Program-made: the position numbers and the translations under genes
Shown here: positions 1 through 64,000 of the stretch, in pieces
How positions within the stretch are numbered: the stretch's first letter is position 1
Layout of the letters: every line of letters begins with the position of its first letter
The notes under the pieces: generated by a model
Database searches by the model: none
The model's input: only the letters and a program-made list of their open reading frames with translations
What the model was told of the DNA's origin: nothing
NCBI GenBank assembly: GCA_016934635.1
Contig: JAFGSK010000025.1
Span: forward strand, 1-64,000
Source of the DNA: Caldifarciminota bacterium
Lineage (GTDB): Bacteria > Hydrothermota > Tepidihabitantia > B3-TA06
Length of the DNA: 64,000 nucleotides
Direction: 5' to 3'

Positions 1-173
1 GTCCCACACTTGGGGTCCCTGCTCCTTGTTATCCTTATAAGGATATTAGGCAAGCTTTTGGTTTTGTCAAGTGTTAGGCTGCATAAAACAATCCAATAAA
101 GCTAAATTGTTCTCTCTCAGATTACCGAGTCGTCAGAAAGAATAGTCAAGTTTTGAGTGTGGGATGCGCTGCC

Positions 174-201
174 TTGACCCAGGCAGTCTAAAGGATATAA
201 T
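174..201 (+). promoter_or_regulatory. sigma70-like promoter of the HEAT-repeat gene
   Basis: TTGACC at 174-179, a 16-bp spacer and a perfect TATAAT at 196-201. Transcription would start near 208, giving a leader of about 25 nt with GGAGG at 224-228, five bases before the ATG at 233. Bases 1-173 hold nothing else I can name. Confidence 0.7.
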
Positions 202-232
202 AAATGAGACATAATTCGAGTCTGGAGGCATT

Positions 233-1810
233 ATGTATTTACTTTTCATGCTGCTAATTTCTGCACCCGACTGCACCGAATTCGATCGCTGGGCGATGCG
301 CTCGATAGAGGATCGCCACGATTATTTAGATTCCCTGGATGAGGCAGACCATTCCGGGACTATCACTCGTCTAAGCGACGCCCTTGACTGTCCCTCGGAA
401 CAGACCAAAATGTTTGCCGCTGAAGCCCTGGGCTATATAGGCGATCCGGTTGCCGTCTCGGCCCTGATCGAGGTGTTGGAGGGTTCATCTGTCAACGCGG
501 CTTACGAGGCGGCATGGGCGTTGGGCAAGCTGGGAGACACCTCAGCCGTCTTACCTCTAATAGAAGCTTTACAAGGAACCTATACCCCGGTGCGCAGCCA
601 CGCGGCCTGGGCATTAGGAGAGTTGGAAGACCCTCGGGCCACACCCTGGTTGATGAAGGTCATTGACGATCCGGACAGACGAATCCGTGAACACGTGGTT
701 GGTGCCTTGGGTAAACTTGACGCCGAAGAGGCGGTACCCGTTCTCCTTGAACGTCTACCATCTTTGGAGGGATCGGAACGCAGCGCCACCCTGATTGCCC
801 TTGCCCGCATAGCCGATCCTCGCGCCCTTAAAGACCTCCAGGAAGCATCCGGAGACGCTTCACTTTCAGACAGGCCCATCCTGGTTGAAGCCCTGGGCAG
901 GATAGGGGATACTTCGGCCGTTCCTACCCTTCTTGCCTTGCTCAATGATTATAAATGGGATGTTAGGGCAAAAGCGGCCTGGTCTTTGGGACGGCTTGGT
1001 GATAGACGTGCTATCGATCTATTGCTTTCCAAGGCCTCAGATTCGAAACCGGAGGTCAGGCAGGCGGTGTTCGAGGCCTTTGCCAGATTGAATGCAGCCC
1101 AGGCTGAGGATGTACTGGTCAAAGCCCTTGCAGACGAGAACGATCTCTGTGTGATGCAGGCAGCAAGAACTCTGGGGGTATTAGGCAGTAAGAAGGCGGT
1201 GGAACCTCTAATTGGACTTATGTCCGATCCCGAGCCGCCGGTACGGGAGCAGGTTGCCTTCGCTTTGGGGGCCATAGGTGACGTTAGAGCCGCACCAGCG
1301 CTGCGGTCAAGGATGGGAGACGTGGCCTGGGAGGTCCAGGACGAAGCGGTTACCGCTATCGGAAATATGCGGGATACGGCCTCAATCTATGCCTTGCGGT
1401 ATTCGCTAAACCATACGTTCTGGAGCTTGAGGCTCGTTGGAGTTCAAGCCTTGGGAATGATAGGCGATTCCTCGGGGCTTTCAATGGCAGAGGCCCGCTT
1501 CAAGGACGAACATCCTGATGTCAGGCGATGGGCGTACCTAGTTGCCCTCAAGCTTGGTGGTGACTCCAAATCTATCCTCTCAGGGCTAAAAAAGGAAAAG
1601 GCCTCGGATGAGGTTCTGGAGATTGCCCAGGCACTTGCCGGAAAGAAGGGGTTTGAAGGCGAATGGACAGGCGAACTTACCGAGGAGCGTTTGGGTTTAC
1701 TCAAACTTCTTCACACCGAGGAAACCAAGGCCCTTCTGGATTCTCTGCCGGTTTCCAAGGATAATACGAAACTCCAAGAGCTCGTGATTATTACCCTCAG
1801 GCAGTGGTAA
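233..1810 (+). CDS. HEAT-repeat / PBS-lyase-like repeat protein
   Basis: 525 residues. After a short hydrophobic N-terminus (residues 1-12, possibly a weak signal sequence) nearly the whole protein is a string of roughly 31-residue HEAT-like units. The recurrent pattern is an LGD or IGD turn followed by an alanine- and leucine-rich helix pair, for example LGKLGDTSAV, LGRLGDRRAI and LGAIGDVRAA, running from about residue 60 to 460. Such alpha-solenoids are binding scaffolds; some relatives are phycobilin lyase-like, but nothing here indicates pigment biology. The last 60 residues lack clear repeats. The start is fixed by GGAGG five bases upstream and a good promoter at 174-201. It is monocistronic, facing the end of the hydrolase/L27 pair. 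The partner cannot be inferred. Confidence 0.85.
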   Translation: MYLLFMLLISAPDCTEFDRWAMRSIEDRHDYLDSLDEADHSGTITRLSDALDCPSEQTKMFAAEALGYIGDPVAVSALIEVLEGSSVNAAYEAAWALGKLGDTSAVLPLIEALQGTYTPVRSHAAWALGELEDPRATPWLMKVIDDPDRRIREHVVGALGKLDAEEAVPVLLERLPSLEGSERSATLIALARIADPRALKDLQEASGDASLSDRPILVEALGRIGDTSAVPTLLALLNDYKWDVRAKAAWSLGRLGDRRAIDLLLSKASDSKPEVRQAVFEAFARLNAAQAEDVLVKALADENDLCVMQAARTLGVLGSKKAVEPLIGLMSDPEPPVREQVAFALGAIGDVRAAPALRSRMGDVAWEVQDEAVTAIGNMRDTASIYALRYSLNHTFWSLRLVGVQALGMIGDSSGLSMAEARFKDEHPDVRRWAYLVALKLGGDSKSILSGLKKEKASDEVLEIAQALAGKKGFEGEWTGELTEERLGLLKLLHTEETKALLDSLPVSKDNTKLQELVIITLRQW

Positions 1811-2068
1811 CGAAAAAAGCTGATGCGGTAGAGAGGGTGGGGGGATTTTAAAATCAGTCCAGTATTAACAGTTTAGGCAATCAGTGGATGCCGCCGATTA
1901 ACTTCAACTACTGCGCAACAGGTTATTTTTGAATAAGCCTTCCTCAGGTGTAACTTCAGGTACTAGGAATTAGTAGATTAAGTGGGAAGTCTATGATCGT
2001 TTTTTAGGGTGCTTTCCAGGATTTATCGATTTCCCCAGGAACTTACAGGATAAACAGCTGAGATGTGG
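1811..2068. other. intergenic, nothing recognised
   Basis: 258 bases between the convergent ends of the HEAT-repeat gene and the UPF0173 hydrolase. I see no clear terminator hairpin with a T-tract, no convincing small gene and no member of the palindromic repeat family. Confidence 0.5.
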
Positions 2069-2728
2069 TTACTTCGCGTGGTCCAGGACGTGAATCTCGG
2101 TCTTTTCAGGCAGGTTTTCGGTTGAAACCTCGGTGTAGGTTTTTCCTTTAATAACCACGTTGGGCTTTCCGGAAAGGAACGGCTCGATCCCGGCGATAGG
2201 AAAGCCAAGCACCTTGGTTTTGTAGTGCATGGGGATGACTATACTGGGATTGATCTGATTGGTAAGCTTAGTAGCCTGGTCAGCATCTATGGTGAAGTGA
2301 CCACCGACGGGTATCATCAGAATGTCAACCTTGCCCAGTTTTTTAACCTGTTTATCTGTAAGAAGATGGCCCAGGTCGCCAAGATGACAGATACGCAGAC
2401 CCTCAGTTTCAATGACGAATACTGTGTTCTTCCCTCTATCGTCTCCCTGGTTTTCGTCGTGATAGGTCTCAAGCCCCGAGATCTTAAACCCTTCCACTTC
2501 GATAGGTCTGGTATTCCGGATAACCGTACCGGGTGATTGGGGCAGATTGGCAACGCCGTCGTGATCCGGATGTTCATGGCTCACTGTTACAACGTCTGCC
2601 GCAACATCGATCTCCTCGTAACCTACCGCTCCGTCGTAGGACCCTGAATCGTAAGGGTCGGTAATCAGTTTACGGCCATCTGAGGTTTCTATTAGAAACG
2701 CCGAATGACCCAACCATTGTATCTTCAT
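2069..2728 (-). CDS. UPF0173 metal-dependent hydrolase (metallo-beta-lactamase fold)
   Basis: 219 residues, the usual length for the UPF0173/UlaG-like family. The N-terminal strand carries WLGHSAF (His8), followed by the metal-binding motif HEHPDHDG at about residues 51-58, a GHFTIDADQA segment in the second half and the closing IPMHYKT histidine motif. Together these give the dinuclear metal site of a beta-lactamase-fold hydrolase. Physiological substrates of UPF0173 proteins are mostly unknown. It is probably cytoplasmic, with no signal peptide. The ATG at 2728 is preceded by GGGAG on the minus strand and lies 12 nt downstream of rpmA, so both are probably co-transcribed from the promoter at 3044-3071. 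Confidence 0.88.
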   Translation of the reverse strand: MKIQWLGHSAFLIETSDGRKLITDPYDSGSYDGAVGYEEIDVAADVVTVSHEHPDHDGVANLPQSPGTVIRNTRPIEVEGFKISGLETYHDENQGDDRGKNTVFVIETEGLRICHLGDLGHLLTDKQVKKLGKVDILMIPVGGHFTIDADQATKLTNQINPSIVIPMHYKTKVLGFPIAGIEPFLSGKPNVVIKGKTYTEVSTENLPEKTEIHVLDHAK

Positions 2729-2740
2729 CTCATTCTCCCG

Positions 2741-2998
2741 TTATTTTGTCGCTTCCACCACCACACGTTTTTTAGTTTTAGAAACGTGCTCGAAGCGGAC
2801 TACTCCGTCTCGAAGAGCGAATAATGTGTCGTCCTTTGCGCGTCCGACGTTACGCCCGGGCATGAACTTCGTACCACGCTGACGTACCAGAATCTCGCCA
2901 GTCTTCACTTGCTGGGAGGCGTAGCGCTTGACGCCAAGTCTTTTCCCACAACTGTCCCGGTTGTTCTTTGCAACACCGCCGCCTTTCTTATGTGCCAT
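2741..2998 (-). CDS. rpmA: 50S ribosomal protein L27
   Basis: 85 residues with the L27 signature from the start: MAHKKGGG, then [20 protein letters not shown] and a [15 protein letters not shown] segment. L27 sits at the peptidyl-transferase centre of the large ribosomal subunit, and its basic N-terminus reaches the tRNA acceptor ends. A strong AGGAGG lies just upstream of the ATG at 2998, and a promoter is visible at 3044-3071. The usual partner rplU (L21) is not upstream here; the preceding gene is an unrelated lipid-type operon on the same strand. There is no N-terminal extension needing cleavage as in Firmicutes. Confidence 0.97.
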
Positions 2999-3043
2999 TT
3001 CTAAATTCCTCCTAAAAGTAGTAATTTTCCAATGTTTCGTTTA

Positions 3044-3071
3044 ATTCTAGTCAGGAATCACACGCTGTCAA
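3044..3071 (-). promoter_or_regulatory. sigma70-like promoter of rpmA
   Basis: On the minus strand TTGACA (3066-3071), a 16-bp spacer and TAGAAT (3044-3049). It gives a leader of about 35-40 nt carrying AGGAGG before the rpmA ATG. The remainder of the 2999-3313 gap (about 315 bases) shows no gene and no clear terminator for the upstream operon. Confidence 0.7.
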
Positions 3072-3313
3072 CGACTTGCCGGCAGTACAAATCCGGAACT
3101 TAAATATCACAATACATCTATGAGATAGGTGGTAAATTTGATGAGTTCTCTGTAGAAGGGTTGTATTGTAAAAAGAGAGTCTAACTTAGGTTTGAATCCC
3201 TTTATATGCGAACTTGTTGCCTTCCTGAGAACCGCTGATTACAGAAGCCTATCAATAAGCATGTGTAGGTTTTCTGTATCGATCCCAAAAGGGGTGGATT
3301 TTCAAACAGCCTT

Positions 3314-4381
3314 CTACTTGGGGAGGGAAGTATACACCTTCTGAAAAGCCTGCTTTACATCGTCTTTCTTAACCTCATCAAGTATGGTACATCGTCCCGG
3401 GCGGGTCGATGGCGCGCGTTCCAGAACCTTCAAGAATCCGTCGAAGTCAAGCCCCAGATCCTCAGGGGAGGCAATGAGCTCATTTCTGCGAAGAAACTCG
3501 GCCTGGGCCGACCACGAGTACTCGTCCTGCAGATATGACGTTAACACCGCAAACATGGCAACCTGCTCACCGTGCAGGCTCGGGCTATCCGGATACAATT
3601 CATCGTAGCCGTGGCTTAATAAATGCTCCGAGCCGCTGCACGGACGGCTCGTTCCTGCAATCCCCATAGCTATTCCCGAAAGCACCAGACCCTCGGCAAG
3701 AACGCGTAAAAACGAGGTATCTGCGAAATCAACGCGTTTGGCATCCAACATCTCGAAAGCCGATTTGCGCGCGAGAAGTGCCGCCACGGTATCGTAATGT
3801 ACATGGGTCTTATGATACGACATCAGCCAGTCGTTGGTTGCGGAGATGTTGGATAAAAGGTCACCAACCCCGGCTTTGAGGTTCTGAATTGGGGCAGTGG
3901 TAACCGCCTCCAGATCGACGAGAACGGCAGCAGGCATGTTGACTCCAACACTTCTGGACTCTTTACGGAAACGGATTACAGCAACCGGAGAACAGATCCC
4001 GTCGTTTGAGAGAGAGGTAGGTATACTGACGACAGGTAACATCCTTCTTGCTCCGGCAAATTTAGCTATGTCAATCACCTGACCACCGCCCACACCGATG
4101 AGTACGTCGGGACGGAAATCGTCTATGAATGTTTCAATTTTCTCCACCTCAGGATAGGTGTTGTTTTCTATTTCCTCTGTGTGGATTTTTTTCAGGATAG
4201 TTGAATTTCCAAATCCGGCAGCTACCCTGTCGGAGAGATGTCGGATGTTTGACATGGTCAGGATTAATGGGCGTAAAAACATAAGGTTCGTTTCGTTCAA
4301 AAGCTTACTTGCTGCATCTAAAAGATTATCATCAATCCTGACCTGTATAGGCAAGGATACATTGCTTCCGAATATTGGCAT
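3314..4381 (-). CDS. glycerol-1-phosphate dehydrogenase family protein (AraM/EgsA-like)
   Basis: 355 residues. It carries the NAD(P)-binding motif GVGGGQVIDIAKF (about 96-108), the family motif PTSLSNDGICSP (about 121-132), and three likely zinc ligands: Asp174 in GVGDLLSN, His253 in SEHLLSH and His270 in LHGEQVA. These are hallmarks of the family that reduces dihydroxyacetone phosphate to sn-glycerol-1-phosphate, the archaeal-type glycerol backbone, also made by AraM of Bacillus. The ATG at 4381 directly follows the stop codon of the nucleotidyltransferase (no gap). It is the last gene of a three-gene operon whose other members look like a CTP-dependent activator and a CDP-alcohol transferase, so the product may be activated as CDP-glycerol. 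A related dehydroquinate-synthase-fold enzyme with another substrate is possible. Confidence 0.85.
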   Translation of the reverse strand: MPIFGSNVSLPIQVRIDDNLLDAASKLLNETNLMFLRPLILTMSNIRHLSDRVAAGFGNSTILKKIHTEEIENNTYPEVEKIETFIDDFRPDVLIGVGGGQVIDIAKFAGARRMLPVVSIPTSLSNDGICSPVAVIRFRKESRSVGVNMPAAVLVDLEAVTTAPIQNLKAGVGDLLSNISATNDWLMSYHKTHVHYDTVAALLARKSAFEMLDAKRVDFADTSFLRVLAEGLVLSGIAMGIAGTSRPCSGSEHLLSHGYDELYPDSPSLHGEQVAMFAVLTSYLQDEYSWSAQAEFLRRNELIASPEDLGLDFDGFLKVLERAPSTRPGRCTILDEVKKDDVKQAFQKVYTSLPK

Positions 4382-5107
4382 CTAGGTCTCCATTTTTTCT
4401 ATCTCCCGTGCAACCTCGGCTGCACGGGCAAGGTCTTCATGGGTATCTATCTCGATCCAGGGTAGTCCGCCTGTGCTAAGGGAGTAAAGGGGACATGAAT
4501 CAAGAATCGCGTCGATTGCGTTCTCGTACCAAACACCAGTTTGCCCTTCATCCATCATCCGGTCAATCTGTGCGAACAAGGCTTTTGAGAAATCTTTCCC
4601 AAACCGGGCCAGACCGATGTACTCGCCTGCGCTTTGCTTCACGTGAAGGGTCTTGGAAATAGCAGTTATCCTCCCATCCGGGTCGGTTATCACCCTCATC
4701 TCCTCCTCTTTAAGAGGGTTAACATCGTCCACCATGAGAACGCTTTTCCTTCGATCCTCCAGAATATCTCTGGTAAGCCCCGCAGCAAAGAGCACGTCGC
4801 TGTTGAGGAGGATGAAATCTTTCCCTTCAAGTAACTCCCGGGCAAGCCACAACGAATAGATGTTATTAGTTGATGCAAAGACTTCATTATTGATGAATCG
4901 ACAGTTCGGAACCGCCACTTTCAGCTTCTCAGCCTTGTGTCCTGAGAGGAGGATAATTTCTTCATCGGTTATCCCTGCAGCATGTAAGCTGTCAATAGCA
5001 CGGCCGATGAGTGTCCGACCTTCCACCTCCAACATTGCCTTAGGTCGATCCAGGGTCAATGGATGAAGGCGACGGCCTTCACCTGCGGCTAGGATTATTG
5101 TTTGCAT
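4382..5107 (-). CDS. nucleotidyltransferase, probable CTP:alcohol-phosphate cytidylyltransferase (COG1213-like)
   Basis: 241 residues. The N-terminus LAAGEGRRLHPLTLDRPKAM is the nucleotide-binding loop with the catalytic lysine of GT-A-fold nucleotidyltransferases. The segment STNNIYSLWLARELL and the C-terminal WIEIDTHEDL match the subfamily that includes LicC-type phosphocholine, myo-inositol-1-phosphate and 2-aminoethylphosphonate cytidylyltransferases. Sitting between a CDP-alcohol phosphatidyltransferase and a glycerol-1-phosphate dehydrogenase, it most plausibly makes a CDP-alcohol, perhaps CDP-glycerol from glycerol-1-phosphate; that substrate is inference. It overlaps the upstream gene by 13 nt and touches the downstream gene, so translation is coupled. 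The Shine-Dalgarno is weak (GAGAAG). Confidence 0.82.
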   Translation of the reverse strand: MQTIILAAGEGRRLHPLTLDRPKAMLEVEGRTLIGRAIDSLHAAGITDEEIILLSGHKAEKLKVAVPNCRFINNEVFASTNNIYSLWLARELLEGKDFILLNSDVLFAAGLTRDILEDRRKSVLMVDDVNPLKEEEMRVITDPDGRITAISKTLHVKQSAGEYIGLARFGKDFSKALFAQIDRMMDEGQTGVWYENAIDAILDSCPLYSLSTGGLPWIEIDTHEDLARAAEVAREIEKMET

Positions 5108-5778
5108 TTCTTCTCTTTGTATAACCTGGTTTTGACAACGATAACAACGATCAGATACAGTATACTAGCACCCCACAGCACAGAAATAGGGATAAACGGG
5201 TGGAGCCAAGCTAAGAGAGGTCCAATCACCAGGATCAAGAATTGTTCGTCATAACCTGTATACAACTGTCCAACCCTGCGGATAAATCTACGCTCAACAG
5301 GTACTGCGGGTATATCCCATGCACCAAAACGCGGTGGTATATGGTGCCCGACAACGTGGTTGAGGTAATGAAAGATAACGCCCGCGCCGGTTGCAATACA
5401 CCAGATAAGTCCAAGTTCACGATAAACACCCCAGGTTAATGCAACAAGAGCTATCAGCTTACGGGCTAGATCTATCCTTGGATCGAGCTTACGACCAAAT
5501 TCGGTTTGTTTGCTTGTAAGTTTTGCAAGCTTGCCGTCGGTACAGTCTAATATCCATGAGAACTGAAAAAGCAGTGCAGCCCAGATAAGAGATATACCGT
5601 CACCTTGCCAAAAGAAGTAACAGGCAGCCAATGCCGGGACAAGACTGAGTATGGTTACGACGTTCGGGTGAACAGGGGTATGAGACAAGAGTCTTGCAAG
5701 TGGAATTCCGATTGGGTCGGCAAATAGAACAGTACTCCAGGCATCGGTTTCCTTGAGGAACTTTAGTTTTTCACCCAT
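5095..5778 (-). CDS. CDP-alcohol phosphatidyltransferase family membrane protein
   Basis: 227 residues from the ATG at 5778. The family motif is complete except for one conservative change: Asp-Cys-Thr-Asp-Gly, x2, Ala-Lys (usually Ala-Arg), x8, Gly, x3, Asp, x3, Asp, which binds the metals and CDP. Several hydrophobic helices flank it. These enzymes transfer the phospho-alcohol of a CDP-alcohol to another alcohol, making phospholipids or soluble phosphodiesters. A longer reading from GTG at 5814 would translate through the promoter itself: TTGACA and TAGACT lie inside that extension, five bases before the chosen ATG. I therefore place the start at 5778 and expect a leaderless mRNA. First gene of the operon. 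Confidence 0.85.
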   Translation of the reverse strand: MGEKLKFLKETDAWSTVLFADPIGIPLARLLSHTPVHPNVVTILSLVPALAACYFFWQGDGISLIWAALLFQFSWILDCTDGKLAKLTSKQTEFGRKLDPRIDLARKLIALVALTWGVYRELGLIWCIATGAGVIFHYLNHVVGHHIPPRFGAWDIPAVPVERRFIRRVGQLYTGYDEQFLILVIGPLLAWLHPFIPISVLWGASILYLIVVIVVKTRLYKEKKCKQ

Positions 5779-5783
5779 CCATA

Positions 5784-5811
5784 AGTCTATTGATACATAG
5801 TGTTGTGTCAA
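5784..5811 (-). promoter_or_regulatory. leaderless promoter of the CDP-alcohol operon
   Basis: Minus strand TTGACA (5806-5811), a 16-bp spacer, TAGACT (5784-5789), then only five bases before the ATG at 5778. No ribosome-binding site fits between. The start of transcription should fall at or beside the start codon. Confidence 0.7.
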
Positions 5812-5846
5812 CACGTAACTTGCGGGATTTTTCTCCTAGGTTTCAC

Positions 5847-5874
5847 TTGACATTTTAACCCTCCTCACTATTAT
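5847..5874 (+). promoter_or_regulatory. promoter of the outer-membrane lipoprotein triplet
   Basis: TTGACA (5847-5852), a 16-bp spacer and TATTAT (5869-5874). It diverges from the CDP-alcohol operon promoter, the two -35 boxes being 35 bases apart. The leader carries AAAGGAGG before the ATG at 5896, so this one is not leaderless. Confidence 0.75.
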
Positions 5875-5895
5875 CATTATTAAAAGGAGGTCGCG

Positions 5896-6558
5896 ATGCG
5901 GCATTTCGCAGTGTGCGTTCGGGTGGTAATGTTGGCGGGGTTGTTAAGTGTGGGATGCGTCTCCCCCTTTTACGGCACGGCGAGGATAGAGCCCGGGTTT
6001 CATGCGGATGCAGGATTAGGTTTTTCTCGCTTTATCAACGTTGATTGCGAATGGATGCTTGATTGCATAGGCCCCAGAGCAGATATGGAATTAAGATACG
6101 GGTTTAAGAATAATTTCCAGGTAAGTTCACGTTTCGGTTTAGGATTCGGATACACTAGTGTTCCCGAGTATATTCCGGTAAGTGAAGGACCCTATCTTCA
6201 AGGCGACCTGGCATTAGGTATCCAATACGCATATCCCTTAAGAAACCATACGCCTGCGATAAGATTTGAGGCTTCCTATGCACCGGGATTGGAAATGTTT
6301 ATATTCACTCCTACGCTTTTATGGGGGATTGGTCGAAACGAAAGCGTGACCCTGGGGGTACGTCCTGAAATTTTCTCAGGGGCTGAGGGTATACTTCTTG
6401 AGGTATTTTCAACAATCCATGTCTCACCAAGGTGGTCAATCTTTCTAGGTTTAGATCTTTTTTCAACTTTTACCGAGATCGGTAACGGATACCCAATTGC
6501 CTCGCTAGGTTTAGGCTACACTTTCGGGAAATTAGGAGGAAAAGATGAAGGTTTTTAG
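5896..6558 (+). CDS. outer-membrane beta-barrel-like lipoprotein, paralogue 1
   Basis: 220 residues. A signal peptide ends at a likely lipidated Cys21 (LLSVGC), followed by the motif CVSPFYGTARIEPGFH, which recurs in the third gene of the set. The rest alternates short amphipathic glycine- and aromatic-rich strands ending in LGLGYTFGK, typical of small outer-membrane barrels. It is the first of three tandem paralogues and overlaps the second by 14 nt. AAAGGAGG stands six bases upstream of the ATG. I recognise no named family; the function may be structural or pore-forming. Calling it a lipoprotein rests on the cysteine position, because the lipobox is imperfect. Confidence 0.7.
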   Translation: MRHFAVCVRVVMLAGLLSVGCVSPFYGTARIEPGFHADAGLGFSRFINVDCEWMLDCIGPRADMELRYGFKNNFQVSSRFGLGFGYTSVPEYIPVSEGPYLQGDLALGIQYAYPLRNHTPAIRFEASYAPGLEMFIFTPTLLWGIGRNESVTLGVRPEIFSGAEGILLEVFSTIHVSPRWSIFLGLDLFSTFTEIGNGYPIASLGLGYTFGKLGGKDEGF

Positions 6559-7150
6559 ATGGATTGTCTTAGTCGTAATCTCAACAGTGATTGCGAACTG
6601 TACAGGCCTTGCACCTATCTACGACACCGCCATAACCCATGAAGGCTTGACCGTGGGCGGCGGGGTGGGCTATCACCGCTACGAGGTCGAAAGCTCATCA
6701 GGGGCAATCCACATCCACGACGGCATGGAAGGAGTCCGCCCTGATCTCGCTGCAAGCTATGCATTCACCAACTGGTTCTCAATGACCGGTCGGGTAGGCG
6801 TAATAATCGGCAAGGATATACCGCAGGGAGAGCCTGTCCAGGAGCCCTCGTTTGGTCTGGGAGTCAAGTTTTCAACTCCGTGGAAGATTTTCAACATTTC
6901 GATGAGGGTTGAACCCGACTATCCGCGCCTCGTGTCTCTTACACCAATGATCGGATTCTCCACCCGGAAGGGACACGAGATAGTCACTTTAGGTCTGCAG
7001 ACCGCATTCGGTATAGCACCTACCGGGGCATTCATTAATCTGCATCCATTGAGCGGCACTCATCTTTTTGCCGCAGTGGGGGATGGAGAAGTCTGCTTCG
7101 GTCTGGGTTACGCCTATAACTTCGGGAGGAAAGAGAGGGAGGAAAAGTGA
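6545..7150 (+). CDS. outer-membrane beta-barrel-like lipoprotein, paralogue 2
   Basis: 201 residues. The signal sequence ends at Cys19 (IANC), followed by TGLAPIYDTAITHEGL, a divergent form of the CVSPxYxTAxIEPG motif of its neighbours. Repeated glycine/aromatic strands end in CFGLGYAYNFGR, the same C-terminal strand type as the first paralogue. It starts inside the end of the first gene, with GGAGG just upstream of the ATG, and its stop overlaps the next start by 4 nt. It is the most diverged of the three by motif. No function can be assigned beyond an outer-membrane location. Confidence 0.7.
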   Translation: MKVFRWIVLVVISTVIANCTGLAPIYDTAITHEGLTVGGGVGYHRYEVESSSGAIHIHDGMEGVRPDLAASYAFTNWFSMTGRVGVIIGKDIPQGEPVQEPSFGLGVKFSTPWKIFNISMRVEPDYPRLVSLTPMIGFSTRKGHEIVTLGLQTAFGIAPTGAFINLHPLSGTHLFAAVGDGEVCFGLGYAYNFGRKEREEK

Positions 7151-7794
7151 GGTGCGAGAGACGGATTGTTTTGGTCATTATGGTCGTATGTATTGCGGCT
7201 GGAGTTATGGGCTGCGTGTCACCGATATACGAAACGGCGGAAATCGAACCTGGGTTCCATCTAACAGGAGGCCTGGGTGTATCTAGTTACGGATTTTCAG
7301 CAGATGATTTCGGATTTTATGGTGTGGGACCAAGGGTTGATATTTTATGTGGATACGGTCTTGCACGTTGGCTGGATATTTCAGCCAGGTTAGGCGTAGG
7401 GGTAGGAACTGATTTGAGTGATTTTATGCCTCTTATAGACGGAGCAGCGGGTGCAAAGTTGACATATCAATGTAAATATGTGCAACCTGTGTTTAAGTTT
7501 GAGATTTCTCCGGTTTTCTATGCTCCGTGGCAATATTTTCCGTCTTTACTTTTAGGTATTAAAGGAAGAGACAGGAATGAGGTTGCTACTTTGGGAGTCC
7601 GAGTAATATTTACAGGAGAAAGTAGTTTTGAAGACATTATGAATAATATTGATATAATGGGAATGCTGCACTTCTCAAAAAGGTACACTGTGTTTGGAGG
7701 CGTTAATATTTCAGGATCAAGAGATCATTACGGGATTCCGATTCCCATGTCAACCCTCGGTATTGCCTATCGTTTCGATCATGGTAAGGATTGA
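7147..7794 (+). CDS. outer-membrane beta-barrel-like lipoprotein, paralogue 3
   Basis: 215 residues, GTG start overlapping the previous stop (GTGA) and preceded by GGGAGG. The signal sequence ends at Cys23 (GVMGC), then CVSPIYETAEIEPGFH, close to the first paralogue. The body alternates glycine- and aromatic-rich strands and ends with LGIAYRFDHG. As with its neighbours this suggests a small lipid-anchored outer-membrane barrel. The three genes form one transcription unit from the promoter at 5847-5874 and probably arose by tandem duplication. yraN downstream has its own promoter. Confidence 0.7.
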   Translation: MRCERRIVLVIMVVCIAAGVMGCVSPIYETAEIEPGFHLTGGLGVSSYGFSADDFGFYGVGPRVDILCGYGLARWLDISARLGVGVGTDLSDFMPLIDGAAGAKLTYQCKYVQPVFKFEISPVFYAPWQYFPSLLLGIKGRDRNEVATLGVRVIFTGESSFEDIMNNIDIMGMLHFSKRYTVFGGVNISGSRDHYGIPIPMSTLGIAYRFDHGKD

Positions 7795-7818
7795 ATTTAA
7801 GCCGTTGAAAAGTATCAT
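7791..7818 (+). promoter_or_regulatory. leaderless promoter of yraN
   Basis: TTGAAT (7791-7796), a 16-bp spacer and TATCAT (7813-7818), followed by six bases and the yraN ATG at 7825. The -35 box begins inside the last codons of the third lipoprotein gene. No Shine-Dalgarno is present. Confidence 0.6.
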
Positions 7819-7824
7819 TAACCC

Positions 7825-8184
7825 ATGAATCGCCAATCACTCGGTAAGCGCGGGGAAGAAGCTGCTGCGGAGTTTCTTCAGAACTCAGGCTACGGGATAA
7901 TCACCCGCAACTTCTACACCCGCTGGGGAGAACTCGATATCATCGCCCGGGACTCGGAAGAGATAGTTTTCGTCGAGGTGAGGACCAGATCCACCGCAGG
8001 CTTCATGACTCCCGGTGAGTCGGTCGACTACGCCAAGCAGGACCGGCTTCGAAATGCGGCCCAGACATGGCTGTCTGAACACTACCCTATTGAACCGCCG
8101 CCCTGCAGGTTCGATGTTATCTCTGTAATAATCAAAAAAGGTCAACCACCTGTCATCGAACACTTTACCAATGCTTTCCAGTGA
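7825..8184 (+). CDS. yraN: UPF0102 protein YraN, endonuclease-like fold
   Basis: 119 residues, standard for the family. Motifs in order: GKRGEEAAAEFL (about 7-18), NFYTRWGELDIIARD (about 30-44) and FVEVRTRS (about 50-57). The acidic and basic residues match the nuclease-like active site of the Holliday-junction resolvase-related fold. The cellular role is unsettled. It is commonly encoded near comM, as here, with only the broken kinase gene between. The mRNA appears leaderless, with the -10 box ending six bases before the ATG. Confidence 0.92.
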   Translation: MNRQSLGKRGEEAAAEFLQNSGYGIITRNFYTRWGELDIIARDSEEIVFVEVRTRSTAGFMTPGESVDYAKQDRLRNAAQTWLSEHYPIEPPPCRFDVISVIIKKGQPPVIEHFTNAFQ

Positions 8185-8185
8185 A

Positions 8186-8703
8186 ATGTGGAGGATTCTT
8201 GTGGTTGGTTCGGGCGGGGCAGGCAAGTCGATGCTTGCGCGCAAGCTCTCAAAGATACTCAGGCTTCCACTGATCAATCTGGATGCCCGTTACTGGAGAC
8301 CGGGCTGGGTCCAAACAGGTAAAGATGAGCGGAAGCAAATTGTATCTGAACTGATCAAAAGGGATCGTTGGGTAATTGACGGAAACTAAGGTGGTACCTT
8401 GGTCATGCGCTTAAAGGCCGCTGATACCGTGATCTTCCTTGACTATTCCCGTTTCTTATGCTTGTATCGGGGCCTAAGAAGGCAGCTTACCAGGGTACGC
8501 CCGTATGCGATCCCGGGCTGCCACGAAAAGATGGATAAAGAGTTTATACGATGGATCTGGAACTATCCTCGCAATTCGAGGCGTAGAGTAGAATAATGAA
8601 GATCCTCGATGAAGAGGGTAAAGGTAAATGCATCATTATCCTAAAAAAACCGAACCAGACCAGAAGGTTCACCGAAACACTAAAGGCCGTAATCCAGCCT
8701 TAA
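8186..8703 (+). pseudogene. broken P-loop kinase, DNA topology modulation protein FlaR-like
   Basis: A single gene broken at two points. The first part (from ATG 8186; an in-frame ATG also exists at 8171) has the Walker A motif GSGGAGKSMLARKL and runs to WVIDGN, where a TAA at 8387-8389 replaces the expected Tyr codon of the family motif DGNYGGT. In the same frame GGTLVMRLKAADTVIFLD follows, with the lid-like segment and WNYPRNSRRR. A stop at 8597-8599 then coincides with a frame change, and the C-terminal IILKKPNQTRRF piece resumes in another frame to the TAA at 8701-8703. Total length (about 175 codons) fits the adenylate-kinase-like FlaR family. Two lesions argue for a real pseudogene rather than one base-call error. 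Confidence 0.8.
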
Positions 8704-8719
8704 AAAATCAAGATTAAAC

Positions 8720-8747
8720 TTGCAAATCATTAAAAAATCAGTATATT
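8720..8747 (+). promoter_or_regulatory. promoter of comM
   Basis: TTGCAA (8720-8725), a 16-bp spacer and TATATT (8742-8747) in an AT-rich stretch. The leader would be only about 12 nt, with AGGA at its very beginning and the ATG at 8766. Confidence 0.55.
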
Positions 8748-8765
8748 CAGTTAGGATAGAAACAT

Positions 8766-10316
8766 ATGTTAGCAAAGGTTACTTCAGCTGGGCTTCTGGG
8801 CATCGACGCCTATCGTGTGGAAGTCGAAGTAGATACGGTCCGCAGCGGCCTGCCTTACTGGGCCACGGTCGGGCTGCCGGAAGGCGCGGTCAAGGAATCC
8901 AAGGACAGGGTGCTTGCCGCGTTAAAGAACTCTGGCTATTCGTTACCGGTTTCGAGGACAACCGTCAATCTTGCGCCTGCAGACATTAGAAAGGAAGGCG
9001 CTGCGTACGATTTGCCGATAGCGCTCGGAATGATCGCCTGCCGGGGAGGAGTCCCACAAGAAGAACTTGCCCGCTACCTCATAGTCGGCGAACTCTCCCT
9101 CGACGGCACTATCCGACCGATCAAGGGCGCGCTTTCCGTCGCTTCACTCGTCCAGGAACTCGGCTGTTTCAAGGGGTTGATCCTGCCTTCCCAAAACGCT
9201 CGTGAGGCGGGAATCCGGGGCAAGGGTTTTGTGTATCCTGCGGATTCACTTCTGCAGGTGGTCCGCTTCCTCTGCGGCGAGGAGGAAATTCATGCTATCG
9301 ACGTTGACGTTGACGAACTGTTCCGTGAGGAGATGTCCTGGGGTGTGGATTTTTCCGAGGTCAAGGGCCAGGAGCATGCCAAACGCGCGCTGGAGGTTGC
9401 AGCCGCAGGCGGACACAACATTCTTCTAATAGGCCCACCGGGCACGGGAAAGACAATGCTGGCCAAGCGTCTGCCGACCATCCTTCCATCGCTATCCTTA
9501 GACGAGGCCCTCGAGACGACACGCATCCACTCGGTGGCCGGGATGCTGGATCAGGGAAAGGCCCTTGTTGCCACGCGTCCCTACAGGTCCCCACACCACA
9601 CCATCTCGGACGCTGGTCTGATCGGCGGCGGCCAAGTCCCGCGACCTGGGGAGGTTAGCCTTGCCCACAACGGCGTGCTCTTTCTCGACGAACTGCCCGA
9701 GTTCCGGCGCAACGTTCTCGAGGTCCTGCGTCAGCCCCTGGAAGACGGCAAGGTCGTCATATCCCGGGCCAAGGTTACAATTCCCTATCCTGCCCGTTTT
9801 ACGTTAGTTGCGGCCATGAACCCGTGCCCGTGCGGTAACCTTACGGACCCTGTGAACGTATGCAGGTGCACACCTCCGCAGATCCAACGCTACAGGTCAC
9901 GCATTTCAGGGCCTTTGCTCGACCGGATCGACATTCACATCGAAGTCCCTAAGTTACGTTTTGACGAGATTAGGCGCAGAGAGCCGGGCGAGACCTCGGC
10001 GAGCATCCGCGAACGCGTAGTCAGAACTAGACAGGTGCAACTTACGAGATTTAAGGCGCTTAAGCGCAAGCACCCCGTTTACTCGAACGCGCAGATGGGG
10101 TCGCGGGAAGTACGTTCTTTTTGTGATATCTCACCTGATTCCGAGCACTTACTGAAGACCGCAATGGAGCGCTTCGGGCTTTCGGCGCGCGCGCATGACA
10201 AGATCCTCAAGGTGGCACGTACAATCGCGGATTTAGATTCATCCGAGCATATAAAGCCGCAGCACATCTCGGAAGCTATACAGTACCGCAGCCTGGACCG
10301 CAAGGTTGAGCTGTGA
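8766..10316 (+). CDS. comM: YifB/ComM family Mg-chelatase-like AAA+ ATPase
   Basis: 516 residues. The N-terminal Lon-protease-like fold domain covers about 1-170 ([32 protein letters not shown]). The AAA+ core has Walker A GPPGTGKT at 223-230, Walker [10 protein letters not shown] and the PCPCG cysteine segment ([10 protein letters not shown]). The C-terminal domain ends with [12 protein letters not shown]-like residues ([12 protein letters not shown]). ComM is a hexameric helicase promoting branch migration during natural transformation in Vibrio; other homologues are less studied. Length and motifs look intact. It lies at the left edge of a repeat-rich accessory island. Confidence 0.95.
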
Positions 10317-10330
10317 AAACGTGGCAAAAA

Positions 10331-10570
10331 AAGTATGACAAAAGTATGACAAAAATGGGACAAAAGCGCCCCAAAAGCAGGACAAAAGTGGGACAAGTTG
10401 AAGTTCGATTCATCGAACTTCTTAAATCTCGACGAAGTCGAGATTAGGGGTCACCCGCGAAAGCGCGAAGCGATTTGGTGGGGTGAAAAATAAGTAGGAC
10501 AAAAGTGGGACAAAAGGGTGACAGATCGAACTTCTTAAATCTCGACGAAGTCGAGATTAGGGGTCATCCG
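10331..10570. repeat. GGACAAAA-type tandem repeats and a duplicated double palindrome
   Basis: Two layers. First, degenerate short tandem units of the form (G)TATGACAAAA / GTGGGACAAAA at about 10331-10396, and again at 10495-10522. Second, a pair of perfect hairpins: GAAGTTCGAT / ATCGAACTTC with a 2-nt loop (10400-10421), then AATCTCGAC / GTCGAGATT with loop GAA (10425-10445). A 42-nt segment of this pair (10412-10453) is repeated exactly at 10525-10566, 113 bases on, having lost the left arm of the first hairpin. The comM-TIR gap of 342 bases contains no credible gene. Confidence 0.85.
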
Positions 10571-10615
10571 GGCGGATGCACAGCAGTCGTTTGGGGTGAA
10601 AAAAGACAGGATGCC

Positions 10616-10643
10616 TTGACAGGAAGGTGGAAAAGTAGATACT
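10616..10643 (+). promoter_or_regulatory. promoter of the TIR/HEPN-like pair
   Basis: TTGACA (10616-10621), a 16-bp spacer and GATACT (10638-10643). The leader is about 10 nt long with AGAAGG upstream of the ATG at 10659. Confidence 0.6.
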
Positions 10644-10658
10644 AGAGAAGGTAATTAG

Positions 10659-11420
10659 ATGAACGAATTTACTCAAAGATTAAGGCTCATAATTTTCCCA
10701 TACCTTAAAAGTGTATTGGATCACTTGAAGCGGAAATTGTCTATTGATTCTTACCAGAAAGTGGCGTGGGCTGAATATTGGGAAGACCATTTAAAAAAAA
10801 CGAAAGATTATTTCCTTGAATTAAAGAAGAACCTACAGGATCTTTTCGAAGCACTTAGCATCAGGGAGTTACCGGAAAAGTTATCCTCCGAAGAAGGACC
10901 TTTTTTTGAAATTAGTTATATTGAGTTCTTTAGGGGAGACTTAGAACTTGCCATTAGATTGATTCGGAATTACTTAGAAGAGCTTACAGTAAAGGCAAAG
11001 GCAGACATCGCTAAAGTTTTTATTAGTCATGGGCCACCAACTTCCGTACTTGATAGAGTTTTTAAGTTTGTAAGAGATGACCTTGGTTTAGAACCAATTG
11101 TGGCGGAATGGACAGCCTCCGAAGGGCGCGGAATTCGACCAGATGCTGAGAAGAAGATACAAGAATCACACTGCGCGATTATTCTAGCTGAGAAAGACCC
11201 TGATGATCCGAAGGGGAAAAACCCTCGAGGAAACGTACTCATCGAATCGGAACACGCAAAGCTGATGTTAAAAGATAAACTCATCTGGCTAAAAGAAGAA
11301 GGGGTAGAATGGCCTTCCATGAATCGTGCGATAATCTGGGAGAGTTTCACACAAGACTGTTTGGAAAAAGCATTTGCCAAAATTGTAAGGGAGTTAAGAG
11401 CTTTCGATCTCTTAAGGTAG
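10659..11420 (+). CDS. TIR-like domain protein with helical N-terminus
   Basis: 253 residues. Residues 1-115 are charged and helical with no domain I recognise. From about 117 a TIR-like alpha/beta domain begins with AKVFISHGPP. It continues through the second strand GLEPIVAEW, the phosphate-loop-like segment EGRGIRPDAEKKIQ, the core strand SHCAIILAEKD and the helix NVLIESEHAKLM. Glu196 or Glu198 there sits where TIR NADases keep their catalytic glutamate. The layout resembles the predicted nucleotide-binding TIR-like family (PF10137) found in anti-phage systems. It is four bases upstream of a HEPN-like gene and shares its promoter. An abortive-infection role is inference. The locus is more AT-rich than its neighbours and flanked by palindrome clusters, suggesting transfer. 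Confidence 0.68.
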   Translation: MNEFTQRLRLIIFPYLKSVLDHLKRKLSIDSYQKVAWAEYWEDHLKKTKDYFLELKKNLQDLFEALSIRELPEKLSSEEGPFFEISYIEFFRGDLELAIRLIRNYLEELTVKAKADIAKVFISHGPPTSVLDRVFKFVRDDLGLEPIVAEWTASEGRGIRPDAEKKIQESHCAIILAEKDPDDPKGKNPRGNVLIESEHAKLMLKDKLIWLKEEGVEWPSMNRAIIWESFTQDCLEKAFAKIVRELRAFDLLR

Positions 11421-11424
11421 AATT

Positions 11425-12231
11425 ATGATCATTTTCCCTGAGTTTAATCGTAAATATCGGGAAGTACTCGGTCGCCTTATTAAAGGGGAGAAAATTGAGA
11501 GTGTCGTAGGGATTGCCGCACTAAATGATTATTTGATCAAAAGAATGCAGGATTATACAGTTATTGAACATCTGCCTAAGTCTAAACCAAAGGAAAAAGG
11601 TGAAGAGTATTGTCAGAGATGGATGAAGAACTTTGACGAAAGACAAAAGCTGGTAATTGAGTTCATTGCTGCGTGGCAATGCCAAATTCTATTTACATTA
11701 TTGAAAGTATACCAAGCAGGTCTGCTCTTGGGTAATCCAATACCTGAAGAAATGAGGCTGAAATGCAATATGCAAAATGAAACAGAATGGTATGAATTGC
11801 TCCAATCATTTGTCGTTAGTGAAATTTATATTTTCCAAAACAGATTATTTGCCTGGTTTGGTTTATTCAAAAATGCTGTGAAAAAATTTGAAGGGTCACC
11901 AAAATTAATAACTCAAATTGATGAAGCTACTGCCTCTATACGAAAGGAAACAGACAATTTAATCAAACTCAGACACGTGTACGTTCATCCTCATTCAGAT
12001 AGTAAATTCGAAAGGAAGCTTAGGCTGTGGAATTTACGAAAGGTAATACTTGAAAATGTACCCGGAGGAGAAAAAAAATTGGGAGCTTCCTTAAGGAAAG
12101 TGAATACCGAAATCAAAACTTCTGCCCCCAAAGTCGCTCTAATTGTTAAACGTAAACTTCTTTCATTACTCAATCGATATTCAGGTCTTATTCAGGATGC
12201 CATAAAATTTATAGACCCAGGGTATAAATAG
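11425..12231 (+). CDS. HEPN-like helical protein, partner of the TIR-like gene
   Basis: 268 residues, almost entirely helical. Near residue 183 it has Arg-His-Val-Tyr-Val-His-Pro-His, an RX4H pattern like the catalytic motif of HEPN ribonucleases (Arg183, His188, plus His190). It is clearly homologous to the protein at 15078-15902: both share YQAGxLL, a (T/S)EWY block followed by a (S)EIYxF helix, and equivalent spacing to the RH motif. In that paralogue both histidines are tyrosine. AAGG precedes the ATG at 11425, and the gene follows the TIR-like stop by four bases. I know no named family with this architecture. HEPN membership is a motif-level guess and could be wrong. Confidence 0.55.
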   Translation: MIIFPEFNRKYREVLGRLIKGEKIESVVGIAALNDYLIKRMQDYTVIEHLPKSKPKEKGEEYCQRWMKNFDERQKLVIEFIAAWQCQILFTLLKVYQAGLLLGNPIPEEMRLKCNMQNETEWYELLQSFVVSEIYIFQNRLFAWFGLFKNAVKKFEGSPKLITQIDEATASIRKETDNLIKLRHVYVHPHSDSKFERKLRLWNLRKVILENVPGGEKKLGASLRKVNTEIKTSAPKVALIVKRKLLSLLNRYSGLIQDAIKFIDPGYK

Positions 12232-12739
12232 ACCGAAGGGAGGTGTAGGGACAAACACTCTTGTTTGTCCGGACAGGCTGGAGAGCCTGTCCTACACGCT
12301 AAATCTGTGTTAATCAGTGAAATCTGTGGTTTCAAAAGGGGTACGCTGCGACCTGCGCCCGCTCGATGGAGGCAACTCCGTCTTAATGCTCCTTTTTGCG
12401 TAGAGGACACGCAAAAAGATCGCAGGCGGCCTGTGGCCGCAGCTCGTTGGAGGCAACTGCGTCGCCTTCACTCGCTGCGACCTGCGCCCGCAGCTCGTGT
12501 GCCGAACAGGTTCTCTAACCTGTTCAATCAACGAGAATGGACACCCTGAGAGGGTGTCCTCCGTGGTATGCAGTCCGTAGGGGGCGACGTTCGCAACTTG
12601 GGTTGCGCGCTACGCGTTAGGTCGGCTCGATTACAAATCATAACGGGCGCACCTGAAGGTACGCCCCTACGGGGTTTTACTATGGAGTGCAACAACCGTG
12701 TTGTTGCGGCGATGACGTGGTCATCGCACTCCAAATCAG
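12232..12739. repeat. cluster of perfect palindromes between the HEPN-like gene and the MFS gene
   Basis: About 500 bases without a credible gene. (a) 12243-12297: an outer stem GTGTAGG/CCTACAC encloses two hairpins, GGACAAACA/TGTTTGTCC (loop CTCT) and GGACAGGCT/AGCCTGTCC (loop GGAG). (b) 12504-12525: GAACAGGTT/AACCTGTTC, loop CTCT. (c) 12539-12559: GGACACCCT/AGGGTGTCC, loop GAG. (d) 12592-12607: CGCAAC/GTTGCG. (e) 12645-12666: ten-base arms with one mismatch. (f) 12683-12733: outer stem TGGAGT/ACTCCA enclosing GCAACAAC/GTTGTTGC and GCGATGAC/GTCATCGC, each with a 3-nt loop. Elements (a) and (f) share a three-way-junction shape but no sequence. Confidence 0.85.
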
Positions 12740-12767
12740 TTGACGCTTGCCCAACCGGAAATATAAT
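12740..12767 (+). promoter_or_regulatory. leaderless promoter of the MFS gene
   Basis: TTGACG (12740-12745), a 16-bp spacer and perfect TATAAT (12762-12767), then five bases and the GTG start at 12773. No Shine-Dalgarno. It begins seven bases after palindrome element (f). Confidence 0.7.
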
Positions 12768-12772
12768 GAAGC

Positions 12773-13969
12773 GTGAATCCAACTCAGGCATCTGAGGAAA
12801 CGCCCCGAACCCCGGGCGGGCGGCGAAACCTCATCCTTTTGAGTTTCGTTAGCTTGTTTAACGATATCTCCACCGAGATGATATATCCCCTGGTGCCCGG
12901 GTTTCTGCGTTCCCTCGGCGCGACCAACACCCTGGTCGGCGTAATCGAAGGGATAGCCGAGGCCACCGCCTCGCTCGTCAAGTCGGTTTTCGGCTGGTTT
13001 TCCGACCGGGTAAAGCGCCGCAAGCCGTTCGTTATTGCAGGCTATGCGCTTTCCGCAGTGTCCAAGCCGTTGCTTGCCGCCGCCGGGCGCTGGGGCGTGG
13101 TTCTGGGGCTGCGGTTTACCGAACGCACAGGAAAAGGCATCCGCACACCCGCACGTGACGCTTTGCTGTCTCAGTCGGTTTCAGAAAGAAGGCGCGGTCT
13201 GGGCTTCGGGTTTCACCGGGCGATGGACAGCCTGGGCGCTGCATGCGGGCCGCTCCTGGCGATGCTTATACTTTACCTTACCGACAACAACGTACGATTG
13301 GTTTTCCTTTCCTCCGTGGTTCCAGCACTCATTGCGGTATCACTCATCTTCTTCGTACGAGAGCTAAGGACTCTCAAGGATATGGTTGCCCAGGCAAAGA
13401 AAACCGGATCCCTGGGCCGGGACTTCATATGGTTCGCCGGGATCATGGTCGTCTTCACCCTCGGCAACTCGTCCAACGCATTCCTTCTGCTGCGTGCCCA
13501 GGACGCGGGCGTGGCCCAGGGAATGGTTCCTCTGCTCTGGGTGGTTTACAGTCTGGTTGGATCCCTGACCAGCCCGCTTTTCGGCGCGCTTTCAGACCGT
13601 ATCGGCCGCCGGTGGACGATCTTCGGCACATTCTTCGTGTATTCGGCGGTCTATTTCCTTTTCGGCAGATTCTCGACAAGCAGTGCCATGTGGCTACTTT
13701 TCGCGGGTTACGGCCTGTATCTCGGTTCCTCACAAGGGACATTCCGCGCGTTCATAGCCGACCTCGTTCCTGCGGAGCGCCGCGCCACCGCTTACGGGCT
13801 TTTCGAAACCCTTATCGGTCTCGCGCTCCTGCCTGCAAGCCTGCTCTTCGGTTTCTTATGGGACACGTTCTCGGTCCAGGTTGCGTTCAACGTCGGTGCA
13901 GGCTTTTCTCTGGTTGCAGCGTCGCTTTTTCTCTTCACGCAAATCATTTCGAGGCATCAGAGATCGTAG
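12773..13969 (+). CDS. major facilitator superfamily transporter
   Basis: 398 residues with about twelve hydrophobic helices. The conserved loop between helices 2 and 3 appears as GWFSDRVKRRKP, and its repeat in the second half as GALSDRIGRRWT. The N-terminus LLSFVSLFNDISTEMIYPLVPGFL and the segment ERTGKGIRTPARDALL are typical of a widespread bacterial MFS subfamily with no assigned substrate. The start is a GTG five bases after a perfect -10 box, so the mRNA looks leaderless. It is probably monocistronic, between two palindrome clusters. Confidence 0.88.
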   Translation: MNPTQASEETPRTPGGRRNLILLSFVSLFNDISTEMIYPLVPGFLRSLGATNTLVGVIEGIAEATASLVKSVFGWFSDRVKRRKPFVIAGYALSAVSKPLLAAAGRWGVVLGLRFTERTGKGIRTPARDALLSQSVSERRRGLGFGFHRAMDSLGAACGPLLAMLILYLTDNNVRLVFLSSVVPALIAVSLIFFVRELRTLKDMVAQAKKTGSLGRDFIWFAGIMVVFTLGNSSNAFLLLRAQDAGVAQGMVPLLWVVYSLVGSLTSPLFGALSDRIGRRWTIFGTFFVYSAVYFLFGRFSTSSAMWLLFAGYGLYLGSSQGTFRAFIADLVPAERRATAYGLFETLIGLALLPASLLFGFLWDTFSVQVAFNVGAGFSLVAASLFLFTQIISRHQRS

Positions 13970-14034
13970 AACCCGACCCTTAGGTTGGTTAGCTGGGAGG
14001 GCGACTCGTGCCTCGCCCCTACGAGGCAACAAAC

Positions 14035-14180
14035 GGACACCCTGGAGAGGGTGTCCTCCGCGGTTTTTCCTCTTGCCCCAAATCACGTCCTTGACACTCG
14101 CCGTCCGCAGCATACACTTCATTTTCGGGTGTAGGGACAAACACTCTTGTTTGTCCAGGACAAGCAGGAGTGCTTGTCCT
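14035..14180. repeat. palindromes in the gap and 5' leader before the small membrane protein
   Basis: Three perfect hairpins: 14035-14056 (GGACACCCT/AGGGTGTCC, loop GGAG), 14135-14156 (GGACAAACA/TGTTTGTCC, loop CTCT) and 14157-14180 (AGGACAAGCA/TGCTTGTCCT, loop GGAG). The last two form a tandem pair like 12249-12292. The first hairpin of each pair is identical, while the second differs in both arms in a compensated way. They lie between the promoter at 14091-14118 and the ATG at 14205, so they would be transcribed as the 5' leader. Confidence 0.85.
14091..14118 (+). promoter_or_regulatory. promoter of the small membrane protein
   Basis: TTGACA (14091-14096), a 16-bp spacer and TACACT (14113-14118). 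It gives a leader of about 80 nt that contains a tandem hairpin pair before GGAGG and the ATG at 14205. Confidence 0.6.
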
Positions 14181-14204
14181 AAATCAAATCTCAGGAGGAA
14201 AGAA

Positions 14205-14870
14205 ATGAGTAAAGCAGAAGACACACGCTCACGCCGCGCATGGCGGGGTGTTGGCTACGTTTTTCAGGGTATCGGGTTCGTCCTGGGCGCCTATGGACTG
14301 GTTTTGTGGTTTTCGTTGTACGACGAACTCAGATTTAACAAGCTCAAGCTCTGCAGCCCGAGCGACCTTGGACTCGCCGGTACCGTCTCAGTCCCGTTTG
14401 CCGGTATTTCCATATTCTTAAGGTTCATCTTCTTCATCGTCGCTGTGGGACTGTTTGCCTTCATCCTCGCGGCTATGGCGCGCGAGATTCGCAGGCTGCA
14501 AAGGACGGTGTCCGCTATAATCTCCGCACTGTCCATATACGTTTTCGCCGGTATCTGCTTCCTTGCAGCGCTTGTCTTCAACGTGCAGTGGATGGTAGAG
14601 GTTCACCTGGTGGGCCGCATCATGATCTCGTTAGCTATGATGGTTGCTTTATACCTCATCGTTGTGGCAGGGGTCAAGACCGAGCGCTCCAGGTTCCTTC
14701 TTGCACTCCTGTTCGCCATTGTCGCCATACCTGCCCAGTTCATTCTCCTGTTACCCGCCTACCAGTTCGTACCCGTAACATGGTGGGTGATAGTAATCGG
14801 TCTGGTAGTTGCTCTGGGTATCAATCTTTTGATATTTACGGCATCGATGAGGGAAAGGAAAAAACCCTAG
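14205..14870 (+). CDS. integral membrane protein of unknown function
   Basis: 221 residues from the ATG at 14205, preceded by AGGAGG. Roughly six to seven hydrophobic segments are visible, for example GIGFVLGAYGLVLWFSLY, FIFFIVAVGLFAFILAAMA, YVFAGICFLAALVF and WWVIVIGLVVALGINLL, with a charged C-terminus RERKKP. No enzymatic or transport motif is recognised. The reading frame is open further upstream to 13881, but that part would translate the palindromic repeats and lies before the promoter, so I reject it. Neighbours are an MFS transporter and a HEPN-like paralogue; no functional link is evident. Confidence 0.7.
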   Translation: MSKAEDTRSRRAWRGVGYVFQGIGFVLGAYGLVLWFSLYDELRFNKLKLCSPSDLGLAGTVSVPFAGISIFLRFIFFIVAVGLFAFILAAMAREIRRLQRTVSAIISALSIYVFAGICFLAALVFNVQWMVEVHLVGRIMISLAMMVALYLIVVAGVKTERSRFLLALLFAIVAIPAQFILLLPAYQFVPVTWWVIVIGLVVALGINLLIFTASMRERKKP

Positions 14871-14879
14871 CCTTCCGGG

Positions 14880-14908
14880 TTGACACGACGGGGTTCCAAG
14901 GGTATCAT
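14880..14908 (+). promoter_or_regulatory. possible promoter upstream of the HEPN-like paralogue
   Basis: TTGACA (14880-14885), a 17-bp spacer and TATCAT (14903-14908). Transcription would begin about 160 bases before the ATG at 15078, leaving room for a small upstream open frame. Confidence 0.45.
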
Positions 14909-14958
14909 TAGTACTCTTAATGTGGAGAGAGCCAAATTAAGTAAGGAGACATTAAAGC

Positions 14959-15081
14959 TTGATTAAAATAGGTTTCCCCACAGTATCCGGAGGACGGCAT
15001 GATGTATGGGGGATATACGTCAGAAGATTTGGCGAATATCCTTCATTTTTTATACCTCCTAGCCGGAAGGAGAAAAGATGA
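14959..15081 (+). CDS. possible 40-residue small protein coupled to the HEPN-like paralogue
   Basis: A TTG start with AAGGAG ten bases upstream opens a 40-codon frame. Its TGA overlaps the ATG of the next gene (ATGA), the arrangement used for translational coupling. The peptide is basic and aromatic, ending FFIPPSRKEKR. I recognise no homology. It could be a real small protein, the remnant of a lost upstream partner (the other HEPN-like gene has a TIR-like gene in this position), or chance. A second overlapping frame, starting at an ATG near 14999, is also open for about 33 codons. Confidence 0.3.
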   Translation: MIKIGFPTVSGGRHDVWGIYVRRFGEYPSFFIPPSRKEKR

Positions 15082-15902
15082 ACCGATCGATGCTGGATGA
15101 GTTACCGGAGGATCCTCTCGGGCGTTTACTCGAAGGTGAAAACCAAGGAAACTTTACCGAGCTCGTGGAATTCGATGCCAGGTCGCGTAAGATCTGGCGG
15201 ACATTGACCAAGGAGAATCCAATCCCTGCGCTCAAGACCGAAGAGACGGATAACGGATGGAGGGAGACCTGGCTCGATAAATTCGGCAAAGAGGAAAAGC
15301 TGGTTGCCCTACTTGTCGAGATATGGGAACAGGAGATCGTTTCGTCTCTCGTAAGGATGTACCAGGCTGGGAATCTTCTCGTCAAGCCTTTTCCCGCCGA
15401 AGAGGCCTTAAGGAGAGATATCCGCAACGATTCCGAGTGGTACGATCTGACCCTTTCCGCCTACCTCAACGAGATATACGTCTTCAAGTGCCGGGTACAG
15501 TTCTGGTTAACCAAGATAGAGAAGGAATTGAAACGATACCCGGATGCGCCGCACTCGATTGAAGAAACCACTAAACGAAGTCTCAAGGACATCGAAGACC
15601 TGACAAATCAGTTGACCCAGATAAGAGGCAGGCATATGTACCTGTACGGGTATTCGGATTTGGAATTAGAACTCCACGATTCCGCCGAGACGATATCCCC
15701 GGAGGATTCCGAGATAGATCTGGACTCCAGGGACCTGCTCCACAGCCTGAACAAGGTATATAAGATCGAGTGGGAGGAGATTACTAAAAACCATAAGTCC
15801 GCTTTCCTGAATATCCTGTGTTCGATTTCCAACATATTCAAGGACGCGATTTTTTATCTCGCACCCAGGTTCAAAGGGATTCCGATCGCCGGGAGTAAAT
15901 AA
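15078..15902 (+). CDS. paralogue of the HEPN-like protein, putative active-site histidines replaced
   Basis: 274 residues, helical and acidic. It aligns with the protein at 11425-12231 through the block MYQAGNLL, SEWYDL, NEIYVF and the later RH motif. Where the other protein reads Arg-His-Val-Tyr-Val-His-Pro-His-Ser-Asp, this one reads Arg-His-Met-Tyr-Leu-Tyr-Gly-Tyr-Ser-Asp, so both histidines are tyrosines. If the RX4H motif is catalytic, this copy is inactive or has another function, such as regulating the first. AAGGAG precedes the ATG. It has no TIR-like partner; the gene before it is a membrane protein. No named family is recognised. Confidence 0.6.
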   Translation: MNRSMLDELPEDPLGRLLEGENQGNFTELVEFDARSRKIWRTLTKENPIPALKTEETDNGWRETWLDKFGKEEKLVALLVEIWEQEIVSSLVRMYQAGNLLVKPFPAEEALRRDIRNDSEWYDLTLSAYLNEIYVFKCRVQFWLTKIEKELKRYPDAPHSIEETTKRSLKDIEDLTNQLTQIRGRHMYLYGYSDLELELHDSAETISPEDSEIDLDSRDLLHSLNKVYKIEWEEITKNHKSAFLNILCSISNIFKDAIFYLAPRFKGIPIAGSK

Positions 15903-15913
15903 TACACCCTTCC

Positions 15914-15945
15914 AGGGAAATCCTTCCCTTATTTATATAAATAAG
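15914..15945. repeat. two adjacent palindromes between convergent genes
   Basis: AGGGAA/TTCCCT with a 4-nt loop (about 15914-15929), next to an 18-nt perfect palindrome CTTATTTAT/ATAAATAAG (15928-15945). They lie between the convergent ends of the HEPN-like paralogue and the secreted protein. With no T-tract they are not classical terminators, but they may end transcription from both sides. Confidence 0.5.
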
Positions 15946-15993
15946 ACCTAAGTGCACGTTCCCGTTTATCTAATTACTCTCCCCCTTACGACG

Positions 15994-17289
15994 TTAGGAT
16001 CGAGTCAAGGAGATTTTGACTATCAAAGGTTCGCTGGCTGAGAAATCAATATTTTCTCGTTTACTGCGATATCCAGGCGCGTTGGTTTCGATCTCATATT
16101 TTCCACCGGAAAGATTAAACTCAACTTCGCCGTCAGCGTCGGTGGTCAACGTTGTCCCAGCAATGGTTACCGATCCTCCGGAAACCGGTTTATTGTTGTA
16201 GGTGTCGAATACCCTCACGGTTAAGGTATTACTTCTGGCATAGTAAGGCGGTTCCATCTTGACGGCAAGATGATTTCTTCTCAAAGGGGAGAAGCCGGCC
16301 ATAAAAGTTTGGGTTTCGTAACCGGGGGCGGAAACCGTAACTTCGTACCTTCCGGTTTGAACGTCCACCAGCCTCTGTCCGTCTTGCCCCAAGAGAAATA
16401 CGCCCGGAAAGTGGTCGGCAATCGTTACCTGGGCGGCAATAGGCTCGCCTGTAACGGCGTCTTCGACCTCGATCAGCAGTTTAGCCGTACGGGTATTGGT
16501 TACGATCCTGTTAGCAGGGGAGTAAGATATACCCATATAGATTTGATTAACGTAGTGGGTATCCTGGGTATCGATGGTTTGCGCGTACCGATTCAACCCC
16601 AAGTCTGCAGCATAGTAGAAGCTTATGCCGGGATTGGTAATTATTCTCAGCCCAGGTGTGAGACGGAGAGGTATGTACCCCGGAGCAGCTTCAGCGGTCA
16701 GTTCGACGTAAGGGTTCAGAAATAGGTAGTGTATCTCGGCACCTGCGCCCAGCATGACGGTTACACTGTCACGAAGGCGTCCACCCAGATTGAGGTGAAA
16801 ATCGGCCATATCTACGTTAGTAGATGCTAAAAGGATAAGGTCGGCTCCGAAACGAGGTTTACCAAACACCGACGAATGTATGGGGGCTATTGCGGTAGCT
16901 AGAGCGCCTACCGTCCAGTATTCAAGGGGCAGGGAATATTTGGCGGATAACTCCAGATCCCAAAGACCAACCGTTGGTTCCACTCCTGAAATCTGTTGAG
17001 GATATGAGTAACCTATACCGCCTGCTGCACTGAGCTCCAGAGGTTCAATCGGAACCCACGAGCCGAACAGACGAAATACTGAATTATCCCAGGTTTTAAT
17101 GTTCCAATCGTTCATGTGTTCCGCTCCGTGATCGATGCCTGAAAAAGAAACACCTACGGTCCAGTTGTAAAGTCCGTCTCCTCGCGCATCTGTCATTCGT
17201 GCCAGGCCCTTAGGACCTATGGCCGTAGGTTGAGCTGCAAGCGTGGAAATAAGTGTTAAAAAAAGAACTGACATTGCTGTGCGTTTCAC
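15994..17289 (-). CDS. secreted protein with C-terminal carboxypeptidase-regulatory-like repeats
   Basis: 431 residues from a GTG at 17289. This start is chosen because AAGGAGG lies five bases upstream and yields a clean signal peptide (MKRTAMSVLFLTLISTLAA). Longer readings from 17319 or 17325 put extra charged residues in front. Residues about 20-270 look like a beta-rich outer-membrane or surface domain of repeated YSP, aromatic and glycine strands. The C-terminal 160 residues contain two beta-sandwich modules of the PEGA/carboxypeptidase-regulatory type (EDAVTGEPIAAQVTI, YEVTVSAPGYE, then DTYNNKPVSGGSVTI and YEIETNAPGYR). Probably exported, anchored in or on the outer membrane. It diverges from purL with its own promoter. 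Confidence 0.72.
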   Translation of the reverse strand: MKRTAMSVLFLTLISTLAAQPTAIGPKGLARMTDARGDGLYNWTVGVSFSGIDHGAEHMNDWNIKTWDNSVFRLFGSWVPIEPLELSAAGGIGYSYPQQISGVEPTVGLWDLELSAKYSLPLEYWTVGALATAIAPIHSSVFGKPRFGADLILLASTNVDMADFHLNLGGRLRDSVTVMLGAGAEIHYLFLNPYVELTAEAAPGYIPLRLTPGLRIITNPGISFYYAADLGLNRYAQTIDTQDTHYVNQIYMGISYSPANRIVTNTRTAKLLIEVEDAVTGEPIAAQVTIADHFPGVFLLGQDGQRLVDVQTGRYEVTVSAPGYETQTFMAGFSPLRRNHLAVKMEPPYYARSNTLTVRVFDTYNNKPVSGGSVTIAGTTLTTDADGEVEFNLSGGKYEIETNAPGYRSKRENIDFSASEPLIVKISLTRS

Positions 17290-17368
17290 GAGAGCCTCCT
17301 TGCTCATAAATTTTTTCATCCACACCTCTTAAAAATTTTTTTTCAGGACAGCATAGCCCTAGTAACTA

Positions 17369-17396
17369 ATAATATACGAAAAAGCCTATAAGTCAA
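17369..17396 (-). promoter_or_regulatory. promoter of the secreted-protein gene
   Basis: Minus strand TTGACT (17391-17396), a 16-bp spacer and TATTAT (17369-17374). The leader to the GTG at 17289 is about 75 nt and AT-rich. It diverges from the purL promoter. Confidence 0.65.
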
Positions 17397-17468
17397 GGGG
17401 GGGTAGTAATATGTGATAACTTGCTTTCAGATAACTCGATTGTAATATTCAGAAAAAACCTGGTTGTG

Positions 17469-17496
17469 TTGACATTACTCACCAGTCGAATATTAT
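17469..17496 (+). promoter_or_regulatory. leaderless promoter of purL
   Basis: TTGACA (17469-17474), a 16-bp spacer and TATTAT (17491-17496). The GTG codons at 17502 and 17505 follow by five and eight bases. No Shine-Dalgarno precedes them. Confidence 0.7.
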
Positions 17497-17504
17497 CGGC
17501 AGTG

Positions 17505-20378
17505 GTGTACCGCGTAGAAGTTTCCAAGAAAGGAGCGGATCCTAAGGTTCTGAGTTTGTCGCGATTGCTTTCAGAGGAAGGATTGATTTCCAAGGGTTTA
17601 TCCATTTTACGCGTTTACTTCATTAAAACTAACCTATCTCGAATAGAGGTGGAGGAAATCTCAAAAGAACTGCTTGGGGATGCGGTTTCAGAAGGGATAG
17701 GTTACGGCAGATCACAACCTGCCGGGATGAGGGCCCTTGAGATTTGGTTTAATCCAGGGGTCTCTGATCCTGAATCGGCATGGATAGGTAACCATTTCCG
17801 TGAGAGGAAAGTCCCGATAACCGATGTAGGCTGTGCAACACGTTACCTTTTCCCATCCACGATCCCTCGGGCGAAGCTTGTGCGTTTTGCAGAACGGCAC
17901 CTGTTTAACCCTCTTATCCAGCATATAGCCGTCCGCGGAGAAGATCCCTTTCCCAAGAATTCAGGTTCAAGATTCAAGATAGAGTACGTCAAACTCGCTG
18001 GACTTTCAGATGAGGAGCTTTGTTCACTTTCAGTAAGAAGGGACTGGCACTTAGACATTGAAGAGATGAAGGCGATCTCTGACCATTTTCGTCAAGCAGG
18101 CAGGGATCCTACCCTTACTGAGATGGAAACCCTTGCCCAGACCTGGTCCGAACACTGCGTGCACAAGACCTTTAACGCCGCATTTGAGGTGGGAGACGAG
18201 AAGTACTCGAATCTTTTGAAAGATACGATAATGGAGCCTTCCCGAAAACTCGGGATGGACTGGTGTCTGTCGATGTTTTCGGACAACGCCGGTGTGGTAG
18301 AATTTTCAGAAGAACTTGCGCTGGCGTTCAAGGTGGAAACCCATAATCATCCATCTGCCATAGAGCCATACGGCGGTGCGGCGACAGGAATCGGAGGCGT
18401 TATCCGCGACGTACTGGGCACAGGCCAGGGCGCAGATCCAATCCTAAATACCGATGTTTTCTGCTTCGGACCTCCCGGATTCCCTTCACGGAAGCTTCCA
18501 AAAGGTGTACTTCCGCCACGCAGGATCCTCGAGGGCGTGGTTTCAGGAGTAAGGGACTACGGTAACAGGATGGGTATACCCACCGCATCCGGAATGGTTT
18601 TCTTCGACGAAGCCTATATCGCAAACCCGCTTGTTTACTGCGGGACATTAGGGTTAATGCCCCGAAGCAAGGTTGCGAAGAAAGTCTCCACTGGTGATGC
18701 TATAGTCCTCGTTGGCGCGCGTACCGGACGGGACGGTATCCACGGTGTTACTTTCGCCTCCACGGCGCTTGCTGGTTCTTCACACGTCAAGCACGGCTCC
18801 GCAGTCCAGATCGGGAACCCTATCGAAGAAAAACTCCTGCGGGACTTCATCCTAAAGGCAAGAGACAATAATCTCATCGCAAGCGTCACCGACTGTGGCG
18901 GAGGGGGGTTGTCTTCGGCAGTGGGTGAGATGACAAAACGGTACGGCTCTGTGGTTGATCTTGAAAAGGTTCCCCTTAAGTATATCGGGCTGATCCATCA
19001 TGAGATATGGATTTCCGAATCACAGGAACGGATGGTTGTTTTCGTACACCCGGATAAGCTCGAAAGATTTAGGGATCTAGCAGCGGAAATCGGCATTGAG
19101 GCTACTAAGATAGGCGAGGTGACTGAGGATAAGATCTTGAGGCTGCACTTTAAGGGTGAAGAGGTCGCAGCGCTCGATATGAGATTCCTTCATTCCGGTC
19201 TTCCTAAACGAAGGTTTAAGTTAGAGCCTGTGGGTAAAACCAGTAACACAAACGACAGGTCGGAGCCCGATAAAGAGATCGAGGTTATCGCACCGAAGGA
19301 CCTGGGTCAGGCCCTGCTAAGACTCCTAGGCCAGATAAGTATTGCTTCCAAGGAATGGGTAATAAGGCAGTACGATCACGAAGTTCAGGGCAGGACGGTG
19401 CTCAAGCCACTTTTAGGCAAAGGTTTAGATGCACCTTCCGATGCAACGGTAATTCAACCCGTCTTAGATGAGAAAGCAGGGGTCGTCGTTTCTTGCGGGT
19501 TAGCCGCCCGCTATGCATACCTGAACGCCTATTGGGCTGCAGCAGCTGCGATCGACGAAGCCATTCGCAACGTTATCGTTTCAGGTGGAGCCCCGGACCG
19601 GATAGCACTTCTTGATAACTTTTGTGCAGGTGACGTGGGCTCGGAACGAATCCTTTACGAACTTGTAGAGAGCTGCCGCGCTTGCAAGGACGCTATCGAG
19701 GCCTACCGGGCGCCTTTCATCTCAGGCAAGGATAGTTTGAATAACTTCTATTCCTCACCCAAAGACGGAAAGATCAACATCCCGACGACCCTTCTCGTAT
19801 CAGCCTTAAGCATTATCAGGGATATAGACAAGATAGTGTCAACCGATTTCAAGAAGCCTGGTTCGCGGGTTTACCTCATCGGAGATACACGCGTCGAACT
19901 CGGGGCTTCGGAGTACTTCCGCATGCACAAAAAACTTGGTAATGTCGTGCCCAGGGTCGATATGAAAAAAGCCTACGCAAGCTACAAAAAACTTGCACGG
20001 GCAATATCAACAGGCCTCGTTCTCGCGGCTCACGACCTTTCGGATGGAGGCTTGGGTGTGGCCATTGCCGAGATGTGCCTGGGAGGCGGGATGGGTGCAA
20101 GGATTCACCTGGGAAAGATTCCGGTAAGCGAGTCATTTATGCGTCAAGATTACCTTCTTTTTTCCGAATCGCAGAGCAGAATCCTTGTTGAAATTGCAGA
20201 TAAAGACTCGGAAGCTTTCGAGAAGATAATGAAGGGTTCATGCCTTGCCCGGATCGGAGAGACCACCACAGAACCCAGACTCGTTTTTACTGACGACGGG
20301 CGCAGGACCTTTGCTACCGCCTCGGTCGACGAGATACGCGCGGCCTGGACCCAAGGACTGACCCGTTTCCTGGACTGA
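17505..20378 (+). CDS. purL: phosphoribosylformylglycinamidine synthase, fused PurS-PurL without glutaminase domain
   Basis: 957 residues from GTG 17505 (17502 is equally possible). The frame is open back to a TTG at 17421, but that stretch contains the promoter, so I exclude it. Residues about 1-120 resemble PurS-like ferredoxin-fold units (YRVEVSKKG, ALEIWFNPGVSD). The synthase core follows, with VETHNHPSAIEPYGGAATGIGGVIRD near 275-300 and GDAIVLVGARTGRDGIHG, then DCGGGGLSSAVGEM and the second AIRS half with ISGKDSLNN and AAHDLSDGGLGVAIAEM. It converts FGAR to FGAM in purine synthesis. The protein ends without the triad glutaminase domain of large PurL, so ammonia must come from PurQ or another partner. 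A nitrilase-family gene follows seven bases later. Confidence 0.93.
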   Translation: MYRVEVSKKGADPKVLSLSRLLSEEGLISKGLSILRVYFIKTNLSRIEVEEISKELLGDAVSEGIGYGRSQPAGMRALEIWFNPGVSDPESAWIGNHFRERKVPITDVGCATRYLFPSTIPRAKLVRFAERHLFNPLIQHIAVRGEDPFPKNSGSRFKIEYVKLAGLSDEELCSLSVRRDWHLDIEEMKAISDHFRQAGRDPTLTEMETLAQTWSEHCVHKTFNAAFEVGDEKYSNLLKDTIMEPSRKLGMDWCLSMFSDNAGVVEFSEELALAFKVETHNHPSAIEPYGGAATGIGGVIRDVLGTGQGADPILNTDVFCFGPPGFPSRKLPKGVLPPRRILEGVVSGVRDYGNRMGIPTASGMVFFDEAYIANPLVYCGTLGLMPRSKVAKKVSTGDAIVLVGARTGRDGIHGVTFASTALAGSSHVKHGSAVQIGNPIEEKLLRDFILKARDNNLIASVTDCGGGGLSSAVGEMTKRYGSVVDLEKVPLKYIGLIHHEIWISESQERMVVFVHPDKLERFRDLAAEIGIEATKIGEVTEDKILRLHFKGEEVAALDMRFLHSGLPKRRFKLEPVGKTSNTNDRSEPDKEIEVIAPKDLGQALLRLLGQISIASKEWVIRQYDHEVQGRTVLKPLLGKGLDAPSDATVIQPVLDEKAGVVVSCGLAARYAYLNAYWAAAAAIDEAIRNVIVSGGAPDRIALLDNFCAGDVGSERILYELVESCRACKDAIEAYRAPFISGKDSLNNFYSSPKDGKINIPTTLLVSALSIIRDIDKIVSTDFKKPGSRVYLIGDTRVELGASEYFRMHKKLGNVVPRVDMKKAYASYKKLARAISTGLVLAAHDLSDGGLGVAIAEMCLGGGMGARIHLGKIPVSESFMRQDYLLFSESQSRILVEIADKDSEAFEKIMKGSCLARIGETTTEPRLVFTDDGRRTFATASVDEIRAAWTQGLTRFLD

Positions 20379-20385
20379 GTATTCC

Positions 20386-21168
20386 ATGAAGGTCGGGGTT
20401 CTTCAATTCTCACCCGCGCTTAAAGGCAAAGACGCGAATTTCCGCAAGATTCGCGAGCTGACGAAAGACGCCAGGCTCGATCTCCTCGTCCTGCCTGAGT
20501 TATGCACCACAGGATACCTTTTCACATCCACTAAAGAACTGATGCCTCTTGCCGAGGAGTTCCCCGGGGGTTCCTCCACGGCCTTCTTTACCGAAGTAGC
20601 CAACAATATCTCCGGATACGTGGTCGCAGGCGTTGCCGAAAAATCGGCTGACACCCTCTACAACTCCGCAGTTCTCTTCGACCCCTCTGGTTACGTTGCA
20701 ACCTACCGGAAGATACATCTGTTCGACAAGGAGAAGGAAATATTTACGACAGGAGACCTGGGCTTTCCAGTGTTCGATGCGGGCGAAGCGAAGATAGGAA
20801 TGATGGTCTGCTTTGACTGGATTTACCCCGAGTCGGCCCGTTCCCTAGCCGTAACAGGTGCCGACATCGTATGCCACCCAGCGAACCTCGTACTCCCCTA
20901 CTGCCCTCGTGCTGCAGTAACCCGCTCTATCGAAAATCGCGTTTTCTACCTCTTGGCAGACAGGATCGGCGCCGAGAAACGCCTCAACGCGGAACTTACC
21001 TTCATCGGTCAGTCGGAGATAATCGATCCGAAGGGCAACGTCCTTGCGTCCCTGGAAACCGAGGAAGCCCTCATTACAGCCGAGATCGACCCGGCACAGG
21101 CGCGGGACAAGTTCGTTACCCCGCGCAACGACATCCTTAACGACCGCAAGCCCGAGTTTTACCGCTGA
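20386..21168 (+). CDS. carbon-nitrogen hydrolase (nitrilase superfamily) coupled to purL
   Basis: 260 residues with the full Glu-Lys-Cys triad of the nitrilase superfamily: Glu38 (VLPELCTTGY), Lys109 (YRKIHLFD) and Cys142 (GMMVCFDWIYPE). Length and layout match omega-amidase, carbamoylputrescine amidase or glutaminase-type members. It begins seven bases after the purL stop, has no Shine-Dalgarno and no promoter of its own, so it depends on purL for transcription and probably translation. Because PurSL here lacks a glutaminase, this enzyme could in principle release ammonia for it, as the nitrilase domain does in glutamine-dependent NAD synthetase; that is speculation. The closest alternative is an independent amidase that happens to be cotranscribed. 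Confidence 0.85.
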   Translation: MKVGVLQFSPALKGKDANFRKIRELTKDARLDLLVLPELCTTGYLFTSTKELMPLAEEFPGGSSTAFFTEVANNISGYVVAGVAEKSADTLYNSAVLFDPSGYVATYRKIHLFDKEKEIFTTGDLGFPVFDAGEAKIGMMVCFDWIYPESARSLAVTGADIVCHPANLVLPYCPRAAVTRSIENRVFYLLADRIGAEKRLNAELTFIGQSEIIDPKGNVLASLETEEALITAEIDPAQARDKFVTPRNDILNDRKPEFYR

Positions 21169-21270
21169 CCGCCGACCGCGAACCGCTCACCGCTAACGGC
21201 TGACAGCTTTCGGCAAGATACATTGAACCACAAAGAACACAAAGTCCACAAAGACATTTTGAAACACAGA
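21160..21270. repeat. CCGC-type and CACAAAG-type simple repeats after the nitrilase gene
   Basis: At 21163-21206 the motif (T/C)GACCGC / ACCGCT recurs in imperfect tandem, beginning at the nitrilase stop codon. Related runs lie at 21851-21885 and, inverted, at 38281-38335. At 21223-21262 the unit CACAAAG recurs about every nine bases. These simple word repeats are distinct from the perfect palindromes that follow, and have no obvious coding content. Confidence 0.6.
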
Positions 21271-21271
21271 T

Positions 21272-21631
21272 TTAGTGTGTGGGATAGGCACGTCTTGTGG
21301 CACAGGTTCTCCAACCTGTGAGAAAACGGTTTAATCTGAAAGATGAATTGTTCCAGTTGATATCCTTGTTGGCCTCGCTGCGATGGATCACCTCAAGAAC
21401 CTGGATTTCCTTGTTCTCGCGGGACAGGTGGTAAAAGACCCGCCAACTAATGATCCTCAGACGATATACCTCTTCGTTATCAAAGGTAATCATGCTCAGG
21501 CGATGGTGAATGACCGCTTCAGCGTTATCCCCCAGCCACCTTAATTTGGTCTTAATGCGTTCCTTTATCTGTTTATCAAGTGCACGGATATGTCTTGCGG
21601 CCCTTTCTGCTATCCTGACCCGATATGACAA
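21272..21631 (-). CDS. RelE/ParE-family toxin
   Basis: 119 residues from TTG 21631, with GAGG at the right distance. The body MSYRVRIAERAARHIRALDKQIKERI, then the strands VYRLRIISWRVFYHL and IQVLEVIHR, is the compact RelE/ParE fold of mRNA interferases or gyrase poisons. It lies six bases downstream of a small antitoxin gene. The natural family end should be near residue 92 (HRSEANKD). The last 25 or so residues read straight through a palindromic repeat (hairpin 21301-21320), so the present C-terminus seems to have been added when the repeat arrived. Whether this extended toxin is active is unknown. Confidence 0.8.
   Translation of the reverse strand: MSYRVRIAERAARHIRALDKQIKERIKTKLRWLGDNAEAVIHHRLSMITFDNEEVYRLRIISWRVFYHLSRENKEIQVLEVIHRSEANKDINWNNSSFRLNRFLTGWRTCATRRAYPTH
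21301..21320. repeat. perfect palindrome inside the toxin C-terminus
   Basis: CACAGGTT / AACCTGTG with loop CTCC. It is a member of the same family as 12504-12525 and 22012-22027, here forming part of the toxin coding sequence. Confidence 0.85.
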
Positions 21632-21637
21632 GGTTCC

Positions 21638-21811
21638 TCACAACTCGTCTAAAGAGACGGTTTTTCCTTCCTTGACCTCTTGGTGAGCCTCGCGCATGCG
21701 GCGTATGAACCCCGGGTTGTGAGCCAGGAGCCAATCCTCCAGGTCTTCCTTGGTCTCGGCGCTCTCCCATACACTCACAGGGATTGTAATAACGTCGCGG
21801 TTCTTTTTCAT
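21638..21811 (-). CDS. antitoxin of the RelE/ParE pair
   Basis: 57 residues, first gene of the toxin-antitoxin unit. The N-terminus KKNRDVITIPVSVWE looks like a short DNA-binding strand region. The acidic helical rest (ETKEDLEDWLLAHNPGFIRRMREAHQEVKEGKTVSLDEL) ends in a GKTVSLDEL tail like many RelB/Phd-type antitoxins. The ATG at 21811 lies six bases after a TAGGAT -10 box, so the mRNA seems leaderless. An in-frame ATG at 21817 directly abuts the -10 box and is unlikely. Antitoxins usually bind their own promoter. Confidence 0.8.
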   Translation of the reverse strand: MKKNRDVITIPVSVWESAETKEDLEDWLLAHNPGFIRRMREAHQEVKEGKTVSLDEL

Positions 21812-21817
21812 ACCCAT

Positions 21818-21845
21818 ATCCTAAATCGAAACCGGGCGTTGTCAA
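21818..21845 (-). promoter_or_regulatory. leaderless promoter of the toxin-antitoxin operon
   Basis: Minus strand TTGACA (21840-21845), a 16-bp spacer and TAGGAT (21818-21823), six bases before the antitoxin ATG. Autoregulation by the antitoxin would be expected here. Confidence 0.65.
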
Positions 21846-22266
21846 GAGGTATACCGCCAGCCGCCGACCGCTTACGGCTGACAGCCCACAAAGATCCTCA
21901 GCTAACCGTAGGGGCGACGCCTGCGTCGCCCGGAATATTTGATCCGCGATGTTAACAGACTGGAGAGTCTGTTCCACACGGTTTTTTCATTGATTCTTAT
22001 CGTGTGTGGCGCAGGTTCTCTAACCTGTGAGAGGGCTATACCTCACCTTGATAAGACAGGTGAGGCCTATTGAATGACTGACTGTATTCTTAAGACACCC
22101 TGAGAGGGTGTCCTCCGTATAGTCGTCAGTCCTCGCAATGACACATCGTTCGTTCCTTAAGGAATATACGTCTGCCGTCTGCTGTGAGCTGTCAGCCGTT
22201 TGATCTTTGCATTTTAAAATTTGAAATTTGAATTGCTTACGCGCCTTTGGCGCGTAAGGTATAGTG
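21846..22266. repeat. palindrome cluster between the toxin-antitoxin pair and proS
   Basis: About 420 bases with no credible gene. Perfect hairpins: 21912-21931 (GGGCGACGC/GCGTCGCCC), 21954-21973 (AACAGACT/AGTCTGTT, loop GGAG), 22012-22027 (CAGGTT/AACCTG, loop CTCT), 22041-22065 (CCTCACCT/AGGTGAGG, 9-nt loop) and 22094-22112 (GACACCCT/AGGGTGTC, loop GAG). At 21851-21885 and 22160-22200 there are GCCG/CTGAC simple-repeat words. Element 22094-22112 matches 12539-12559 and 14035-14056, so the family is dispersed in the genome. Confidence 0.85.
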
Positions 22267-22294
22267 TTGACGCGCGTATATTCCTCCATATAAT
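22267..22294 (+). promoter_or_regulatory. leaderless promoter of the proS-translation operon
   Basis: TTGACG (22267-22272), a 16-bp spacer and perfect TATAAT (22289-22294), six bases before the proS ATG at 22301. No ribosome-binding site is present. Confidence 0.75.
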
Positions 22295-22300
22295 CATCGG

Positions 22301-24001
22301 ATGATATGGTCGAAATCGCTGGTGCCGACGCTGCGCGAGGATCCGCGTCAGGCCGAGAACCTGTCCCACAAGATACTCCTGCGGGCAGGGTTCGTAAGGC
22401 CTATTGCTTCGGGACTTTACAACTATCTGCCCTTCGGTCTGCGGGTGTGTCAGAAGATTACACAGATAATCCGGGAGGAGATGAACCGCATCGGCGGACA
22501 GGAGATGCACCTTTCAGCGCTGTCGCCGCGCTCGATGTGGGAACAGTCAGGCAGATGGAACGCGTTCGGGGACGATATGTTCCGGTTGAAGGACAGAAAG
22601 CAGCAGGACCTTGCACTGTGTCCTACACATGAGGAGGTCATGGCTCTCATAGCTTCCAAGGAGCTTCGTTCCTACAAGGAGTTGCCGCAGATATGGTACC
22701 AGTTCCAGACCAAGTTCCGGGACGAACCCAGGCCACGTGGAGGAGTACTCAGAACTCGTCAGTTTACAATGAAGGACTCCTACAGCTTCGACCTTGACTA
22801 CGAGGGACTCGATAGCTCGTTCAAACGCCACAGCGAGGCGTACTCGCGTATGTTTACGCGGATGGGCCACAAGTTCTTCGTTGTCCAGGCCTCGGGCGGT
22901 CTGATGGGCGCGGGCGAATCGCACGAGTTCATGGTGGAGGCAGAATCCGGAGAAGACATTTCTCTAGTTTGCCCGGAATGCGACTACAGGGCAAACGCTG
23001 AGGTAGCCGAAGGTAAACCGGTTTCAGCACCGATACTCGAGATGAAGAAGGAGAAGGTCCACACTCCCAACTTGAAGACAGTCGAGGAGGTGTCCGGATT
23101 CCTTGGGGTTAAGCCTTCCCAACTGGTAAAGAGCATCCTTTTCATGCGTGAAGGGAAGCCCTTGCTCGTGCTCGTGCGCGGAGACTACGATTTCTCGGAT
23201 GAAAAGCTCAAGCGTGCGTTCGGTACGGGTCTCGAACCTGCCGAGAATGAAGATGCCGAAAAGCATATGGGCGCATCCCTGGGCTTCCTCGGCCCACAGG
23301 GAGTCGAAGTTGAGACCTACGCCGATCTCAGCCTCGAGACCTGTGACATATACGCCGCAGGAGCGAACGAAGACGACTACCACGTCGTGGGCATAAGCCT
23401 GTCTCGAGACGCCAATATCAAGGAATACATGGACTTGCGCACGGTAAGGGCCGGGGACGGGTGCCCGAACTGCAAAGGCACGCTTTCAGAGAAGCGCACC
23501 ATCGAACTCGGGCACATATTCAAGCTTGGAACAAAGTACTCCGAGGCAATGGGCGCGAGCGTACTGGATTCTGAAGGCGCCGAACGCCCGATCGTAATGG
23601 GATCCTATGGGATAGGCGTGGAGCGTTCGATGGCAGCCTTGATAGATCAATACTACGCAGACGGGGTTATGGCCTGGCCGGTGGTCGTGGCTCCTTACGA
23701 GGTCCAGATCCTATCCCTGGGTGAAAACGAGGTTTCGGAGAAGTTCTTCGTCGATCTCAACTCTAAAGGCCTTGAGGCGGCATGGGACGACAGGGACATG
23801 GCTCCGGGAGCGAAATTCGCCGACGCAGACCTCGTGGGTATCCCGTACCGGATAGTAGTGGGACCAAGGGGTTTAAAGGAAGGCAAGGTCGATATCCGCA
23901 AGTTAGGTACAGGTGAGACTATAAACGTTGCAGTCGACGATGCGGTGAGAAGGGTTTCCGAGATGATTGCAGAGGAGAAAGCCGATGGTTGCCGTAACTG
24001 A
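22301..24001 (+). CDS. proS: prolyl-tRNA synthetase, bacterial type
   Basis: 566 residues, the length of bacterial-type ProRS. Class II motifs are present: LLRAGFVRPIASGLYNYLPFGLRV at the N-terminus, the motif-2 region FRDEPRPRGGVLRTRQFTMKDSYSF, and the motif-3 region MGSYGIGVERSMAAL. Between them lies the editing insertion domain (about 225-390, with VKSILF and LVLVRGDYDFSDEKL). The anticodon-binding domain is at the C-terminus. It charges tRNA-Pro in the cytoplasm. The first residues align with E. coli ProS without gap, confirming ATG 22301, which lies only six bases after TATAAT. Head of the operon proS-rimP-nusA-infB and beyond. Confidence 0.96.
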   Translation: MIWSKSLVPTLREDPRQAENLSHKILLRAGFVRPIASGLYNYLPFGLRVCQKITQIIREEMNRIGGQEMHLSALSPRSMWEQSGRWNAFGDDMFRLKDRKQQDLALCPTHEEVMALIASKELRSYKELPQIWYQFQTKFRDEPRPRGGVLRTRQFTMKDSYSFDLDYEGLDSSFKRHSEAYSRMFTRMGHKFFVVQASGGLMGAGESHEFMVEAESGEDISLVCPECDYRANAEVAEGKPVSAPILEMKKEKVHTPNLKTVEEVSGFLGVKPSQLVKSILFMREGKPLLVLVRGDYDFSDEKLKRAFGTGLEPAENEDAEKHMGASLGFLGPQGVEVETYADLSLETCDIYAAGANEDDYHVVGISLSRDANIKEYMDLRTVRAGDGCPNCKGTLSEKRTIELGHIFKLGTKYSEAMGASVLDSEGAERPIVMGSYGIGVERSMAALIDQYYADGVMAWPVVVAPYEVQILSLGENEVSEKFFVDLNSKGLEAAWDDRDMAPGAKFADADLVGIPYRIVVGPRGLKEGKVDIRKLGTGETINVAVDDAVRRVSEMIAEEKADGCRN

Positions 24002-24437
24002 AGACCTCAAGATACTGGTAGTTGAGGCGGTAAAGGAATATGGTTGTAATCTGTATCATCTTGAATGTAAGGGTTCAAGACTCGAAATATACATCGATAA
24101 GAAGGGCGGGGCCAGCATTCATGACTGCGAGAAGGTTTCCAAATTGTTGTCCCTGCGGTTAAGGGCGGCGAGTGAGACGTACAGGGATTTGATGATTGAC
24201 GTTTCCACTCCGGGCATCGAGCGAAGACTCTACGAACCGGATCACTACCGCAAAGCGGTAGGGGAACGTGTACTGCTTAAGCTTGAAGAAGAGGTATTGG
24301 AAGGAAGGTTGGCGGAAGCAGGTGAAAGTGATGTAGTGGTAGAAACCCGTCCCGGTGTGAGTCGCCGGATTGCATACAACGAGGTCCTCTCGGCTCAGGT
24401 GCAAAGGTCAACCGAGGAACTCTTCAAAAGGAGATAA
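23985..24437 (+). CDS. rimP: ribosome maturation factor RimP
   Basis: 150 residues from ATG 23985, which is preceded by GAGGAG and overlaps the end of proS by 17 nt. An in-frame start at 23967 would add six residues and has no comparable ribosome site. Family features: LEIYIDKKGGASIHDCEKVSKLLS in the N-terminal KH-like domain, DVSTPGIERRLYEPDHYRKAVGERV across the domain junction, and an Sm-like C-terminal barrel. RimP helps assemble the 30S subunit. It sits in the usual place directly before nusA. Confidence 0.94.
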   Translation: MVAVTEDLKILVVEAVKEYGCNLYHLECKGSRLEIYIDKKGGASIHDCEKVSKLLSLRLRAASETYRDLMIDVSTPGIERRLYEPDHYRKAVGERVLLKLEEEVLEGRLAEAGESDVVVETRPGVSRRIAYNEVLSAQVQRSTEELFKRR

Positions 24438-26225
24438 ATGGAATCAGAGATTCAGAGGCTGGTCGTACAACTGGCCCGTATAAGAAACGTAGAGGTAGGA
24501 TATGTCTATGATACGCTTGAAAAAAGTATCGTAGCAGGGCTTAAACGGCGTTTCGGGCGCGAGGTACGTCATGAGGTTCAGGTTGATATTGAATCAGGCG
24601 AGATAGAAATCGCCATCTTCCAGACCGCTGTGATGCACGTATCCGACCTGAGTCAGGAGATTTCGCTTGAGGAAGCGCGCAAGATAAAACCCGATGCCGA
24701 GGAAGGGGAGGATATAAAGATCGAGATTCCTCTGCAAGAGGTTGGCAGGGTAGCGATTCAACGTACGGTAGACGAGCTTACCCACCGATTGCGCGAGGCT
24801 GAGAGAACCAAGCTATTTAACGAGTTCATCAAGAAGAAATCTGAGATTATCTCGGGAACCATTCACAAGATAGAGAAGGAAGAGATACTCGTTAACCTTG
24901 GTCCTATATACGGTATACTTCCTCTCCGCGATCAGCTTAAGACCGATCACCACCAGATAGGTGCGCCTTTCAAGTTCTACGTTCTGCGCGTGGAACGCAC
25001 ACCCATAGGCCCGAGGGTTTACCTTTCCCGTACACATCCAGAGTTTCTCAAACGACTACTTGCTCAGGAGGTTCCCGAAATCCAGCAGAATATAGTGGAG
25101 ATCAAGGGCGTTGCCCGAATACCCGGGGTGCGTTCAAAGGTTGCGGTTACATCTCACGACGAGAAGATAGATCCAATAGGAGCCTGCGTGGGTTACCGCA
25201 AGGTTCGTATCCAAAACGTCACCAAGGAACTCTCAGGAGAGAAGATCGACGTTATACCCTGGGACGGTGATCTGAAGGTGTTCATTGCCAGGGCCATGAG
25301 TCCTGCCAGGGTGAGCGAGGTAATAGAAGAACAGGATACCTACACGGTGGTCGTCCCGGACGACGAGTTTTCAAAAGCGATCGGACGCAAGGGGCAGAAC
25401 GTTTGGCTTGCCTCCCTTTTGACCAACTCCAAGCTGGATATCCTTAAGGATTCTGATTACCGCAACCGGCTGTTCAGTCAGCGTATGGCACAGATAATGA
25501 TTGAAACACTCGAGTTTCTGGACGATGAAACCCGCAGCATCCTGGTCGAGTCCGGATTTACTACCCTTATCTCGCTGTTCGAGCAACCTTCAACCGAATC
25601 TGCGAAGGTCCTGGGCTGGGATCCGACCAGGGTTGATCAGTTGAAGACCCACATTCGTGAGCAGCTTGAGAAAACCGAGATCGAGACCAGACTTTTTGAA
25701 AAAGAGAAGTTGGAAGAGATGAGAGCAACGGCGGAAGAAGAACAGGCCGAGGAGAAACCCAAGGCAAAACCGCGTAAAACGAGGAAGAAAGTCGTCAAGG
25801 CAAAAGAAGGAGAAGAGCCAGAGGGAGAAGAGGAAGAACCGGTAGCCGAAACGCTTGAGCAAGCCGAGGCGGAACATGAGGTTGTCGAGGAAGAACAACC
25901 GTCCGAAGAGGCAACAAGCGCTGAAGCCAGTGAAGGTGCCGAGGTTACCCCTACGGTTGAAGAGTCTCGTAAAGAGGATGAAGTCGTTCCCGATGCTAAG
26001 CAGGAATCTGCAGCGGAGGAAGAGACCGAACCTGAGACGGCTCTAGAAGTCACGCCACCCGAAGAAACCGTTGAGGAATCAGAAGAACCTCCCGAGGTAA
26101 AGAAAAAGGCCAAGGAAGGGAAGAAGAAAAAAGCAACCCAAGTGGAAGAAGGACCAGGCGAGGGAACTCAAACCACTGGCCAGGAACCCGCCAAAGAACC
26201 TGATGGTGCAGAGGAGGGCGACTGA
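24438..26225 (+). CDS. nusA: transcription termination/antitermination factor NusA with acidic tail
   Basis: 595 residues, starting at the base after the rimP stop with GGAG inside rimP. Order: N-terminal RNA-polymerase-binding domain (about 1-125), S1 domain (about 130-200), then two KH domains (about 210-345) with GVRSKVAV, CVGYRKVRIQNVTKEL and the GxxG motif AIGRKGQNV. A short helical segment that resembles an acidic-repeat unit follows (GFTTLISLFEQPS, about 370-410). From about residue 415 the protein is a 180-residue low-complexity tail rich in Glu, Ala, Pro and Lys, with an internal basic patch KPRKTRKKVVKAK. It modulates pausing, termination and antitermination. The tail is unusual in length; its role is unknown. 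Confidence 0.95.
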   Translation: MESEIQRLVVQLARIRNVEVGYVYDTLEKSIVAGLKRRFGREVRHEVQVDIESGEIEIAIFQTAVMHVSDLSQEISLEEARKIKPDAEEGEDIKIEIPLQEVGRVAIQRTVDELTHRLREAERTKLFNEFIKKKSEIISGTIHKIEKEEILVNLGPIYGILPLRDQLKTDHHQIGAPFKFYVLRVERTPIGPRVYLSRTHPEFLKRLLAQEVPEIQQNIVEIKGVARIPGVRSKVAVTSHDEKIDPIGACVGYRKVRIQNVTKELSGEKIDVIPWDGDLKVFIARAMSPARVSEVIEEQDTYTVVVPDDEFSKAIGRKGQNVWLASLLTNSKLDILKDSDYRNRLFSQRMAQIMIETLEFLDDETRSILVESGFTTLISLFEQPSTESAKVLGWDPTRVDQLKTHIREQLEKTEIETRLFEKEKLEEMRATAEEEQAEEKPKAKPRKTRKKVVKAKEGEEPEGEEEEPVAETLEQAEAEHEVVEEEQPSEEATSAEASEGAEVTPTVEESRKEDEVVPDAKQESAAEEETEPETALEVTPPEETVEESEEPPEVKKKAKEGKKKKATQVEEGPGEGTQTTGQEPAKEPDGAEEGD

Positions 26226-28384
26226 TGGGTCAGTATAAATTAAAGCTCTTCGAGGCCGCGGAAAGGTTGCGGCTTTCCAGTGAAGCACTTGCGCGTATGA
26301 TGAAGGAGTTAGGATTCAAACAGCGTGGTTATACTTCCTACATTACGCCCGAAGAGTACGAGGCGGTCAAGAATAAACTTCGCGACGAGAAACAGAAGAT
26401 AAAACAATCGATGAGGAAGTCGAGTCCCCAAGGGAAACCCAGGCATCCTCGAAAACGTAAACGAATAAAGCGCGATGAGGACGAAATTCAGAGGGCTGTG
26501 AAACAAACCCTTGCCCGTATGGATCATAAACGCCCAAAGAGAAAGCCCGGTAAACGTCCTCGCCCCCCCAGAAAAGAGCGCAGAGAGGAGGAGAGTCAGG
26601 TATTCGAACCGGAGACCCGGGTAGTCAGTTTCAAGGCGGCCAGAGAGGCGACGGTTAGCGCTTATATGAGTGTTTCGGAGTTAGGTCAGGTTTTTCAGGT
26701 TCCCCCTGCCGAGGTTATAAAAAGATGCGTTGCGATGGGTGTATTCGTTACCATCAATGAACGACTTGATTTGGACACCATTACCGTCTTGGCCGAGGAG
26801 TTTGGTGTCAGGATTACGGTGGAGGATGAACCTGCCATTTCTTGCGAACCCTTGGATGAAGGCGAGATATGCGAGGAGAAGGCCAGGCCGCCGGTAGTAG
26901 TGGTTCTGGGTCATGTCGATCACGGAAAGACTACACTTCTCGATTATATACGCAAATCCAGAGTGGCATCCCAGGAAGCAGGCAGGATAACTCAGCGTAT
27001 AGGCGCCTATACCGCTAAGATCAAGGATTTTCAAATCGTTTTTTTAGACACCCCAGGGCACGAGGCCTTTACTGCTATGCGGGCTCGCGGGGCATCGGTA
27101 GCCGATATTGCAATCCTCGTAGTAGCCGCCGACGACGGCATAAAGCCCCAGACGGTGGAGGCAATCGATCACGCAAAGGCGGCTGATTTACCTATAATAG
27201 TTGCAGTAACCAAGTCCGACCTCGCGAACGCCGATTCGGACAAGGTGAAGAGCCAGCTCACGGGTTACGAGATCGTAGCCGAGGAATACGGCGGAAAGAC
27301 CATGGTAATTGAGGTTTCCGGTATTACCGGGCAGGGGGTAGATGATCTTCTGGATGCCATTCAAGTAACTTCGATGGAGCTTGAACTTAAAGCTCCATAT
27401 GAGGGTCGGGCACGGGGGGTTGTAGTTGAGTCGAAATTGGACAAGAGCAAGGGGAGCATGACAACATTGATCGTTCAGCGCGGGACGCTGAGGCGTGGAG
27501 ATCCCTATATCTGCGGAGAATGGAGCGGCAGGGTAAGGGAGATGATGGACGAGAACTACAAGAGGCTAAAGGATGCGACGCCTGGCACGCCGGTGCAGAT
27601 TCTCGGGATCGGTGGAATCCCGGAACCCGGGGAAATGTTTGAGACCGTTGAAAGTGAAAGGGCGGCAAAGGATCTTGCTCAGCGCCGGCATCTGATGCGA
27701 CGTGAACGTGTACTTGCTTCCTCCTCGAAACTCTCTCTTGAGGCGCTCCAGGAGCAAATCCAAGCCGGGGATGTCCGGGAATTAAGAATCATACTGAAAG
27801 GGGATGTCTTCGGTTCGGTTGAGGCTCTGTCTACGTCTCTGGAGGAGCTTTCATTAGACGAGGTGAAGGTCAAGGTTATCCATGCGGCGGTGGGGGCAAT
27901 AACCGTAAATGACGTGAACCTGGCCGAGGCTTCGGGTGCCGTGATAGTCGGCTTCCACGTTTCGCCTCATGCGGATGCCCGGTCCCATGCAGATCGGGAA
28001 GGCATCGAGATCCGTACCTATAACGTAATCTACGATGTTATCGACGATGTACGCGCCGCAATGCTTGGTATGCTTGAACCTGAGAAGGAAGAAATCACCC
28101 TCGGTCGGGCAGAGGTGAGACAGGTTTTCCGCATCCCCAGGGTCGGCTCAATTGCAGGTAGCTATGTAACCGAGGGCAAGGTAACACGAGATGCCAAGGT
28201 TCGGGTATTCAGAGGTAACAATCAACTTGCAGAATCGCATATAGCCTCTTTACAGCGTTTCGACAAGTCGGTAGCTGAGGTTGAAGCCGGTTACGAATGT
28301 GGTATTCGTGTCGCCGAGTACAACGAACTGGAAGAAAGCGATGTATTGGAGTTCTTTACGATCGTAGAGCGAGCAAGGGTTTAG
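26225..28384 (+). CDS. infB: translation initiation factor IF-2
   Basis: 719 residues, its ATG overlapping the nusA stop by one base. The N-terminus has a small IF2-N-like helix region ([24 protein letters not shown]), a very basic linker, and a second IF2-N unit ([19 protein letters not shown]). The G domain starts near 220 with G1 [10 protein letters not shown], then G3 DTPGHEAF, G4 TKSD and the later domains II-IV ending [10 protein letters not shown]. It places initiator tRNA on the 30S subunit with GTP. In an organism with leaderless mRNAs, IF-2 matters for start selection on 70S ribosomes; that link is general knowledge, not seen here. Confidence 0.97.
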
Positions 28385-28511
28385 TAAACCCAAGGTGCAA
28401 GGTTGTGAGTATGATGAAAGCGCTTTTCACATCCTGTCATGGATTTACGGGAACTCTGGTTGCATTTCTCGTTAGGGTAAAGATCCAGTATCCCCACAAA
28501 AAGGTCTTGCC

Positions 28512-28564
28512 TTTTAATGGGATTAAAACCCGGGGTCCACGCAAAAACACGGAGTGTTTTTGCG
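28512..28564. repeat. two perfect hairpins covering the start region of ylxP
   Basis: TTTTAAT/ATTAAAA with loop GGG (28512-28528), then CGCAAAAACAC/GTGTTTTTGCG with loop GGA (28540-28564). The second hairpin ends ten bases before the ylxP ATG, where the ribosome-binding site (GGGG) would lie. Same tandem layout as the palindrome pairs elsewhere. The 190-base infB-ylxP gap has no other recognisable element. Confidence 0.8.
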
Positions 28565-28574
28565 GGGTAATGTT

Positions 28575-28859
28575 ATGATCGGTCTTCTGGAGATAGAGCT
28601 TTTTAACAACGCTTCCCGCTCGCTCAAGGACAAGCGCCGGGAACTGCACAGACTCATTGACAAGCTTCACGCCGATTTTCATGTAGCAGTCGCGGAGATA
28701 GGGGCTCAAAACACCTGGCAGAGGACGGAGCTTGCCGTTGTTGCGGTATCCAACGATGCCCGTCATAACAACCAGGTGCTTGAGAGGATCGTGAACCGGA
28801 TCCGGACACGACACCTGGCGTGGCAGCTACTGGATTATTCCATTCGAGAGGTTTTCTAG
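28575..28859 (+). CDS. ylxP: DUF503 / YlxP-like protein
   Basis: 94 residues from ATG 28575. The N-terminus MIGLLEIELFNNASRSLKDKRRELHRLIDKLH and the later NTWQRTELAVVAVSND are diagnostic of DUF503. The family (YlxP in Bacillus) is linked to ribosome biogenesis and is usually found between infB and rbfA, as here. The frame is open to 28554, but that would read through the hairpin, so the internal ATG is preferred. Only a weak GGGG precedes it, within a strong hairpin stem, which may throttle translation. Confidence 0.9.
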   Translation: MIGLLEIELFNNASRSLKDKRRELHRLIDKLHADFHVAVAEIGAQNTWQRTELAVVAVSNDARHNNQVLERIVNRIRTRHLAWQLLDYSIREVF

Positions 28860-28863
28860 CGTC

Positions 28864-29199
28864 ATGCCTGACAGAACCAGAAGAGTTGCCTCACTCGTGA
28901 AACAAAACGTAGCCGTCATACTATTACAGGAGGCTACCCGTCCCGAGATGCAGTGGATCACCATTACCGATTGCGTTATGTCGCGGGATTTGAAACATGC
29001 CAAGCTTTACTTCACAACTATCGAGCGCAATCTCGCTCACGAGGAAGCGTTGAAGATACTTGAGGAGGAGAAGAAGGCTGTCAGGCACAGATTGGCAAAA
29101 AGGATTATCCTTAAGTATATGCCCGAGCTGCGATTCGTCTGGGATGACACGGTTCTGATCGACGAAAAGATCCGCGAGATTCACGATGAGCGGCGCTGA
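28864..29199 (+). CDS. rbfA: ribosome-binding factor A
   Basis: 111 residues. The start RTRRVASLVKQNVAVILLQEATRPEMQWITITDCVMSRDLKHAKLYF gives the KH-like RbfA fold, and the C-terminus KYMPELRFVWDDTVLIDEKIREI is the conserved end. It binds the 30S subunit near helix 1 of 16S rRNA during late maturation and cold adaptation. It begins four bases after ylxP and overlaps nrnA by 14 nt. Confidence 0.95.
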   Translation: MPDRTRRVASLVKQNVAVILLQEATRPEMQWITITDCVMSRDLKHAKLYFTTIERNLAHEEALKILEEEKKAVRHRLAKRIILKYMPELRFVWDDTVLIDEKIREIHDERR

Positions 29200-30154
29200 G
29201 GTTCTCAGCCGCATCCGCAAGGCCAATAGATTCTGGGTGGCAGGGCATATCGGTCCGGACGGAGATACAATAACCTCGGTACTTCTAGCCGGGCGTCTGC
29301 TGCGTTACCTGGGAAAGGAGTACGGGTTATATATAGCCGATTCGACACCCGAGAAGTTCGCTTTCCTCTCAGGTATTGAAGACGTAAGACCCGAGAGGCC
29401 AGATTTCGATCCCGATGTCCTTCTAACCCTTGATGCACCTAACCTTACGAGGGTGGCCCTGGAGGATTTTCCTTCCCTTTACCCGTCGGCCCAGATAATA
29501 AACATCGATCACCACCTGTCCAACGAGGGTTTCGGTGACGTTAACTGGGTTGAATTAGACCGCGGTGCCGCCTGTCTGATGGTGCTTGAACTCCTAAGAG
29601 CCGCAGGTGCTGCAGTGTCCAGAGAAGAAGGGGAGATGGTCTTTACCGGGCTTTTCACCGAGACCGGCGGGTTCGTGTTCCCTAACGCCACCCGGGAGGT
29701 CTTTGAGGTCTGTGCAGAGGCGGTCAGGCTCGGTGTGGGAACATCGGATATCGCTATCCGCATGACAGCCCGAGACGAACGCAACCTCGCCTTGCTGGGC
29801 AAGATACTTTCCGGCATGAAGACCGAAGACGGCATCGCAGTCATCGAGCTTACCGAGAAGATGCTCAGTGAGGTTGACTTGGATCACGCGGAAGAGGATA
29901 CAGACTCCTACATCCGTTATCCCACCTCGATCCCGGGGATAAAGATAACCATCTTCTTTCGCGAGTTGGCCGATCTGGGCGAGGTCAGGATAAGCTTTCG
30001 TTCACTTGCCGGCGTAGACGTGAACGCGCTTGCCGCAAGATTCGGCGGCGGAGGACATCCGGCTGCGGCAGGGGCCAAGGTGGAAGGTGACTACGAGGAG
30101 GTGAAACGCCTGGTGTTCGAGGAGGCGAAAGCGTACCTTCGAGAGGGGGCTTGA
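29186..30154 (+). CDS. nrnA: DHH-family oligoribonuclease/phosphatase (NrnA-like)
   Basis: 322 residues. Motif I is GHIGPDGDTITSVLLAG, the DHH motif is NIDHHLSN, and the C-terminal DHHA1 domain ends with the substrate-binding FGGGGHPAAAGAKV. Two metal-site motifs deviate from the usual form: TETGGF replaces the common TDTG, and LDAPNLTR replaces the common D-x2-D-x2-R. NrnA degrades nanoRNA and pAp in the cytoplasm and is normally encoded between rbfA and truB, as here. The variation may shift metal or substrate preference; a pGpG or cyclic-dinucleotide phosphodiesterase role is possible. Confidence 0.88.
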   Translation: MSGAEVLSRIRKANRFWVAGHIGPDGDTITSVLLAGRLLRYLGKEYGLYIADSTPEKFAFLSGIEDVRPERPDFDPDVLLTLDAPNLTRVALEDFPSLYPSAQIINIDHHLSNEGFGDVNWVELDRGAACLMVLELLRAAGAAVSREEGEMVFTGLFTETGGFVFPNATREVFEVCAEAVRLGVGTSDIAIRMTARDERNLALLGKILSGMKTEDGIAVIELTEKMLSEVDLDHAEEDTDSYIRYPTSIPGIKITIFFRELADLGEVRISFRSLAGVDVNALAARFGGGGHPAAAGAKVEGDYEEVKRLVFEEAKAYLREGA

Positions 30155-31080
30155 GAGTTGCATCCGGCTCACAGCGAAGGCGTACGATGAGAGGGGGCTT
30201 ACTCATAAACAAGCCGGTCGGAATCAGTTCCTTCGACGTGATACGCAGGCTGCGCGAGCTGCTGCCCAGGTCGACCAAGATGGGGCATTCGGGCACCCTT
30301 GACCCTGCGGCCCATGGGCTTCTCCTGATACTTGTAGGCCAGGCTACCCGAATTCAGCATCTATTAAAGGATCTGGACAAGGAATACATCGCCCATGTCA
30401 GATTGGGGGTGGCCACCGACACCCTCGATTCCGAAGGAGAGGTGGTGGAGGAGGTCGATGTCCCGGACCTGGATGAAGAAAAGATACGTGAAGCCCTTTC
30501 GTCTCTCACCGGAACAAGGATGCAGCGTCCGCCCCAGTACTCGGCAGTCAAGGTCCGAGGCCGCAGGGCGTTTGAGCTGGCAAGGGAAGGCCGGGAGTTC
30601 GAGCTTCGTGAGCGGGAAGTCAAGGTTTACGAACTGGAACTCCTATCCTGGGAAAGGCCTATCGTAAAGATACGAGCCGGGGTTTCTCGAGGCACCTACA
30701 TACGCTCCCTTGCTGCCGAGATAGGCAGCGCTCTTTCTCTTCCCGCATCGTTGTCATCACTCGTTCGCACCCGTGTGGGCAGGTTCAGGTTAGAGAATTC
30801 CTCTTTGCTTGACAACCTCACCGTTGATGCTATAAATAGAGCAATGATTCCAATCGAAGAGCTTTTGGGCCACCTGCCCCAGGTCGAGGTGGATGATTTA
30901 TCAGCCCACAGACTCCTCGAAGGCAAGCCGTTGAACGCTGGATTCGATCCCGGGTTAGCGGAGGAGCCGTACTGCGTTGTTTTTTCACCGGGCCACGAGC
31001 GGGTCTTCCTGTGCGAACCGCGCAAAGGGATGCTCTGGTCACGCCGCATGATATACAAAGAGGAAAGCAAAGATGCTTGA
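30151..31080 (+). CDS. truB: tRNA pseudouridine-55 synthase
   Basis: 309 residues from TTG 30151, whose codon overlaps the nrnA stop (TTGA) and which has GAGAGGGGG just upstream. An ATG at 30187 would give a form 12 residues shorter. E. coli TruB also has a short basic N-terminal extension, so the longer form is plausible. Motifs: GGLLINKPVGISS, the catalytic HSGTLDPAAHGLL with the nucleophilic Asp, and the RGTYIRSLAAEIG motif. A small C-terminal PUA-like domain follows. It modifies U55 of the T-loop in all tRNAs. Confidence 0.95.
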   Translation: MRVASGSQRRRTMRGGLLINKPVGISSFDVIRRLRELLPRSTKMGHSGTLDPAAHGLLLILVGQATRIQHLLKDLDKEYIAHVRLGVATDTLDSEGEVVEEVDVPDLDEEKIREALSSLTGTRMQRPPQYSAVKVRGRRAFELAREGREFELREREVKVYELELLSWERPIVKIRAGVSRGTYIRSLAAEIGSALSLPASLSSLVRTRVGRFRLENSSLLDNLTVDAINRAMIPIEELLGHLPQVEVDDLSAHRLLEGKPLNAGFDPGLAEEPYCVVFSPGHERVFLCEPRKGMLWSRRMIYKEESKDA

Positions 31081-31942
31081 CAAGGCGGCGGTGATAGGCG
31101 TGTTCGACGGGGTACATATAGGACACCTTGCCTTGATTGAGGCCTTGATCGAGAAAGCAGGTGTCAGGAAACTCGAGCCAATGGCCTTGACCTTCGATCC
31201 TGTGCCGTCGCTTTACTTCAACCCTCACTTTAACTTCCTGCTTTCGACTAGGGAGGAAAAAGAGGCAAGGCTCCTCGAGTTGGGGATAAAGGAGGTTGTT
31301 TTCCTGCCATTTTCCGAGGTGGTCGATACCGGGCCCGAGCAGTTCATCGAACAGGAACTCGACGCGCGCAGGGTTGATTTAATCGTGGTGGGCGAGGGCT
31401 TCCGCTTCGGGCGAAACCGGGGGGGGAGTGTGCAGACCCTTAAGAAGAAAGGGAACTTCGATGTGATAGTGCTGCCGAAGAGACGTTTTGAGTCTGAGGC
31501 TGTCAGCGCCACCCGTATTCGGGAACTTCTTCTCCTCGGGCACATCCACAGGGCGAACCACCTTCTGGGTTACGAATACACAGTTTCGGGAAGCATCTCG
31601 AAAGGTCTGGGTCGGGCCGGAGCACTGCTCGATACGCCCACCGTCAACATCGAACCAGGCAATCGGCATAAACTGGCGCCGCCCGACGGTATCTACGCGG
31701 TACGATATTCAAAAGAGAAGCACCCCGGGGTATGCTACATAGGTTCAAGCCCCACCTTCGGCGACTCGACGCACAAGATAGAGGTGCACCTACTGGACAG
31801 GCCTCCCGAAGGATCGAGTAAGCCGCAAGTCTCATTTGTGGCCAGACTACGTCCTGACATGCGCTTCTCCTCGGTTGCGGCGTTGAAGAAACAGGTACGC
31901 GAGGATACCGAACAGGCAAGGAGGGTATTGTGTCAAAAGTAG
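31073..31942 (+). CDS. ribF: bifunctional riboflavin kinase / FAD synthetase
   Basis: 289 residues. The N-terminal FMN adenylyltransferase domain has VIGVFDGVHIGHLALI, the GEGFRFGRNRGG motif and SATRIRELL. The C-terminal riboflavin kinase domain has GSISKGLGRAGALLDTPTVNI and DGIYAVR. It makes FMN and FAD in the cytoplasm. It overlaps truB by 8 nt and the following MFS gene by 13 nt. The N-terminus is shorter than in E. coli, lacking the residues before AAVIGVFDG, but still complete for the fold. Confidence 0.94.
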   Translation: MLDKAAVIGVFDGVHIGHLALIEALIEKAGVRKLEPMALTFDPVPSLYFNPHFNFLLSTREEKEARLLELGIKEVVFLPFSEVVDTGPEQFIEQELDARRVDLIVVGEGFRFGRNRGGSVQTLKKKGNFDVIVLPKRRFESEAVSATRIRELLLLGHIHRANHLLGYEYTVSGSISKGLGRAGALLDTPTVNIEPGNRHKLAPPDGIYAVRYSKEKHPGVCYIGSSPTFGDSTHKIEVHLLDRPPEGSSKPQVSFVARLRPDMRFSSVAALKKQVREDTEQARRVLCQK

Positions 31943-33432
31943 ACGCCAGAAGTTTCTTTAACCTGTTTCGGAACCGGAACTTTACCCTATTCGTAATCGC
32001 CAACATGGTATCCCAGATAGGCGACCGCTTCACCCAGATGGCGTTCATCGAACTCCTTGGTAAGGAATTCTTCGGCAGCTTTGCCGCATTCGGGGGCATC
32101 GCAGTGGTTTTCACCCTGCCTTCAATCATCCTGGGACCCATCGCAGGCCCTGTAATCGATTCCTGGCGCAAAAAAAGGGTACTGGTGGTCAGTGACCTGA
32201 TCAGGGGGATACTCATTCTTTCGCTTCCTTTCGTCTACTCCATATCCCGGGAGGGAACGGGCGGCCTTTTTGCGATGCTTGGTGTAGCCCTGGTGGTTTA
32301 CGTTTTCGGCTTCTTCTTCAGCAGCGCCAGGCTCGCTTTTATTCCCCTTATCGTTCCACGAAAGCTATTCCTGCAGGCTAACTCGGCCAACATGACGATC
32401 CTGCGCGCCGCAACCGGTATAGGGACTGTCCTGGGCGGTGTCGCGGTGCATTTCATCGGATGGGAACTGGGTTTTATAGTAGACGCGATAACTTACTTCG
32501 TGTCGTTTGTATTGATCCTGTTCGTCGTGGTTTCGAGGGAAGGCGATGTCGATATCCGGAGAGCGGTTATCGAGAAAATGTCGACTTATAGGTCAAGGGC
32601 GATGAAATTCCTCGATTTCATTCCTAACAAATTGAATTTGATATTCAACAACCTCATGACACTTCCCAGTTTTTACATAAATGAGTTTATAAAAAACGAG
32701 TTCAAGCGTGTTGAACCTCGGACAAGGAAACAGGTGAATCTAAAAAAAGAGGTTACTGCCTATATCAAAAACATAAAAGATGGGGTGAAATTGATGAGCG
32801 GAACCAGGATGATGATTTTCGTAATGGTTTCCATCCTGGTGCTGTTTCTTATCTCGGGAGTTGCCTTTACAGTCCTGGTGCCCACCATCCAGCAAACCCT
32901 CCAGCTTGGAACCCTTGGGGTTACGGTTTTGGCACTGGCCGTGGCCGGGGGAATGTTCCTTGGGCCGTTTTTTACAGGTATATTCGGTACGGCATACCCC
33001 AAGCAGAAGATCATGATTGTAAGCTACTTTTCTATCGGGCTGCTCTTTGCGGGTTCAGGTATCACCTACGTTTCAATAGGCCTCGAGAGGGTTCTGGCTA
33101 CACCCTGGATCCACTGGACCCTGATCGGTATCATGGGCGTCGTTCTGTTCGCGGCCGGTGTGTTGTTTTCAGCCATCACCATCAGTCAGGATACCCTTAT
33201 CCAGGAACGGGTTCCCCACCGTTCCCGAGGCAGGTTGTTTGCCTGGCGTGAGGCTTTGGCCAGCTTTGCGTTTGTGTCGACCGCGGTCCCTGCCGGAATC
33301 ATTGCCGATGCGGTATCTTTCGAGTACGTGCTGGTTGCGGTAGGCGTATTGGTTGCGCTTTTCGCCGTAGCGTGGATTCCTTTTTTGTGGAGGAGCGATC
33401 AAACGGACGTTTCAATAATTAATGGAGGTTAA
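31930..33432 (+). CDS. MFS transporter with long central loop
   Basis: 500 residues, GTG start with GGAGG five bases upstream, overlapping ribF by 13 nt. About twelve membrane helices are visible. After helix 6 comes a basic cytoplasmic loop of some 70 residues (about 205-280, including KFLDFIPNKLNLIFNN and RKQVNLKKEVTAYI). The N-terminus FFNLFRNRNFTLFVIANMVSQIGDRFTQMAF is typical of the MFS_3/enterobactin-exporter-like group. The substrate is unknown. It is cotranscribed with the flavin and translation genes, although a functional link is not obvious. Confidence 0.88.
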   Translation: MSKVDARSFFNLFRNRNFTLFVIANMVSQIGDRFTQMAFIELLGKEFFGSFAAFGGIAVVFTLPSIILGPIAGPVIDSWRKKRVLVVSDLIRGILILSLPFVYSISREGTGGLFAMLGVALVVYVFGFFFSSARLAFIPLIVPRKLFLQANSANMTILRAATGIGTVLGGVAVHFIGWELGFIVDAITYFVSFVLILFVVVSREGDVDIRRAVIEKMSTYRSRAMKFLDFIPNKLNLIFNNLMTLPSFYINEFIKNEFKRVEPRTRKQVNLKKEVTAYIKNIKDGVKLMSGTRMMIFVMVSILVLFLISGVAFTVLVPTIQQTLQLGTLGVTVLALAVAGGMFLGPFFTGIFGTAYPKQKIMIVSYFSIGLLFAGSGITYVSIGLERVLATPWIHWTLIGIMGVVLFAAGVLFSAITISQDTLIQERVPHRSRGRLFAWREALASFAFVSTAVPAGIIADAVSFEYVLVAVGVLVALFAVAWIPFLWRSDQTDVSIINGG

Positions 33433-34118
33433 TGATGAATGGATTTTTTCTGTCGTTACTTTTAGCATCGGCGCCTCACATCGAGGTTTCGGAGCGCAGT
33501 TACGATTTTGGATACGCATATGAGTGTGAGAGCTACCTTCATACATTCTGGATATACAACCGGGGTGACGAGGCGCTCAATATCTCATCCGTGCGAACGT
33601 TTTGCGGGTGCTCGATAACCGAACTCGGAAAAAAGAAACTCGGGCCAGGTGACAGCACCTCCTTCAACTTCATCTACGATACGAGGGGATTTTTCGGTGA
33701 CTGTGTGAAATGGGCCTACATATCCTCAAATGCACCCAACGATTCGGTTCTTATGATAAATGTTACCATAAAGCTTTACGGCGGATACAAAAACCTGCCC
33801 ATTTCAACCGATACAAGGTGGCTGGATTTCAAATCCATCGATTCACTTCAAGATGAGGTTGTACTCAAACTCAAGAACGTATCCGGGACTCGATACAATC
33901 TCGATTTACTCGAAATACCTGCCGTTCTTGAACCCTTCGCGCTGCCGTCTCGAACCATAGGGCCTGGGGAAGAGATCGAGCTCAGACTGCGCCATATACC
34001 GGGAGTAAGAGACTACAGGATGTTTTCAAGTTCCATCAACTTCGAGGCATGGACACCCACGGAGTCACTTCGGTTTTCTATTCCTTTGCACGTTCGTAAG
34101 CCCAAAGGTGCAGAGTAA
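33432..34118 (+). CDS. DUF1573 family protein, probably exported
   Basis: 228 residues; the ATG overlaps the MFS stop (TAATG) and GGAGG precedes it. A short hydrophobic N-terminus (MMNGFFLSLLLASAP) suggests export. The first immunoglobulin-like domain has the DUF1573 pattern: YDFGYAYECESYLHTFWIYNRGDEALNISSVRTFCGC, with the paired Cys-Gly-Cys, then LGPGDSTSF and a tail IYDTRGFFGD. A second beta-sandwich follows. Such proteins occur in surface and periplasmic contexts of the FCB group. The molecular role is not known. Confidence 0.78.
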   Translation: MMNGFFLSLLLASAPHIEVSERSYDFGYAYECESYLHTFWIYNRGDEALNISSVRTFCGCSITELGKKKLGPGDSTSFNFIYDTRGFFGDCVKWAYISSNAPNDSVLMINVTIKLYGGYKNLPISTDTRWLDFKSIDSLQDEVVLKLKNVSGTRYNLDLLEIPAVLEPFALPSRTIGPGEEIELRLRHIPGVRDYRMFSSSINFEAWTPTESLRFSIPLHVRKPKGAE

Positions 34119-34128
34119 GGGAAAGGAC

Positions 34129-34156
34129 TTGCAAGTTGTATAATTTCGTGTAGACT
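34129..34156 (+). promoter_or_regulatory. promoter of the PDZ-domain protein
   Basis: TTGCAA (34129-34134), a 16-bp spacer and TAGACT (34151-34156). The leader of about 100 nt ends with AAGGAGG before the GTG at 34265. Confidence 0.55.
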
Positions 34157-34264
34157 ACAGGTTGAGATCGGTGAGGTTTTAGTGTTTAGCGCGCGGAGAA
34201 ATAAGGAAATCAAAAGGATTAATCGCGTCAATACGGCGGTTAAAAGAAGATTCAAGGAGGCATC

Positions 34265-35776
34265 GTGAATCTAGCAAAAAAGGTGTTGGTTTTTATCCTG
34301 TTGGTAGGGATTAGTGGTACTGCCATTGCCCAGAGGAGAAAACCAAACGATATATCCCCTCATGAGCCCTTTCTGGTCGTTACCGGAGTGGTCTCAGGAA
34401 CCCAGGCTAGCGAGTTGGGGCTTATGGAGGGCGATGTCATCCAGTCCTACGATGGCAGAAATGTCAGATCAAGAGATGATCTCAAACTTGCCCTGGAATC
34501 GGTCGAAGATTCGGCAGAGGTGATCGTAGCCCGTGGCGATGAGATATTCAGCCTGATGTTCGCCCCAGGGAGCATGGGCGTTTTGGTCGAGCAAAGGTTG
34601 CCTGAGGTGAGCTTTGATCCAGATGCCGTGATTCTCGAAGGCATAAACTACAGCGGCGAAGAGAAACAGATGCACAATTCCTTCATCCTTTCTCTTTCAC
34701 GTGTGGCCAATTTCCTGGGTGATGATTTTGATTATTCAATGCTCATGGGGCTTTCCGGGTCCGCCTTCAGGTTTCAGATGCACTACAGCTGGGATAAATC
34801 GGCGGTTCTCGCATCATCAGGATATCGCTGTGATCTTGCCGCACTGGATGCGATAGGATACGAATACAGGTTTCTTAAGTTGGCGGACGACTGGAGTAAC
34901 GAAGATTCTATTCGTCAAGAGATTACCCAGAACATCAATTCACGCAGCCCAGTCCTCGCTTTCGAGTTGATGGTCGATTACCCGGAATGGGGTATCATCA
35001 CCGGCTACCAGGGTACTGCAGGTCGTAACTTCATAGTAAGGGTTTTCGACACAACCTCGATGAAACGCAGCGGTTACACAAAGGCTACAGGTGCGTTTCC
35101 CTCCGAGGTGTACCTGATAGAAGGCCGCGAGATTCCTCCAACCAAGAAGGAGACGATAGTTCGCTCCTTCGCGCTTGCGCAAGAACTCCTTGAGACCGAG
35201 AGGGTCGAAGACTACTACGGCGGTGTCGAGGCGCTGAAATATTGGATTCAAGCCCTTGAAACATGGCGATTCGGTGAACTCAATGAAGAAGATCTTCTGC
35301 GAACCATTGAGGCGAACTACTGGATGTACATTCGACTGGCCGAAGACCGGGGTTATGCCGCCAAGTATCTTGAAAGGATCGCCCCACAGTTTCCCGATGT
35401 TCAGGAAAAGCTCAAGGCCATAGCCAAGGCTTACAAGACTGAGTCCGACGACCTTATGCTCGCCTTCGAGATCAAAACCAACGAATACATCCCCAGACCC
35501 GGCGAGGTTACCACAATCGCCGACTGGACCCCTGAGATGCGGAAACGTGAGATAACAAAGCTCCGCCTGGCAAGGGTTCATGAGGAAGAAGCCCTTGGTT
35601 TTTGGACGGAAATAAACGCAATCTACAACCCTAAGCCGGAAGAAGGGGAAGAAGTCGTTGAAGGGGAAGAAGTCGTCGAAGGCGAAGAAGAAGTCGAAGG
35701 CGAAGAGGTAGTTCCCGAGGAGGAAACACCAGAGGAAGAAGAAGAACCGGTGGAGATTCCCGAAGGAACCCTTTAA
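34265..35776 (+). CDS. exported PDZ protein with BtrH/C39-like domain and acidic tail
   Basis: 503 residues, GTG start with AAGGAGG. The signal peptide is about 1-22 (VLVFILLVGISGTAIA). A PDZ domain spans about 30-105 (FLVVTGVVSGTQASELGLMEGDVIQSYDGRNV, LALESVEDSAEVIVARG). Residues about 125-300 (HNSFILSLSRVANFLG, FRFQMHYSWDK, SPVLAFELMVDYPEWGIITGY) resemble the papain-like BtrH N-terminal/C39-like fold. I cannot confirm a catalytic cysteine, so it may be a non-enzymatic relative. A helical region follows. The tail from about 455 is a near-perfect tandem of EEVVEG-type units encoded by DNA repeats at 35640-35715. Probably periplasmic. No partner is evident. Confidence 0.65.
   Translation: MNLAKKVLVFILLVGISGTAIAQRRKPNDISPHEPFLVVTGVVSGTQASELGLMEGDVIQSYDGRNVRSRDDLKLALESVEDSAEVIVARGDEIFSLMFAPGSMGVLVEQRLPEVSFDPDAVILEGINYSGEEKQMHNSFILSLSRVANFLGDDFDYSMLMGLSGSAFRFQMHYSWDKSAVLASSGYRCDLAALDAIGYEYRFLKLADDWSNEDSIRQEITQNINSRSPVLAFELMVDYPEWGIITGYQGTAGRNFIVRVFDTTSMKRSGYTKATGAFPSEVYLIEGREIPPTKKETIVRSFALAQELLETERVEDYYGGVEALKYWIQALETWRFGELNEEDLLRTIEANYWMYIRLAEDRGYAAKYLERIAPQFPDVQEKLKAIAKAYKTESDDLMLAFEIKTNEYIPRPGEVTTIADWTPEMRKREITKLRLARVHEEEALGFWTEINAIYNPKPEEGEEVVEGEEVVEGEEEVEGEEVVPEEETPEEEEEPVEIPEGTL
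35640..35715 (+). repeat. in-frame tandem repeat encoding an acidic tail
   Basis: Imperfect units of about 18 bases reading GAAGAAGTCGTTGAAGG and variants, encoding (E)EVVEGE, repeated about four times at the 3' end of the PDZ gene. Recent slippage expansion is likely because synonymous differences are few. Confidence 0.7.
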
Positions 35777-35876
35777 TAATCTGGGACAGGGGTTGACAAA
35801 ACAGGGGCAACAATTTCGGTACTCGTGAGGTGAGTGTAGTTCAGGGAATTACGGCAGGAGGTCTGGTTTGGAGCCG

Positions 35877-35904
35877 TTGACGCTTTGTAAACCATTTCTA
35901 ATAA
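35877..35904 (+). promoter_or_regulatory. possible promoter of the MATE gene
   Basis: TTGACG (35877-35882), a 16-bp spacer and TAATAA (35899-35904). A second TTGACA at 35793-35798 has no matching -10 box at the usual distance. Confidence 0.4.
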
Positions 35905-35922
35905 AATCAAGGCAGGTGAATA

Positions 35923-37284
35923 ATTACTGCACCTGAGGATTCTCCTAAGGGACCTGTTCCAGACTATAGGAGGAGTATCGTAGGAACCATCCTCAGGGTC
36001 GCCTGGCCCATTGCCCTTTCCGCACTACTTTCGCAGTTGATGGTAGTTGTCGATGCCTTCTGGATTGGCAGGCTCCGCGTTACCGGTGCGTTGGCAGGCG
36101 TCGGAATCTCGGGTTCGGTCTTTGCGGCGCTGATGGTCGTGGCTCAGTTTGCCGTGGCTCCGACCATGGCCTTTGTCGCCCGGTACTCGGCTGAGAACGA
36201 TCACCCAAGGGCCCAGGGCGCTCTGTTTCATTCCTTCGTTATCGCTATGGTTTTGTCCTTGCTGCTCTGCCTTGCTGGTGTTCCTTTGAGCGTCCATATC
36301 CTCCGGCTCCTCGGGGCTTCAGGCGAGGTGGTCGGTCAGGGTACGCCTTACCTGCGCATCCTTTTCTTTATACTCCCTCTTGCGTATCTTGGAACGGTTG
36401 GTTTTACCGCTCTTCAGGCCGCAGGCGATACGCTGTCGCCTTTGATCATTTCCGTTATCACAAACGTTATCAATATTATACTTGATCCTTTACTCATCCT
36501 GGGTCTCCTTGGTTTCCCGAGACTGGGAACAACAGGTGCAGGCATAGTTACAGCCCTGGCCACGCTCGCAAATCTTGCCGCAGTCCTGTTTGTACTCAAT
36601 CGAAGGAGGCTGCTTGCTGTGGTTCGCCTGAGGTTGAAGGTGATTGCCCGGTTCTTGAGGGTCGGTCTTTTCGGTATGATTCAGATAGTCACCCGTCCTT
36701 TGACAGGTCTGCTCATGTTCTACATCCTCGGTCTGTCAGGTGTTGCAGCACAGGATGCCTTCGCGGTAGGCGTAAGGATCATCGGCCTCGTATTCATTTT
36801 CCTCAACGGCCTGGGTGTTGCAACCCAGGCGTTGGTCAGACAGTCGTTGGGTGCGGGAACCCCGTCAACAGCACTGCGCGTAGTTCGCACCAGCGCCGTT
36901 TACGGGATACTCATCCAGATATTTCTCTCCGTGCTGCTTTTCGCAGGGGCGGAATGGATCATCAGGATTTTCAGCCCAGGAAGCGAAGAGGCGATAAAGA
37001 TCGGTACACATTACCTGCGCATCCTTGCACCGTTCCTCCTGCTTGCCCCTGTGTCAATGGCCTTCTCGGGCGCCCAGTACGGTTCAGGACGTACGCTGGG
37101 TCCTGCAATCGCCTCGGTGGCAGGCAACTGGATCCTCAAGCTTCCCCTGGCCTACGTCCTCAGCCAGGTTGCAGGCCTTGGCCCGAACGGGGTATGGGTA
37201 GCTATCGGCGCCTCGATAATCGTTGAGACTCTGGTGACCGGGATCTTCTACGCCAGCCGAAGATGGCTGAGGGGACCGGCGTGA
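35923..37284 (+). CDS. MATE family multidrug/toxin exporter with no canonical start codon
   Basis: About 453 residues if counted from the ATT at 35923. MATE hallmarks: ILRVAWPIALSALLSQLMVVVDAFWIG in helix 1, ALQAAGDTLSPLIISVITNVINIILDPLLI in the middle, and a second half with GIGVATQALV-like residues (GLGVATQALVRQSLG) and the closing GANWILKLPLAY-like segment. The first ordinary in-frame start (TTG 36037 or ATG 36040) would delete most of helix 1. Upstream the frame is open to a TGA at 35917-35919, but the only possible starts are ATA or ATT, with AGGTGA nearby. A one-base deletion would otherwise join it to a GTG at 35916. It exports drugs or metabolites by Na+ or H+ exchange. Confidence 0.82.
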   Translation: MTAPEDSPKGPVPDYRRSIVGTILRVAWPIALSALLSQLMVVVDAFWIGRLRVTGALAGVGISGSVFAALMVVAQFAVAPTMAFVARYSAENDHPRAQGALFHSFVIAMVLSLLLCLAGVPLSVHILRLLGASGEVVGQGTPYLRILFFILPLAYLGTVGFTALQAAGDTLSPLIISVITNVINIILDPLLILGLLGFPRLGTTGAGIVTALATLANLAAVLFVLNRRRLLAVVRLRLKVIARFLRVGLFGMIQIVTRPLTGLLMFYILGLSGVAAQDAFAVGVRIIGLVFIFLNGLGVATQALVRQSLGAGTPSTALRVVRTSAVYGILIQIFLSVLLFAGAEWIIRIFSPGSEEAIKIGTHYLRILAPFLLLAPVSMAFSGAQYGSGRTLGPAIASVAGNWILKLPLAYVLSQVAGLGPNGVWVAIGASIIVETLVTGIFYASRRWLRGPA

Positions 37285-37297
37285 TTCAACTAACCAC

Positions 37298-38158
37298 ATG
37301 ATTAAGCTTCACAGTGCGAGTCCTAAAGACAAGGAAGGTATCCTTGCCGTCGCTTCGGCTACCTGGGAGGGCTGGGATTACGTTCCTTTGTTTCTCGATG
37401 CCTGGATTGCCGAAGGCGGATTGTACGTGGCCGAGCATTCAGGCCAGATCGTAGGTATAACCAAAACAACCGAGCTTTCGGAAGGTGAGCTTTGGCTGGA
37501 GGCGATAAGGGTGGCAGAAGAAAGCAGAGGTAAGGGCTGGGGACGCGAGATTGCACAGAAACAATTAAAGCTGGCCATTGAGGCTGACCCCAGGAGTATC
37601 CGGCTCTCCACCGCCGACATCAATACCACGAGCCTGAAGATAATCGGGCACCTGGGCTTTGAGGAGTACGCTCGCTTTCGCTATCTTCAGCTTCCTTCAA
37701 AACATCTATCATCGTCCATGGAAAGCGCTGAGGGCGTGCAACTATTGCACCGCGAGGATTCGTCAAAGGCCTGGGATTTGATACGAGGAAGCGAGGAATT
37801 CAGAGTTTCCAAGGGATTACTGCCCCAGACATGGAAGTTCTGTGAATGGACCGAGGATTTGTTTGTCAGGCTTATGAATGAAGGCTCGGTTTACGTAACC
37901 GAGGATCACAATGGCGTCCTTGTACTACTTCCTAATAGGTATGCACCCGCAAACCCCGAGGTAGCGTTCATCGAGGGCGACGAAACTGCACTTGAAAAAC
38001 TCGAGGCCTTTGCCAAACTCAAACTGGCCTCGGCATCCGGGGAAGGAAGTATCGTCGGTTTTTCAGCAGGAAAGCGCAAACGCTCGAGACTCGAACGAAT
38101 CGGGATGAGACCCCACGAGCGAATCAACTACGTATACGTGTTCGATTACCCCCTATAA
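37298..38158 (+). CDS. GNAT family N-acetyltransferase with extra C-terminal domain
   Basis: 286 residues. The N-terminal half (about 1-135) is a GNAT domain: the acceptor strand LYVAEHSGQIVGITKT, then LWLEAIRVAEESRGKGWGREIAQKQLKLA, containing the acetyl-CoA pyrophosphate loop R-x2-G-x-G/A (SRGKGWG), and the later SLKIIGHLGFEEYARF. The second half (about 145-286) resembles a degenerate GNAT or an unrecognised alpha/beta domain. It follows the MATE gene by 13 bases with no promoter or clear ribosome site, so it is probably translated from the same mRNA. The substrate is unknown; resistance by acetylation with export is a guess. Confidence 0.8.
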   Translation: MIKLHSASPKDKEGILAVASATWEGWDYVPLFLDAWIAEGGLYVAEHSGQIVGITKTTELSEGELWLEAIRVAEESRGKGWGREIAQKQLKLAIEADPRSIRLSTADINTTSLKIIGHLGFEEYARFRYLQLPSKHLSSSMESAEGVQLLHREDSSKAWDLIRGSEEFRVSKGLLPQTWKFCEWTEDLFVRLMNEGSVYVTEDHNGVLVLLPNRYAPANPEVAFIEGDETALEKLEAFAKLKLASASGEGSIVGFSAGKRKRSRLERIGMRPHERINYVYVFDYPL

Positions 38159-38171
38159 CCAAGGGTGACTA

Positions 38172-38335
38172 GGGCGACGCAGGCGTCGCCCCTAGGGGAT
38201 AATGACATCCTGAGAGGGTGTCCTCCGTTCCCTCTTTGTACTCAGGAGGCAACTCCGTCGTCTTAACTCCCTGTACAGTTTAGCGCCGTAGCCGTCAGTG
38301 TAGGCCGTAAGCCGTAAGCGGTCAGCGGTGAGCGA
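38172..38335. repeat. palindromes and simple repeats after the GNAT gene
   Basis: GGGCGACGC/GCGTCGCCC with 2-nt loop AG (38172-38191), almost identical to 21912-21931 except for the loop. A decayed copy of the GGACACCCT hairpin lies at 38204-38223, in which the internal change leaves a G-T pair. At 38281-38335 lies an inverted copy of the CCGC/GCCGTAAGC word repeats seen at 21163-21206. There is no gene in 38159-38441. Confidence 0.75.
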
Positions 38336-38382
38336 GGGGCTCCATTAGGTCGAAAAGGTTGACTCCAGGAAGCTTTATTGGC

Positions 38383-38410
38383 TTGACTAACCCCTGAATC
38401 GGAATATTAT
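38383..38410 (+). promoter_or_regulatory. promoter of the secreted FlgD-like-tailed protein
   Basis: TTGACT (38383-38388), a 16-bp spacer and TATTAT (38405-38410). The leader carries AAGGAGG before the GTG at 38442. Confidence 0.7.
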
Positions 38411-38441
38411 TACCCATAAACAAGTAGACCAAGGAGGACCC

Positions 38442-39386
38442 GTGAGAAGAATAGTGTTTTTGGTAGGGTTATTGTTTCCTATAGCTGGGATGATGGCTAT
38501 TACATCCCCGGTTAAGACCAAGACCCTAGCAACCCCTTTGCAAATACAGGATATGTCTGATCTGGCGTTACCTGCGGACACCGTAGGTTTGATCCTGGAC
38601 GAAGGATATGGAGGTACAGGTTACGGTTTGGATGCAGGCGATAGAATAGCTGTACAATTTACACCGGGGGAGTACCCATTTAAGCTTTTAGCCGCAGGTT
38701 ATGCGGCGATTGATTGGGGAGATCGACAGAATGACTGGAATGCCCCGTGCTATTTGATAATCTATGGGGAAGATGCAGGACGCCCCGGTAGTGAGATAGC
38801 AGGCTATGAAGTCCAGGCAGTCGATTCGAGTGTCGTCAATCTCTTCGATCTGTCCGGAGAGAATATCGTCATCAATTCAGGGAGTTTCTTCTGCGCGATT
38901 GAGAACATAACTGAGATAGACCCTTCGGTTATGATTGACATAAAGCCTCCGGTTCACAGAGCAGGCTGGTTTTATGATGATCTCCATGATGGTAGCGGAC
39001 TGCAATGGTATTCCTTTGGTGAACTCCTTTCACCAGACTATCCTGGCATATCTCTGGCCGATACTCTCGATCCAATAATCAGGGCTGTCGGAGTTGAGGG
39101 AAGCGGTATTGTTGAGCTTAAGCCTGATGTTATTACAGTTACTCCAATGGCGACCGTAATTGCCTCAAAGAACACCATCAACTACACCCTTGCTGAGTCA
39201 TGTAACGTCGAGCTTACACTTTGGGATGCAGTGGGTTGCAAGGTGAAGACCATCTACTCAGGTCACGTCGATGCAGGCGAGCACCAGCTTACCTGGGACA
39301 GTACCGGGCTTCCGCGTGGAACCTACTTCGTTTACCTTAAGGCGCTGAATACCGTTACCTCTGCCAAGGTTGTACTGCTGGAGTGA
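38442..39386 (+). CDS. secreted protein with C-terminal FlgD-like / T9SS-type sorting domain
   Basis: 314 residues, GTG start with GGAGG four bases upstream. The signal peptide covers about 1-20. Residues about 60-225 form a beta-rich domain (GDRIAVQFTPGEYPFKLLAAGY, FFCAIENITEIDPSVMID) that clearly matches the C-terminal half of the next gene's product. The last 80 residues are a FlgD-like immunoglobulin fold of the kind used as a C-terminal sorting signal (NTINYTLAESCNVELTLWDAVG, GEHQLTWDSTGLPRGTYFVYLKA, ending TSAKVVLLE). It is probably a cell-surface or secreted protein. The terminator-like hairpin 39399-39432 follows. Confidence 0.75.
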   Translation: MRRIVFLVGLLFPIAGMMAITSPVKTKTLATPLQIQDMSDLALPADTVGLILDEGYGGTGYGLDAGDRIAVQFTPGEYPFKLLAAGYAAIDWGDRQNDWNAPCYLIIYGEDAGRPGSEIAGYEVQAVDSSVVNLFDLSGENIVINSGSFFCAIENITEIDPSVMIDIKPPVHRAGWFYDDLHDGSGLQWYSFGELLSPDYPGISLADTLDPIIRAVGVEGSGIVELKPDVITVTPMATVIASKNTINYTLAESCNVELTLWDAVGCKVKTIYSGHVDAGEHQLTWDSTGLPRGTYFVYLKALNTVTSAKVVLLE

Positions 39387-39398
39387 AGCAATCTTTTC

Positions 39399-39432
39399 CG
39401 ACGGGGCGCAAACCCCGTCGATCTTCTTTTTA
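39399..39432 (+). terminator. probable intrinsic terminator
   Basis: Stem CGACGGGG/CCCCGTCG with loop CGCAAA (39399-39420), followed by a T-rich run (TCTTCTTTTT) 12 bases after the gene stop. The T-tract is interrupted. Confidence 0.65.
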
Positions 39433-39474
39433 GTTATCTATGTCACTGAGAATGAAAAGGTTAAAAAGGTGAGC

Positions 39475-39502
39475 TTGACATAGATAGGGAATGGAGTAGT
39501 AT
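39475..39502 (+). promoter_or_regulatory. promoter of the PEGA lipoprotein
   Basis: TTGACA (39475-39480), a 16-bp spacer and TAGTAT (39497-39502). The leader ends with AGGAGG before the ATG at 39548. Confidence 0.7.
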
Positions 39503-39547
39503 TTGTGTTGTATAGGTAGCAAACTGAGTCCAATGTAGGAGGACTTT

Positions 39548-40918
39548 ATGAAGAAGCTATTGCTTTTAGCAGGGGTTGTGGTGGTGATTTTAGGGTTTGT
39601 CGGGTGTCCAAAGATACAAACCGGAGAAATTGTCGTCAACTCCACCCCTACGGGTGCTGCTATTTCCTTAGACGGAGAACCCACAGGCAAGTTGACTAAC
39701 TCTACACTTACCGAGGTAGAGGCCGGCTCTCACACGATAAAGCTTACCCTTGCCGACTATAAGGATTACGATACTACGGTTACAGTGACCGCCGATGAAA
39801 CCGTGACTGTTAATGCGACCTTGGAGTACGAAGGGTATGGTTCTTTATCTGTGATTTCTGACCCAACAGGTGCCTCAATCTGGATAGATGACGTAAATAC
39901 CGGTGAGCTGACTCCTGATACCCTGGACAGCCTGCCCATAGGTTCCCATTCACTTAAACTTACAAGGACCGACTATGTGGATTACGAGACCGATGTAGAC
40001 ATTGAGAAAGACAAGACCACCGCAGTAAACCAAACACTGACGCTAAAACAAGGCACACTGACCGTTAATTCAACCCCAACAGGGGCGTCAATTGAGTTGG
40101 ATGGTACTTCCACCGGCCAACAAACCAACGCTGTTCTTGACGTAGATTACGGTACTCATACGGTTAAGTTAACCCGTGCCGGCTACAAGGTTTGGGATAC
40201 TACGCTGACTGTAAATGAAGCGAGCAGCGGCACCGGAACGATTAATAAAACCCTTGAGACGACTGTTGAGTATGAGATCGTTAATGATGAGGCAGCTCCT
40301 ATAGAGGTCGGTTTCAAGCTGAAAGCAGGAGAACGGATGGCCGTGATGATTACCCCACCCAGTTATCCGTTTGACCTTACCGAGGCCAGTTATGTGCCCA
40401 TGGGGTGGGCAGATGATCCTGATCGTTGGAATACGGAGTGCGATCTGGTGTTCTTTTCCGGCAACGCCACCAACGGGCCAACCACTGAACTGGCGCGTAC
40501 TTCGGTTTCAGCCACCGAAGATTTCAACTTCAATTGGTTTGACGTAAGCGACTTGGATCTCACCTTCGAGTCGGGCAGCTTCTTCTTTGCAGTTGAAAAC
40601 AAGGTCAACGATAATCCCGGCTTGGCCCTGGATGGCGGTTCGCCTGAGCACCATGTATCCTGGATGTACGCTACTTTTCAAGGTCAGATCAGTCCCAAAT
40701 GGTCGCCTTACGATAACATAAATGCAGGCTGGCCCGATAAAATGGGAGATAGCGTTGATGTGATACTTCGCGTCAAGGGTTTTGCCCCCCCTCTAGGCGT
40801 AGTTGAAGTTACACCGACGGTAATCGGTCGAAGCACTTACAACGGTTGGCCGAGGGTTACGCTTCCAGCCGAGGTTATTCACGAAACTCCCTACTTCGAT
40901 CCCAGAAATTACCGGTAA
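39548..40918 (+). CDS. lipoprotein with three PEGA domains
   Basis: 456 residues. The signal peptide ends at a likely lipidated Cys20 (GFVGC). Three PEGA beta-modules follow, at about 26-100, 100-165 and 165-235, each with the pattern V(N/I)S(T/D)PTGA-x-I-x-LDG, then G(S/T)H(T/S)(I/L/V)KL. The second half (about 240-425) repeats the beta domain of the preceding gene's product (GERMAVMITPPSYPFDLTEASY, FFFAVENKVNDNPGLALD). The protein ends without a FlgD-like tail, consistent with lipid anchoring replacing sorting. It is probably on the cell surface or the inner face of the outer membrane. A strong terminator follows. Confidence 0.82.
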   Translation: MKKLLLLAGVVVVILGFVGCPKIQTGEIVVNSTPTGAAISLDGEPTGKLTNSTLTEVEAGSHTIKLTLADYKDYDTTVTVTADETVTVNATLEYEGYGSLSVISDPTGASIWIDDVNTGELTPDTLDSLPIGSHSLKLTRTDYVDYETDVDIEKDKTTAVNQTLTLKQGTLTVNSTPTGASIELDGTSTGQQTNAVLDVDYGTHTVKLTRAGYKVWDTTLTVNEASSGTGTINKTLETTVEYEIVNDEAAPIEVGFKLKAGERMAVMITPPSYPFDLTEASYVPMGWADDPDRWNTECDLVFFSGNATNGPTTELARTSVSATEDFNFNWFDVSDLDLTFESGSFFFAVENKVNDNPGLALDGGSPEHHVSWMYATFQGQISPKWSPYDNINAGWPDKMGDSVDVILRVKGFAPPLGVVEVTPTVIGRSTYNGWPRVTLPAEVIHETPYFDPRNYR

Positions 40919-40936
40919 CCTAGAGATTTTAACCTT

Positions 40937-40966
40937 AAAGAGCGGGCGAAGTCCCGCTCTTTTTTT
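40937..40966 (+). terminator. intrinsic terminator after the PEGA lipoprotein gene
   Basis: Stem AAAGAGCGGG/CCCGCTCTTT (ten pairs) with loop CGAAGT and an uninterrupted run of T. The clearest rho-independent terminator in the window. Confidence 0.9.
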
Positions 40967-40985
40967 AAAAAAGGGATTTTGCAGC

Positions 40986-41013
40986 TTGACAATAGGCTTA
41001 AGGCGAATATCCT
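40986..41013 (+). promoter_or_regulatory. promoter of the signalling cluster
   Basis: TTGACA (40986-40991), a 16-bp spacer and TATCCT (41008-41013), 20 bases after the upstream terminator. It presumably drives the whole run of five overlapping or adjacent genes to 58061. Confidence 0.6.
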
Positions 41014-41032
41014 CTGTTAATCGGGATTAAGT

Positions 41033-41083
41033 ATGGCAAAAGGCGTAATGTTGGTTCTTGAGTATATTGAATTAGGAAGGTAA
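41033..41083 (+). CDS. possible 16-residue leader peptide before the histidine kinase
   Basis: ATG at 41033 opens a 16-codon frame (MAKGVMLVLEYIELGR) ending TAA at 41081-41083, two bases before the kinase TTG start. The kinase ribosome site AGGAAGG lies inside it. Termination here would deliver ribosomes to the weak TTG start. It could also be chance. Confidence 0.3.
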   Translation: MAKGVMLVLEYIELGR

Positions 41084-41084
41084 A

Positions 41085-44000
41085 TTGGACGAAAAAAAGG
41101 CTGATGCAACAGCGCGAGAAGATTATCGGGACTATGTGCGAAAGAGGCTGGAGGATATAGCCCCGATACTTGAGAAGGTTTCTTTGGGGGAATTTGATCA
41201 GAGTATTCCCATTCCTGCAGCCGAAGAGGACGAGTTTACCGAACTTTTCGTAGGTCTGAATCTGATGATTGAAGACCTGAAATTTATGTTCCAGGAGAAT
41301 CAGGAAAAGACTACCGAGCTTGAACGCCGTCTCACGGAACTCTCCGTATTCAACGAGGTTGGTCGTGCCCTGGGCTCCACCCTTAAGCTGGACGAGCTTT
41401 TGGAGGTGATTTATGCCCAGACCAGCCGGGTAATGGATACGGCAAGTTTCTACATAGCTCTTTTAGATGAGAAGTCAAATATGATCGAGTTTCCGTTGTT
41501 TATCGATGACGGGAACCGTATTAGTGTACCCCCCAAAGAGTTCGGTAACGGTCTCACCGAATACATAATCAAAACGAGAAAACCTCTTTTGATTCGTGAG
41601 AATGTGGAGAAGATTTCCGGGGAGTTGGGTATAGATACGTTGATTGAGGGTGAACCTGCCCAGTGTTGGCTTGGAGTACCCATGATCTCGCAGGACAGCG
41701 TGGTTGGTGTGATTGCGGTACAGAGTATACAACAGGCTGGTATTTACGACGAAGACCACCAGCGGCTTCTCGAAGCCATTGCTAATGCAGCGGCAGGAGC
41801 GGTTGCTAATGCACGCTCATATGCCGAATTGGAACGAAGATTGACCGAACTTTCGGTCTTCAACAAGGTTGGGCGAGCTGTAGGTTCCACCTTGAAGCTT
41901 GAAGAACAGCTAAAGATAATCTACGAGCAGGCTCGCAGGGTGATGCCTGCGGATCATTTCTACGTGGCCCTTTATCATCGGGCAGATGAAGAAGAAGCTG
42001 CAGATGAAGAGGTGGAATTCGTGCTCTATATCCAGGACGGCAAAGAAGCACTTCCACGAACCCGTAACTTCTCAAATGGCTTGACCGAGTACGTAATTCG
42101 AGCCCGGGAGCCACTTCTAATAGAACGCGATTTACCAAATCGTATCAAGGAACTTAGACTCAATGTCGAGATACATGGAACACCTGCTAAATCCTGGCTC
42201 GGGGTACCTCTTATGGCTCGTGATGAGGTGATCGGTGTAATGGCTGCCCAGAGTGTTGACCGGGAAGACGCGTACGATGAGGGGAATAAGGCGTTTCTGG
42301 TATCCCTTGCCAGTCAGGCTTCGGGTGCGATAGATAACTCTCGAACCTACAGAGAGCTGGAAGAACGTCTTACTGAGCTGTCTGTTATAAACGAGATTAG
42401 TCGAACGATAAGTTCTACCCTCAATATAGAGGAGCTGTTCGGGGTCGTCTATGAACAGATCAAACGACTTTTGGATTCGGATAACTTTTATATTGCCCTG
42501 TACGATCCCAAGCAGGAGGAGGTCACCTTCCCGTACATAATGGACGGCGGCGCGCGTATACCTGGTGGAAAAGACGAGTGGGCTACCCGCAGGCAAGGGC
42601 ACGGGATAACCGAATATGTTATCAAGACGGCAAAGCCTCAACTCATCAGTGGGGACAGTAAAGCGGAACTAGCCAAGATGGAAGTAAACCATATCGGAAT
42701 GACTACCAGATCCTGGATAGGTGCGCCTATGATGGCCCGGGGCGAGGTTATCGGTGTGGTTGCTTTACAGTCTTTTCAAGATGAAATCAAATACACTCGC
42801 AAGCATACGAGGTTGTTGCAACTGATAGCCAATCAGGCCGCACCTGCAGTGGCGAATGCACGTGCGTACCGCGAATTAGAGGATCGGGTTACAGAACTTT
42901 CGGTGCTCAACGAGATCAGTAGGGCCGTCAGTTCCACCCTGGACATCAACGTACTATTTGAACAGGTTCACAAGCAAACCAAGAGAGTCATGTACGCAGA
43001 TAACCTATATATAGCTCTATACGATCCACAACGGGATGAGGTTAGTTTCCCTTACGTTTTTGAAGATGGGGGAAAACAGGTATCAGGCGAAGGTGAGTGG
43101 GTAACTCGTCGTTCAGGGAAAGGGTTAACCGAACACGTGATCAAGACAGCCAAGCCCCAGCAGGTGTTCAGGAGTATCGATATCGGAGGAGTCAACGATA
43201 TAGGAAGACCTTCCGAAGCGTGGCTCGGTGTCCCCATGATAGCCCGTAACCAGGTCATAGGCGTCATTGCGGTGCAATCCTTTGATTCATCCTTAATCTA
43301 TTCAGATAAGGACATGCGTCTTTTACAGATGATCGCCAATCAGGCCGCACCGGCAGTAGAAAACGCGCGAGCATACCGTGAGCTTGAAAACAGGGTTACC
43401 GAGCTTTCAGTCGTGAACGAGATTTCAAGGACGATCTCATCGACACTCGATGTTGCCGAACTCTATTCAGTGGTCCACACGCAGATAAAGAGACTAATGA
43501 ATGCAGACGATTTCTATATAGCCCTTTACGATGCTACCTCCGACGAGGTCAGTTTTCCCTACGCGTACCAGGACGGCGAGGTGCAGAAATGGCGTTCGAG
43601 AGCCGGGGGAAAAGGAATGACCGAATACGTGATAAAGACTGCAAAACCGCAGCTTTTTTCCGGGAACTCCGAGGTTGAAACGGCAAAACGGGGAGTTGAT
43701 CATATCGGCAAGGCATCGCTGTCCTGGATAGGTGTACCAATGATTGTCGGTTCGGAAGTAATCGGAGTAATGACGGTTCAATCCTTTGATCCGGCAATTA
43801 GCTATGCTGAAAAACACATGAGGCTTCTGCAGATGGTTGCCAACCAGGCTGCTCCAGCCATAGAGAACGCCCGTGCATACTCGCTGATGGAGCGGCGCGT
43901 GGAAGAGCGAACGGCTGAACTTGCACGCTCAAACGAGTCACTTGAGGATTTCGTATACACGGTGAGTCACGATCTCAAGGCCCCGTTGCGGGCTATACTG

Positions 44001-44660
44001 GGATTCAGTCAGTTCCTGGTTGAGGACTTCGCTAGAGAACTTCCCGACGAAGGCAAGTTGTACCTGGAGCGGATGTCAACCAGCGCCAGAAGAATGGAGC
44101 GATTGATAGACGACCTCCTGGAACTTTCCAGGGTGGGCCGTTTCAAGAATCCTTACGAGGAGACGGATATAGAAGAGCTGCTTTCTGAGACTGTAGCAAC
44201 CCTTTCCCCGGGAAAGAACGTATCCGTGAGGGTGGAAGGACCGATGTCCAGGATAACGTGCGAAAGGGTCAGGATAGGTCAGGTTTTTGCCAATCTCATC
44301 TCCAACGCGATCAAATACAACGATAAGGAGAAGACAGAAATCATCATCGGCAACAAGGACCTTGGCGAGGAAGCGGAATTCTTTGTATCAGATAACGGAC
44401 CCGGGATTGAAGAAAAACACTTCGAGAAGATATTCAAGATATTCCAGAGATTATCCAGCGATGAGGGGGGAACCGGAATAGGTCTGGCCTTGGTTAAAAA
44501 GATTGTAGAAGACCATAAAGGAAGAATCTGGGTAGAATCAGAACTCGGCAAAGGAACCAGTTTCAGGTTCGTATTGCCCAAGAAACCTGAGATGTCCCTT
44601 GAGGAAATGCCCACAGAGGCCGGTAAGGAGGAGATTAAAACCTCAGAGGAGGATAAATGA
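41085..44660 (+). CDS. soluble histidine kinase with HAMP-like module and five GAF domains
   Basis: 1191 residues, TTG start with AGGAAGG. No membrane helix. A HAMP-like module (about 12-75: YRDYVRKRLEDIAPILEKVSLG, EDEFTELFVGLNLMIEDL) is followed by five GAF domains at roughly 80-245, 250-420, 425-595, 600-765 and 768-935. Each begins with the block (L/V)TELSV-x-N-x(I/V)xR and has WLGVPM or WIGAPM-type and AVQS motifs. Next is the dimerisation domain with phospho-acceptor His962 (VSHDLKAPLR), and an ATPase domain with SNAIKYN, DNGPGIEEKHFEKIFKIFQRL and GTGIGLALVKK. It probably senses small molecules or redox state in the cytoplasm and passes phosphate to the regulator translated from the overlapping ATGA. 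Confidence 0.9.
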   Translation: MDEKKADATAREDYRDYVRKRLEDIAPILEKVSLGEFDQSIPIPAAEEDEFTELFVGLNLMIEDLKFMFQENQEKTTELERRLTELSVFNEVGRALGSTLKLDELLEVIYAQTSRVMDTASFYIALLDEKSNMIEFPLFIDDGNRISVPPKEFGNGLTEYIIKTRKPLLIRENVEKISGELGIDTLIEGEPAQCWLGVPMISQDSVVGVIAVQSIQQAGIYDEDHQRLLEAIANAAAGAVANARSYAELERRLTELSVFNKVGRAVGSTLKLEEQLKIIYEQARRVMPADHFYVALYHRADEEEAADEEVEFVLYIQDGKEALPRTRNFSNGLTEYVIRAREPLLIERDLPNRIKELRLNVEIHGTPAKSWLGVPLMARDEVIGVMAAQSVDREDAYDEGNKAFLVSLASQASGAIDNSRTYRELEERLTELSVINEISRTISSTLNIEELFGVVYEQIKRLLDSDNFYIALYDPKQEEVTFPYIMDGGARIPGGKDEWATRRQGHGITEYVIKTAKPQLISGDSKAELAKMEVNHIGMTTRSWIGAPMMARGEVIGVVALQSFQDEIKYTRKHTRLLQLIANQAAPAVANARAYRELEDRVTELSVLNEISRAVSSTLDINVLFEQVHKQTKRVMYADNLYIALYDPQRDEVSFPYVFEDGGKQVSGEGEWVTRRSGKGLTEHVIKTAKPQQVFRSIDIGGVNDIGRPSEAWLGVPMIARNQVIGVIAVQSFDSSLIYSDKDMRLLQMIANQAAPAVENARAYRELENRVTELSVVNEISRTISSTLDVAELYSVVHTQIKRLMNADDFYIALYDATSDEVSFPYAYQDGEVQKWRSRAGGKGMTEYVIKTAKPQLFSGNSEVETAKRGVDHIGKASLSWIGVPMIVGSEVIGVMTVQSFDPAISYAEKHMRLLQMVANQAAPAIENARAYSLMERRVEERTAELARSNESLEDFVYTVSHDLKAPLRAILGFSQFLVEDFARELPDEGKLYLERMSTSARRMERLIDDLLELSRVGRFKNPYEETDIEELLSETVATLSPGKNVSVRVEGPMSRITCERVRIGQVFANLISNAIKYNDKEKTEIIIGNKDLGEEAEFFVSDNGPGIEEKHFEKIFKIFQRLSSDEGGTGIGLALVKKIVEDHKGRIWVESELGKGTSFRFVLPKKPEMSLEEMPTEAGKEEIKTSEEDK

Positions 44661-45097
44661 ACGAAGAATTAAAGGGTATCCCCATATTACTGGTGGAGGA
44701 TGACGAGAACGACATCCTGATAACCAAGAGGGCTTTCGAGCGTTATAACTTCACTAATGACCTTTATGTGACTCGTGATGGTGAAGAAGCCCTGGAATTC
44801 ATCTACCGCAAGGGTGACTACGCGGGTGAGGATTTACCTACACCAGGTTTAATCCTTTTGGATATCAATATGCCAAAGATGAATGGAATAGAGGTCTTAA
44901 GGCACTTAAAGAATGATCCTGAGAAGAAACGAATACCTGTAGTGATGCTTACAACCTCCCGTCGTGATCAGGATATGATTGAAAGTTATAACCTTGGCGT
45001 CAACTCCTACATCGTGAAGCCGGTTGATTTCACCAAGTTTCTGGAAGCGATTTCCACCATAAATCTATACTGGAGTCTCAACCAGTTACCTGAGTAG
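44657..45097 (+). CDS. stand-alone response regulator (Rcp1-like)
   Basis: 146 residues, a single receiver domain with no output domain. The acidic pocket is VEDDEND (about 13-19), the phospho-acceptor is Asp69 (LILLDINMPKMNG), the Thr/Ser switch is MLTTSRRDQD and the invariant lysine is in YIVKPVDF. The sequence style matches Rcp1, the partner of cyanobacterial phytochrome kinases. The ATG overlaps the kinase stop (ATGA) with GGAGG in the kinase gene, so amounts are coupled. It is about 60 percent identical by eye to the regulator at 56525, suggesting duplication of the kinase-regulator unit. Confidence 0.93.
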   Translation: MNEELKGIPILLVEDDENDILITKRAFERYNFTNDLYVTRDGEEALEFIYRKGDYAGEDLPTPGLILLDINMPKMNGIEVLRHLKNDPEKKRIPVVMLTTSRRDQDMIESYNLGVNSYIVKPVDFTKFLEAISTINLYWSLNQLPE

Positions 45098-45105
45098 AGG
45101 ATCGT

Positions 45106-48100
45106 TTGGCCGGAAAAGCCAAAAAGCCGCAGAGCATAGCCTCGCGGCGCGAAAGGAGCACTTCATCTACCAGGAGCCAGGTTCGGGACAACATCCAGTC
45201 TTTCGATAATCTTCTCGCTTCGATCAGCTCAGGCAAAAGCTACGACAAGGGGGAGCTTGAACGTATTGCAGGCAAGACCGGTCAGTTAAGAAGACTGGTA
45301 GATGCATTCATCCAGAGGGAAACGGAACTCGAAGATAAAATCAAGACCGAACGAAAAAGAAGTGAAAAACTCAGGAAAAAGGTCGCCGGACTGGAAAACC
45401 TGGAAAGAAGCGATCGAGAGATTTTATACAAGGAGTTGTTCGAACAGGCTCACGATGCAATCTTCATAGAAAATGAAGCAGAGGAGATAGTAGAGGTTAA
45501 CAAACGCGCCTCAGAACTTACCGGATATACGAGATCCCAGCTTTTACAGATGAGGACCAGGGATCTGCAGACAGATGAGTTCAAGAAGGGAAAGACGCTC
45601 GAGGTTTACTCGACCGACAAGCCCTCCGAGGCGGAGGTTCTGGAGACAGTCATCGTAAATCGTAACGGTTCTGAGATACCCGTACACCTTACCCTTGCAC
45701 CCCTGAAGTTCGACGAACGAAAGCTTGTCCTTTCTATAGTCCGCGAGATATCCGACATCAAACGCGCAGAGGAGGCACTTGCGGAGCGGGAAAGGCTTTA
45801 CCGTACACTTGTGAATACAGCACAGGATGCCATCATTCATGCCGACGAAGCCGAGAATATCCTTTTTGCAAATCCTGCAGCCGCCGAGCTTTTAGGAGTA
45901 GATTCGGAAAAATTGGTTGGCAGGAGTTTCTATGATTTCCTGTCCCCAGAGGAATCCAAGATTCTGGTTGATCAGTCGAAGAGAAGGATGAAAGGTGAAA
46001 CCTCCAGATACGAGTTAGGGCTTAAGTGCAAGGATGGAAGCAGACGCGATGTTCTCGTTACGGCGGCGCCAATATACGATTCGGCCGGTAAGGTTACATC
46101 CTCAATGGGGGTTTTGACCGATATTACCGAACGGAAAAGAGCTTTAAAGATACTTGAGAGAGAGCACAAGGCCTTCCGAATAATTGCAGAAGCCTCTGTC
46201 CAAGGGGCAGATATCCCAGATGTCTGTACTAGGATTGTTTCAGGGTTAACAGAAGCCCTGGGATTCGACGCCGGGACATTCAGATCGTACGAGGGTGAGA
46301 CCCTCAGGCTCGAAGCGTCTTTTGGTCTTACGGCAAAGGAGGAGGAACTTGCCGCCGAGCCCCAGAGCGTTAAAGATAATCGTTTTGTAGCGGCATTGAC
46401 CGCGAGGACCAAAAAACCGATTATCGTTTCGGACGCAAGCAAAGAAAAAAGCCTTGAACCTTTCACCGAAAGACTCGGTAAGTTCAAGGAGCGTTCTTTA
46501 ATCTCCTGGCCGGTTACAGGTTCAAAAGGTCACCTTTTAGGGGTATTACACTTTTGGGCAAAGAGCAGAAAAAATATCTCCGCCGGCGACACCGATTTCT
46601 TCGAGAGGATAGCCGGGATGTTTGCGAACGTTCTGGAACGCAGGATAACCGAAGATGCATTGAAGGGAAGCGAGGAGAAGCACCGCACACTCATAATGAG
46701 TATTCGTTCTCCTGTGGTTGCATTGACCGAGGACGCAGGAGTACTTTACTGCAATGATTCATTTGCAGGTCTGTTTCACAGAAAAGCAGAGAAGATCGAA
46801 GGCAGGAACTTTCTCGAGGTCATGCCCGGTTTTTCCGAAACAGAGTTCTATAAGGCGTATCTTGAGACGCTTAAGACCGCTAAAGCTTCGGAAGTAGATG
46901 CCCTGCTCGGGAGTAGGCACTTTCATGCCCGCATCTTCCGTACGCCATGGGGAGTACTATTAATCGCCGAGGACGTTACGGATCGTAAATCCGCAGAGGC
47001 CGAACTCGAACGGTATACCCGATCCATGGAGGGCCTTTACGAACTGGTTAAACAGATAAACCTGTCTGTTGATCTTGCGGATATGTTCACAAGAATCACA
47101 CCGCTGCTTGAGGATAACCCCGGCGTGATAGCAGGTGGCATATACCTGATTGACGGTGCTAGTCTCAGCCTTGAGAGGGGGTTCGGGCCTTCCAGGGGTT
47201 TCTACGAAAAGAATGATACCATCGAAGTTCGGGCAAAAGGAGCAGCAGAAGTTTTAAACACCCGGAGTGCAGTCATCGTTTCTTCTTTTGCCGGGGCCGA
47301 GATCAGTGAAGTGAAGTTCAAGAGGGAAAAAGGGACGATGGTGGGTGTATCGCTTCGTTCGGCAGACGATTTGCTTGGCGCATTTTACATGATTCTAGCC
47401 GGCACCGACGATTACACCTTAGCCTTTATGGAGATGCTGGGCTCTGAGATAGGAACAGGTGTCAAGCGAAAACTCGTGGAAGATGCAATGCGAGATTCAG
47501 AAGAGCGTTTCCGCAGCGTATATGAGAACGTCCCTATCGGCATGTACCGGACTACACCCGATGGTCGTATCATCATGGCCAATCCCGCCATGCTGGATAT
47601 GTTGGGTTGCAAGGGCTTTCACGAGCTTGCCAAGTACGATCTTGAATCAGGAGGGAAGTACGGGCCGCAGTATGATCGATCTGTTTTCAAGGAGAGCATC
47701 GAACGAGAAGAGAGGATAGTAGGATGGGAGACGGTTCTTAAGAAACTTGACGGATCTACGATTACGGTAAGAGAAAATGCAAAGGTTGTTCGCGATGAGG
47801 AGGGGAATCCTCTGTATTACGAGGGGACACTCGAGGATATTACTCAGCTTTCGGTTATTAATGAGATATCAAGGGCGATTTCATCGACCCTTGATGTTAA
47901 AGAACTGTATGGGATCATTCACAACCAGTTGAAGCGCCTTATTACCGCAGATAACTTCTATATAGCTCTCTACGACGAGAGGACCGATGAGGTGAGTTTC
48001 CCTTACGTTTTTCAGGACGGCGGTGTTCAAGAATGGGCCACTCGTAAGGCAGGGAAGGGGATGACCGAGTACGTTATCAGAAAAGGTAAGGCCCAGTTGT

Positions 48101-51100
48101 TTGCGGGTGATAAATCAGATGCCTACCAGAAGGGTACAGAGCTTATCGGTAAACCATCGGAGTCCTGGCTCGGCGTACCCATGATTATAAGAGACAAGGT
48201 TATCGGCGTGATGACCGTACAGTCCTTCGATCCCGATATTGTATATTCCACCAAAGAGATAAACCTTATGCAAACCGTCGCAAACCAGGCCTCTCAAGCC
48301 GTTGAAAACGCACGCGCCTATTCCAATCTGGAACAACGGTTGACCGAGGTTTCGGTGTTTACCGAGATCGCCCGTGCACTCGGGTCAACCCTGCAACTCG
48401 ACGAACTAATGAAACTTATATATAACCAGACTAAGCGTATCATGTACGCCGATAACTTTTACGTCGCGCTTTACGATGAGGAGGGAGGAAGGATTGAATT
48501 CCCCTTTTACATCAGGGATGGAAAGAAGGTGAAAACCCCGGGCCGCAATTTCGGCCAAGGTCTTACCGAGCACGTTATTACTACAAGAGAAGGACTCCTT
48601 TTAAGTTCCAGGAATGCGGAGAAGACAATATCTGCAAAAATCAAGAGGCACACGGTCGGGGAAGCGGCCCAGTCGTGGCTGGGTGCACCAATGGTTTCCC
48701 ATGACCAGGTTCTCGGTATCATTGCTGTACAGAGCACGAAAGATCCCGACCTCTACGATGAGAACCACAAGCGACTTTTGTCCTCAATAGCCAATCAAGC
48801 CGCAGGTGCGGTGGCGAATGCAAAGGCATATTCCGCTCTTGAACGAAAACTTACGGAGCAGTCGGTGTTCAATGAAATCGGCATTGCACTCGGTTCGGTT
48901 CTTGAACTGGATGAGTTGCTCAAAGTAATATACGAACAAACCTCCAGGGTTATGGATACCGATCAATTATACATATCACTTTATGATGAGAAAACAAACA
49001 CCATTGAATTCCCGCTTGTTACAGAAGCAGGTAAAAGTGTAAAAGTTCCTTCTCGCAAGTTCGGCAATAGTGCCACCGAATACGTAATTACAACCCGTAA
49101 GCCCCTGCTCATCAAACGCGACTTTTCAAAAACCATCGAAGCCTTGGGTCTGGAGTTAATCCTTGAGAAAGGGGAGGCGGAACCTTTGTGCTGGCTGGGC
49201 GTTCCCATGATTTCTGCAGATAAGGTCTTGGGGGTTATAGTCGTACAAAATGTAGAGAGGGAAGAGATATTTGGCGAGGACGATCTGCACACCTTGACGA
49301 CTATCGCCAGTCAGGCGGCGGGAGTAGTCGCCAACGCACGGGCCTACGCCAATCAGGAAAGGAGGCTGACCGAACTCTCCGTATTCGCCGAGATCGCTCG
49401 GGCGCTCTCCGCCACACTTGAGCCTGAGGAGCTTATGAAGCTTCTGCACGAACAGACCAAACGCCTCATGGACGCGGATACCTTCTACATTGCCTCCTAC
49501 GACGAGGATCATGGGATTATTGAATTCCCATACTTCATTGAAGATGGAAAATCCGTTGAGGTTCCTTCACGTCCTTTCCGAAAAGGCCTTACTGAATACG
49601 TTATCCGAACCGGGGAGCCTTTTTTAATCCAGCACGATGATTTTGAGGAGGAATGCAAGAAGAGAGGCGTCGAGATGGTCGTAATAGGGAGTACGCCGCT
49701 GTCTTGGCTGGGAGTGCCCATGATCGCACGCGACAAGGTTCTTGGCATCATCTGCACCCAAAGTATAAAGACATCCAATATATACGATGAAAACGACAAA
49801 AACGTGCTTGTCTCGATTGCTAACCAGGCTGCAGGGATGTTTTCAAACGCGCGTGCATACCAGGCCCTGGGGAAGGAGCTTACAGAACGTTCGGTGATAA
49901 ACCAGATAAGCCAGGCGATCAGTTCCACGTTGAATGTAGACGAGCTTTACGGGCTTATCCACTCCCAGATAAAGCGTCTTATCAACGCCGAAAACTTCTA
50001 CATTGCCCTTTATGAGAGGGATACCGACGAGGTAATCTTTCCATACGCGTTCCAGGACGGCTCGCTCCAGGAGTGGGGATCCCGCCGCAGCGGCAAGGGG
50101 ATGACGGAGTACGTTATTTCGACAGGTAAGCCCCAGCTTTTCCAAAAGGATTCAGCACAGGAGGCAACCAGCAGAGGTGTAGAGCATATTGGAAAGAGTT
50201 CATCTTCATGGCTAGGGGTTCCGATGAAGATTCGTAACGAGGTCATCGGTGTAATGACAGTTCAATCGTTCGATCCGGAGATTACCTATACCGAAAGGGA
50301 CATGGAGCTCATGCAGCTTGTTGCCAACCAGGCTGCCCAGGCGGTCGAAAACGCCCGGTCATACTCGGACCTCGAACACAGCCTTACGGAGCTTTCGGTG
50401 TTCAGCGAGGTCGGGAGGGCGCTTGGCGCCACGCTTAATCTGGACGAGCTTATAGAGGTAATATACACCCAGACCTCAAGGGTCATGGATACCCAGAGTT
50501 TCTATATAGCCCTGCATAACGAGGAAGACAACACAGTCGAGTTTCCTTTATTCAAGGCAAGCGACGGGCAGCGCATCAGCCTTCCTCCCCGTAAATTCGG
50601 AAAGGGTCTGACCGAATACGTCATAGGGTCCAGGAAATCGTTGCTGCTTAAGGAAAACGTTGTCGAGGAAGCCCGAAAGATTGGAGTCGAGATAAAGCTG
50701 GTCGGAAACGAGGCCGTTCCTCAGAGCTGGCTTGGAATCCCCATGATCTTCCATGATAAGGTGGTCGGGGTCATCGGTGTCCAGAATACAAAAGAAGCGA
50801 ACATATACGACGAGAGTCACCAGCGTCTCCTGGAAGCGATATCCAACCAGGCCGCAGGAGCGGTTGTGAATGCACGTTCGTATGCACAGATTGAGCGCAG
50901 GTTGACCGAACTTTCAGTCATCAACGAGATAGGTCGAGCACTAGGGACAACCTTTGGTCTGGAAGATCTTCTTGAGATCATTCACGTTCAGATCAGTCGG
51001 ATAATGGATACCGAAAATCTATACATCGCGTTATACGACGAGAGGTCCGAGAGTATCGAATTTCCTTTTGCAATGGACGACGGGAAAAGGGTTTCCTGGC

Positions 51101-54100
51101 CTACGAGACCACTGGGTAATGCATTGACCGATTATATCATTCAAACTCGCGAATCGCTGTTGATAAAGCGGGATGTGATCGAAGTATGCAAAAAACTGGG
51201 AATCGAAATGGTCGTGATAGGTGAATCTCCCCTTTGCTGGCTCGGCGTGCCGATGGTTTCACAGGATAAGGTCATCGGGGTGATTGCTGTACAGAGCACG
51301 CAGAGACCTGAAGTTTTCGACGAAGATCACGAGCGTCTACTGGAATCGGTGGCCAACCAGGCGGCAGGAACGGTGGCAAACGCCAGGGCTTACACGATGC
51401 TTGAAAGACACGGTGGGGAGTTGAGGACTCTTTTTGAAACGGCTTCAGCTGTAGCTTCAGTTCTGGATGAAAAGGAGGTCGCTTCCTTGATCGCCCACAA
51501 GGCAACCGAACTTATAGGTGCATCAGGCTGTACCGTCTACCGATACGAAGAGCTGGCAAACGAATTAGTGGCGCAGACAACGACGCTGAAGGATGGAAGG
51601 GATGAGATACTTGCACATCGCGTAAAGCCGGGCGAGGGAATAACGGGCAAGGCCGCTTCGGAAAGAAAAGAGATCCTAGCAAACCACGTCCACAAAGACC
51701 CCAAGTCGTACCGCATACCGGGAACAAAGGAACTTCCTACATGTCTTATGTCGGTACCACTCATCTCCCACGGCAAACTCCTCGGTGTAATGACGCTTTC
51801 GCGTTTCACGGACGAAGGTTTTGAGGCTCATGATCTCGAGCTTTTCACACTTTTTGCCGCCCAGGTTGCAGATGCCGCGGCCAACTCAAGACTCTTTGCA
51901 AGGCTAAAGGAGTTGAACGAAAACCTTGAGCGTCGGAGTGAGGAGCTCGGAACCCTGTTTAAGACTTCGACCGAACTATCTTCAACCCTTGATGAAGACG
52001 AGGTAGCCAAGCTTATAGCACAAAAGTCAACCGAACTTATCGGCGCTGACGGTTGTACGGTTTACCGCTACGACGCAGCCCAGGAACTCCTTGTACCCCA
52101 GATATCGACCAACAGAAAGAACCGCGAACAGGTAATGAGCTTCAGGTTGAAACTTGGTCAGGGTGTAACCGGTACTGCAGCCAAGGACCGCAGACCCTTG
52201 ATGAAAAATCACGTCCACCTTACCGGTTCGTCAGCACACGTTCCAGGAACAAAAAAGGAACCGACATGTCTTTTGTCAGCACCATTGATATCCAAGGGCG
52301 AACTGATGGGTGCGATGACCTTGACGAGGCTTTCAGAGAAGGAGTTTTCAGAACACGATCTGCAGCTCTTTACCCTTTTCGCCCGCCAGGCTGCAGAAAC
52401 ATTTGCCAACAGTCGTCTGTTCGGTCGGCTGAAAGAGCTGAAGGACAACCTCGAGAAACGAAGTGAGGAACTCAAGACGCTGTTCGATACGTCAACCGAG
52501 CTCTCATCTACCCTGGATGAAAACCAGGTCGCAAAGATCATTGCCGAACGTGCAAAGAGTCTGATTCCTTCATCGGGGTGTACTTTCTATCGTTACGACA
52601 GCGAGGAGGAAAAACTCGTACCTACGGCAACCACTGTTAAGGAAGAAGCAGGACAGAGGATGGTACACAAGATATCACTCGGTGAAGGTGTATCGGGAAG
52701 ATCGGCAGAACTCAAAAAGCCTCTTTTAGAAAACAAGGTTCATCTGAACCCGAAGGCACCACGCATACCGGGTACCGATGAGGTTCATACCAATATCATT
52801 GCAATACCTTTGATGGCCCGCGATGAACTGCTGGGCGACATGACGATAACTAGACTGTACGACGAGGATTTTACAACTCACGACCTGCAGATTGCTACGC
52901 TTTTTGCAAGGCAGGCAGAACAGGCGGTCGCCAATTCTCGACTTTTCAGCCAACTCAAGGAACTGAACGAGGATCTTGAATGTCGTAGCCAGGAGCTTGA
53001 GAATCTGATACGCGTCAGTACAGGGGTTTCGTCCACTCTTGACGAGGAGGAGATGGCGACATATATATCCTCCAAGGCAAAGGAGCTTATTCCATCCACC
53101 GGATGTACCTTTTACAGTTTCAACTCCGCAACCGGCAAGCTCGTACCGATGACTACTACGGTTATGGAAGAGTACGAGGAGCGGATGGCCTACAACGTAC
53201 CTTTAGGTGAAGGGATAACAGGGACGGCTGCCCGAGACAGGCAGACCATTATGGCAAACCGGGTTGACCTTTCCCCAGATGCGGTGTGCGTCCCTGGCAC
53301 CGAGAACCTGCCCACGTCGATTATCTCATCCCCACTCGAGGCACGCGGGGAGCTAATCGGTGCATTGACGCTTGTAAGGATTTCTGAAGAAACATACTCA
53401 GATCACGACAAACAGATATTCTCGCTCTTCACTCGTCAGGTTGCCGAGGCCTTTGCCAATTGTCGGCTTTTCTCACAAATGCGGGATTTCTCAGAGGCAC
53501 TGGAACAGAAGGTATCAGAACGTACACGAGAACTGGAGCGGGCAAAATTCAAACTCGAGGATGTTCACGCCGAGTATAAGGATAGGGTCAAATCGAGACT
53601 CGAAACAATTGCACCTATCCTTGAGAAGGTTGGGAAGGGGGATTTTTCAGAGACTATCCCTATGCCTGAGAAGGCTGACGAGTTTACAGATTTATTCCGC
53701 AATCTCAATCTAATGATATTCGACATGCAGAACCTGGTTGATGAAAACTTGTCCAAGGCCGATGAGCTGCAGAGGTTGAACGAGGACTTGGAGGCCCAGG
53801 TAGCCGAGCGTACACTTGACCTCGAGTCGGCTCACGAGCAATTGAAGGTAATTCACGCCGCTTACAGGGACAGGGTAAACGGTTACCTTGCGATGTTGAG
53901 TCCGGTACTTGAGAAGGTCGGGAGATGGGATTTCAGTCAGTCTCTGCCGGCTGAGGAGATAACCGACGAGTTCAAGGATTTGTTCGATGGTTTGAACAGG
54001 ATGATCGAGAACCTGCGGTTTATGGTAGACGAAAACAACCGGCGAAGCGAGGCTCTCAAGACCTTGCTCGATACAAACACCGAGGTGTCAATTTTGCTCG

Positions 54101-56532
54101 ATGAAAGCAAGGTTACCGAGGTGGTTGTCAAACGTGCCAAGGAGCTTTTTCATGCCGACGCTTGTACCGTGTATAAATACGACCCCCAGGCGAACAATCT
54201 TATCCCTCAGATTACGACCTTTACAGATATGAGAGATGAGGTTCTTTCCCGTAAAATCCCTATGGGTGAAGGAATAACCGGAAGGGTTGCTGCAGTTAGA
54301 GAGTCCATCTGTGAAAGCAAGATAAAAAGCGACATACTGGAGTTCCCGAAAGAGGTTACTAAAGGCAAACCAGTATCAATGATGGCAGCTCCGATGGTTT
54401 CACAAGGGGAATTGATAGGCGTGATGAGTTTGGTCAGATTCGGAGAAGATGGTTTCCTTGCTCATCGTGATATGGAGTTGTTTCAGCTTTTTGCTCTGCA
54501 GGTCGCCGATGCGGCTGCCAACAGTCGACTGTTCGAGAAGCTGAATGATCTGAATGAAAAACTTGAGTCGAAAGTGGCACAGCGAACCGCAGAACTCGAG
54601 GTCGCCAACAAGAAACTCAAGGAGGTTCACGACTCCTATCAGGAGCGTGTACGTCAAAGGCTTTCAACAATAGCACCTGTCATGGAGAAGGTTTCACTGG
54701 GCGACTTCAGCGAGAATATACCTGTCCACGAAACTGAAGACGAGTTTACCGAACTCTTCGTCGGTTTGAACCTGATGATCGACGATCTGCGGTTCATGTT
54801 CGATGAGAATCGCCGCCGCAGTGAGGAACTCAAGGATCTTAACGAAGACCTCAAGAGTCGAAGCGAGGAACTGCGCGAGAGGGAACAACTTTACCGTACA
54901 CTCGTTCAGACCGCACAGGAGGCGATTACCCTTGCCGACGATGAAGAGAACATCATCTTTGCCAATCCAGCTCTCGGAGACCTTCTGGGATATGATCCCT
55001 CTGACCTAGTAGGAATGACTCTTTTGGATTTCATGCCCGAAGAGGAGCGCGATTTCGTACGTGCCCAGACAAGTCTAAGACATAAGGGAGAAACTTCCCG
55101 GTATGAGCTGACACTTATTCACAAGGAAGGTATCAAGCGTAACGTTCTGGTTACCGCAGCTCCTATCTATGATGCGGATGGTAACTATACCGCTTCCATG
55201 GGTATCTTGACCGATATCACGGATCGCAAGCGCTCCGAGCAGGAACGCCAAACTCTGCTTGAGACAACGACCGAAGTGGCAGCCACCCTTGATGAGGTTA
55301 AGGTTTCTGGTCTAATTGCTCAAAGGGCAAAGGACCTTATCAAAGCAGACAGATGTACAATATACAAGTACGATAGCCAGAACGAGATTCTGGTTCCCCA
55401 GACAACTACAGCAAAGAGCCGAGATCGTAAGAAGGTCCTGAGTTACAGTATCGGGCTAGGTGAGGGTGTTACTGGGAAGGCCGCCTCCGAACGCAAACCT
55501 ATCCTTGCCAACAACGTTCATACCGACCCCGATGCTTCGCGTATCCCCGGAACCCCGGAAAGGCCAACCTGTCTGCTTTGTACTCCCCTTATCTCGAAGG
55601 GAGAACTCCTTGGGGTAATGACTCTTACCCGTCTGTCGGAGAATGAGTTTGAAGACCACGATTTGGAACTTTTAACACTCCTTGCCGGGCAGGTTGCAGA
55701 CGCAATGGCCAACAGCCGTCTGCACGGTCAACTCCGCGAACTCAACGAGAACCTCGAAGAGATGGTCGCCAGACGTACGGCAGAGCTTGAGGAATCCAAC
55801 CGCAAAACGAAAGCCTTTGCGAGAGAACTGGAGGAGGTGATTTACGTCACCAGTCACGATTTGAAAACCCCTCTGCGCGCGATATCCGGGTTCAGTCAGT
55901 TCCTTTTTGAGGATTACAATCAGAAGCTTGATGCCAAAGCCCAGCTTTACCTGACTCGACTAATCGATTCGACCAAGAGGATGGAAAGACTTCTGGATGA
56001 TCTTCTCAATATTTCAGCAATCAGCAGAAGCAAGGAAGCCTTTGAGACTATACCTGCAGGTGAGCTTATCAAGGAGGCTGTATTGATGGTCGATACCGGA
56101 GAAGATGTAGATATTATATTTGAGCCTGAGGAGTTGCCTACAGTATACTGTGATCGGGCAAAGATAGTCGAAGTTTTTTTCAATCTAATAGGAAACGGAT
56201 TAAAATTCAACAATAAGCCACGCAAAAGGGTAAAGATCTCTGCCCGAAGCAGTGACGGGTTCCACGAATTTACGGTCGAAGATAACGGAATCGGTATTGA
56301 GAAACGTCACTATGAGCGTATATTTAAGATATTTCAGAGACTTCATCAACGGGAGGCCTATGAAGGCACCGGTGTGGGACTTTCTATGGTCAAGAGGGTG
56401 ATTGAAGAACATAACGGCAGGATATGGGTTGAATCTCAGGTAGGAACGGGTACAATATTCCATTTCACGTTGCCGGAGCGCAACGATGGAACAGGAGAGA
56501 ATGCCAAAGAGAAAGGAGCGAGTGATGGCTGA
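45106..56532 (+). CDS. giant soluble histidine kinase: 5 PAS, 15 GAF and 3 HAMP-like modules
   Basis: 3808 residues, TTG start with GAGG, no membrane helix. Order: coiled coil (about 60-105), PAS1 (108-225), PAS2 (228-350), a divergent GAF (355-510), PAS3 (525-640), a second divergent GAF (645-790) and PAS4 (797-905). Then come seven GAF domains of the first kinase's type (about 910-2100) and four GAF domains of a second type with GEGITG and NHVHxDP...IPGT motifs (about 2103-2800). After these are HAMP-like modules near 2818 and 2916, a GAF at 2981, HAMP-like 3 near 3175, PAS5 near 3258 and the last GAF near 3378. His3584 (TSHDLKTPLR) and an ATPase domain (NGLKFN, DNGIGIEKRHYERIFKIFQRL, GTGVGLSMVKR) close the protein. 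It probably integrates many cytoplasmic signals. Confidence 0.93.
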   Translation: MAGKAKKPQSIASRRERSTSSTRSQVRDNIQSFDNLLASISSGKSYDKGELERIAGKTGQLRRLVDAFIQRETELEDKIKTERKRSEKLRKKVAGLENLERSDREILYKELFEQAHDAIFIENEAEEIVEVNKRASELTGYTRSQLLQMRTRDLQTDEFKKGKTLEVYSTDKPSEAEVLETVIVNRNGSEIPVHLTLAPLKFDERKLVLSIVREISDIKRAEEALAERERLYRTLVNTAQDAIIHADEAENILFANPAAAELLGVDSEKLVGRSFYDFLSPEESKILVDQSKRRMKGETSRYELGLKCKDGSRRDVLVTAAPIYDSAGKVTSSMGVLTDITERKRALKILEREHKAFRIIAEASVQGADIPDVCTRIVSGLTEALGFDAGTFRSYEGETLRLEASFGLTAKEEELAAEPQSVKDNRFVAALTARTKKPIIVSDASKEKSLEPFTERLGKFKERSLISWPVTGSKGHLLGVLHFWAKSRKNISAGDTDFFERIAGMFANVLERRITEDALKGSEEKHRTLIMSIRSPVVALTEDAGVLYCNDSFAGLFHRKAEKIEGRNFLEVMPGFSETEFYKAYLETLKTAKASEVDALLGSRHFHARIFRTPWGVLLIAEDVTDRKSAEAELERYTRSMEGLYELVKQINLSVDLADMFTRITPLLEDNPGVIAGGIYLIDGASLSLERGFGPSRGFYEKNDTIEVRAKGAAEVLNTRSAVIVSSFAGAEISEVKFKREKGTMVGVSLRSADDLLGAFYMILAGTDDYTLAFMEMLGSEIGTGVKRKLVEDAMRDSEERFRSVYENVPIGMYRTTPDGRIIMANPAMLDMLGCKGFHELAKYDLESGGKYGPQYDRSVFKESIEREERIVGWETVLKKLDGSTITVRENAKVVRDEEGNPLYYEGTLEDITQLSVINEISRAISSTLDVKELYGIIHNQLKRLITADNFYIALYDERTDEVSFPYVFQDGGVQEWATRKAGKGMTEYVIRKGKAQLFAGDKSDAYQKGTELIGKPSESWLGVPMIIRDKVIGVMTVQSFDPDIVYSTKEINLMQTVANQASQAVENARAYSNLEQRLTEVSVFTEIARALGSTLQLDELMKLIYNQTKRIMYADNFYVALYDEEGGRIEFPFYIRDGKKVKTPGRNFGQGLTEHVITTREGLLLSSRNAEKTISAKIKRHTVGEAAQSWLGAPMVSHDQVLGIIAVQSTKDPDLYDENHKRLLSSIANQAAGAVANAKAYSALERKLTEQSVFNEIGIALGSVLELDELLKVIYEQTSRVMDTDQLYISLYDEKTNTIEFPLVTEAGKSVKVPSRKFGNSATEYVITTRKPLLIKRDFSKTIEALGLELILEKGEAEPLCWLGVPMISADKVLGVIVVQNVEREEIFGEDDLHTLTTIASQAAGVVANARAYANQERRLTELSVFAEIARALSATLEPEELMKLLHEQTKRLMDADTFYIASYDEDHGIIEFPYFIEDGKSVEVPSRPFRKGLTEYVIRTGEPFLIQHDDFEEECKKRGVEMVVIGSTPLSWLGVPMIARDKVLGIICTQSIKTSNIYDENDKNVLVSIANQAAGMFSNARAYQALGKELTERSVINQISQAISSTLNVDELYGLIHSQIKRLINAENFYIALYERDTDEVIFPYAFQDGSLQEWGSRRSGKGMTEYVISTGKPQLFQKDSAQEATSRGVEHIGKSSSSWLGVPMKIRNEVIGVMTVQSFDPEITYTERDMELMQLVANQAAQAVENARSYSDLEHSLTELSVFSEVGRALGATLNLDELIEVIYTQTSRVMDTQSFYIALHNEEDNTVEFPLFKASDGQRISLPPRKFGKGLTEYVIGSRKSLLLKENVVEEARKIGVEIKLVGNEAVPQSWLGIPMIFHDKVVGVIGVQNTKEANIYDESHQRLLEAISNQAAGAVVNARSYAQIERRLTELSVINEIGRALGTTFGLEDLLEIIHVQISRIMDTENLYIALYDERSESIEFPFAMDDGKRVSWPTRPLGNALTDYIIQTRESLLIKRDVIEVCKKLGIEMVVIGESPLCWLGVPMVSQDKVIGVIAVQSTQRPEVFDEDHERLLESVANQAAGTVANARAYTMLERHGGELRTLFETASAVASVLDEKEVASLIAHKATELIGASGCTVYRYEELANELVAQTTTLKDGRDEILAHRVKPGEGITGKAASERKEILANHVHKDPKSYRIPGTKELPTCLMSVPLISHGKLLGVMTLSRFTDEGFEAHDLELFTLFAAQVADAAANSRLFARLKELNENLERRSEELGTLFKTSTELSSTLDEDEVAKLIAQKSTELIGADGCTVYRYDAAQELLVPQISTNRKNREQVMSFRLKLGQGVTGTAAKDRRPLMKNHVHLTGSSAHVPGTKKEPTCLLSAPLISKGELMGAMTLTRLSEKEFSEHDLQLFTLFARQAAETFANSRLFGRLKELKDNLEKRSEELKTLFDTSTELSSTLDENQVAKIIAERAKSLIPSSGCTFYRYDSEEEKLVPTATTVKEEAGQRMVHKISLGEGVSGRSAELKKPLLENKVHLNPKAPRIPGTDEVHTNIIAIPLMARDELLGDMTITRLYDEDFTTHDLQIATLFARQAEQAVANSRLFSQLKELNEDLECRSQELENLIRVSTGVSSTLDEEEMATYISSKAKELIPSTGCTFYSFNSATGKLVPMTTTVMEEYEERMAYNVPLGEGITGTAARDRQTIMANRVDLSPDAVCVPGTENLPTSIISSPLEARGELIGALTLVRISEETYSDHDKQIFSLFTRQVAEAFANCRLFSQMRDFSEALEQKVSERTRELERAKFKLEDVHAEYKDRVKSRLETIAPILEKVGKGDFSETIPMPEKADEFTDLFRNLNLMIFDMQNLVDENLSKADELQRLNEDLEAQVAERTLDLESAHEQLKVIHAAYRDRVNGYLAMLSPVLEKVGRWDFSQSLPAEEITDEFKDLFDGLNRMIENLRFMVDENNRRSEALKTLLDTNTEVSILLDESKVTEVVVKRAKELFHADACTVYKYDPQANNLIPQITTFTDMRDEVLSRKIPMGEGITGRVAAVRESICESKIKSDILEFPKEVTKGKPVSMMAAPMVSQGELIGVMSLVRFGEDGFLAHRDMELFQLFALQVADAAANSRLFEKLNDLNEKLESKVAQRTAELEVANKKLKEVHDSYQERVRQRLSTIAPVMEKVSLGDFSENIPVHETEDEFTELFVGLNLMIDDLRFMFDENRRRSEELKDLNEDLKSRSEELREREQLYRTLVQTAQEAITLADDEENIIFANPALGDLLGYDPSDLVGMTLLDFMPEEERDFVRAQTSLRHKGETSRYELTLIHKEGIKRNVLVTAAPIYDADGNYTASMGILTDITDRKRSEQERQTLLETTTEVAATLDEVKVSGLIAQRAKDLIKADRCTIYKYDSQNEILVPQTTTAKSRDRKKVLSYSIGLGEGVTGKAASERKPILANNVHTDPDASRIPGTPERPTCLLCTPLISKGELLGVMTLTRLSENEFEDHDLELLTLLAGQVADAMANSRLHGQLRELNENLEEMVARRTAELEESNRKTKAFARELEEVIYVTSHDLKTPLRAISGFSQFLFEDYNQKLDAKAQLYLTRLIDSTKRMERLLDDLLNISAISRSKEAFETIPAGELIKEAVLMVDTGEDVDIIFEPEELPTVYCDRAKIVEVFFNLIGNGLKFNNKPRKRVKISARSSDGFHEFTVEDNGIGIEKRHYERIFKIFQRLHQREAYEGTGVGLSMVKRVIEEHNGRIWVESQVGTGTIFHFTLPERNDGTGENAKEKGASDG

Positions 56533-56959
56533 AAAGAAGATCAATATCCTTCTTGTCGAAGACGACGAGAACGATATTCTGATAACCAAGAGAGCCTTTA
56601 CTAAACACAACCTCTCCAATCGTCTGTACGTAGTCAGAGACGGTGAAGAAGCCTTGGATTTTATCTACCATAACGGCGAGTATTCGGATGAAGAATCTGC
56701 ACCTCGTCCCGGACTTATTCTTCTCGATATCAATATGCCAAAGATGAACGGTATTGAGGTTCTTCGTAAACTAAAGAGCGACCCGGGATATAAGACTATT
56801 CCGGTTGTTATGCTGACGACTTCCAAAAGGGATCAGGACAAAATCGAGAGCTACAATCTCGGTGTGAATTCTTACATCATCAAGCCGGTCGATTTCAACA
56901 AGTTCGTCGATGCTATTGCTACAATAAACCTTTACTGGGAATTAAATGAGCTCCCATGA
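56525..56959 (+). CDS. stand-alone response regulator (Rcp1-like), second copy
   Basis: 144 residues from ATG 56525, which overlaps the giant kinase stop by 8 nt and has GGAG upstream. Receiver only: VEDDEND, phospho-acceptor Asp68 (LILLDINMPKMNG), MLTTSKRDQD and YIIKPVDF. It closely resembles the regulator at 44657, including the final TINLYWELNELP. Its position directly after the giant kinase makes it the likely cognate partner. It has no DNA-binding or enzymatic output, so it must act by protein interaction or phosphorelay. Confidence 0.93.
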   Translation: MAEKKINILLVEDDENDILITKRAFTKHNLSNRLYVVRDGEEALDFIYHNGEYSDEESAPRPGLILLDINMPKMNGIEVLRKLKSDPGYKTIPVVMLTTSKRDQDKIESYNLGVNSYIIKPVDFNKFVDAIATINLYWELNELP

Positions 56960-58061
56960 GGGCATAGTAGGAGGAGTTGCCGCACCCGTCAATGTCCTTT
57001 TAGTAGAGGACAACGAATACGACCAGATGGCGTTCAACCGCATGGTCAAACAACGGGAACTGGATTACACGATCGTAACCGCTGCAACAGGATCAGACGG
57101 GCTTGCCGAACTGGAGAAGGGATCCTATGACATCGTAATCCTCGATTTCCTTCTCATAGACATGGATGGTCTTGAGTTTCTGAAGGAGATGCGGGATAAA
57201 GACGTAGATACCCCTGTCATTTTTCTGACAGGACAAGGTTCGGAGAAGGTCGCGGTCGCGGCGATGAAACTCGGCGCCTACGATTACCTGACCAAAACAT
57301 CGGATATGAGTCATCTTGCTCAGCTCCCTTCAACCATAACTCAGGCCATCGATCAATATCGGTTACGTAAGGAACGAGAAGAGATCGAAAGGATGCGTTC
57401 CGATTTCATCGCCATGCTCACTCACGATTTGAAGAACCCGCTGGCCACTATAATCTCCGCCGCGGAATTCCTGAGCGAGGCTGAGGGCTTCGACGATCGT
57501 CAGAAGCGTATGGTTACACTTATTGAGAGTGCGTCCAAGGATATGCTCGACCTGGTTGAGAATTTCCTCATGGTTTCCAAAATAGAGGCCGGACGCCTGG
57601 AACAGGCCAAGGAGCCGGTAAACATCAACGAGGTGCTGGTCAGGGTACATAACATGAATAAACTACTTGCCGAAAACAAAGGGGTCAAATTTGAAACAGA
57701 CCTTACCCAGAACCTGCACTCAATTAAATGCAATCCCACACAGATGTTCAGGGTTTTTTCCAATCTGGTGGGTAATGCCTTAAAGTTCACCGCTTCAGGT
57801 AAGAAGGTGATTATTCATAGTGAAGGCGACGAACGCGAGGTGAGGGTCATTGTGAAGGACGAAGGCATAGGCATTGCATCCGATCTTCTGCCTTATATCT
57901 TTGATAAGTACAAACGCAGCGCGGGAGATGCAAACCCGAAGGGAATAGGGTTGGGGCTTTATATCGTTAAGATGATAGTGGAGTCGCTTGACGGCCAGGT
58001 ACAGGTGGCAAGTGAATTGGGAAAAGGCACCACATTCACCATATATCTGCCGGTTACCTAG
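56946..58061 (+). CDS. response regulator-histidine kinase hybrid (REC-HisKA-HATPase)
   Basis: 371 residues. The receiver domain is at about 15-135 (LLVEDNEYDQ, phospho-acceptor Asp67 in VILDFLLIDMDG, Lys117 in YLTKTSD). A helix follows, then a dimerisation domain with His160 (FIAMLTHDLKNPLATI) and an ATPase domain (NLVGNALKFT, DEGIGIASDLLPYIFDKYKR, GIGLGLYIVK). A receiver at the N-terminus suggests that phosphorylation by an upstream kinase switches this kinase. It overlaps the regulator gene by 14 nt, so the five genes are one coupled unit. It ends 8 nt inside the convergent EamA gene. The output target is not encoded nearby. Confidence 0.92.
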   Translation: MSSHEGIVGGVAAPVNVLLVEDNEYDQMAFNRMVKQRELDYTIVTAATGSDGLAELEKGSYDIVILDFLLIDMDGLEFLKEMRDKDVDTPVIFLTGQGSEKVAVAAMKLGAYDYLTKTSDMSHLAQLPSTITQAIDQYRLRKEREEIERMRSDFIAMLTHDLKNPLATIISAAEFLSEAEGFDDRQKRMVTLIESASKDMLDLVENFLMVSKIEAGRLEQAKEPVNINEVLVRVHNMNKLLAENKGVKFETDLTQNLHSIKCNPTQMFRVFSNLVGNALKFTASGKKVIIHSEGDEREVRVIVKDEGIGIASDLLPYIFDKYKRSAGDANPKGIGLGLYIVKMIVESLDGQVQVASELGKGTTFTIYLPVT

Positions 58062-58977
58062 GGAAAAGCATCAGTAAGGCGACACCCGCCAAAGTAACCA
58101 CCGAACCAACAATCGCAATCGGAGTGATTTTTTCTTTATAGATTATCCTGGAGGCGGGAACGAGCAAGAGCGGAGAGATGGAAATCAGGGTGGATGCAAT
58201 CCCGACCTTCGTATATTTCAAGGCTGTGAACATTAACAATGTCCCCATGATAAGTCCGATTACGGTCCCCAAGACAACAAAGAGCATGGCCTTAGGATTT
58301 TTGGCCGATTGAATTACTTTTCTTGTCTTCCCAATCACAAGGGTAGTTAGACTCACCGCCAGGCCTGCCACCAAGACCCTCACCATGGTCGCATTAACCG
58401 ACATCAACAGGATATCCAGCAGCCTTATGTCTTCGCAGGCTGTCGGCAGAAGTTCCATACCCACATCACCCAGAACCATGCCCAGACCCTGACCTAACGC
58501 GGCAAGGACGGAGTAAACAACGCCTATTATTAATGTTCTTCTTTCCAGATGTCGGTTGCTCTTCTTGTTAAGAACCACCATCATTATCCCTCCAACCGTA
58601 AGGACGATTCCTCCCACAGCCCAAAGGCTTAGGGTTTCAGCGAGAAATATCCAGGCGATTATTGCCGCGAATACCGGACTCAAAGACATAACGAGCATGA
58701 CGATGCGCGGACCTATCTTACCCAGGGCGGCGAAAAGAAACCAGTCTCCTACGGCAAGTGCTATTATTCCTGATATCCCGAGCCAAAACCAGGCACCCAA
58801 CCCGAAGTTGAATCTTCCTCCCAGGACAAGATGCAAGCCTACGAGAATAACCGAAGCCAGAATTAACCGCAACAAGCTTACAGAAAGGGCATCTATCCTC
58901 TTGGCTCCTTCGGCAAAGAACACGGCATTAGCCGCCCAAAGTACAGCCGTACCCAGGGCCGTAAATATACCTAACAC
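58054..58977 (-). CDS. EamA/DMT-family transporter
   Basis: 307 residues with ten hydrophobic helices in two homologous halves, the EamA arrangement: LGTAVLWAANAVFFAEGAKRIDALSVSLLRL in the first half, and ALKYTKVGIASTLISISPLLLVPASRIIYKEKIT in the second. GTG start with GGAG upstream. It is convergent with the signalling cluster, the stop codons overlapping by 8 bases. Drug/metabolite exporters of this fold move small polar metabolites; the substrate cannot be told. Confidence 0.9.
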   Translation of the reverse strand: MLGIFTALGTAVLWAANAVFFAEGAKRIDALSVSLLRLILASVILVGLHLVLGGRFNFGLGAWFWLGISGIIALAVGDWFLFAALGKIGPRIVMLVMSLSPVFAAIIAWIFLAETLSLWAVGGIVLTVGGIMMVVLNKKSNRHLERRTLIIGVVYSVLAALGQGLGMVLGDVGMELLPTACEDIRLLDILLMSVNATMVRVLVAGLAVSLTTLVIGKTRKVIQSAKNPKAMLFVVLGTVIGLIMGTLLMFTALKYTKVGIASTLISISPLLLVPASRIIYKEKITPIAIVGSVVTLAGVALLMLFPR

Positions 58978-59026
58978 TCAATTACTCCTGTCATGGGTAG
59001 GCCCTCTTCACGACATCCGTCTGGAA

Positions 59027-59042
59027 CCCAGGTGAACCTGGG
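59027..59042. repeat. perfect palindrome between protease and EamA genes
   Basis: CCCAGGT/ACCTGGG with loop GA, followed on the plus strand by a run of six T a few bases later. Both flanking genes are read on the minus strand, so it is not an obvious terminator for them. It fits the dispersed palindrome family. Confidence 0.6.
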
Positions 59043-59050
59043 CAGCTTTT

Positions 59051-60415
59051 TTACGGAACCGTGTGTCGTTCAGGAGCTTCGGATTCGTCGTAGTACACAA
59101 CCTTGACGATTGAGCGGATTCGCTCCATCCCGTAGAATATCTCCAAAGGTTCTCCCGGCTCGAGGTCATTTACAGCCTCCCAGAAGCTTTCGAAGGATGT
59201 GATCTCGTGGAATACCCCTCGAACCCCTACCGCGCGAACCGGACCAGGATAGGCCTCCCAGGATGCAGCCGCACTTTCCTCCTCGACGTCCGCCACGTAC
59301 ACCGCAGAGGAATCCATATCGTACCAGTACTGAAGAAACCGGCTCATCGGTTGAACAATCATCCCGGCTATCGAGATGTACTCCTTGGGCCGGTCGGCAG
59401 ACCGGTCGGCGGCGAGGAGATGGAAGTCGATCTTTTCGCCGAATCGCGATACGGTAAGTGTACAAATCCGGTCAGCAAGGTCCTTCATCATCACCATATA
59501 GTCGGCTTCGTCGGCAGGGATTTTACCGTTTATCGCGTAGACGATGTCTCCAGGCATCACGCCCGCTTTGTCGCCGACATTATTGGGCGCTACAGTATTT
59601 ACGAGAACGCTTTTATGTACGTATTCGGGGAGTTCGGTCTTGAAACTCTCCATGGCGCGTGCAGGGGTGATCTCTGTGACGTCAAACCCCATCCAACCCA
59701 CGTGTCCGGTGTAGGGAAGTTCACCTGCAACCACCAGCTTGACCAAAGATTTCACCTGGTTGATAGCAAGGCTCCAGCCTATTCCCTGCCCTGAGGTGGC
59801 TGCGTTGATGCCTATCACCGAGCCGTTATCCATCAGGATCAGCGGACCCCCTGAATTACCCGGATTGATCGGTGCATCGGTCTGGATGAATTTGCCGGTT
59901 CCTGTTGGAGGCGTGTTGGTGGTTGAGCTGACTATTCCATCCGTGCCCGAGAACTCTATTCCCACAGGATGACCGAACGTGCCGACCCGATCACCTATCT
60001 TTAACCTCTCAGAGTTACCCAGCTTGGCAATCTTAATATCCGCAGGAACCCCTGGTTCGTCCAGGCGAAAGCGAATCATCCCGAAGTCGTAAACCGGGTC
60101 AATATATATAGGTTCAGCCTCGATGCGTTCACCATCCTTAAAACTGATCTGCGCGTTACATATACCGTCCCCTATTACGTGTTCACAAGTAACGACATAC
60201 GCGTAACCCTCAGCACGATCGATATGCACGATGAATCCTGAACCCTGACCTGATCCCCGTTTTGAACTCTCGAGTGCAACTGTCGTAGTCACGTAGACCC
60301 TTACCGAATATTTCTCCGCTTCGGCAAAGACCTCAGCCGAATTTGCAGCTATAATTATGCTTGCTGAAAGAATTATTATCGAGATAATCTTGGTAACTGA
60401 TATGGCATTAGACAT
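59051..60415 (-). CDS. HtrA/DegP-like serine protease with PDZ domain
   Basis: 454 residues. The signal peptide is about 1-27. The trypsin-like domain has the complete triad: His79 (VVTCEHVIG), Asp110 (DPVYDFGMIRF) and Ser188 (INPGNSGGPL), with the oxyanion loop TDAPINPGNSGG. A PDZ domain follows at about 255-335 (VAPNNVGDKAGVMPGDIVYAINGKIP). The last 100 residues form another beta-rich, PDZ-like region without a strong signature. It acts in the periplasm on misfolded proteins. GGAGAGG precedes the ATG at 60415. It lies 49 bases downstream of tRNA-Lys on the same strand and no separate promoter is clear, so it may be read through from the tRNA promoter. Confidence 0.92.
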   Translation of the reverse strand: MSNAISVTKIISIIILSASIIIAANSAEVFAEAEKYSVRVYVTTTVALESSKRGSGQGSGFIVHIDRAEGYAYVVTCEHVIGDGICNAQISFKDGERIEAEPIYIDPVYDFGMIRFRLDEPGVPADIKIAKLGNSERLKIGDRVGTFGHPVGIEFSGTDGIVSSTTNTPPTGTGKFIQTDAPINPGNSGGPLILMDNGSVIGINAATSGQGIGWSLAINQVKSLVKLVVAGELPYTGHVGWMGFDVTEITPARAMESFKTELPEYVHKSVLVNTVAPNNVGDKAGVMPGDIVYAINGKIPADEADYMVMMKDLADRICTLTVSRFGEKIDFHLLAADRSADRPKEYISIAGMIVQPMSRFLQYWYDMDSSAVYVADVEEESAAASWEAYPGPVRAVGVRGVFHEITSFESFWEAVNDLEPGEPLEIFYGMERIRSIVKVVYYDESEAPERHTVP

Positions 60416-60464
60416 GCCTCTCCTTTCAAGGGCGCTAGTCCGCTTGGTTGAAATGTTGTATAAA

Positions 60465-60537
60465 TGGGTCGTGCAGGATTCGAACCTGCGGCCACCGGAT
60501 TAAAAATCAGGTGCTCTGCCAGCTGAGCTAACGACCC
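60465..60537 (-). tRNA. tRNA-Lys (anticodon TTT)
   Basis: 73 bases including the discriminator A; CCA is not encoded. The acceptor stem is GGGTCGT/ACGACCC, the D-arm AGCTCAGCTGGCAGAGCA is standard, and the T-arm GCAGGTTCGAATCCTGC is perfect. The anticodon loop TTTTTAA carries TTT. In the anticodon stem, CCTGA faces TCCGG: the middle pair (29-41) is a U-C mismatch, the other four pairs are good. The 5' end directly abuts the stop codon of the integrase gene, so the element has joined at the 5' side of the tRNA. Confidence 0.93.
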
Positions 60538-61698
60538 TTACGTGTCTACGTTACTTGTGAGATTGTCAACCGCCCTTATTTCAGATTGCACCAATTTTGC
60601 ACCGATTTCGTCTACTGCGGCCCTGAGTTTCGAGTCCTCAATGTGAGTATACCGGTCAACCATTGCTATAGTCTTGTGTCCGGTCAATGCCTTTATCTCG
60701 AATGCGTTCCGGCCCGACATACCCAGGTATGAAGCGAAGGTATGCCTGAGGTCGTGAAAGCGAAAGTTCTCAACTCCGGCTTGTCTGCAAGCGTTCTCAA
60801 AGCTTCTTCTCCAGTTTCCGTAAGCCTGCCCGTCCGGTCTTGAAAACACGTAACGTGAGTGAGGTCTTTCGATATGAAGTCCGTGCAATACGGGCAGCAA
60901 GTCCTTACTGATCGGTATATGACGAATCTCGTTATTTTTCGTTTCCTTGACCGTGATTATTCCCTTGGGCAAGTTCACGTCATCCCAGGTCAGTCTTTGC
61001 ATTTCGCCTTTACGCATACCGGTTGAAAGCGCAGTCAAGACAATCGGATAAAGCAGAGTGTTTTTGCTTTGCTTGCACGCATCCAGCAAACGTTCACGTT
61101 CACAGTCCGTAAGAAACCTGATTCTGCCCGAAGACTCCTTGAAAGGCCTTACCTTCTTTCCTGGGTTTTCCTTGAGGTATCCCCAGTCAACGGCCTTCGT
61201 CAACATATGCCTGAGTAATGCAAGCTCACGGTTGACCGATTCAGGTTTAACGTCTTTTCTGCGTCTCTGCATGAACCGCTCTATTTCGTGTACCGTTATC
61301 TCTTTAAGCTTTCGTGATCCGAAGGCCCTGGACAGGGTTCGCATCGTATACTTTTCACGTTCACTAGTAGAGGTTGCCTTGTTATCCTTAGCATAGGGTA
61401 CGTACTCACTTTTGAGTCCTGAAAATGTCGTTACGCGTTTGTCATTTATACTTAGTGCATCGTTAAAAGCAACATTGTCAACAATCTTACCAAGTTTTTG
61501 TAGAGCATGGGAGTAGTCGGTTTCTCTTGTGGAGATCATTCGACTTTTCCCGTTCAGCGTAAACCTAACATACCAGCGTCCGTTATTACGCAGGTATAAT
61601 TTCACACCAGCCGTAAGTTTACCACCATAAAGGGAGAAGTCAACCTGTGAGAGCAGTTTCGAGGGCTTGAAGGTTATGATTCTAGAGCTGCTCCCCAT
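60538..61698 (-). CDS. int: tyrosine recombinase / integrase
   Basis: 386 residues. An arm-type DNA-binding N-terminus is followed by a SAM-like core-binding domain (about 95-180) and a catalytic domain with all residues present: Arg229 (STGMRKGE), Lys254 (VKETKNNEIRHIP), His315 and Arg318 (FHDLRHTF), His341 (LTGHKTI) and Tyr350 (MVDRYTHI). It catalyses site-specific integration and excision of the element at tRNA-Lys. The last codon before the TAA touches the tRNA 5' base. AGGGTGA precedes the ATG. It is the last gene of a minus-strand run with the HUH-like gene and a small protein. Confidence 0.95.
   Translation of the reverse strand: MGSSSRIITFKPSKLLSQVDFSLYGGKLTAGVKLYLRNNGRWYVRFTLNGKSRMISTRETDYSHALQKLGKIVDNVAFNDALSINDKRVTTFSGLKSEYVPYAKDNKATSTSEREKYTMRTLSRAFGSRKLKEITVHEIERFMQRRRKDVKPESVNRELALLRHMLTKAVDWGYLKENPGKKVRPFKESSGRIRFLTDCERERLLDACKQSKNTLLYPIVLTALSTGMRKGEMQRLTWDDVNLPKGIITVKETKNNEIRHIPISKDLLPVLHGLHIERPHSRYVFSRPDGQAYGNWRRSFENACRQAGVENFRFHDLRHTFASYLGMSGRNAFEIKALTGHKTIAMVDRYTHIEDSKLRAAVDEIGAKLVQSEIRAVDNLTSNVDT
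60543..60569 (-). promoter_or_regulatory. possible tRNA-Lys promoter inside the integrase 3' end
   Basis: Minus strand TTGACA (60564-60569), a 15-bp spacer and TAGACA (60543-60548), five bases before the tRNA 5' end. If real, the mobile element carries the tRNA promoter within its integrase coding sequence. Confidence 0.4.
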
Positions 61699-61736
61699 CG
61701 CTAAATCACCCTTATCGGAATCATACTCAACCCATT

Positions 61737-62141
61737 CTACTTGTTCACCGCATCCCGTATCTTGTCTTTGTACTCTTCAGGTATGTCAACGTCTTCTAGA
61801 ATCTCTAGCATATCAGGAGGGCCAGTAGACTCGAAATTGAAGATAAGGTTTGCTATATCATCGTTAGAATTATCCGAAACAACTGAAAAGTTCTTGCCTA
61901 GAGTTAATAGCAGTATCTCTTTTATTGCCATTAATGCGGTTCGGGGAGACTTCTTCTGCATCGCTAATTCGTCTAGTCTTTCAAGGTACTTCGTGATACC
62001 GTTTTCGTTAAAGAATCCCTCTGCTAGTCTTCTCAGTTGCGTTTTTTCCTTGGATATACCGCTGGGGTTATGCGAAGGCTCTCCGGGCTGCTGTGGCTTA
62101 AGGTTTGTTACGTTACCCCTTGGGTTTCCTTGGCTACCCAT
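61737..62141 (-). CDS. small element-encoded protein of unknown function
   Basis: 134 residues, hydrophilic, with a Gly/Pro/Asn-rich N-terminus (SQGNPRGNVTNLKPQQPGEPSHNPSG). This faintly recalls the basic start of DUF5681-type phage and plasmid proteins. A central helix follows (LRRLAEGFFNENGITKYLERLDELAMQKKSPRTALMAIKEILLL) and an acidic end. It lies five bases after the HUH-like gene and 38 before the integrase. It could be an excision factor, a copy-control protein or a terminase-small-subunit relative; nothing decides between these. Confidence 0.55.
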   Translation of the reverse strand: MGSQGNPRGNVTNLKPQQPGEPSHNPSGISKEKTQLRRLAEGFFNENGITKYLERLDELAMQKKSPRTALMAIKEILLLTLGKNFSVVSDNSNDDIANLIFNFESTGPPDMLEILEDVDIPEEYKDKIRDAVNK

Positions 62142-62146
62142 GATAA

Positions 62147-62818
62147 CTACTTCTCTTTTGTTTTTAATAAGGGAGGGTTAATTGAGTATGGGTATACGTC
62201 TGCTGGATAATCGTAGGAAGTGTACTTGAAAATATAGTCAATAACCCTCAGAGTACCTTTGTCGAATGGTGCAAACGAAACTTTAACGTCTGCCTCTTTT
62301 GGGCTGCATTCTGTAACGTCTGCCCAGACTCGTCGAACCAGGTCTTCGGTTAGTAAAGGGTGAGCTTCACAAAGGTAGTGAATGTGTGGGTCTGCAAGAG
62401 TGCCTTTTTTGCTCAGGGTTTCTATTGAAAACACGGAAAGCAGTTCTTGACTGTGTCTGAGGTAGTGATTTCCGAAGATAGCAACCTTGAGCTTTCGACT
62501 GAAGCGAATACCTCTTGGCCAAAGCCAACTATGCCCTGCATTCCTGTATTTTATTGTTTCAGTAGAATCCGGGTATCCTGCCCACAGACTGCAAGTTTGA
62601 CGTTTCAGCTCTTTCAACCATTCAGGGATACTGTCAGGGATTAAGGTTGCGAATACTTTAATGAGGTCTGCGTGTTTTTTTATCTCTTCGCTTATCTCTT
62701 TCTGATATAGATTAGCTAATACTTCTTTACTCTCTGGGATATTATAATAGTTCGAGTTGCTATATGAAGAATAGTTGTTCTGGTTTTTTGAAAAGCTATC
62801 TAATGTTTTAGTATACAT
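62147..62818 (-). CDS. HUH-endonuclease-like replication (Rep) protein
   Basis: 223 residues. Residues 143-149 read DPHIHYL, an HxH metal motif (His145 and His147) preceded by a beta strand, as in rolling-circle Rep and relaxase enzymes. About 50 residues on, VIDYIFKYTSY offers the nucleophilic Tyr (Tyr195) with Lys198, matching the YxxK form of motif III. An Asn/Ser/Tyr-rich N-terminus precedes it. AAGGAG and the ATG at 62818 fit well. Next to an integrase this suggests an integrative element that replicates by rolling circle, or mobilises, before reintegration. The identification is by motif and layout only, so confidence is moderate. Confidence 0.6.
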   Translation of the reverse strand: MYTKTLDSFSKNQNNYSSYSNSNYYNIPESKEVLANLYQKEISEEIKKHADLIKVFATLIPDSIPEWLKELKRQTCSLWAGYPDSTETIKYRNAGHSWLWPRGIRFSRKLKVAIFGNHYLRHSQELLSVFSIETLSKKGTLADPHIHYLCEAHPLLTEDLVRRVWADVTECSPKEADVKVSFAPFDKGTLRVIDYIFKYTSYDYPADVYPYSINPPLLKTKEK

Positions 62819-62866
62819 ATTAACTCCTTAATTTAAGTGTATACAATTTAGATACTTCCTTGTCAT

Positions 62867-62889
62867 TATCCTACTAATTCTATAGGATA
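62867..62889. promoter_or_regulatory. inverted repeat upstream of the HUH-like gene
   Basis: TATCCTA (62867-62873) and TAGGATA (62883-62889) separated by 9 bases, about 50 bases before the ATG at 62818. A -10-like TATACA lies between it and the gene. It could be an operator for the Rep-like protein or part of an origin. Confidence 0.4.
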
Positions 62890-62929
62890 TTTGTTTACTA
62901 ACTCTACATTATGGCAATCCCTGCGAATC

Positions 62930-63485
62930 TATCCGGCAAGAATTACCGTCGTAATCTCCGTCACGTCTTCTTTATTTTTGCCAGGGGGGAGTTTACACCA
63001 ATTTCCCGCCACCCCCTGGCGGTTCTTTATTTCAATTCTAAATATTATACTCATAATGTAGGGTTTTGTCAAGTAAATGGAAACAATTAAGGGGTCTATG
63101 GTGTAAGTAACCAATAAATCGAAAGTTAAACAAAAATCATACCCTTTTACTAAGGCTTCAGAACTATCCATAACAGATTTCCTCACAGTGGCAGGGCTAC
63201 TACTACAATCATTTACCACCTGCCCCAAAACACATTCTAGATACCTCTACGTTGATTCTAGGGGTATTCTAAAAGCAGGTCAGACCTTCCCGCCGGGCCG
63301 AACCGGAACGCGACTTGACCTTGTTAAGTCCAGCCTGGCCGCTCTAGCCAGACTTTTACATAATTGCCGTTATCCTCAACGGTCATTGGTTGCGTCGTGT
63401 ATGTTGCCGATAACGCAACTATGTAAACTTACAAGTCAGCCGCTTCCAGCTTCGGCTGCCCCCACCCGACCACCCAATAGATAGT
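62930..63485. other. structured non-coding stretch of the element, possible origin or RNA
   Basis: About 800 bases (62819-63620) hold no credible gene. Within them is GCCAGGGGG/CCCCCTGGC (62980-62988 with 63012-63020), a strong nine-pair stem in an AT-rich setting. At 63290-63480 there is a GC-richer block with several short stems, for example CCGTT/AACGG, GTTGCGT/ACGCAAC and CAGCCG/CGGCTG. A double-strand origin for the HUH-like protein, an accumulation of element palindromes, or a structured RNA are all possible. Confidence 0.4.
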
Positions 63486-63554
63486 AGGTAGCTTTCTAAT
63501 GCTGTAGCTTTTTTTGTATGGTTGAAATAACAAAGACTTAACGTTGTCGTAGGC

Positions 63555-63583
63555 TTGACAATATCCTAATTAAAATATATACT
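63555..63583 (+). promoter_or_regulatory. promoter of the PLD/helicase-type gene
   Basis: TTGACA (63555-63560), a 17-bp spacer and TATACT (63578-63583). The leader has GGAG before the ATG at 63621. Unlike most host promoters in the window the spacer is 17 bp. Confidence 0.65.
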
Positions 63584-63620
63584 GCAATCTAATAATCAAA
63601 GAGAAATAGGAGTGGCAACA

Positions 63621-64000
63621 ATGTCGTCTGATCTGACCTTCTTAACGAATGAACCTGGAAAATCTTTAGGTTCTCGATTTTCTGCTTTGCTTACTGAAAA
63701 TACACAATATTTTGATTGTCTAGTTGGCTACTTCTACATAAGCGGTTTTTACAAAATTTACCCTGCACTGGAGAAGGTTAAGAAAATTCGAATATTAGTT
63801 GGTTTGAAAATGGACCGGAAGACATACGAACTCCAAAAACGAGCAAATGAACAAGGCGAACTACCCTTCGAATCACATGCAACAGTAAAAAAACAAGTGC
63901 CTGAGGAAGTACTAGATGAACTAGAAAAAGCTGACGACAGTGCTGAAATTGAAGCCGGGACGCACAAATTCGTAGAATGGATTCGGTCAGGCAAACTTGA
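63621..64000 (+). CDS. N-terminus of a PLD-like helicase-type protein, cut by the window end
   Basis: 126 residues visible, open to the last base. FLTNEPGKSLGSRFSALLTENTQYFDCLVGYFYISGFYKIYPALEKVKKIRILVGLKMD is the recognisable start of proteins that join a phospholipase D-like domain to a superfamily 2 (SNF2-type) helicase. The later acidic stretch VPEEVLDELEKADDSAEIEAG also fits. Such proteins are common in restriction and defence loci. The helicase part and the PLD HKD motif are not in view. It diverges from the integrase genes and is probably element cargo. Confidence 0.65.
   Translation, partial: MSSDLTFLTNEPGKSLGSRFSALLTENTQYFDCLVGYFYISGFYKIYPALEKVKKIRILVGLKMDRKTYELQKRANEQGELPFESHATVKKQVPEEVLDELEKADDSAEIEAGTHKFVEWIRSGKL

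Follow-up and report, generated by a model that had tools for sequence, protein, structure and literature searches.

The window analysed here is a stretch of 64,000 nt from a contig (JAFGSK010000025.1) of a Caldifarciminota genome (candidate division WOR-3; completeness about 91%). It carries three genes on the reverse strand: a CDP-alcohol phosphotransferase (PT; nt 5095–5778, 227 aa, a predicted membrane protein), a LicC/PntC-type cytidylyltransferase (CT; nt 4382–5107, 241 aa) and a glycerol-1-phosphate dehydrogenase-like protein of the EgsA/AraM family (DH; nt 3314–4381, 355 aa). In the ORF map, PT and CT overlap by 13 nt while CT and DH abut with zero gap, confirming the positions and the overlapping or touching layout given in the initial annotation. 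The mechanical ORF of PT runs from a GTG at nt 5814, but the N-termini of relatives favour the ATG at nt 5778. By the ORF map and sequence, a short intergenic region (nt 5779–5895) separates PT from a divergent outer-membrane-like gene that starts at nt 5896. Promoter-like matches in the region 2700–6000 showed no clear excess (six, against a mean of 4.2 in shuffled sequence).

In the two nearest families (f1 and f2), all eight genomes that have a DH are consistent with the order PT-CT-DH, which is complete in five and interrupted by contig ends in three. This order is kept in relatives at 67–76% DH identity, and in the second family at about 43%, which argues that the three-gene arrangement is not due to chance. 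In the four g3 genomes with a visible flank, PT is immediately preceded by a glycosyltransferase gene of the same strand; no glycosyltransferase or exporter gene lies inside the window's own operon.

The family assignments made initially for all three proteins were upheld by Pfam, NCBIfam and PDB relatives. DH matches PF13685 (96 bits) and PF00465 (57 bits), both over cut-off, and its best NCBIfam model is glycerol-1-phosphate dehydrogenase (G1PDH; PRK00843). Its score for this model (247 bits) is below the equivalog cut-off of 413, so the protein is labelled G1PDH-like rather than filed as an equivalog; two bacterial relatives likewise fall below the cut-off (242 and 229 bits). The best PDB relatives by sequence are 3ce9, named as a glycerol dehydrogenase, and the G1PDHs 5fb3 and 4rgq. 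D174, H253 and H270, which we take to be the metal ligands, are identical in 53/53 archaeal loci, as is R246, in keeping with the G1PDH-type ligands recognised earlier; these three residues are also identical in 19 CT-linked loci and 13 loci of the class. The sequence features strongly suggest that the substrate of DH is dihydroxyacetone phosphate (DHAP) and its product sn-glycerol-1-phosphate (G1P).

A DH phylogeny, proposed as a check in the initial annotation, drew on 101 candidates (the window, 20 loci of the class and 80 named loci), of which 70 were used; 29 of the 53 archaeal rows and two duplicates (L075 and L081) were omitted. A single origin for all CT-linked DHs was rejected (p = 8e-10). 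Constraining f1 and f2 to group alone gave p = 0.27, f1 with the DHs of the class p = 0.088, and f1 and f2 together with the class p = 0.051; no horizontal gain of the f1 DH is claimed.

CT matches PF12804/PF00483, and its nearest PDB sequences are PntC-AEPT and LicC. With its predicted model (pLDDT 96.0), the best Foldseek match was PntC (E = 4.8e-21), followed by LicC (3.8e-18), and CT is accordingly predicted to fold like these small-headgroup cytidylyltransferases. Residues R12, K22 and D103 are invariant across 16 aligned rows and were matched by eye to R16, K26 and D112 of IMPCT, described as critical in a section of the CpgD paper (PMC12275187). CpgD itself, a cytidylyltransferase of this broad fold, is described there as using a phosphoglycerate substrate and giving no product with glycerol-1-phosphate.

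The phylogeny of CT, also proposed at the outset, set the window's protein apart from the inositol-phosphate fusions: in the CT trees the fusion-type (IPCT) domains occupy a separate side of a 100/99 branch, with the window CT outside. In the first tree, domains shorter than 180 aa and duplicates were left out, which removed the split CTs found in G004 and G008. A dedicated G1P-type clade seemed possible when only fusion-type CTs were compared, and was weakened after CTs without a DH were added. The second tree comprised the 30 rows of the first minus five, plus seven, including four CTs without a DH; with these other contexts represented, the CTs adjoining a DH did not form one clade (AU p = 0.031).

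PT matches PF01066 with 51 bits (cut-off 22). It contains the motif DxxDGxxA(R/K)...GxxxDxxxD, here DCTDGKLAK...G...D...D (D78, D81, G82, A85, G95, D99 and D103), and the motif residues are invariant across 12 aligned rows. The nearest solved folds to its AlphaFold model (pLDDT 90.8) are AF2299, PIP synthases and IPCT-DIPPS. Relatives elsewhere are found in surface-polymer-type clusters; for those in G093, G118 and G122, neither a CT nor a DH was seen in the stretches examined. Tentatively, the most likely acceptor would be a membrane lipid, a glycolipid or a lipid-linked glycan.

The absence of a prenyl-glyceryl synthase, noted initially for the window, extends to the genome. A GGGPS/PcrB search of 61 genomes of the class found no match in the window's genome or elsewhere among the nine from f1/f2 (controls matched), whereas each of the 22 other genomes with a DH carries the gene. 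With GGGPS absent from f1/f2, nothing other than CT was found that would specifically use G1P. GpsA is present, as is a PgsA-like gene, so G3P supply is not the role of the operon. Neither an HxGH glycerol-phosphate cytidylyltransferase nor a PF04464 transferase was found among the five window proteins scanned.

At thresholds of 75 bits (for CT) and 3 kb, a CT lies close to DH in 11 of 27 bacterial named loci versus none of 53 archaeal ones. L078, whose contig begins within DH, was scored as a miss in this count; it was grouped as CT-linked in the DH tree, tests and residue comparison because its DH-PT arrangement matches that of L067. Two loci, L079 and L102, are GC-rich and their ORF ends are unsure. 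A plasmid collection yielded seven records with DH (five examined: H16, H17, H18, H19 and H22), three of which have a CT beside it, and 36 records matching the CT search (four examined: H1, H12, H13 and H15). The CT-DH pairs occur in six phyla: Caldifarciminota, Kerfeldiibacteriota, Bacillota, Bacteroidota, Chloroflexota and Actinomycetota. Arenibacter has a TarF-like transferase near CT and DH (NF041712, 110 bits, below the cut-off of 550), Marinithermofilum a TagH-like exporter ATPase with CT, DH and two PTs, and Streptomyces (S. fungicidicus) a cluster of CT, DH, PT, glycosyltransferase and ABC exporter. In Pseudoalteromonas, a non-homologous nucleotidyltransferase of the HxGH type, whose score as a heptose enzyme is just as good (80.5 vs 79.5 bits), directly precedes DH, and a PF04464 CDP-glycerol glycerophosphotransferase (51 bits, cut-off 22) is encoded upstream. 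Judged by neighbouring genes, the context of DH loci outside the window points to glycerol phosphate.

Given what was computed directly (gene order, conservation, family assignments, catalytic residues and the lack of a GGGPS match), the operon probably, though by no means certainly, encodes a three-step pathway from DHAP via G1P and CDP-sn-1-glycerol to glycerol-1-phosphoryl transfer. DH would reduce DHAP to G1P, and CT, whose substrate we infer from context to be G1P, would combine it with CTP to give CDP-sn-1-glycerol and pyrophosphate. PT, at the membrane, would then transfer the sn-glycerol-1-phosphoryl group to an acceptor hydroxyl with release of CMP; with diacylglycerol as the acceptor, the product would be phosphatidylglycerol of natural headgroup handedness, by a Kennedy-type route. 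CDP-1-glycerol and its transfer, as suggested initially, are favoured by the DH residues, the lack of GGGPS, the pairing in six phyla and the CDP-glycerol transferases near some of the pairs; against this, the CTs beside a DH form no single clade, nor do the DHs beside a CT, close CT relatives lie in LicD or other settings, DH falls short of its equivalog cut-off, and CpgD formed no product from G1P. The PT relatives without CT and DH, the heptose-enzyme score in Pseudoalteromonas and the lack of a glycosyltransferase or exporter in the window's operon also count against it. What needs correcting is any idea that this handedness would be exotic in a headgroup by itself: in phosphatidylglycerol the free glycerol phosphate already has the sn-glycerol-1-phosphate form, and so do lipoteichoic acid units, as stated in part of PMC7086022. 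The new element would be an sn-glycerol-1-phosphate headgroup made via CDP-1-glycerol, not the handedness itself.

Some heat-loving archaea make solutes of the glycerophosphoinositol or diglycerol phosphate type, and PT might similarly join CDP-1-glycerol to inositol-1-phosphate (giving glycerophosphoinositol) or to glycerol phosphate (giving diglycerol phosphate). We consider such a soluble phosphodiester unlikely, a membrane lipid or glycan being the more likely acceptor. The PIP synthase and IPCT-DIPPS folds near that of PT are compatible with a solute, as is the inositol-phosphate synthase gene (INO1), found by protein query in G000 and in 58/61 genomes (the 0/61 returned by the Pfam model PF07994 was a false negative of the model, as an INO1 gene is visible in G006). 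In G008 a PASTA gene and then INO1 come after the operon, and in G003 and G006 an IPCT/DIPPS-like fusion adjoins INO1. A G1P-preferring cytidylyltransferase activity of A. fulgidus, the enzyme for which was called as yet unidentified in 2021, and the naming of CDP-1-Gro for archaeal glycerophosphoinositol, both in a part of PMC8262930, also fit. However, INO1 is class-wide, so glycerophosphoinositol is not singled out, and since the gene stands in an INO1-tmk-ctpA run in the f1/f2 contigs examined, its position close to the CT-DH pair of G008 may be a coincidence. The fusion and the PT-CT-DH operon coexist in four g3 genomes, and the position of CT outside the fusion clade, the surface-polymer-type surroundings of PT relatives and the g3 glycosyltransferase upstream of PT all point away from a solute.

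A similarly doubtful alternative is that CT activates another alcohol phosphate (ethanolamine, choline, aminoethylphosphonate or another polyol phosphate), with PT forming a Kennedy-type or phosphonolipid headgroup and DH reducing a different phosphorylated ketone to supply that product. The PntC and LicC folds and the sub-cut-off score of DH would suit this, as would CT relatives without a DH, which adjoin a LicD-like gene or CDP-alcohol transferases: that of Prevotella (33% identical, 177 bits) lies by LicD-like and aminotransferase-like genes, and three more are from Roseomonas, Mesorhizobium and Pseudomonas. DH nevertheless has the archaeal residue set, and pairs also with an unrelated type of nucleotidyltransferase. 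PEP mutase was over cut-off in none of 21 genomes, nor in the control genomes, and a 109-bit match in G000 was judged by motif to be methylisocitrate-lyase-like; the phosphonolipid reading was rejected. That G1P from DH enters heterochiral lipids through PlsY/PlsC, with CT and PT mere neighbours acting on G3P or another substrate, is very improbable: according to a part of PMC13400652 both enzymes accept both stereo-forms of glycerol phosphate, but DH and CT abut without a gap, both families retain the order, and five further phyla also show DH paired with CT.

If the CDP-1-glycerol pathway is correct, the operon and its relatives provide concrete candidate genes for a missing donor, and G1P dehydrogenase would gain a role in bacteria without GGGPS. 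A passage of the 2021 enantiopure CDP-glycerol paper (PMC8262930) considers CDP-1-glycerol likely absent from bacteria, with bacterial Gro1P apparently coming from other precursors, which makes the prediction useful as well as testable. No paper was found under the names glycerol-1-phosphate cytidylyltransferase or CDP-1-glycerol, in a search that covered few subscription papers and had the wording 'CDP-1-Gro' outside its scope. Since there are named strains among the Streptomyces and Thermoactinomycetaceae relatives, testing the idea should not require the uncultured host. More broadly, and at somewhat less than even odds, six or more bacterial phyla may use archaeal-type G1PDH to make CDP-sn-1-glycerol, the enantiomer of the classical teichoic-acid precursor, from which CDP-alcohol phosphotransferases would assemble headgroups or polymers of glycerol-1-phosphate; for WOR-3 it would mean a Kennedy-type route that stands alone and leads to a headgroup with the handedness of phosphatidylglycerol.

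Among known systems, the initial annotation had pointed to di-myo-inositol phosphate and phosphonolipid synthesis. This likeness stands for the folds (PntC/LicC and IPCT-DIPPS), but not for the fusion clade or for PEP mutase. IPCT-DIPPS (4mnd) also combines a cytidylyltransferase with a CDP-alcohol phosphotransferase to make a phosphodiester from a soluble phosphate, whereas the window has separate CT and PT genes plus a G1PDH-like gene, and sister genomes carry the fusions separately. The headgroup cytidylyltransferases PntC and LicC are the nearest to CT in fold and sequence; the partner of CT is, however, the G1PDH-like gene rather than a phosphonate aminotransferase or LicD. The EgsA/AraM and GGGPS (PcrB) ether lipid route uses the same G1P-forming enzyme family, and both genes occur in sister families of the class, unlike the window's genome, family and order-mate, where GGGPS had no match. 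A syntenic region of Streptomyces described in part of PMC13118837 (araM, tagG, tagH, a CDP-alcohol transferase and a sugar-phosphate nucleotidyltransferase) apparently has the same kinds of gene as the S. fungicidicus cluster, compared by gene kind; it is filed there under teichoic acid synteny, and that part of the paper proposes no CDP-1-glycerol. The TagD/TagF pathway of wall teichoic acid likewise uses CDP-glycerol as phosphoglycerol donor, and CT-DH or DH of the relatives lies near TarF-, PF04464- or TagH-like genes. The enantiomer expected here differs, being sn-1 and made by a different cytidylyltransferase family, and its transfer would be carried out by a CDP-alcohol phosphotransferase instead of a PF04464 enzyme.

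The CDP-alcohol phosphotransferase (PT), LicC/PntC-type cytidylyltransferase (CT) and EgsA/AraM-like glycerol-1-phosphate dehydrogenase (DH) genes lie on the minus strand at 5778–5095, 5107–4382 and 4381–3314, PT and CT overlapping by 13 nt and DH abutting CT. The window belongs to contig C43 of a 3.33 Mb genome (90.7% complete; G000) of candidate division WOR-3, a class of Caldifarciminota. The class follows from loci of two genomes in it that are 100% identical to WOR-3 records, L020 to L081 along its full length and L014 to L075 in three blocks. Among this genome and 60 relatives, DH was present in 30, eight of them in the two nearest families, f1 (seven of eight members; the search found none in G002) and f2 (its sole member, G008). 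Five of the eight (the window's genome, G001, G003, G005 and G006) carry all of PT-CT-DH in the same order. The G007 contig begins within PT, while G004 and G008 have the array divided over two contig ends, each with the matching part; the G008 run is ileS-PT-CT, contig break, CT-DH-PASTA-INO1-tmk-ctpA. The three-gene operon of the initial annotation is real and conserved, its order being kept in relatives.

In g3, a group within f1, PT is immediately preceded by a glycosyltransferase-like gene of the same orientation in the four genomes where this side is visible, which excludes G007 (G003, G004, G005 and G006 are the four); both of the two scanned match PF00534. A divergent outer-membrane-like gene takes its place in the window and G001. 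Tandem outer-membrane-like paralogues occur at 5896–7794 of the window and in loci L031 (2618–4560), L150 (914–2339) and L151 (1–1828). These genes adjoin PT-CT-DH in the window and G001 and an IPCT/DIPPS-like fusion in G003 and G006; distinct phosphodiester genes occupy a similar place beside them. The window, G001 and G006 also have yraN close by. Elsewhere in the window, the product of 10659–11420 has a TIR domain of the CAP12/Pycsar type (PF10137, 33 bits); this gene and the unassigned one that follows it at 11425–12231 are a possible defence pair.

EgsA/AraM is recorded for 14 of 44 listed bacterial phyla in PMC5059525. Genomes were scanned with an alignment of DH and the best 80 loci kept, of which record titles mark 27 as bacterial and 53 as archaeal; the scan found a CT of at least 75 bits within 3 kb of DH at 11 of these bacterial loci (L067, L069, L070, L071, L073, L074, L076, L077, L079, L080 and L102) and at none of the archaeal ones. 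Seven plasmid records carry DH and five were examined; CT adjoins DH in three (two Streptomyces, one Nonomuraea) and was not found beside it in the stretches read of one of three Nitratidesulfovibrio records or of the Cytobacillus record. Across both sets, the pair occurs in Caldifarciminota, Kerfeldiibacteriota, Bacillota, Bacteroidota, Chloroflexota and Actinomycetota. On Nitratidesulfovibrio plasmid L195, the dehydrogenase-like gene (5983–7032) has export genes of type III secretion a few genes away, with no CT in the stretch read.

Thirteen residues of the window DH (D104, K107, T122, D127, S144, D174, D184, W185, R246, H253, H257, H270 and T332) are identical in all 53 archaeal loci among the best 80 and in all 19 CT-linked loci compared. 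In a 70-row tree, one branch (100/97, rows in neither group left out of account) parts archaeal from CT-linked DHs. The window DH clusters with f1 (100/100), and together they join the Arenibacter DH on a long branch (96/80); class DHs of genomes bearing GGGPS, the archaeal-type consumer of glycerol-1-phosphate (G1P), form a separate clade (98/89). The deep joins are not firm, since AU tests did not reject f1 and f2 as one group (p = 0.27) and barely failed to reject f1, f2 and the class (p = 0.051). A single clade of all CT-linked DHs was rejected (p = 8e-10).

The CT model (AlphaFold, pLDDT 96.0) is closest to PntC (E 4.8e-21), then LicC (3.8e-18), with T. maritima inositol-1-phosphate cytidylyltransferase at rank 13 among structural matches. 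In the CT phylogeny, the DH-linked CTs stayed separate from fusion-type CTs. They did not remain one clade (4 changes; AU p = 0.031) after the addition of three actinobacterial DH-linked CTs and four CTs found in other contexts. A Prevotella CT, adjoining LicD-like and aminotransferase-like genes (both named by eye), has 33% identity, on a par with many DH-linked CTs. The CT phylogeny alone therefore gives no substrate, and the argument for G1P rests on the recurrent pairing with DH. The authors of PMC8262930 consider CDP-1-glycerol likely absent from bacteria, and describe the enzyme behind the G1P-preferring A. fulgidus activity as unidentified; according to PMC12275187, CpgD, a cytidylyltransferase likened to inositol-1-phosphate cytidylyltransferase, does not use G1P. 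The case for a bacterial CDP-1-glycerol, built on context and homology, is a good one.

The pair has varied company elsewhere. Arenibacter has CT, a HAD phosphatase, DH, a flippase-like gene and a transferase resembling TarF (110 bits against a model cut-off of 550). PT flanks CT-DH on both sides in Marinithermofilum, Marininema and Melghirimyces, with ABC exporter genes in between in the first two; a teichoic-acid exporter model gives the Marinithermofilum ATPase 240 bits, short of the cut-off of 538. The S. fungicidicus cluster comprises DUF5941 (including a PT-like domain), CT, DH, PT, a glycosyltransferase and an ABC permease and ATPase, and adjoins hopanoid genes; PMC13118837 reports that araM, tagG/H and the genes for a CDP-alcohol transferase and a nucleotidyltransferase are syntenic in Streptomyces. 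In Pseudoalteromonas, a PF04464 transferase (51 bits) precedes an HxGH-type nucleotidyltransferase abutting DH; this nucleotidyltransferase is ambiguous because it scores 80.5 as heptose adenylyltransferase and 79.5 as glycerol-3-phosphate cytidylyltransferase. G1P dehydrogenase-like genes recurrently have HAD-type phosphatase genes as neighbours, whether CT is present or not (L069, L074, L094, L119 and others), and Kerfeldbacteria L067 has second CT-like and PT-like genes (8065–8748, 12257–12943) a few kb from its CT-DH-PT set.

The PT model (pLDDT 90.8) is nearest in fold to AF2299, PIP synthases and IPCT-DIPPS (E 1.5e-5 to 8e-4), and far weaker against PgsP-type phosphatidylglycerol phosphate synthase (0.33) and cholinephosphotransferase (0.6). 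Among 120 phylum genomes drawn, 18 matched PT at 1e-12, six from f1/f2, with identities of at least 45%, and another twelve more weakly. Nine of the twelve matches are in long, fusion-type frames (435–478 aa). The other three (G093, G118 and G122) are short stand-alone PTs adjoining putative glycosyltransferase and chain-length genes (by eye; two scanned; Wzz match below cut-off), with neither CT nor DH found in the stretches read. Because of these neighbours and the g3 glycosyltransferase, the predicted acceptor leans towards a lipid or glycan. A soluble inositol phosphodiester is also a possible product, given the PIP synthases and IPCT-DIPPS among the nearest folds and the class-wide presence of INO1 (inositol-phosphate synthase).

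As to other uses of G1P, the initial annotation saw no prenyl-glyceryl synthase, and the genome search bears this out: the nine f1/f2 genomes, the window's included, gave no match to GGGPS (PF01884). Its 27 carriers among the 61 genomes all belong to families f3, f4 and f7; they include all 22 DH-bearing genomes outside f1/f2 and five, 53–88% complete, with no DH match. DH in f1/f2 is thus associated with CT and PT, not GGGPS. Since f3, f4 and f7 have the dehydrogenase-like gene and GGGPS together in 22 genomes, WOR-3 may encode the synthesis of archaeal-type ether lipids; PMC7852524 deals with ether lipids and FCB bacteria, and the term 'WOR-3' is absent from its main text. Ordinary lipid synthesis from G3P is likely encoded too, since G000 carries GpsA together with genes resembling PgsA and PIP synthase. 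Consumption of G1P by PlsY/PlsC is possible (PMC13400652).

If CDP-1-glycerol is the donor and diacylglycerol the acceptor, PT would make the ordinary phosphatidylglycerol headgroup by a new route, because phosphatidylglycerol has its free glycerol phosphate in the sn-1 form (PMC7086022). The same source gives the CDP-glycerol of wall teichoic acid as sn-3, unlike the sn-1 donor proposed here. The IPCT-DIPPS fusions differ as well, the CT domains of 12 such proteins of the phylum being parted from 17 DH-linked CTs by a 100/99 branch.

Follow-up and report, generated by a model that had tools for sequence, protein, structure and literature searches.

A pair of adjacent AT-rich genes in a candidate division WOR-3 bacterium probably serves defence, and the chances are about even that the two genes were acquired as an anti-phage module acting by abortive infection. 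The first gene codes for a TIR protein, the second for a helical protein, hereafter protein 2. Relatives of protein 2 are found in defence contexts: inside a type III R-M operon, close to a type IIG R-M enzyme, in prophages, and on a plasmid that also has a PF10137 gene nearby. The analysis covered a window of 64,000 nucleotides, i.e. the whole stretch of DNA under study, where the contig measures 70.9 kb and the genome 3.3 Mb. The features discussed below are collected in Table 1.

Organization of the locus

Two open reading frames separated by four bases had been announced by the original prediction. Both were found on the forward strand at the predicted positions, encoding 253 aa and 268 aa respectively, and four bases indeed separate the stop codon of the TIR gene from the ATG of the protein 2 gene. 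Such spacing fits co-transcription and translational coupling of the two genes. The AT-richness of the locus was also verified: GC content is 0.40 in the TIR gene and 0.36 in the protein 2 gene versus 0.50 in the window, and the codon usage of these two genes is the most atypical of the window. The argument for acquisition drawn from AT-richness is a fair one.

The predicted layout had two other elements. A single promoter had been proposed, and a promoter-like box is present upstream of the TIR gene and kept in the sister species, where TTGACA-16-GATAAT precedes the TIR orthologue (first hexamer and spacing identical, second hexamer nearly so), but a scan shows that the count of the TTGACA-16-GATACT box is near chance level. 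Repeat clusters were said to bracket the locus as a sign of acquisition. The repeats exist, but the genome has about 20 copies of them, as ordinary dispersed repeats, and they are therefore no marker of acquisition, so that this sign was ruled out.

The neighbours within several kb are yifB, a HEPN-family gene, an MFS gene and a membrane protein gene. Elsewhere in the window, a P-loop kinase-like gene is present as two short ORFs (8171-8596), probably broken by a frameshift or a stop. A 3808-aa protein (45106-56532) contains many GAF-like and PAS-like repeat units and a histidine-kinase-like C-terminal part. Towards the end of the window (60538-62818), a gene for a phage-type integrase precedes one that looks unrelated and is low in GC (0.40); together they may correspond to a mobile element.

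Table 1. Features of the locus and its surroundings (positions in the window)
Feature	Position	Strand	Basis or remark
Upstream repeat cluster: GGGACAAAAG units and one ATCGAACTTCTTAAATCTCGACGAAGTCGAGATT unit	10315..10570		dispersed genome-wide
Promoter-like TTGACA-N16-GATACT	10616..10643	+	scan; upstream of TIR gene; similar box before sister orthologue
TIR gene: helical N-terminal domain (~115 residues) and C-terminal PF10137 TIR domain	10659..11420	+	Pfam, PADLOC, orthologue, fold search
TIR domain, residues 119-220	11013..11318	+	PF10137 match, model
E196 codon, aligned with catalytic-type Glu of R-x-N-V-x-x-E	11244..11246	+	alignments
Protein 2 gene, divergent HEPN-family (indirect assignment)	11425..12231	+	profile chain to PF18730-matching protein
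R183-H188 codons, RX4H within two residues of family motif RGxHVH	11971..11988	+	profile alignments
Downstream palindromic repeat, dispersed	12242..12310		about 20 genomic places
Multi-TM membrane protein, syntenic with paralogue in sister genome	14184..14870	+	sister comparison
Protein 2 paralogue, 27% identity, RX4H His to Tyr, vertically inherited	15078..15902	+	sequence comparison, synteny

The TIR protein

Sequence and predicted fold confirm that the first gene encodes a PF10137 (CAP12/Pycsar-type) TIR protein, of the type predicted to cleave NAD+. Its residues 119-220 match PF10137 in Pfam (E=6.3e-8, 33.1 bits for a cut-off of 24.7), and the models of the PADLOC candidate PDC-S35 match the protein with E=2.9e-8. 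The AlphaFold2 model (pLDDT 83) has TIR-STING, SfSTING and the IL-1RAcPb TIR as best fold matches in the PDB (Foldseek prob 1.00). The TIR claim is therefore upheld both by profile and by structure prediction, as well as by an orthologue with 65% identity in the sister genome. A PDB sequence search with the TIR query gave no meaningful match.

Sequence details that had suggested a TIR domain were recovered. VFISHG, described as its start, occupies residues 120-125, and Glu196 and Glu198 lie within a predicted helix (191-203); both are conserved in the sister-genome orthologue. In 7 of 7 aligned PF10137-type proteins, E196 corresponds to the invariant Glu of R-x-N-V-x-x-E, and since these relatives carry the motif, E196 can be regarded as a catalytic-type glutamate. 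PF10137-type TIR domains are able to degrade NAD+ upon oligomerisation (PMC13142454). No curated entry matches the N-terminal domain above its cut-off, PF08771 FRB (0.0011) staying below it, and in Pfam the domain corresponds neither to STING nor to a cyclic-nucleotide receptor.

Indirect evidence linking protein 2 to HEPN proteins

Protein 2 had been called HEPN-like from an RX4H motif, Arg183-His188. The motif is present, but by itself it is at chance level: RX4-6H arises in 52% of shuffles of protein 2 and RX4H in 22%, and RX4-6H occurs in 9 of the 19 annotated window proteins of 200-350 aa, protein 2 counted. The motif alone was consequently discarded as HEPN evidence. Direct searches were negative as well, with no HEPN match to protein 2 in Pfam, NCBIfam, PADLOC or PHROGs. 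The model of protein 2, built from 3 sequences, is all-helical and of no more than moderate confidence (pLDDT 67.5), and fold searches with it in the PDB and BFVD returned generic helix bundles and no HEPN. PDB sequence searches with queries from the HEPN-related family or with G275, a protein introduced below, yielded nothing meaningful.

The link to HEPN proteins was obtained through a chain of profiles. With the WOR-3 sequences of the family, no matches were found among plasmids, phages and viral_contigs, and the helical proteins, when searched against genome_contigs, matched only the sister-genome orthologue of a paralogue of protein 2. The WOR-3 profile reached a protein of another phylum (G309, E=3.1e-8), which was the sole route to the wider family. 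In a type III R-M operon, the G309 gene sits between mod (methylase) and res (helicase), separated from them by gaps of 2-4 bases. G309 led in turn to a Paraburkholderia caledonica plasmid protein and to three prophage-type contigs (L069/L079, L072 and L081); matches in G160 and G276, partial or containing stops, were left out. The family has two signatures, NEIYIFxxR and RGxHVHxRRYSD, the latter an RX4H. A joint profile then picked up G275 (E=3.3e-5), which matches PF18730 HEPN_Cthe2314 with E=9.4e-17, has a type IIG R-M gene in its vicinity, and contains an RNAIIH that aligns in register with the RGxHVH of the family.

Profile-profile comparison gave a probability of 97.7% between the WOR-3 set (A4) and the other members (A10), and a probability of 65% (E=5.9e-5) between the non-WOR-3 members (A10) and G275. 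Comparing the WOR-3 profile directly with the PF18730 protein G275 revealed no link, and the HEPN assignment therefore depends on the chain. With the core profile, the scores are 26.7 bits for protein 2, 48.1 for the paralogue and 23.5 for G275; in the control, 2000 shuffles per sequence scored at most 10.9 bits and reversed sequences below 0. Sequence profiles thus indirectly support placing protein 2, as a divergent member, in a family whose link to a HEPN protein of the Cthe_2314 type is of moderate statistical strength. This family, with its signature RGxHVHxRRYSD, is unlisted in the profile libraries searched. Although the direct Pfam and fold searches fail, the profile chain and an RX4H close to the family position speak for the HEPN claim, and both domain calls of the original prediction are probably right, the HEPN call for a weaker reason than the one first given.

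Contexts of individual HEPN-family genes were also recorded. On L072 and L081 the gene adjoins tail-type late genes, and L072 also encodes a KAP NTPase matching the candidate system PDC-S20; we infer that both contigs are P2-like prophages carrying the HEPN-family gene at a known cargo site. In L055 (2920-7998) a HEPN-family gene separates the methylase and helicase genes of a type III R-M operon, the spacing being near-overlapping. On the prophage-type contig L081 (4827-6445) the HEPN-family gene has a 4-base overlap with a second gene, which contains LRHQIVH, another RX4H, so that a HEPN-HEPN pair is possible. In L077 (4708-6308) a PF18730 HEPN gene is followed 8 bases further by a gene with RHGMLHG (RX4H); a type IIG R-M gene and a PLD-like gene lie close by.

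Active site and paralogue of protein 2

HEPN proteins that carry RX4-6H act as RNases in conflict systems (PMC3710099). In the alignment, the RX4H motifs of all five core members of the family and of G275 coincide, and that of protein 2 is within two residues of them. A profile built without WOR-3 sequences puts R183 and H188 of protein 2 on the family R and H; a gapless alignment with the paralogues shifts H188 by two residues, so that the catalytic positions are taken by K181 and Y186. On these alignments, R183 and H188 would rather be the active pair of protein 2 than not.

The paralogue had been overlooked in the original prediction. Its orthologue in the sister genome adjoins the same membrane-protein gene, and the paralogue (GC 0.49) is therefore an old, vertically inherited copy. 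In both of these vertically inherited WOR-3 copies, the paralogue and its orthologue, a Tyr replaces the motif His. The protein 2 gene (GC 0.36) is a divergent one, probably imported.

Conservation of the pair in other genomes

Within the genus a single further genome is available, which is also the nearest one: candidate division WOR-3 bacterium isolate RBin_337 (G001), fragmented and 81% complete. The TIR orthologue is at the same site behind yifB, and is AT-rich in this genome too (GC 0.37 versus 0.56), while yifB has 0.56-0.58 in both species. Downstream of it, in place of the HEPN-like gene, lies a gene whose 158-aa product has a hydrophobic segment of membrane type; a transposase-like ORF then begins and the contig ends. 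The TIR-HEPN gene order did not turn up in this sole sister genome.

No HEPN-family neighbour was seen at the five other PF10137-type loci read in the phylum. The only other locus where a PF10137 gene is near a HEPN-family gene is the Paraburkholderia caledonica plasmid, on which the two are convergent and about 0.8 kb apart. Homologues of the two genes thus do meet outside WOR-3, but in no conserved arrangement. A literature search on TIR and HEPN operons, covering mainly openly available papers, found no such pair described. In three genomes of the WOR-3 family, PF10137-type helical-TIR genes (L033 3468-4178, L034 3074-3913, L036 3015-3845) are located directly behind AMMECR1-like and MEMO1-like genes, a conserved TIR-AmmeMemoRadiSam synteny.

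Comparison with known systems

The TIR protein resembles the PF10137 CAP12/Pycsar-type TIR proteins and PDC-S35 in its profile, in the Glu of R-x-N-V-x-x-E and in the succession of a helical N-terminal domain and a TIR domain; its fold is closest to TIR-STING. It differs from CAP12/Pycsar-type proteins in that its N-terminal domain is not a STING or cyclic-nucleotide receptor in Pfam, and the nucleotide cyclase gene that stands beside the effector in CBASS and Pycsar was not found among the neighbours within several kb.

A TIR gene with a partner as possible separate effector recalls Thoeris and the three-gene TIR and transmembrane system of the P2-like phage AC1 (PMC9122126), the sister genome having a TIR gene and a membrane protein gene. 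However, no SIR2-SLOG ThsA adjoins the TIR gene here, the ThsB-type TIR is of another Pfam family, the partner is HEPN-like and signalling is putative. With HEPN/MNT (HepT/MntA) the locus shares a bicistronic unit encoding a HEPN protein, but the partner is a TIR protein and there is no nucleotidyltransferase.

The family of protein 2 is linked to PF18730 HEPN_Cthe2314 through the G275 profile, with the RX4H in register, but it is below Pfam detection and has its own signature. The 2013 HEPN survey gives no gene neighbourhood for Cthe_2314 (PMC3710099), whereas the relatives of protein 2 are found in R-M operons and prophages.

Alternative interpretations

The two-component suicide system of the original prediction is a reasonable hypothesis, against which stands the different partner of the TIR orthologue at the same site of the sister genome. 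That observation also favours a plain alternative, two independent defence genes side by side, i.e. a PDC-S35-like single-gene TIR and a HEPN-family gene co-transcribed by an accident of insertion. PADLOC handles the PDC-S35 architecture as a single-gene candidate, and we take the PDC-S35 name itself to denote a single-gene candidate system. The five PF10137-type loci without a HEPN-family neighbour and the varied, mostly TIR-free contexts of the HEPN-family relatives point the same way. The four-base gap, the one conserved promoter, the low GC common to both genes and, weakly, the further co-localisation on the P. caledonica plasmid argue against independence, which we regard as possible but on the improbable side. 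That protein 2 is instead an unrelated helical protein with an RX4H by chance would agree with the motif frequency in shuffles and the empty fold and library searches; the profile chain and the conserved position of the RX4H in the five core members and G275 make this unlikely.

If protein 2 does have the HEPN fold, it may be catalytically dead and bind RNA or the TIR protein as a sensor or regulator, the TIR NADase being the sole effector. The His to Tyr change in the paralogue and its orthologue and the gapless alignment are in favour of such a role, and inactive HEPN versions are seen as probable nucleic-acid binders in the HEPN survey (PMC3710099); protein 2 nevertheless retains its RX4H, aligned with the family R and H by the non-WOR-3 profile, and we find a dead protein rather doubtful. 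A toxin-antitoxin pair, one protein restraining the other as in HEPN/MNT, would suit the bicistronic order and tight spacing, HEPN proteins being frequent toxins in such pairs (PMC3710099, PMC7641770). Neither protein has any likeness to a known antitoxin in Pfam, PADLOC and other profile libraries, the TIR gene can do without the HEPN gene, as can the paralogue without a TIR gene, all of which renders this reading very improbable.

Proposed mechanism and implications

In the anti-phage module that we favour, the helical N-terminal domain of the TIR protein would sense infection, and the TIR domain would then oligomerise and cleave NAD+, causing its depletion or producing a signal. The HEPN protein may contribute RNA cleavage as a second, exchangeable effector. 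On this view the TIR protein would stay constant as the core, whereas the gene behind it, for a HEPN protein in this genome and for a membrane protein in the sister, would be an exchangeable helper or effector, an idea drawn from one comparison of two genomes, the sister being fragmented and 81% complete. A more specific version, to which we give little credence, is that the PF10137 TIR makes an NAD+-derived signal switching on the exchangeable partner, an HEPN RNase here and the membrane protein in the sister; if true, it would combine a Thoeris-like logic with an RNA-cutting arm.

The presence of the HEPN-related family in a type III R-M operon, in prophages and on a plasmid provides new neighbourhoods for a HEPN group that had none in the 2013 survey. 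If the two genes cooperate, a single operon would attack both NAD+ and RNA, and the partner swap seen in the sister genome would allow the modularity of effectors that follow a TIR protein to be tested directly.

Follow-up and report, generated by a model that had tools for sequence, protein, structure and literature searches.

A 3808-residue soluble histidine kinase with a long GAF array, encoded in a five-gene cassette of a WOR-3 bacterium

The locus described here lies within a 64,000-nucleotide stretch of DNA (the window) from the draft MAG, in 90 contigs, of a member of the bacterial phylum WOR-3, which is uncultured. It comprises five genes on the forward strand that code, in order, for a histidine kinase (HK1), a single-domain Rcp1-like response regulator (RR1), a giant histidine kinase, a second Rcp1-like response regulator (RR2), and a protein with REC, HisKA and HATPase domains (the REC-kinase) (Table 1). 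Neighbouring genes either overlap or lie 8 nt apart; RR1 overlaps HK1 by 4 nt, while RR2, listed as an open reading frame from 56486, likely starts at an ATG that overlaps the stop codon of the giant, and the five genes probably form one operon in which the giant is third. The nearest solved relatives of RR1 are single-domain Rcp-like receivers, its PDB matches including RcpB, RcpA and RCP1; regulators of the Rcp1 type serve as partners of phytochrome kinases. No recognised output domain, either DNA-binding or enzymatic, was found in any gene of the cassette. HK1 is preceded by a terminator-like hairpin and by a promoter-like site that is suggestive only, the surrounding region overall not being enriched. 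An earlier note on this DNA had left RR1 out of its account, and had overlooked the five-gene operon, the kinship of the giant's GAF-A domains with those of the upstream kinase, and the relatives carrying a single GAF that are described below.

Table 1. Features of the cassette and domain map of the giant kinase (positions in the window; G001, G002, G003 and G007 are relatives described in the text)
Feature	Residues	Positions	Strand	Basis or remark
Terminator-like hairpin and T run		40944..40967	+	After the PEGA gene (39548-40918); consensus match only, well placed
Promoter-like site TTGACA-16-TATCCT		40986..41013	+	Ahead of HK1; 10/12 matches, suggestive only
HK1	1191 aa	41085..44660	+	HAMP-like segment, five GAF-A, HisKA kinase
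RR1, single-domain Rcp1-like response regulator	146 aa	44657..45097	+	Pfam Response_reg E 1e-21
Giant kinase	3808 aa	45106..56532	+	TTG 45106 to TGA 56532, single frame
PAS1, PAS2	102-220, 225-345	45409..46140	+	Pfam and custom profiles
Divergent GAF	353-515	46162..46650	+	Custom profile, 104 bits; G001 ortholog 71% identical
PAS3	519-629	46660..46992	+	Pfam and custom profiles
Fifteenth, GAF-like domain (weak)	~635-790	47008..47475	+	Pfam GAF E 0.003, below cut-off
PAS4	795-912	47488..47841	+	Pfam and custom profiles
Block of seven GAF-A	914-2099	47845..51402	+	Repeat spacing 504-519 nt
GAF-A3 (within the block)	1251-1416	48856..49353	+	Missing in same-genus ortholog (G001); ortholog in G007
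Four GAF-B	2105-2792	51418..53481	+	Repeat spacing 525 nt
Two HAMP-like helical segments	2795-2884, 2891-2980	53488..54045	+	Custom profile; singly weak by Pfam HAMP
GAF-B5	2983-3146	54052..54543	+	Custom profile
HAMP	3149-3238	54550..54819	+	Pfam HAMP, above cut-off
PAS5	3256-3376	54871..55233	+	Pfam and custom profiles
GAF-B6	3380-3543	55243..55734	+	Pfam and custom profile
HisKA and HATPase core	3570-3791	55813..56478	+	His3584 at 55855-55857, H-box SHDLKT
RR2, second Rcp1-like response regulator		56525..56959	+	Response_reg E 3e-21; likely start ATG 56525
REC-HisKA-HATPase protein	371 aa	56946..58061	+	Pfam; counterparts in G001, G002, G003

The giant is encoded in a single frame that opens with TTG (in frame, the next possible starts are TTG 45436 and ATG 45550); a stop-free run of 3808 codons has a chance of about 10^-86 at this base composition, and the remaining two frames of the same strand hold 199 and 190 stops over the gene. 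A coiled N-terminus (residues 1-101) is followed by two PAS domains, a GAF, a PAS, a weak GAF-like domain, a PAS and seven GAF-A domains, after which come four GAF-B domains, two HAMP-like segments, a GAF-B, a HAMP, a PAS, a GAF-B and the HisKA and HATPase domains, so that about twenty sensor modules are lined up in one protein. Pfam and custom profiles agree on this order: Pfam recognised GAF_2 in 14 stretches (E 9e-232), five PAS (E 4.7e-65), and HisKA (E 2e-12), HATPase_c (E 9e-26) and HAMP, each above cut-off, and the custom profiles gave seven GAF-A, six GAF-B, one divergent GAF, five PAS and three HAMP-like segments. The phospho-acceptor is the H-box residue His3584, and the G1 and G2 boxes are present as DNGIGI and GTGVGL. 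No membrane segment was found in the giant, its highest 19-residue hydropathy (1.7) falling within a GAF beta strand.

Much of what the earlier note had read from this gene thus reappears, namely one intact frame ending in a complete kinase core, with exact coordinates, two GAF families arranged in blocks of seven and then six, five PAS domains, His3584, and a soluble protein. Its counts of fifteen GAF domains, two of them divergent, and of three HAMP-like modules are likewise right, with caveats. Fourteen GAFs are clear, including the divergent domain at 353-515; the other divergent candidate falls below the Pfam cut-off and gives a poor structure model (pLDDT 47), and its probability against the GAF-A and GAF-B profiles is low (4-5%), yet the stretch that aligns is the corresponding one, and counterparts that precede a PAS exist in the relatives G001 and G002. 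As for the HAMP-like modules, all three are recovered by profile, but only the third passes the Pfam cut-off when taken alone.

Relatives were sought among 147 WOR-3 genomes, where strong matches to the GAF-A array in giant frames are confined to one family (f1) of eight genomes, G000 (that of the window) to G007; the longest matched frame outside the family has 1372 aa. These genomes are draft MAGs, and in each of the eight the kinase can be recognised together with its neighbours, the locus being present in the seven relatives. With the weak domain included, the protein in this position has 15 GAFs in the window, 14 in G001 and 12 in G002 (2861 aa), of which 14, 13 and 11, respectively, are clear and one in each is the weak GAF-like domain. 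The ortholog in G007 has about eight (at least eight), split over two contigs that both end within one and the same GAF-B and between which no exact DNA overlap was found. In G003-G006, the same gene cassette holds at this place a kinase of 635-764 residues with one GAF, of the GAF-B type, together with the giant's N-terminal leader and kinase core. The H-box reads SHDLKT in every giant ortholog that has the core, and SHDLKA in every ortholog of HK1. In a tree of IF-2, G007 groups with G003-G006 and G002 falls outside them, with moderate support (81-99); because of this placement, the simplest reading is that the family ancestor would already have had a giant, contraction having followed before G003-G006. 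An AU test does not require that G003/G004 and G005/G006 contracted to one GAF independently of each other (p 0.50).

Other features of these genomes are of note in their own right. Upstream of the cassette lie a FlgD_ig-like protein (38442-39386) and a PEGA-repeat protein with a signal-like N-terminus (39548-40918), both of which have counterparts likewise upstream in G003, and the former also in G002. Downstream, a DegP-like trypsin-PDZ gene (59051-60415) is followed by a tyrosine recombinase of the phage-integrase family (60538-61698, reverse strand), and GC content drops to 0.41 at the end of the window, perhaps reflecting a mobile element; a protein of about ten HEAT/PBS-lyase repeats is encoded at 233-1810. 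The genome of the window contains a second giant frame, of 3175 aa (L034:4583-14107, on contig C53, reverse strand), with a dozen or more PAS, four GAF and a HisKA_3-type kinase end, whose counterpart may be a 3252-aa frame on contig C24 of G002. Long PAS-rich kinase frames also occur in G006 (L047:559-7050, 2164 aa) and G007 (L044:8434-14193, 1920 aa), and directly after each comes a frame of 478-494 aa. A tendency towards giant sensor kinases seems to mark the family.

G001 is a separately assembled genome of the same genus (WOR-3 isolate RBin_337, contig WJJO01000442), in which the ortholog is a 3370-residue frame that runs off its contig, with the C-terminus on a second contig overlapping by 9 nt. 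The two proteins are collinear over 3360 residues and 77.6% identical, and the sole gap of more than 10 residues spans 172 residues, or one whole GAF. The ratio dN/dS is about 0.07 overall, with a range of 0.03-0.27 wherever computable (below 0.15 in every computable domain, 0.27 in the N-terminal coil), these values being rough given that dS is large, near saturation, and saturated in several domains. The gene is under purifying selection in all regions compared, and a decaying gene is ruled out by the low dN/dS and the intact catalytic motifs. In a tree of individual domains, the window's clear array GAFs pair with those of G001 in the same order, except for GAF-A3, which pairs with a domain of G007 (100/100) and, having an ortholog there, was lost by G001. 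Orthologous GAFs are 79% identical and paralogs within one protein 48%, no homogenisation being seen; domain-specific positions amount to five columns only, too few to weigh. The domain trees indicate that the array is old and predates the radiation of the family, including the separation of genera g1, g2 and g3. This accords with the earlier note's view that the copies, which are 60-76% alike in DNA, do not reflect a recent expansion.

GAF-A5-A6, the only domain pair of the giant modelled with confidence, was predicted by AlphaFold (pLDDT 84) to consist of two GAF folds joined by a single 46-residue helix, and its closest solved structures are the tandem GAFs of PDE5A (Z 25) and PDE2A (Z 23), with PDE6 also among the best matches and CyaB2 at Z 20. 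PDE5A, PDE2A and the adenylate cyclase CyaB2 likewise have two GAFs with a long helix between them, and GAF-B is nearest in sequence to CyaB2; the giant differs from these proteins in being a kinase rather than a cyclase or phosphodiesterase, in an array of 13 GAFs as opposed to two, and in lacking the NKFDE (NKXnFX3DE) motif of cyclic-nucleotide GAFs, which is absent from its 14 clear GAFs and from the five of HK1. Since several GAF-A domains (A1, A2, A5 and A6) contain no cysteine at all, bilin attachment is not expected; the GAF-B domains share one cysteine. A sequence match to the GAF of DevS, one of the heme GAFs (DosS/DevS), was also found, with histidine sites, at most candidates for the proximal heme ligand, that differ among copies.

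Individual traits of the giant have precedents. A long row of GAFs in one protein, serving signal integration, is known from the cyanobacteriochrome PtxD (NpF2164) of Nostoc punctiforme, with up to seven GAF domains (PMC5812497; PMC6696110), in comparison with which the giant has double the GAFs, five PAS domains, another GAF family and a histidine kinase core. Seven, in PtxD, was the highest GAF number in the literature searched, where none was found naming eight, ten, twelve or fifteen, and no paper on WOR-3 kinases was found there. Some Chloroflexota kinases likewise bear many GAFs, and for this reason, and because the census was made within WOR-3, no record is claimed. Like the giant, Cph1 and bacteriophytochrome kinases combine a HisKA domain with GAF/PAS input and have a single-domain regulator of the Rcp1-like type as neighbour, but the giant has no phytochrome PAS-GAF-PHY core by Pfam, and its probable operon holds two regulators and three kinases. 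Finally, archaeal soluble multi-PAS/GAF kinases are also cytoplasmic, with many PAS and GAF domains, REC-only regulators and REC-kinases, and their output is thought to occur via protein contact (PMC5847659); the giant is distinguished from them by its very long array and its origin in a WOR-3 bacterium.

These features fit, with fair probability in our judgement, a functional histidine kinase, dimeric and cytoplasmic, that would integrate many intracellular signals through an old array, with RR2 and perhaps RR1 as partners. The 14 or 15 GAF and five PAS domains would be strung along a single long helical spine, and ligand binding in any module could shift the helices and thereby bias the sole, C-terminal kinase. 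Passage of signals along helices between sensor modules is an accepted scheme, in which the coiled coils between GAFs may be parallel or antiparallel (PMC1592074). The kinase would then phosphorylate the adjacent Rcp1-like regulators, RR2 and perhaps RR1, and the REC-kinase at the end of the operon would relay the signal onward. Given that the cassette has no DNA-binding or enzymatic output domain, output probably takes place via protein-protein contact. A DxxT sequence in the H-box suits kinase-phosphatase enzymes; as HK1 has SHDLKA where the giant has SHDLKT, HK1 may, at a guess from this motif, lack the phosphatase side.

The function of the array could also be viewed differently, most of its GAFs being structural, dimerising elements that set length, and only a few, such as the terminal PAS and GAF near the kinase, still sensing. 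The free shift of repeat number among relatives (1, ~8, 11, 13 and 14 clear GAFs) speaks in favour of this possibility, as do the search for known ligand motifs, in which none was found, and the lineage of G003-G006, which manages with one GAF and for which the long array is thus dispensable to the pathway. A role in length alone, however, sits poorly with the fact that every GAF has stayed individually distinct since the genera diverged, without homogenisation and with low dN/dS in each, and we consider it rather unlikely, if still worthy of attention.

Under the favoured reading of a signal-integrating kinase, the array would have grown by duplication of the giant's own GAF-B and by GAF-A domains that the giant has in common with neighbouring HK1. 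In the domain tree, the single GAF carried by the short forms clusters with the GAF-B domains, which marks GAF-B as the native type. The phylogeny of individual GAFs across both kinases, which the earlier note had recommended, also revealed that the giant's GAF-A domains are not monophyletic (AU test, p 9e-7) and are intermixed with those of HK1, giant A1 and A5 (with their G002 and G007 counterparts) standing next to HK1 domain g05 (99/97 and 100/95). This intermixing suggests that GAF-A sensor cassettes were probably exchanged between the neighbouring genes. As HK1 has GAF-A in every genome, transfer from HK1 to the giant would be the simplest direction, although the tree, being unrooted, does not fix it. 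That both kinases instead inherited GAF-A from one ancestral kinase, before duplication of a kinase-regulator pair, would agree with this lack of a root and with the appearance of the two pairs, which look like a tandem duplication; in addition, a specific recent transfer in G007, from HK1 into the giant, has tree support of 98/86 but is not required by the AU test (p 0.26). Nonetheless, the nesting of A1 and A5 beside g05 asks for exchange after the kinases separated, and the kinase cores of HK1 and the giant are well apart, so that common inheritance is regarded as unlikely.

An assembly artefact, in which several genes were joined or copies of the repeat were collapsed or added, might be suspected in a draft MAG with an array that is repetitive at the protein level, but it is highly improbable: no exact internal repeat exceeds 18 nt, a length too short to have misled the assembler, the copies are diverged in DNA, giant orthologs occur in two further genera, and the independently assembled, collinear G001 ortholog revealed, without recourse to the long reads that the earlier note had suggested, neither fused nor collapsed genes.

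The giant is thus an extreme yet legible soluble multi-sensor histidine kinase, and it gives a measure of the number of sensor modules that selection can maintain in a single bacterial kinase. The family provides a natural series of one, about eight, twelve, fourteen and fifteen GAFs on the same core and in the same cassette, with which one may ask whether each sensor contributes an input or mere length; it also allows the intermixing of sensor domains between adjacent paralogous kinases to be traced. We put forward tentatively, as a possibility that falls somewhat short of being probable, that HK1 was the donor and the giant the acceptor of GAF-A cassettes, and that whole domains were later removed from or added to the resulting mega-sensor, lineage by lineage, until in one clade a single GAF was left; the product would be a rod that reads many metabolites via one kinase. 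If this is true, the rod would be cytoplasmic and very long, each GAF with its 46-residue helix adding several nanometres.
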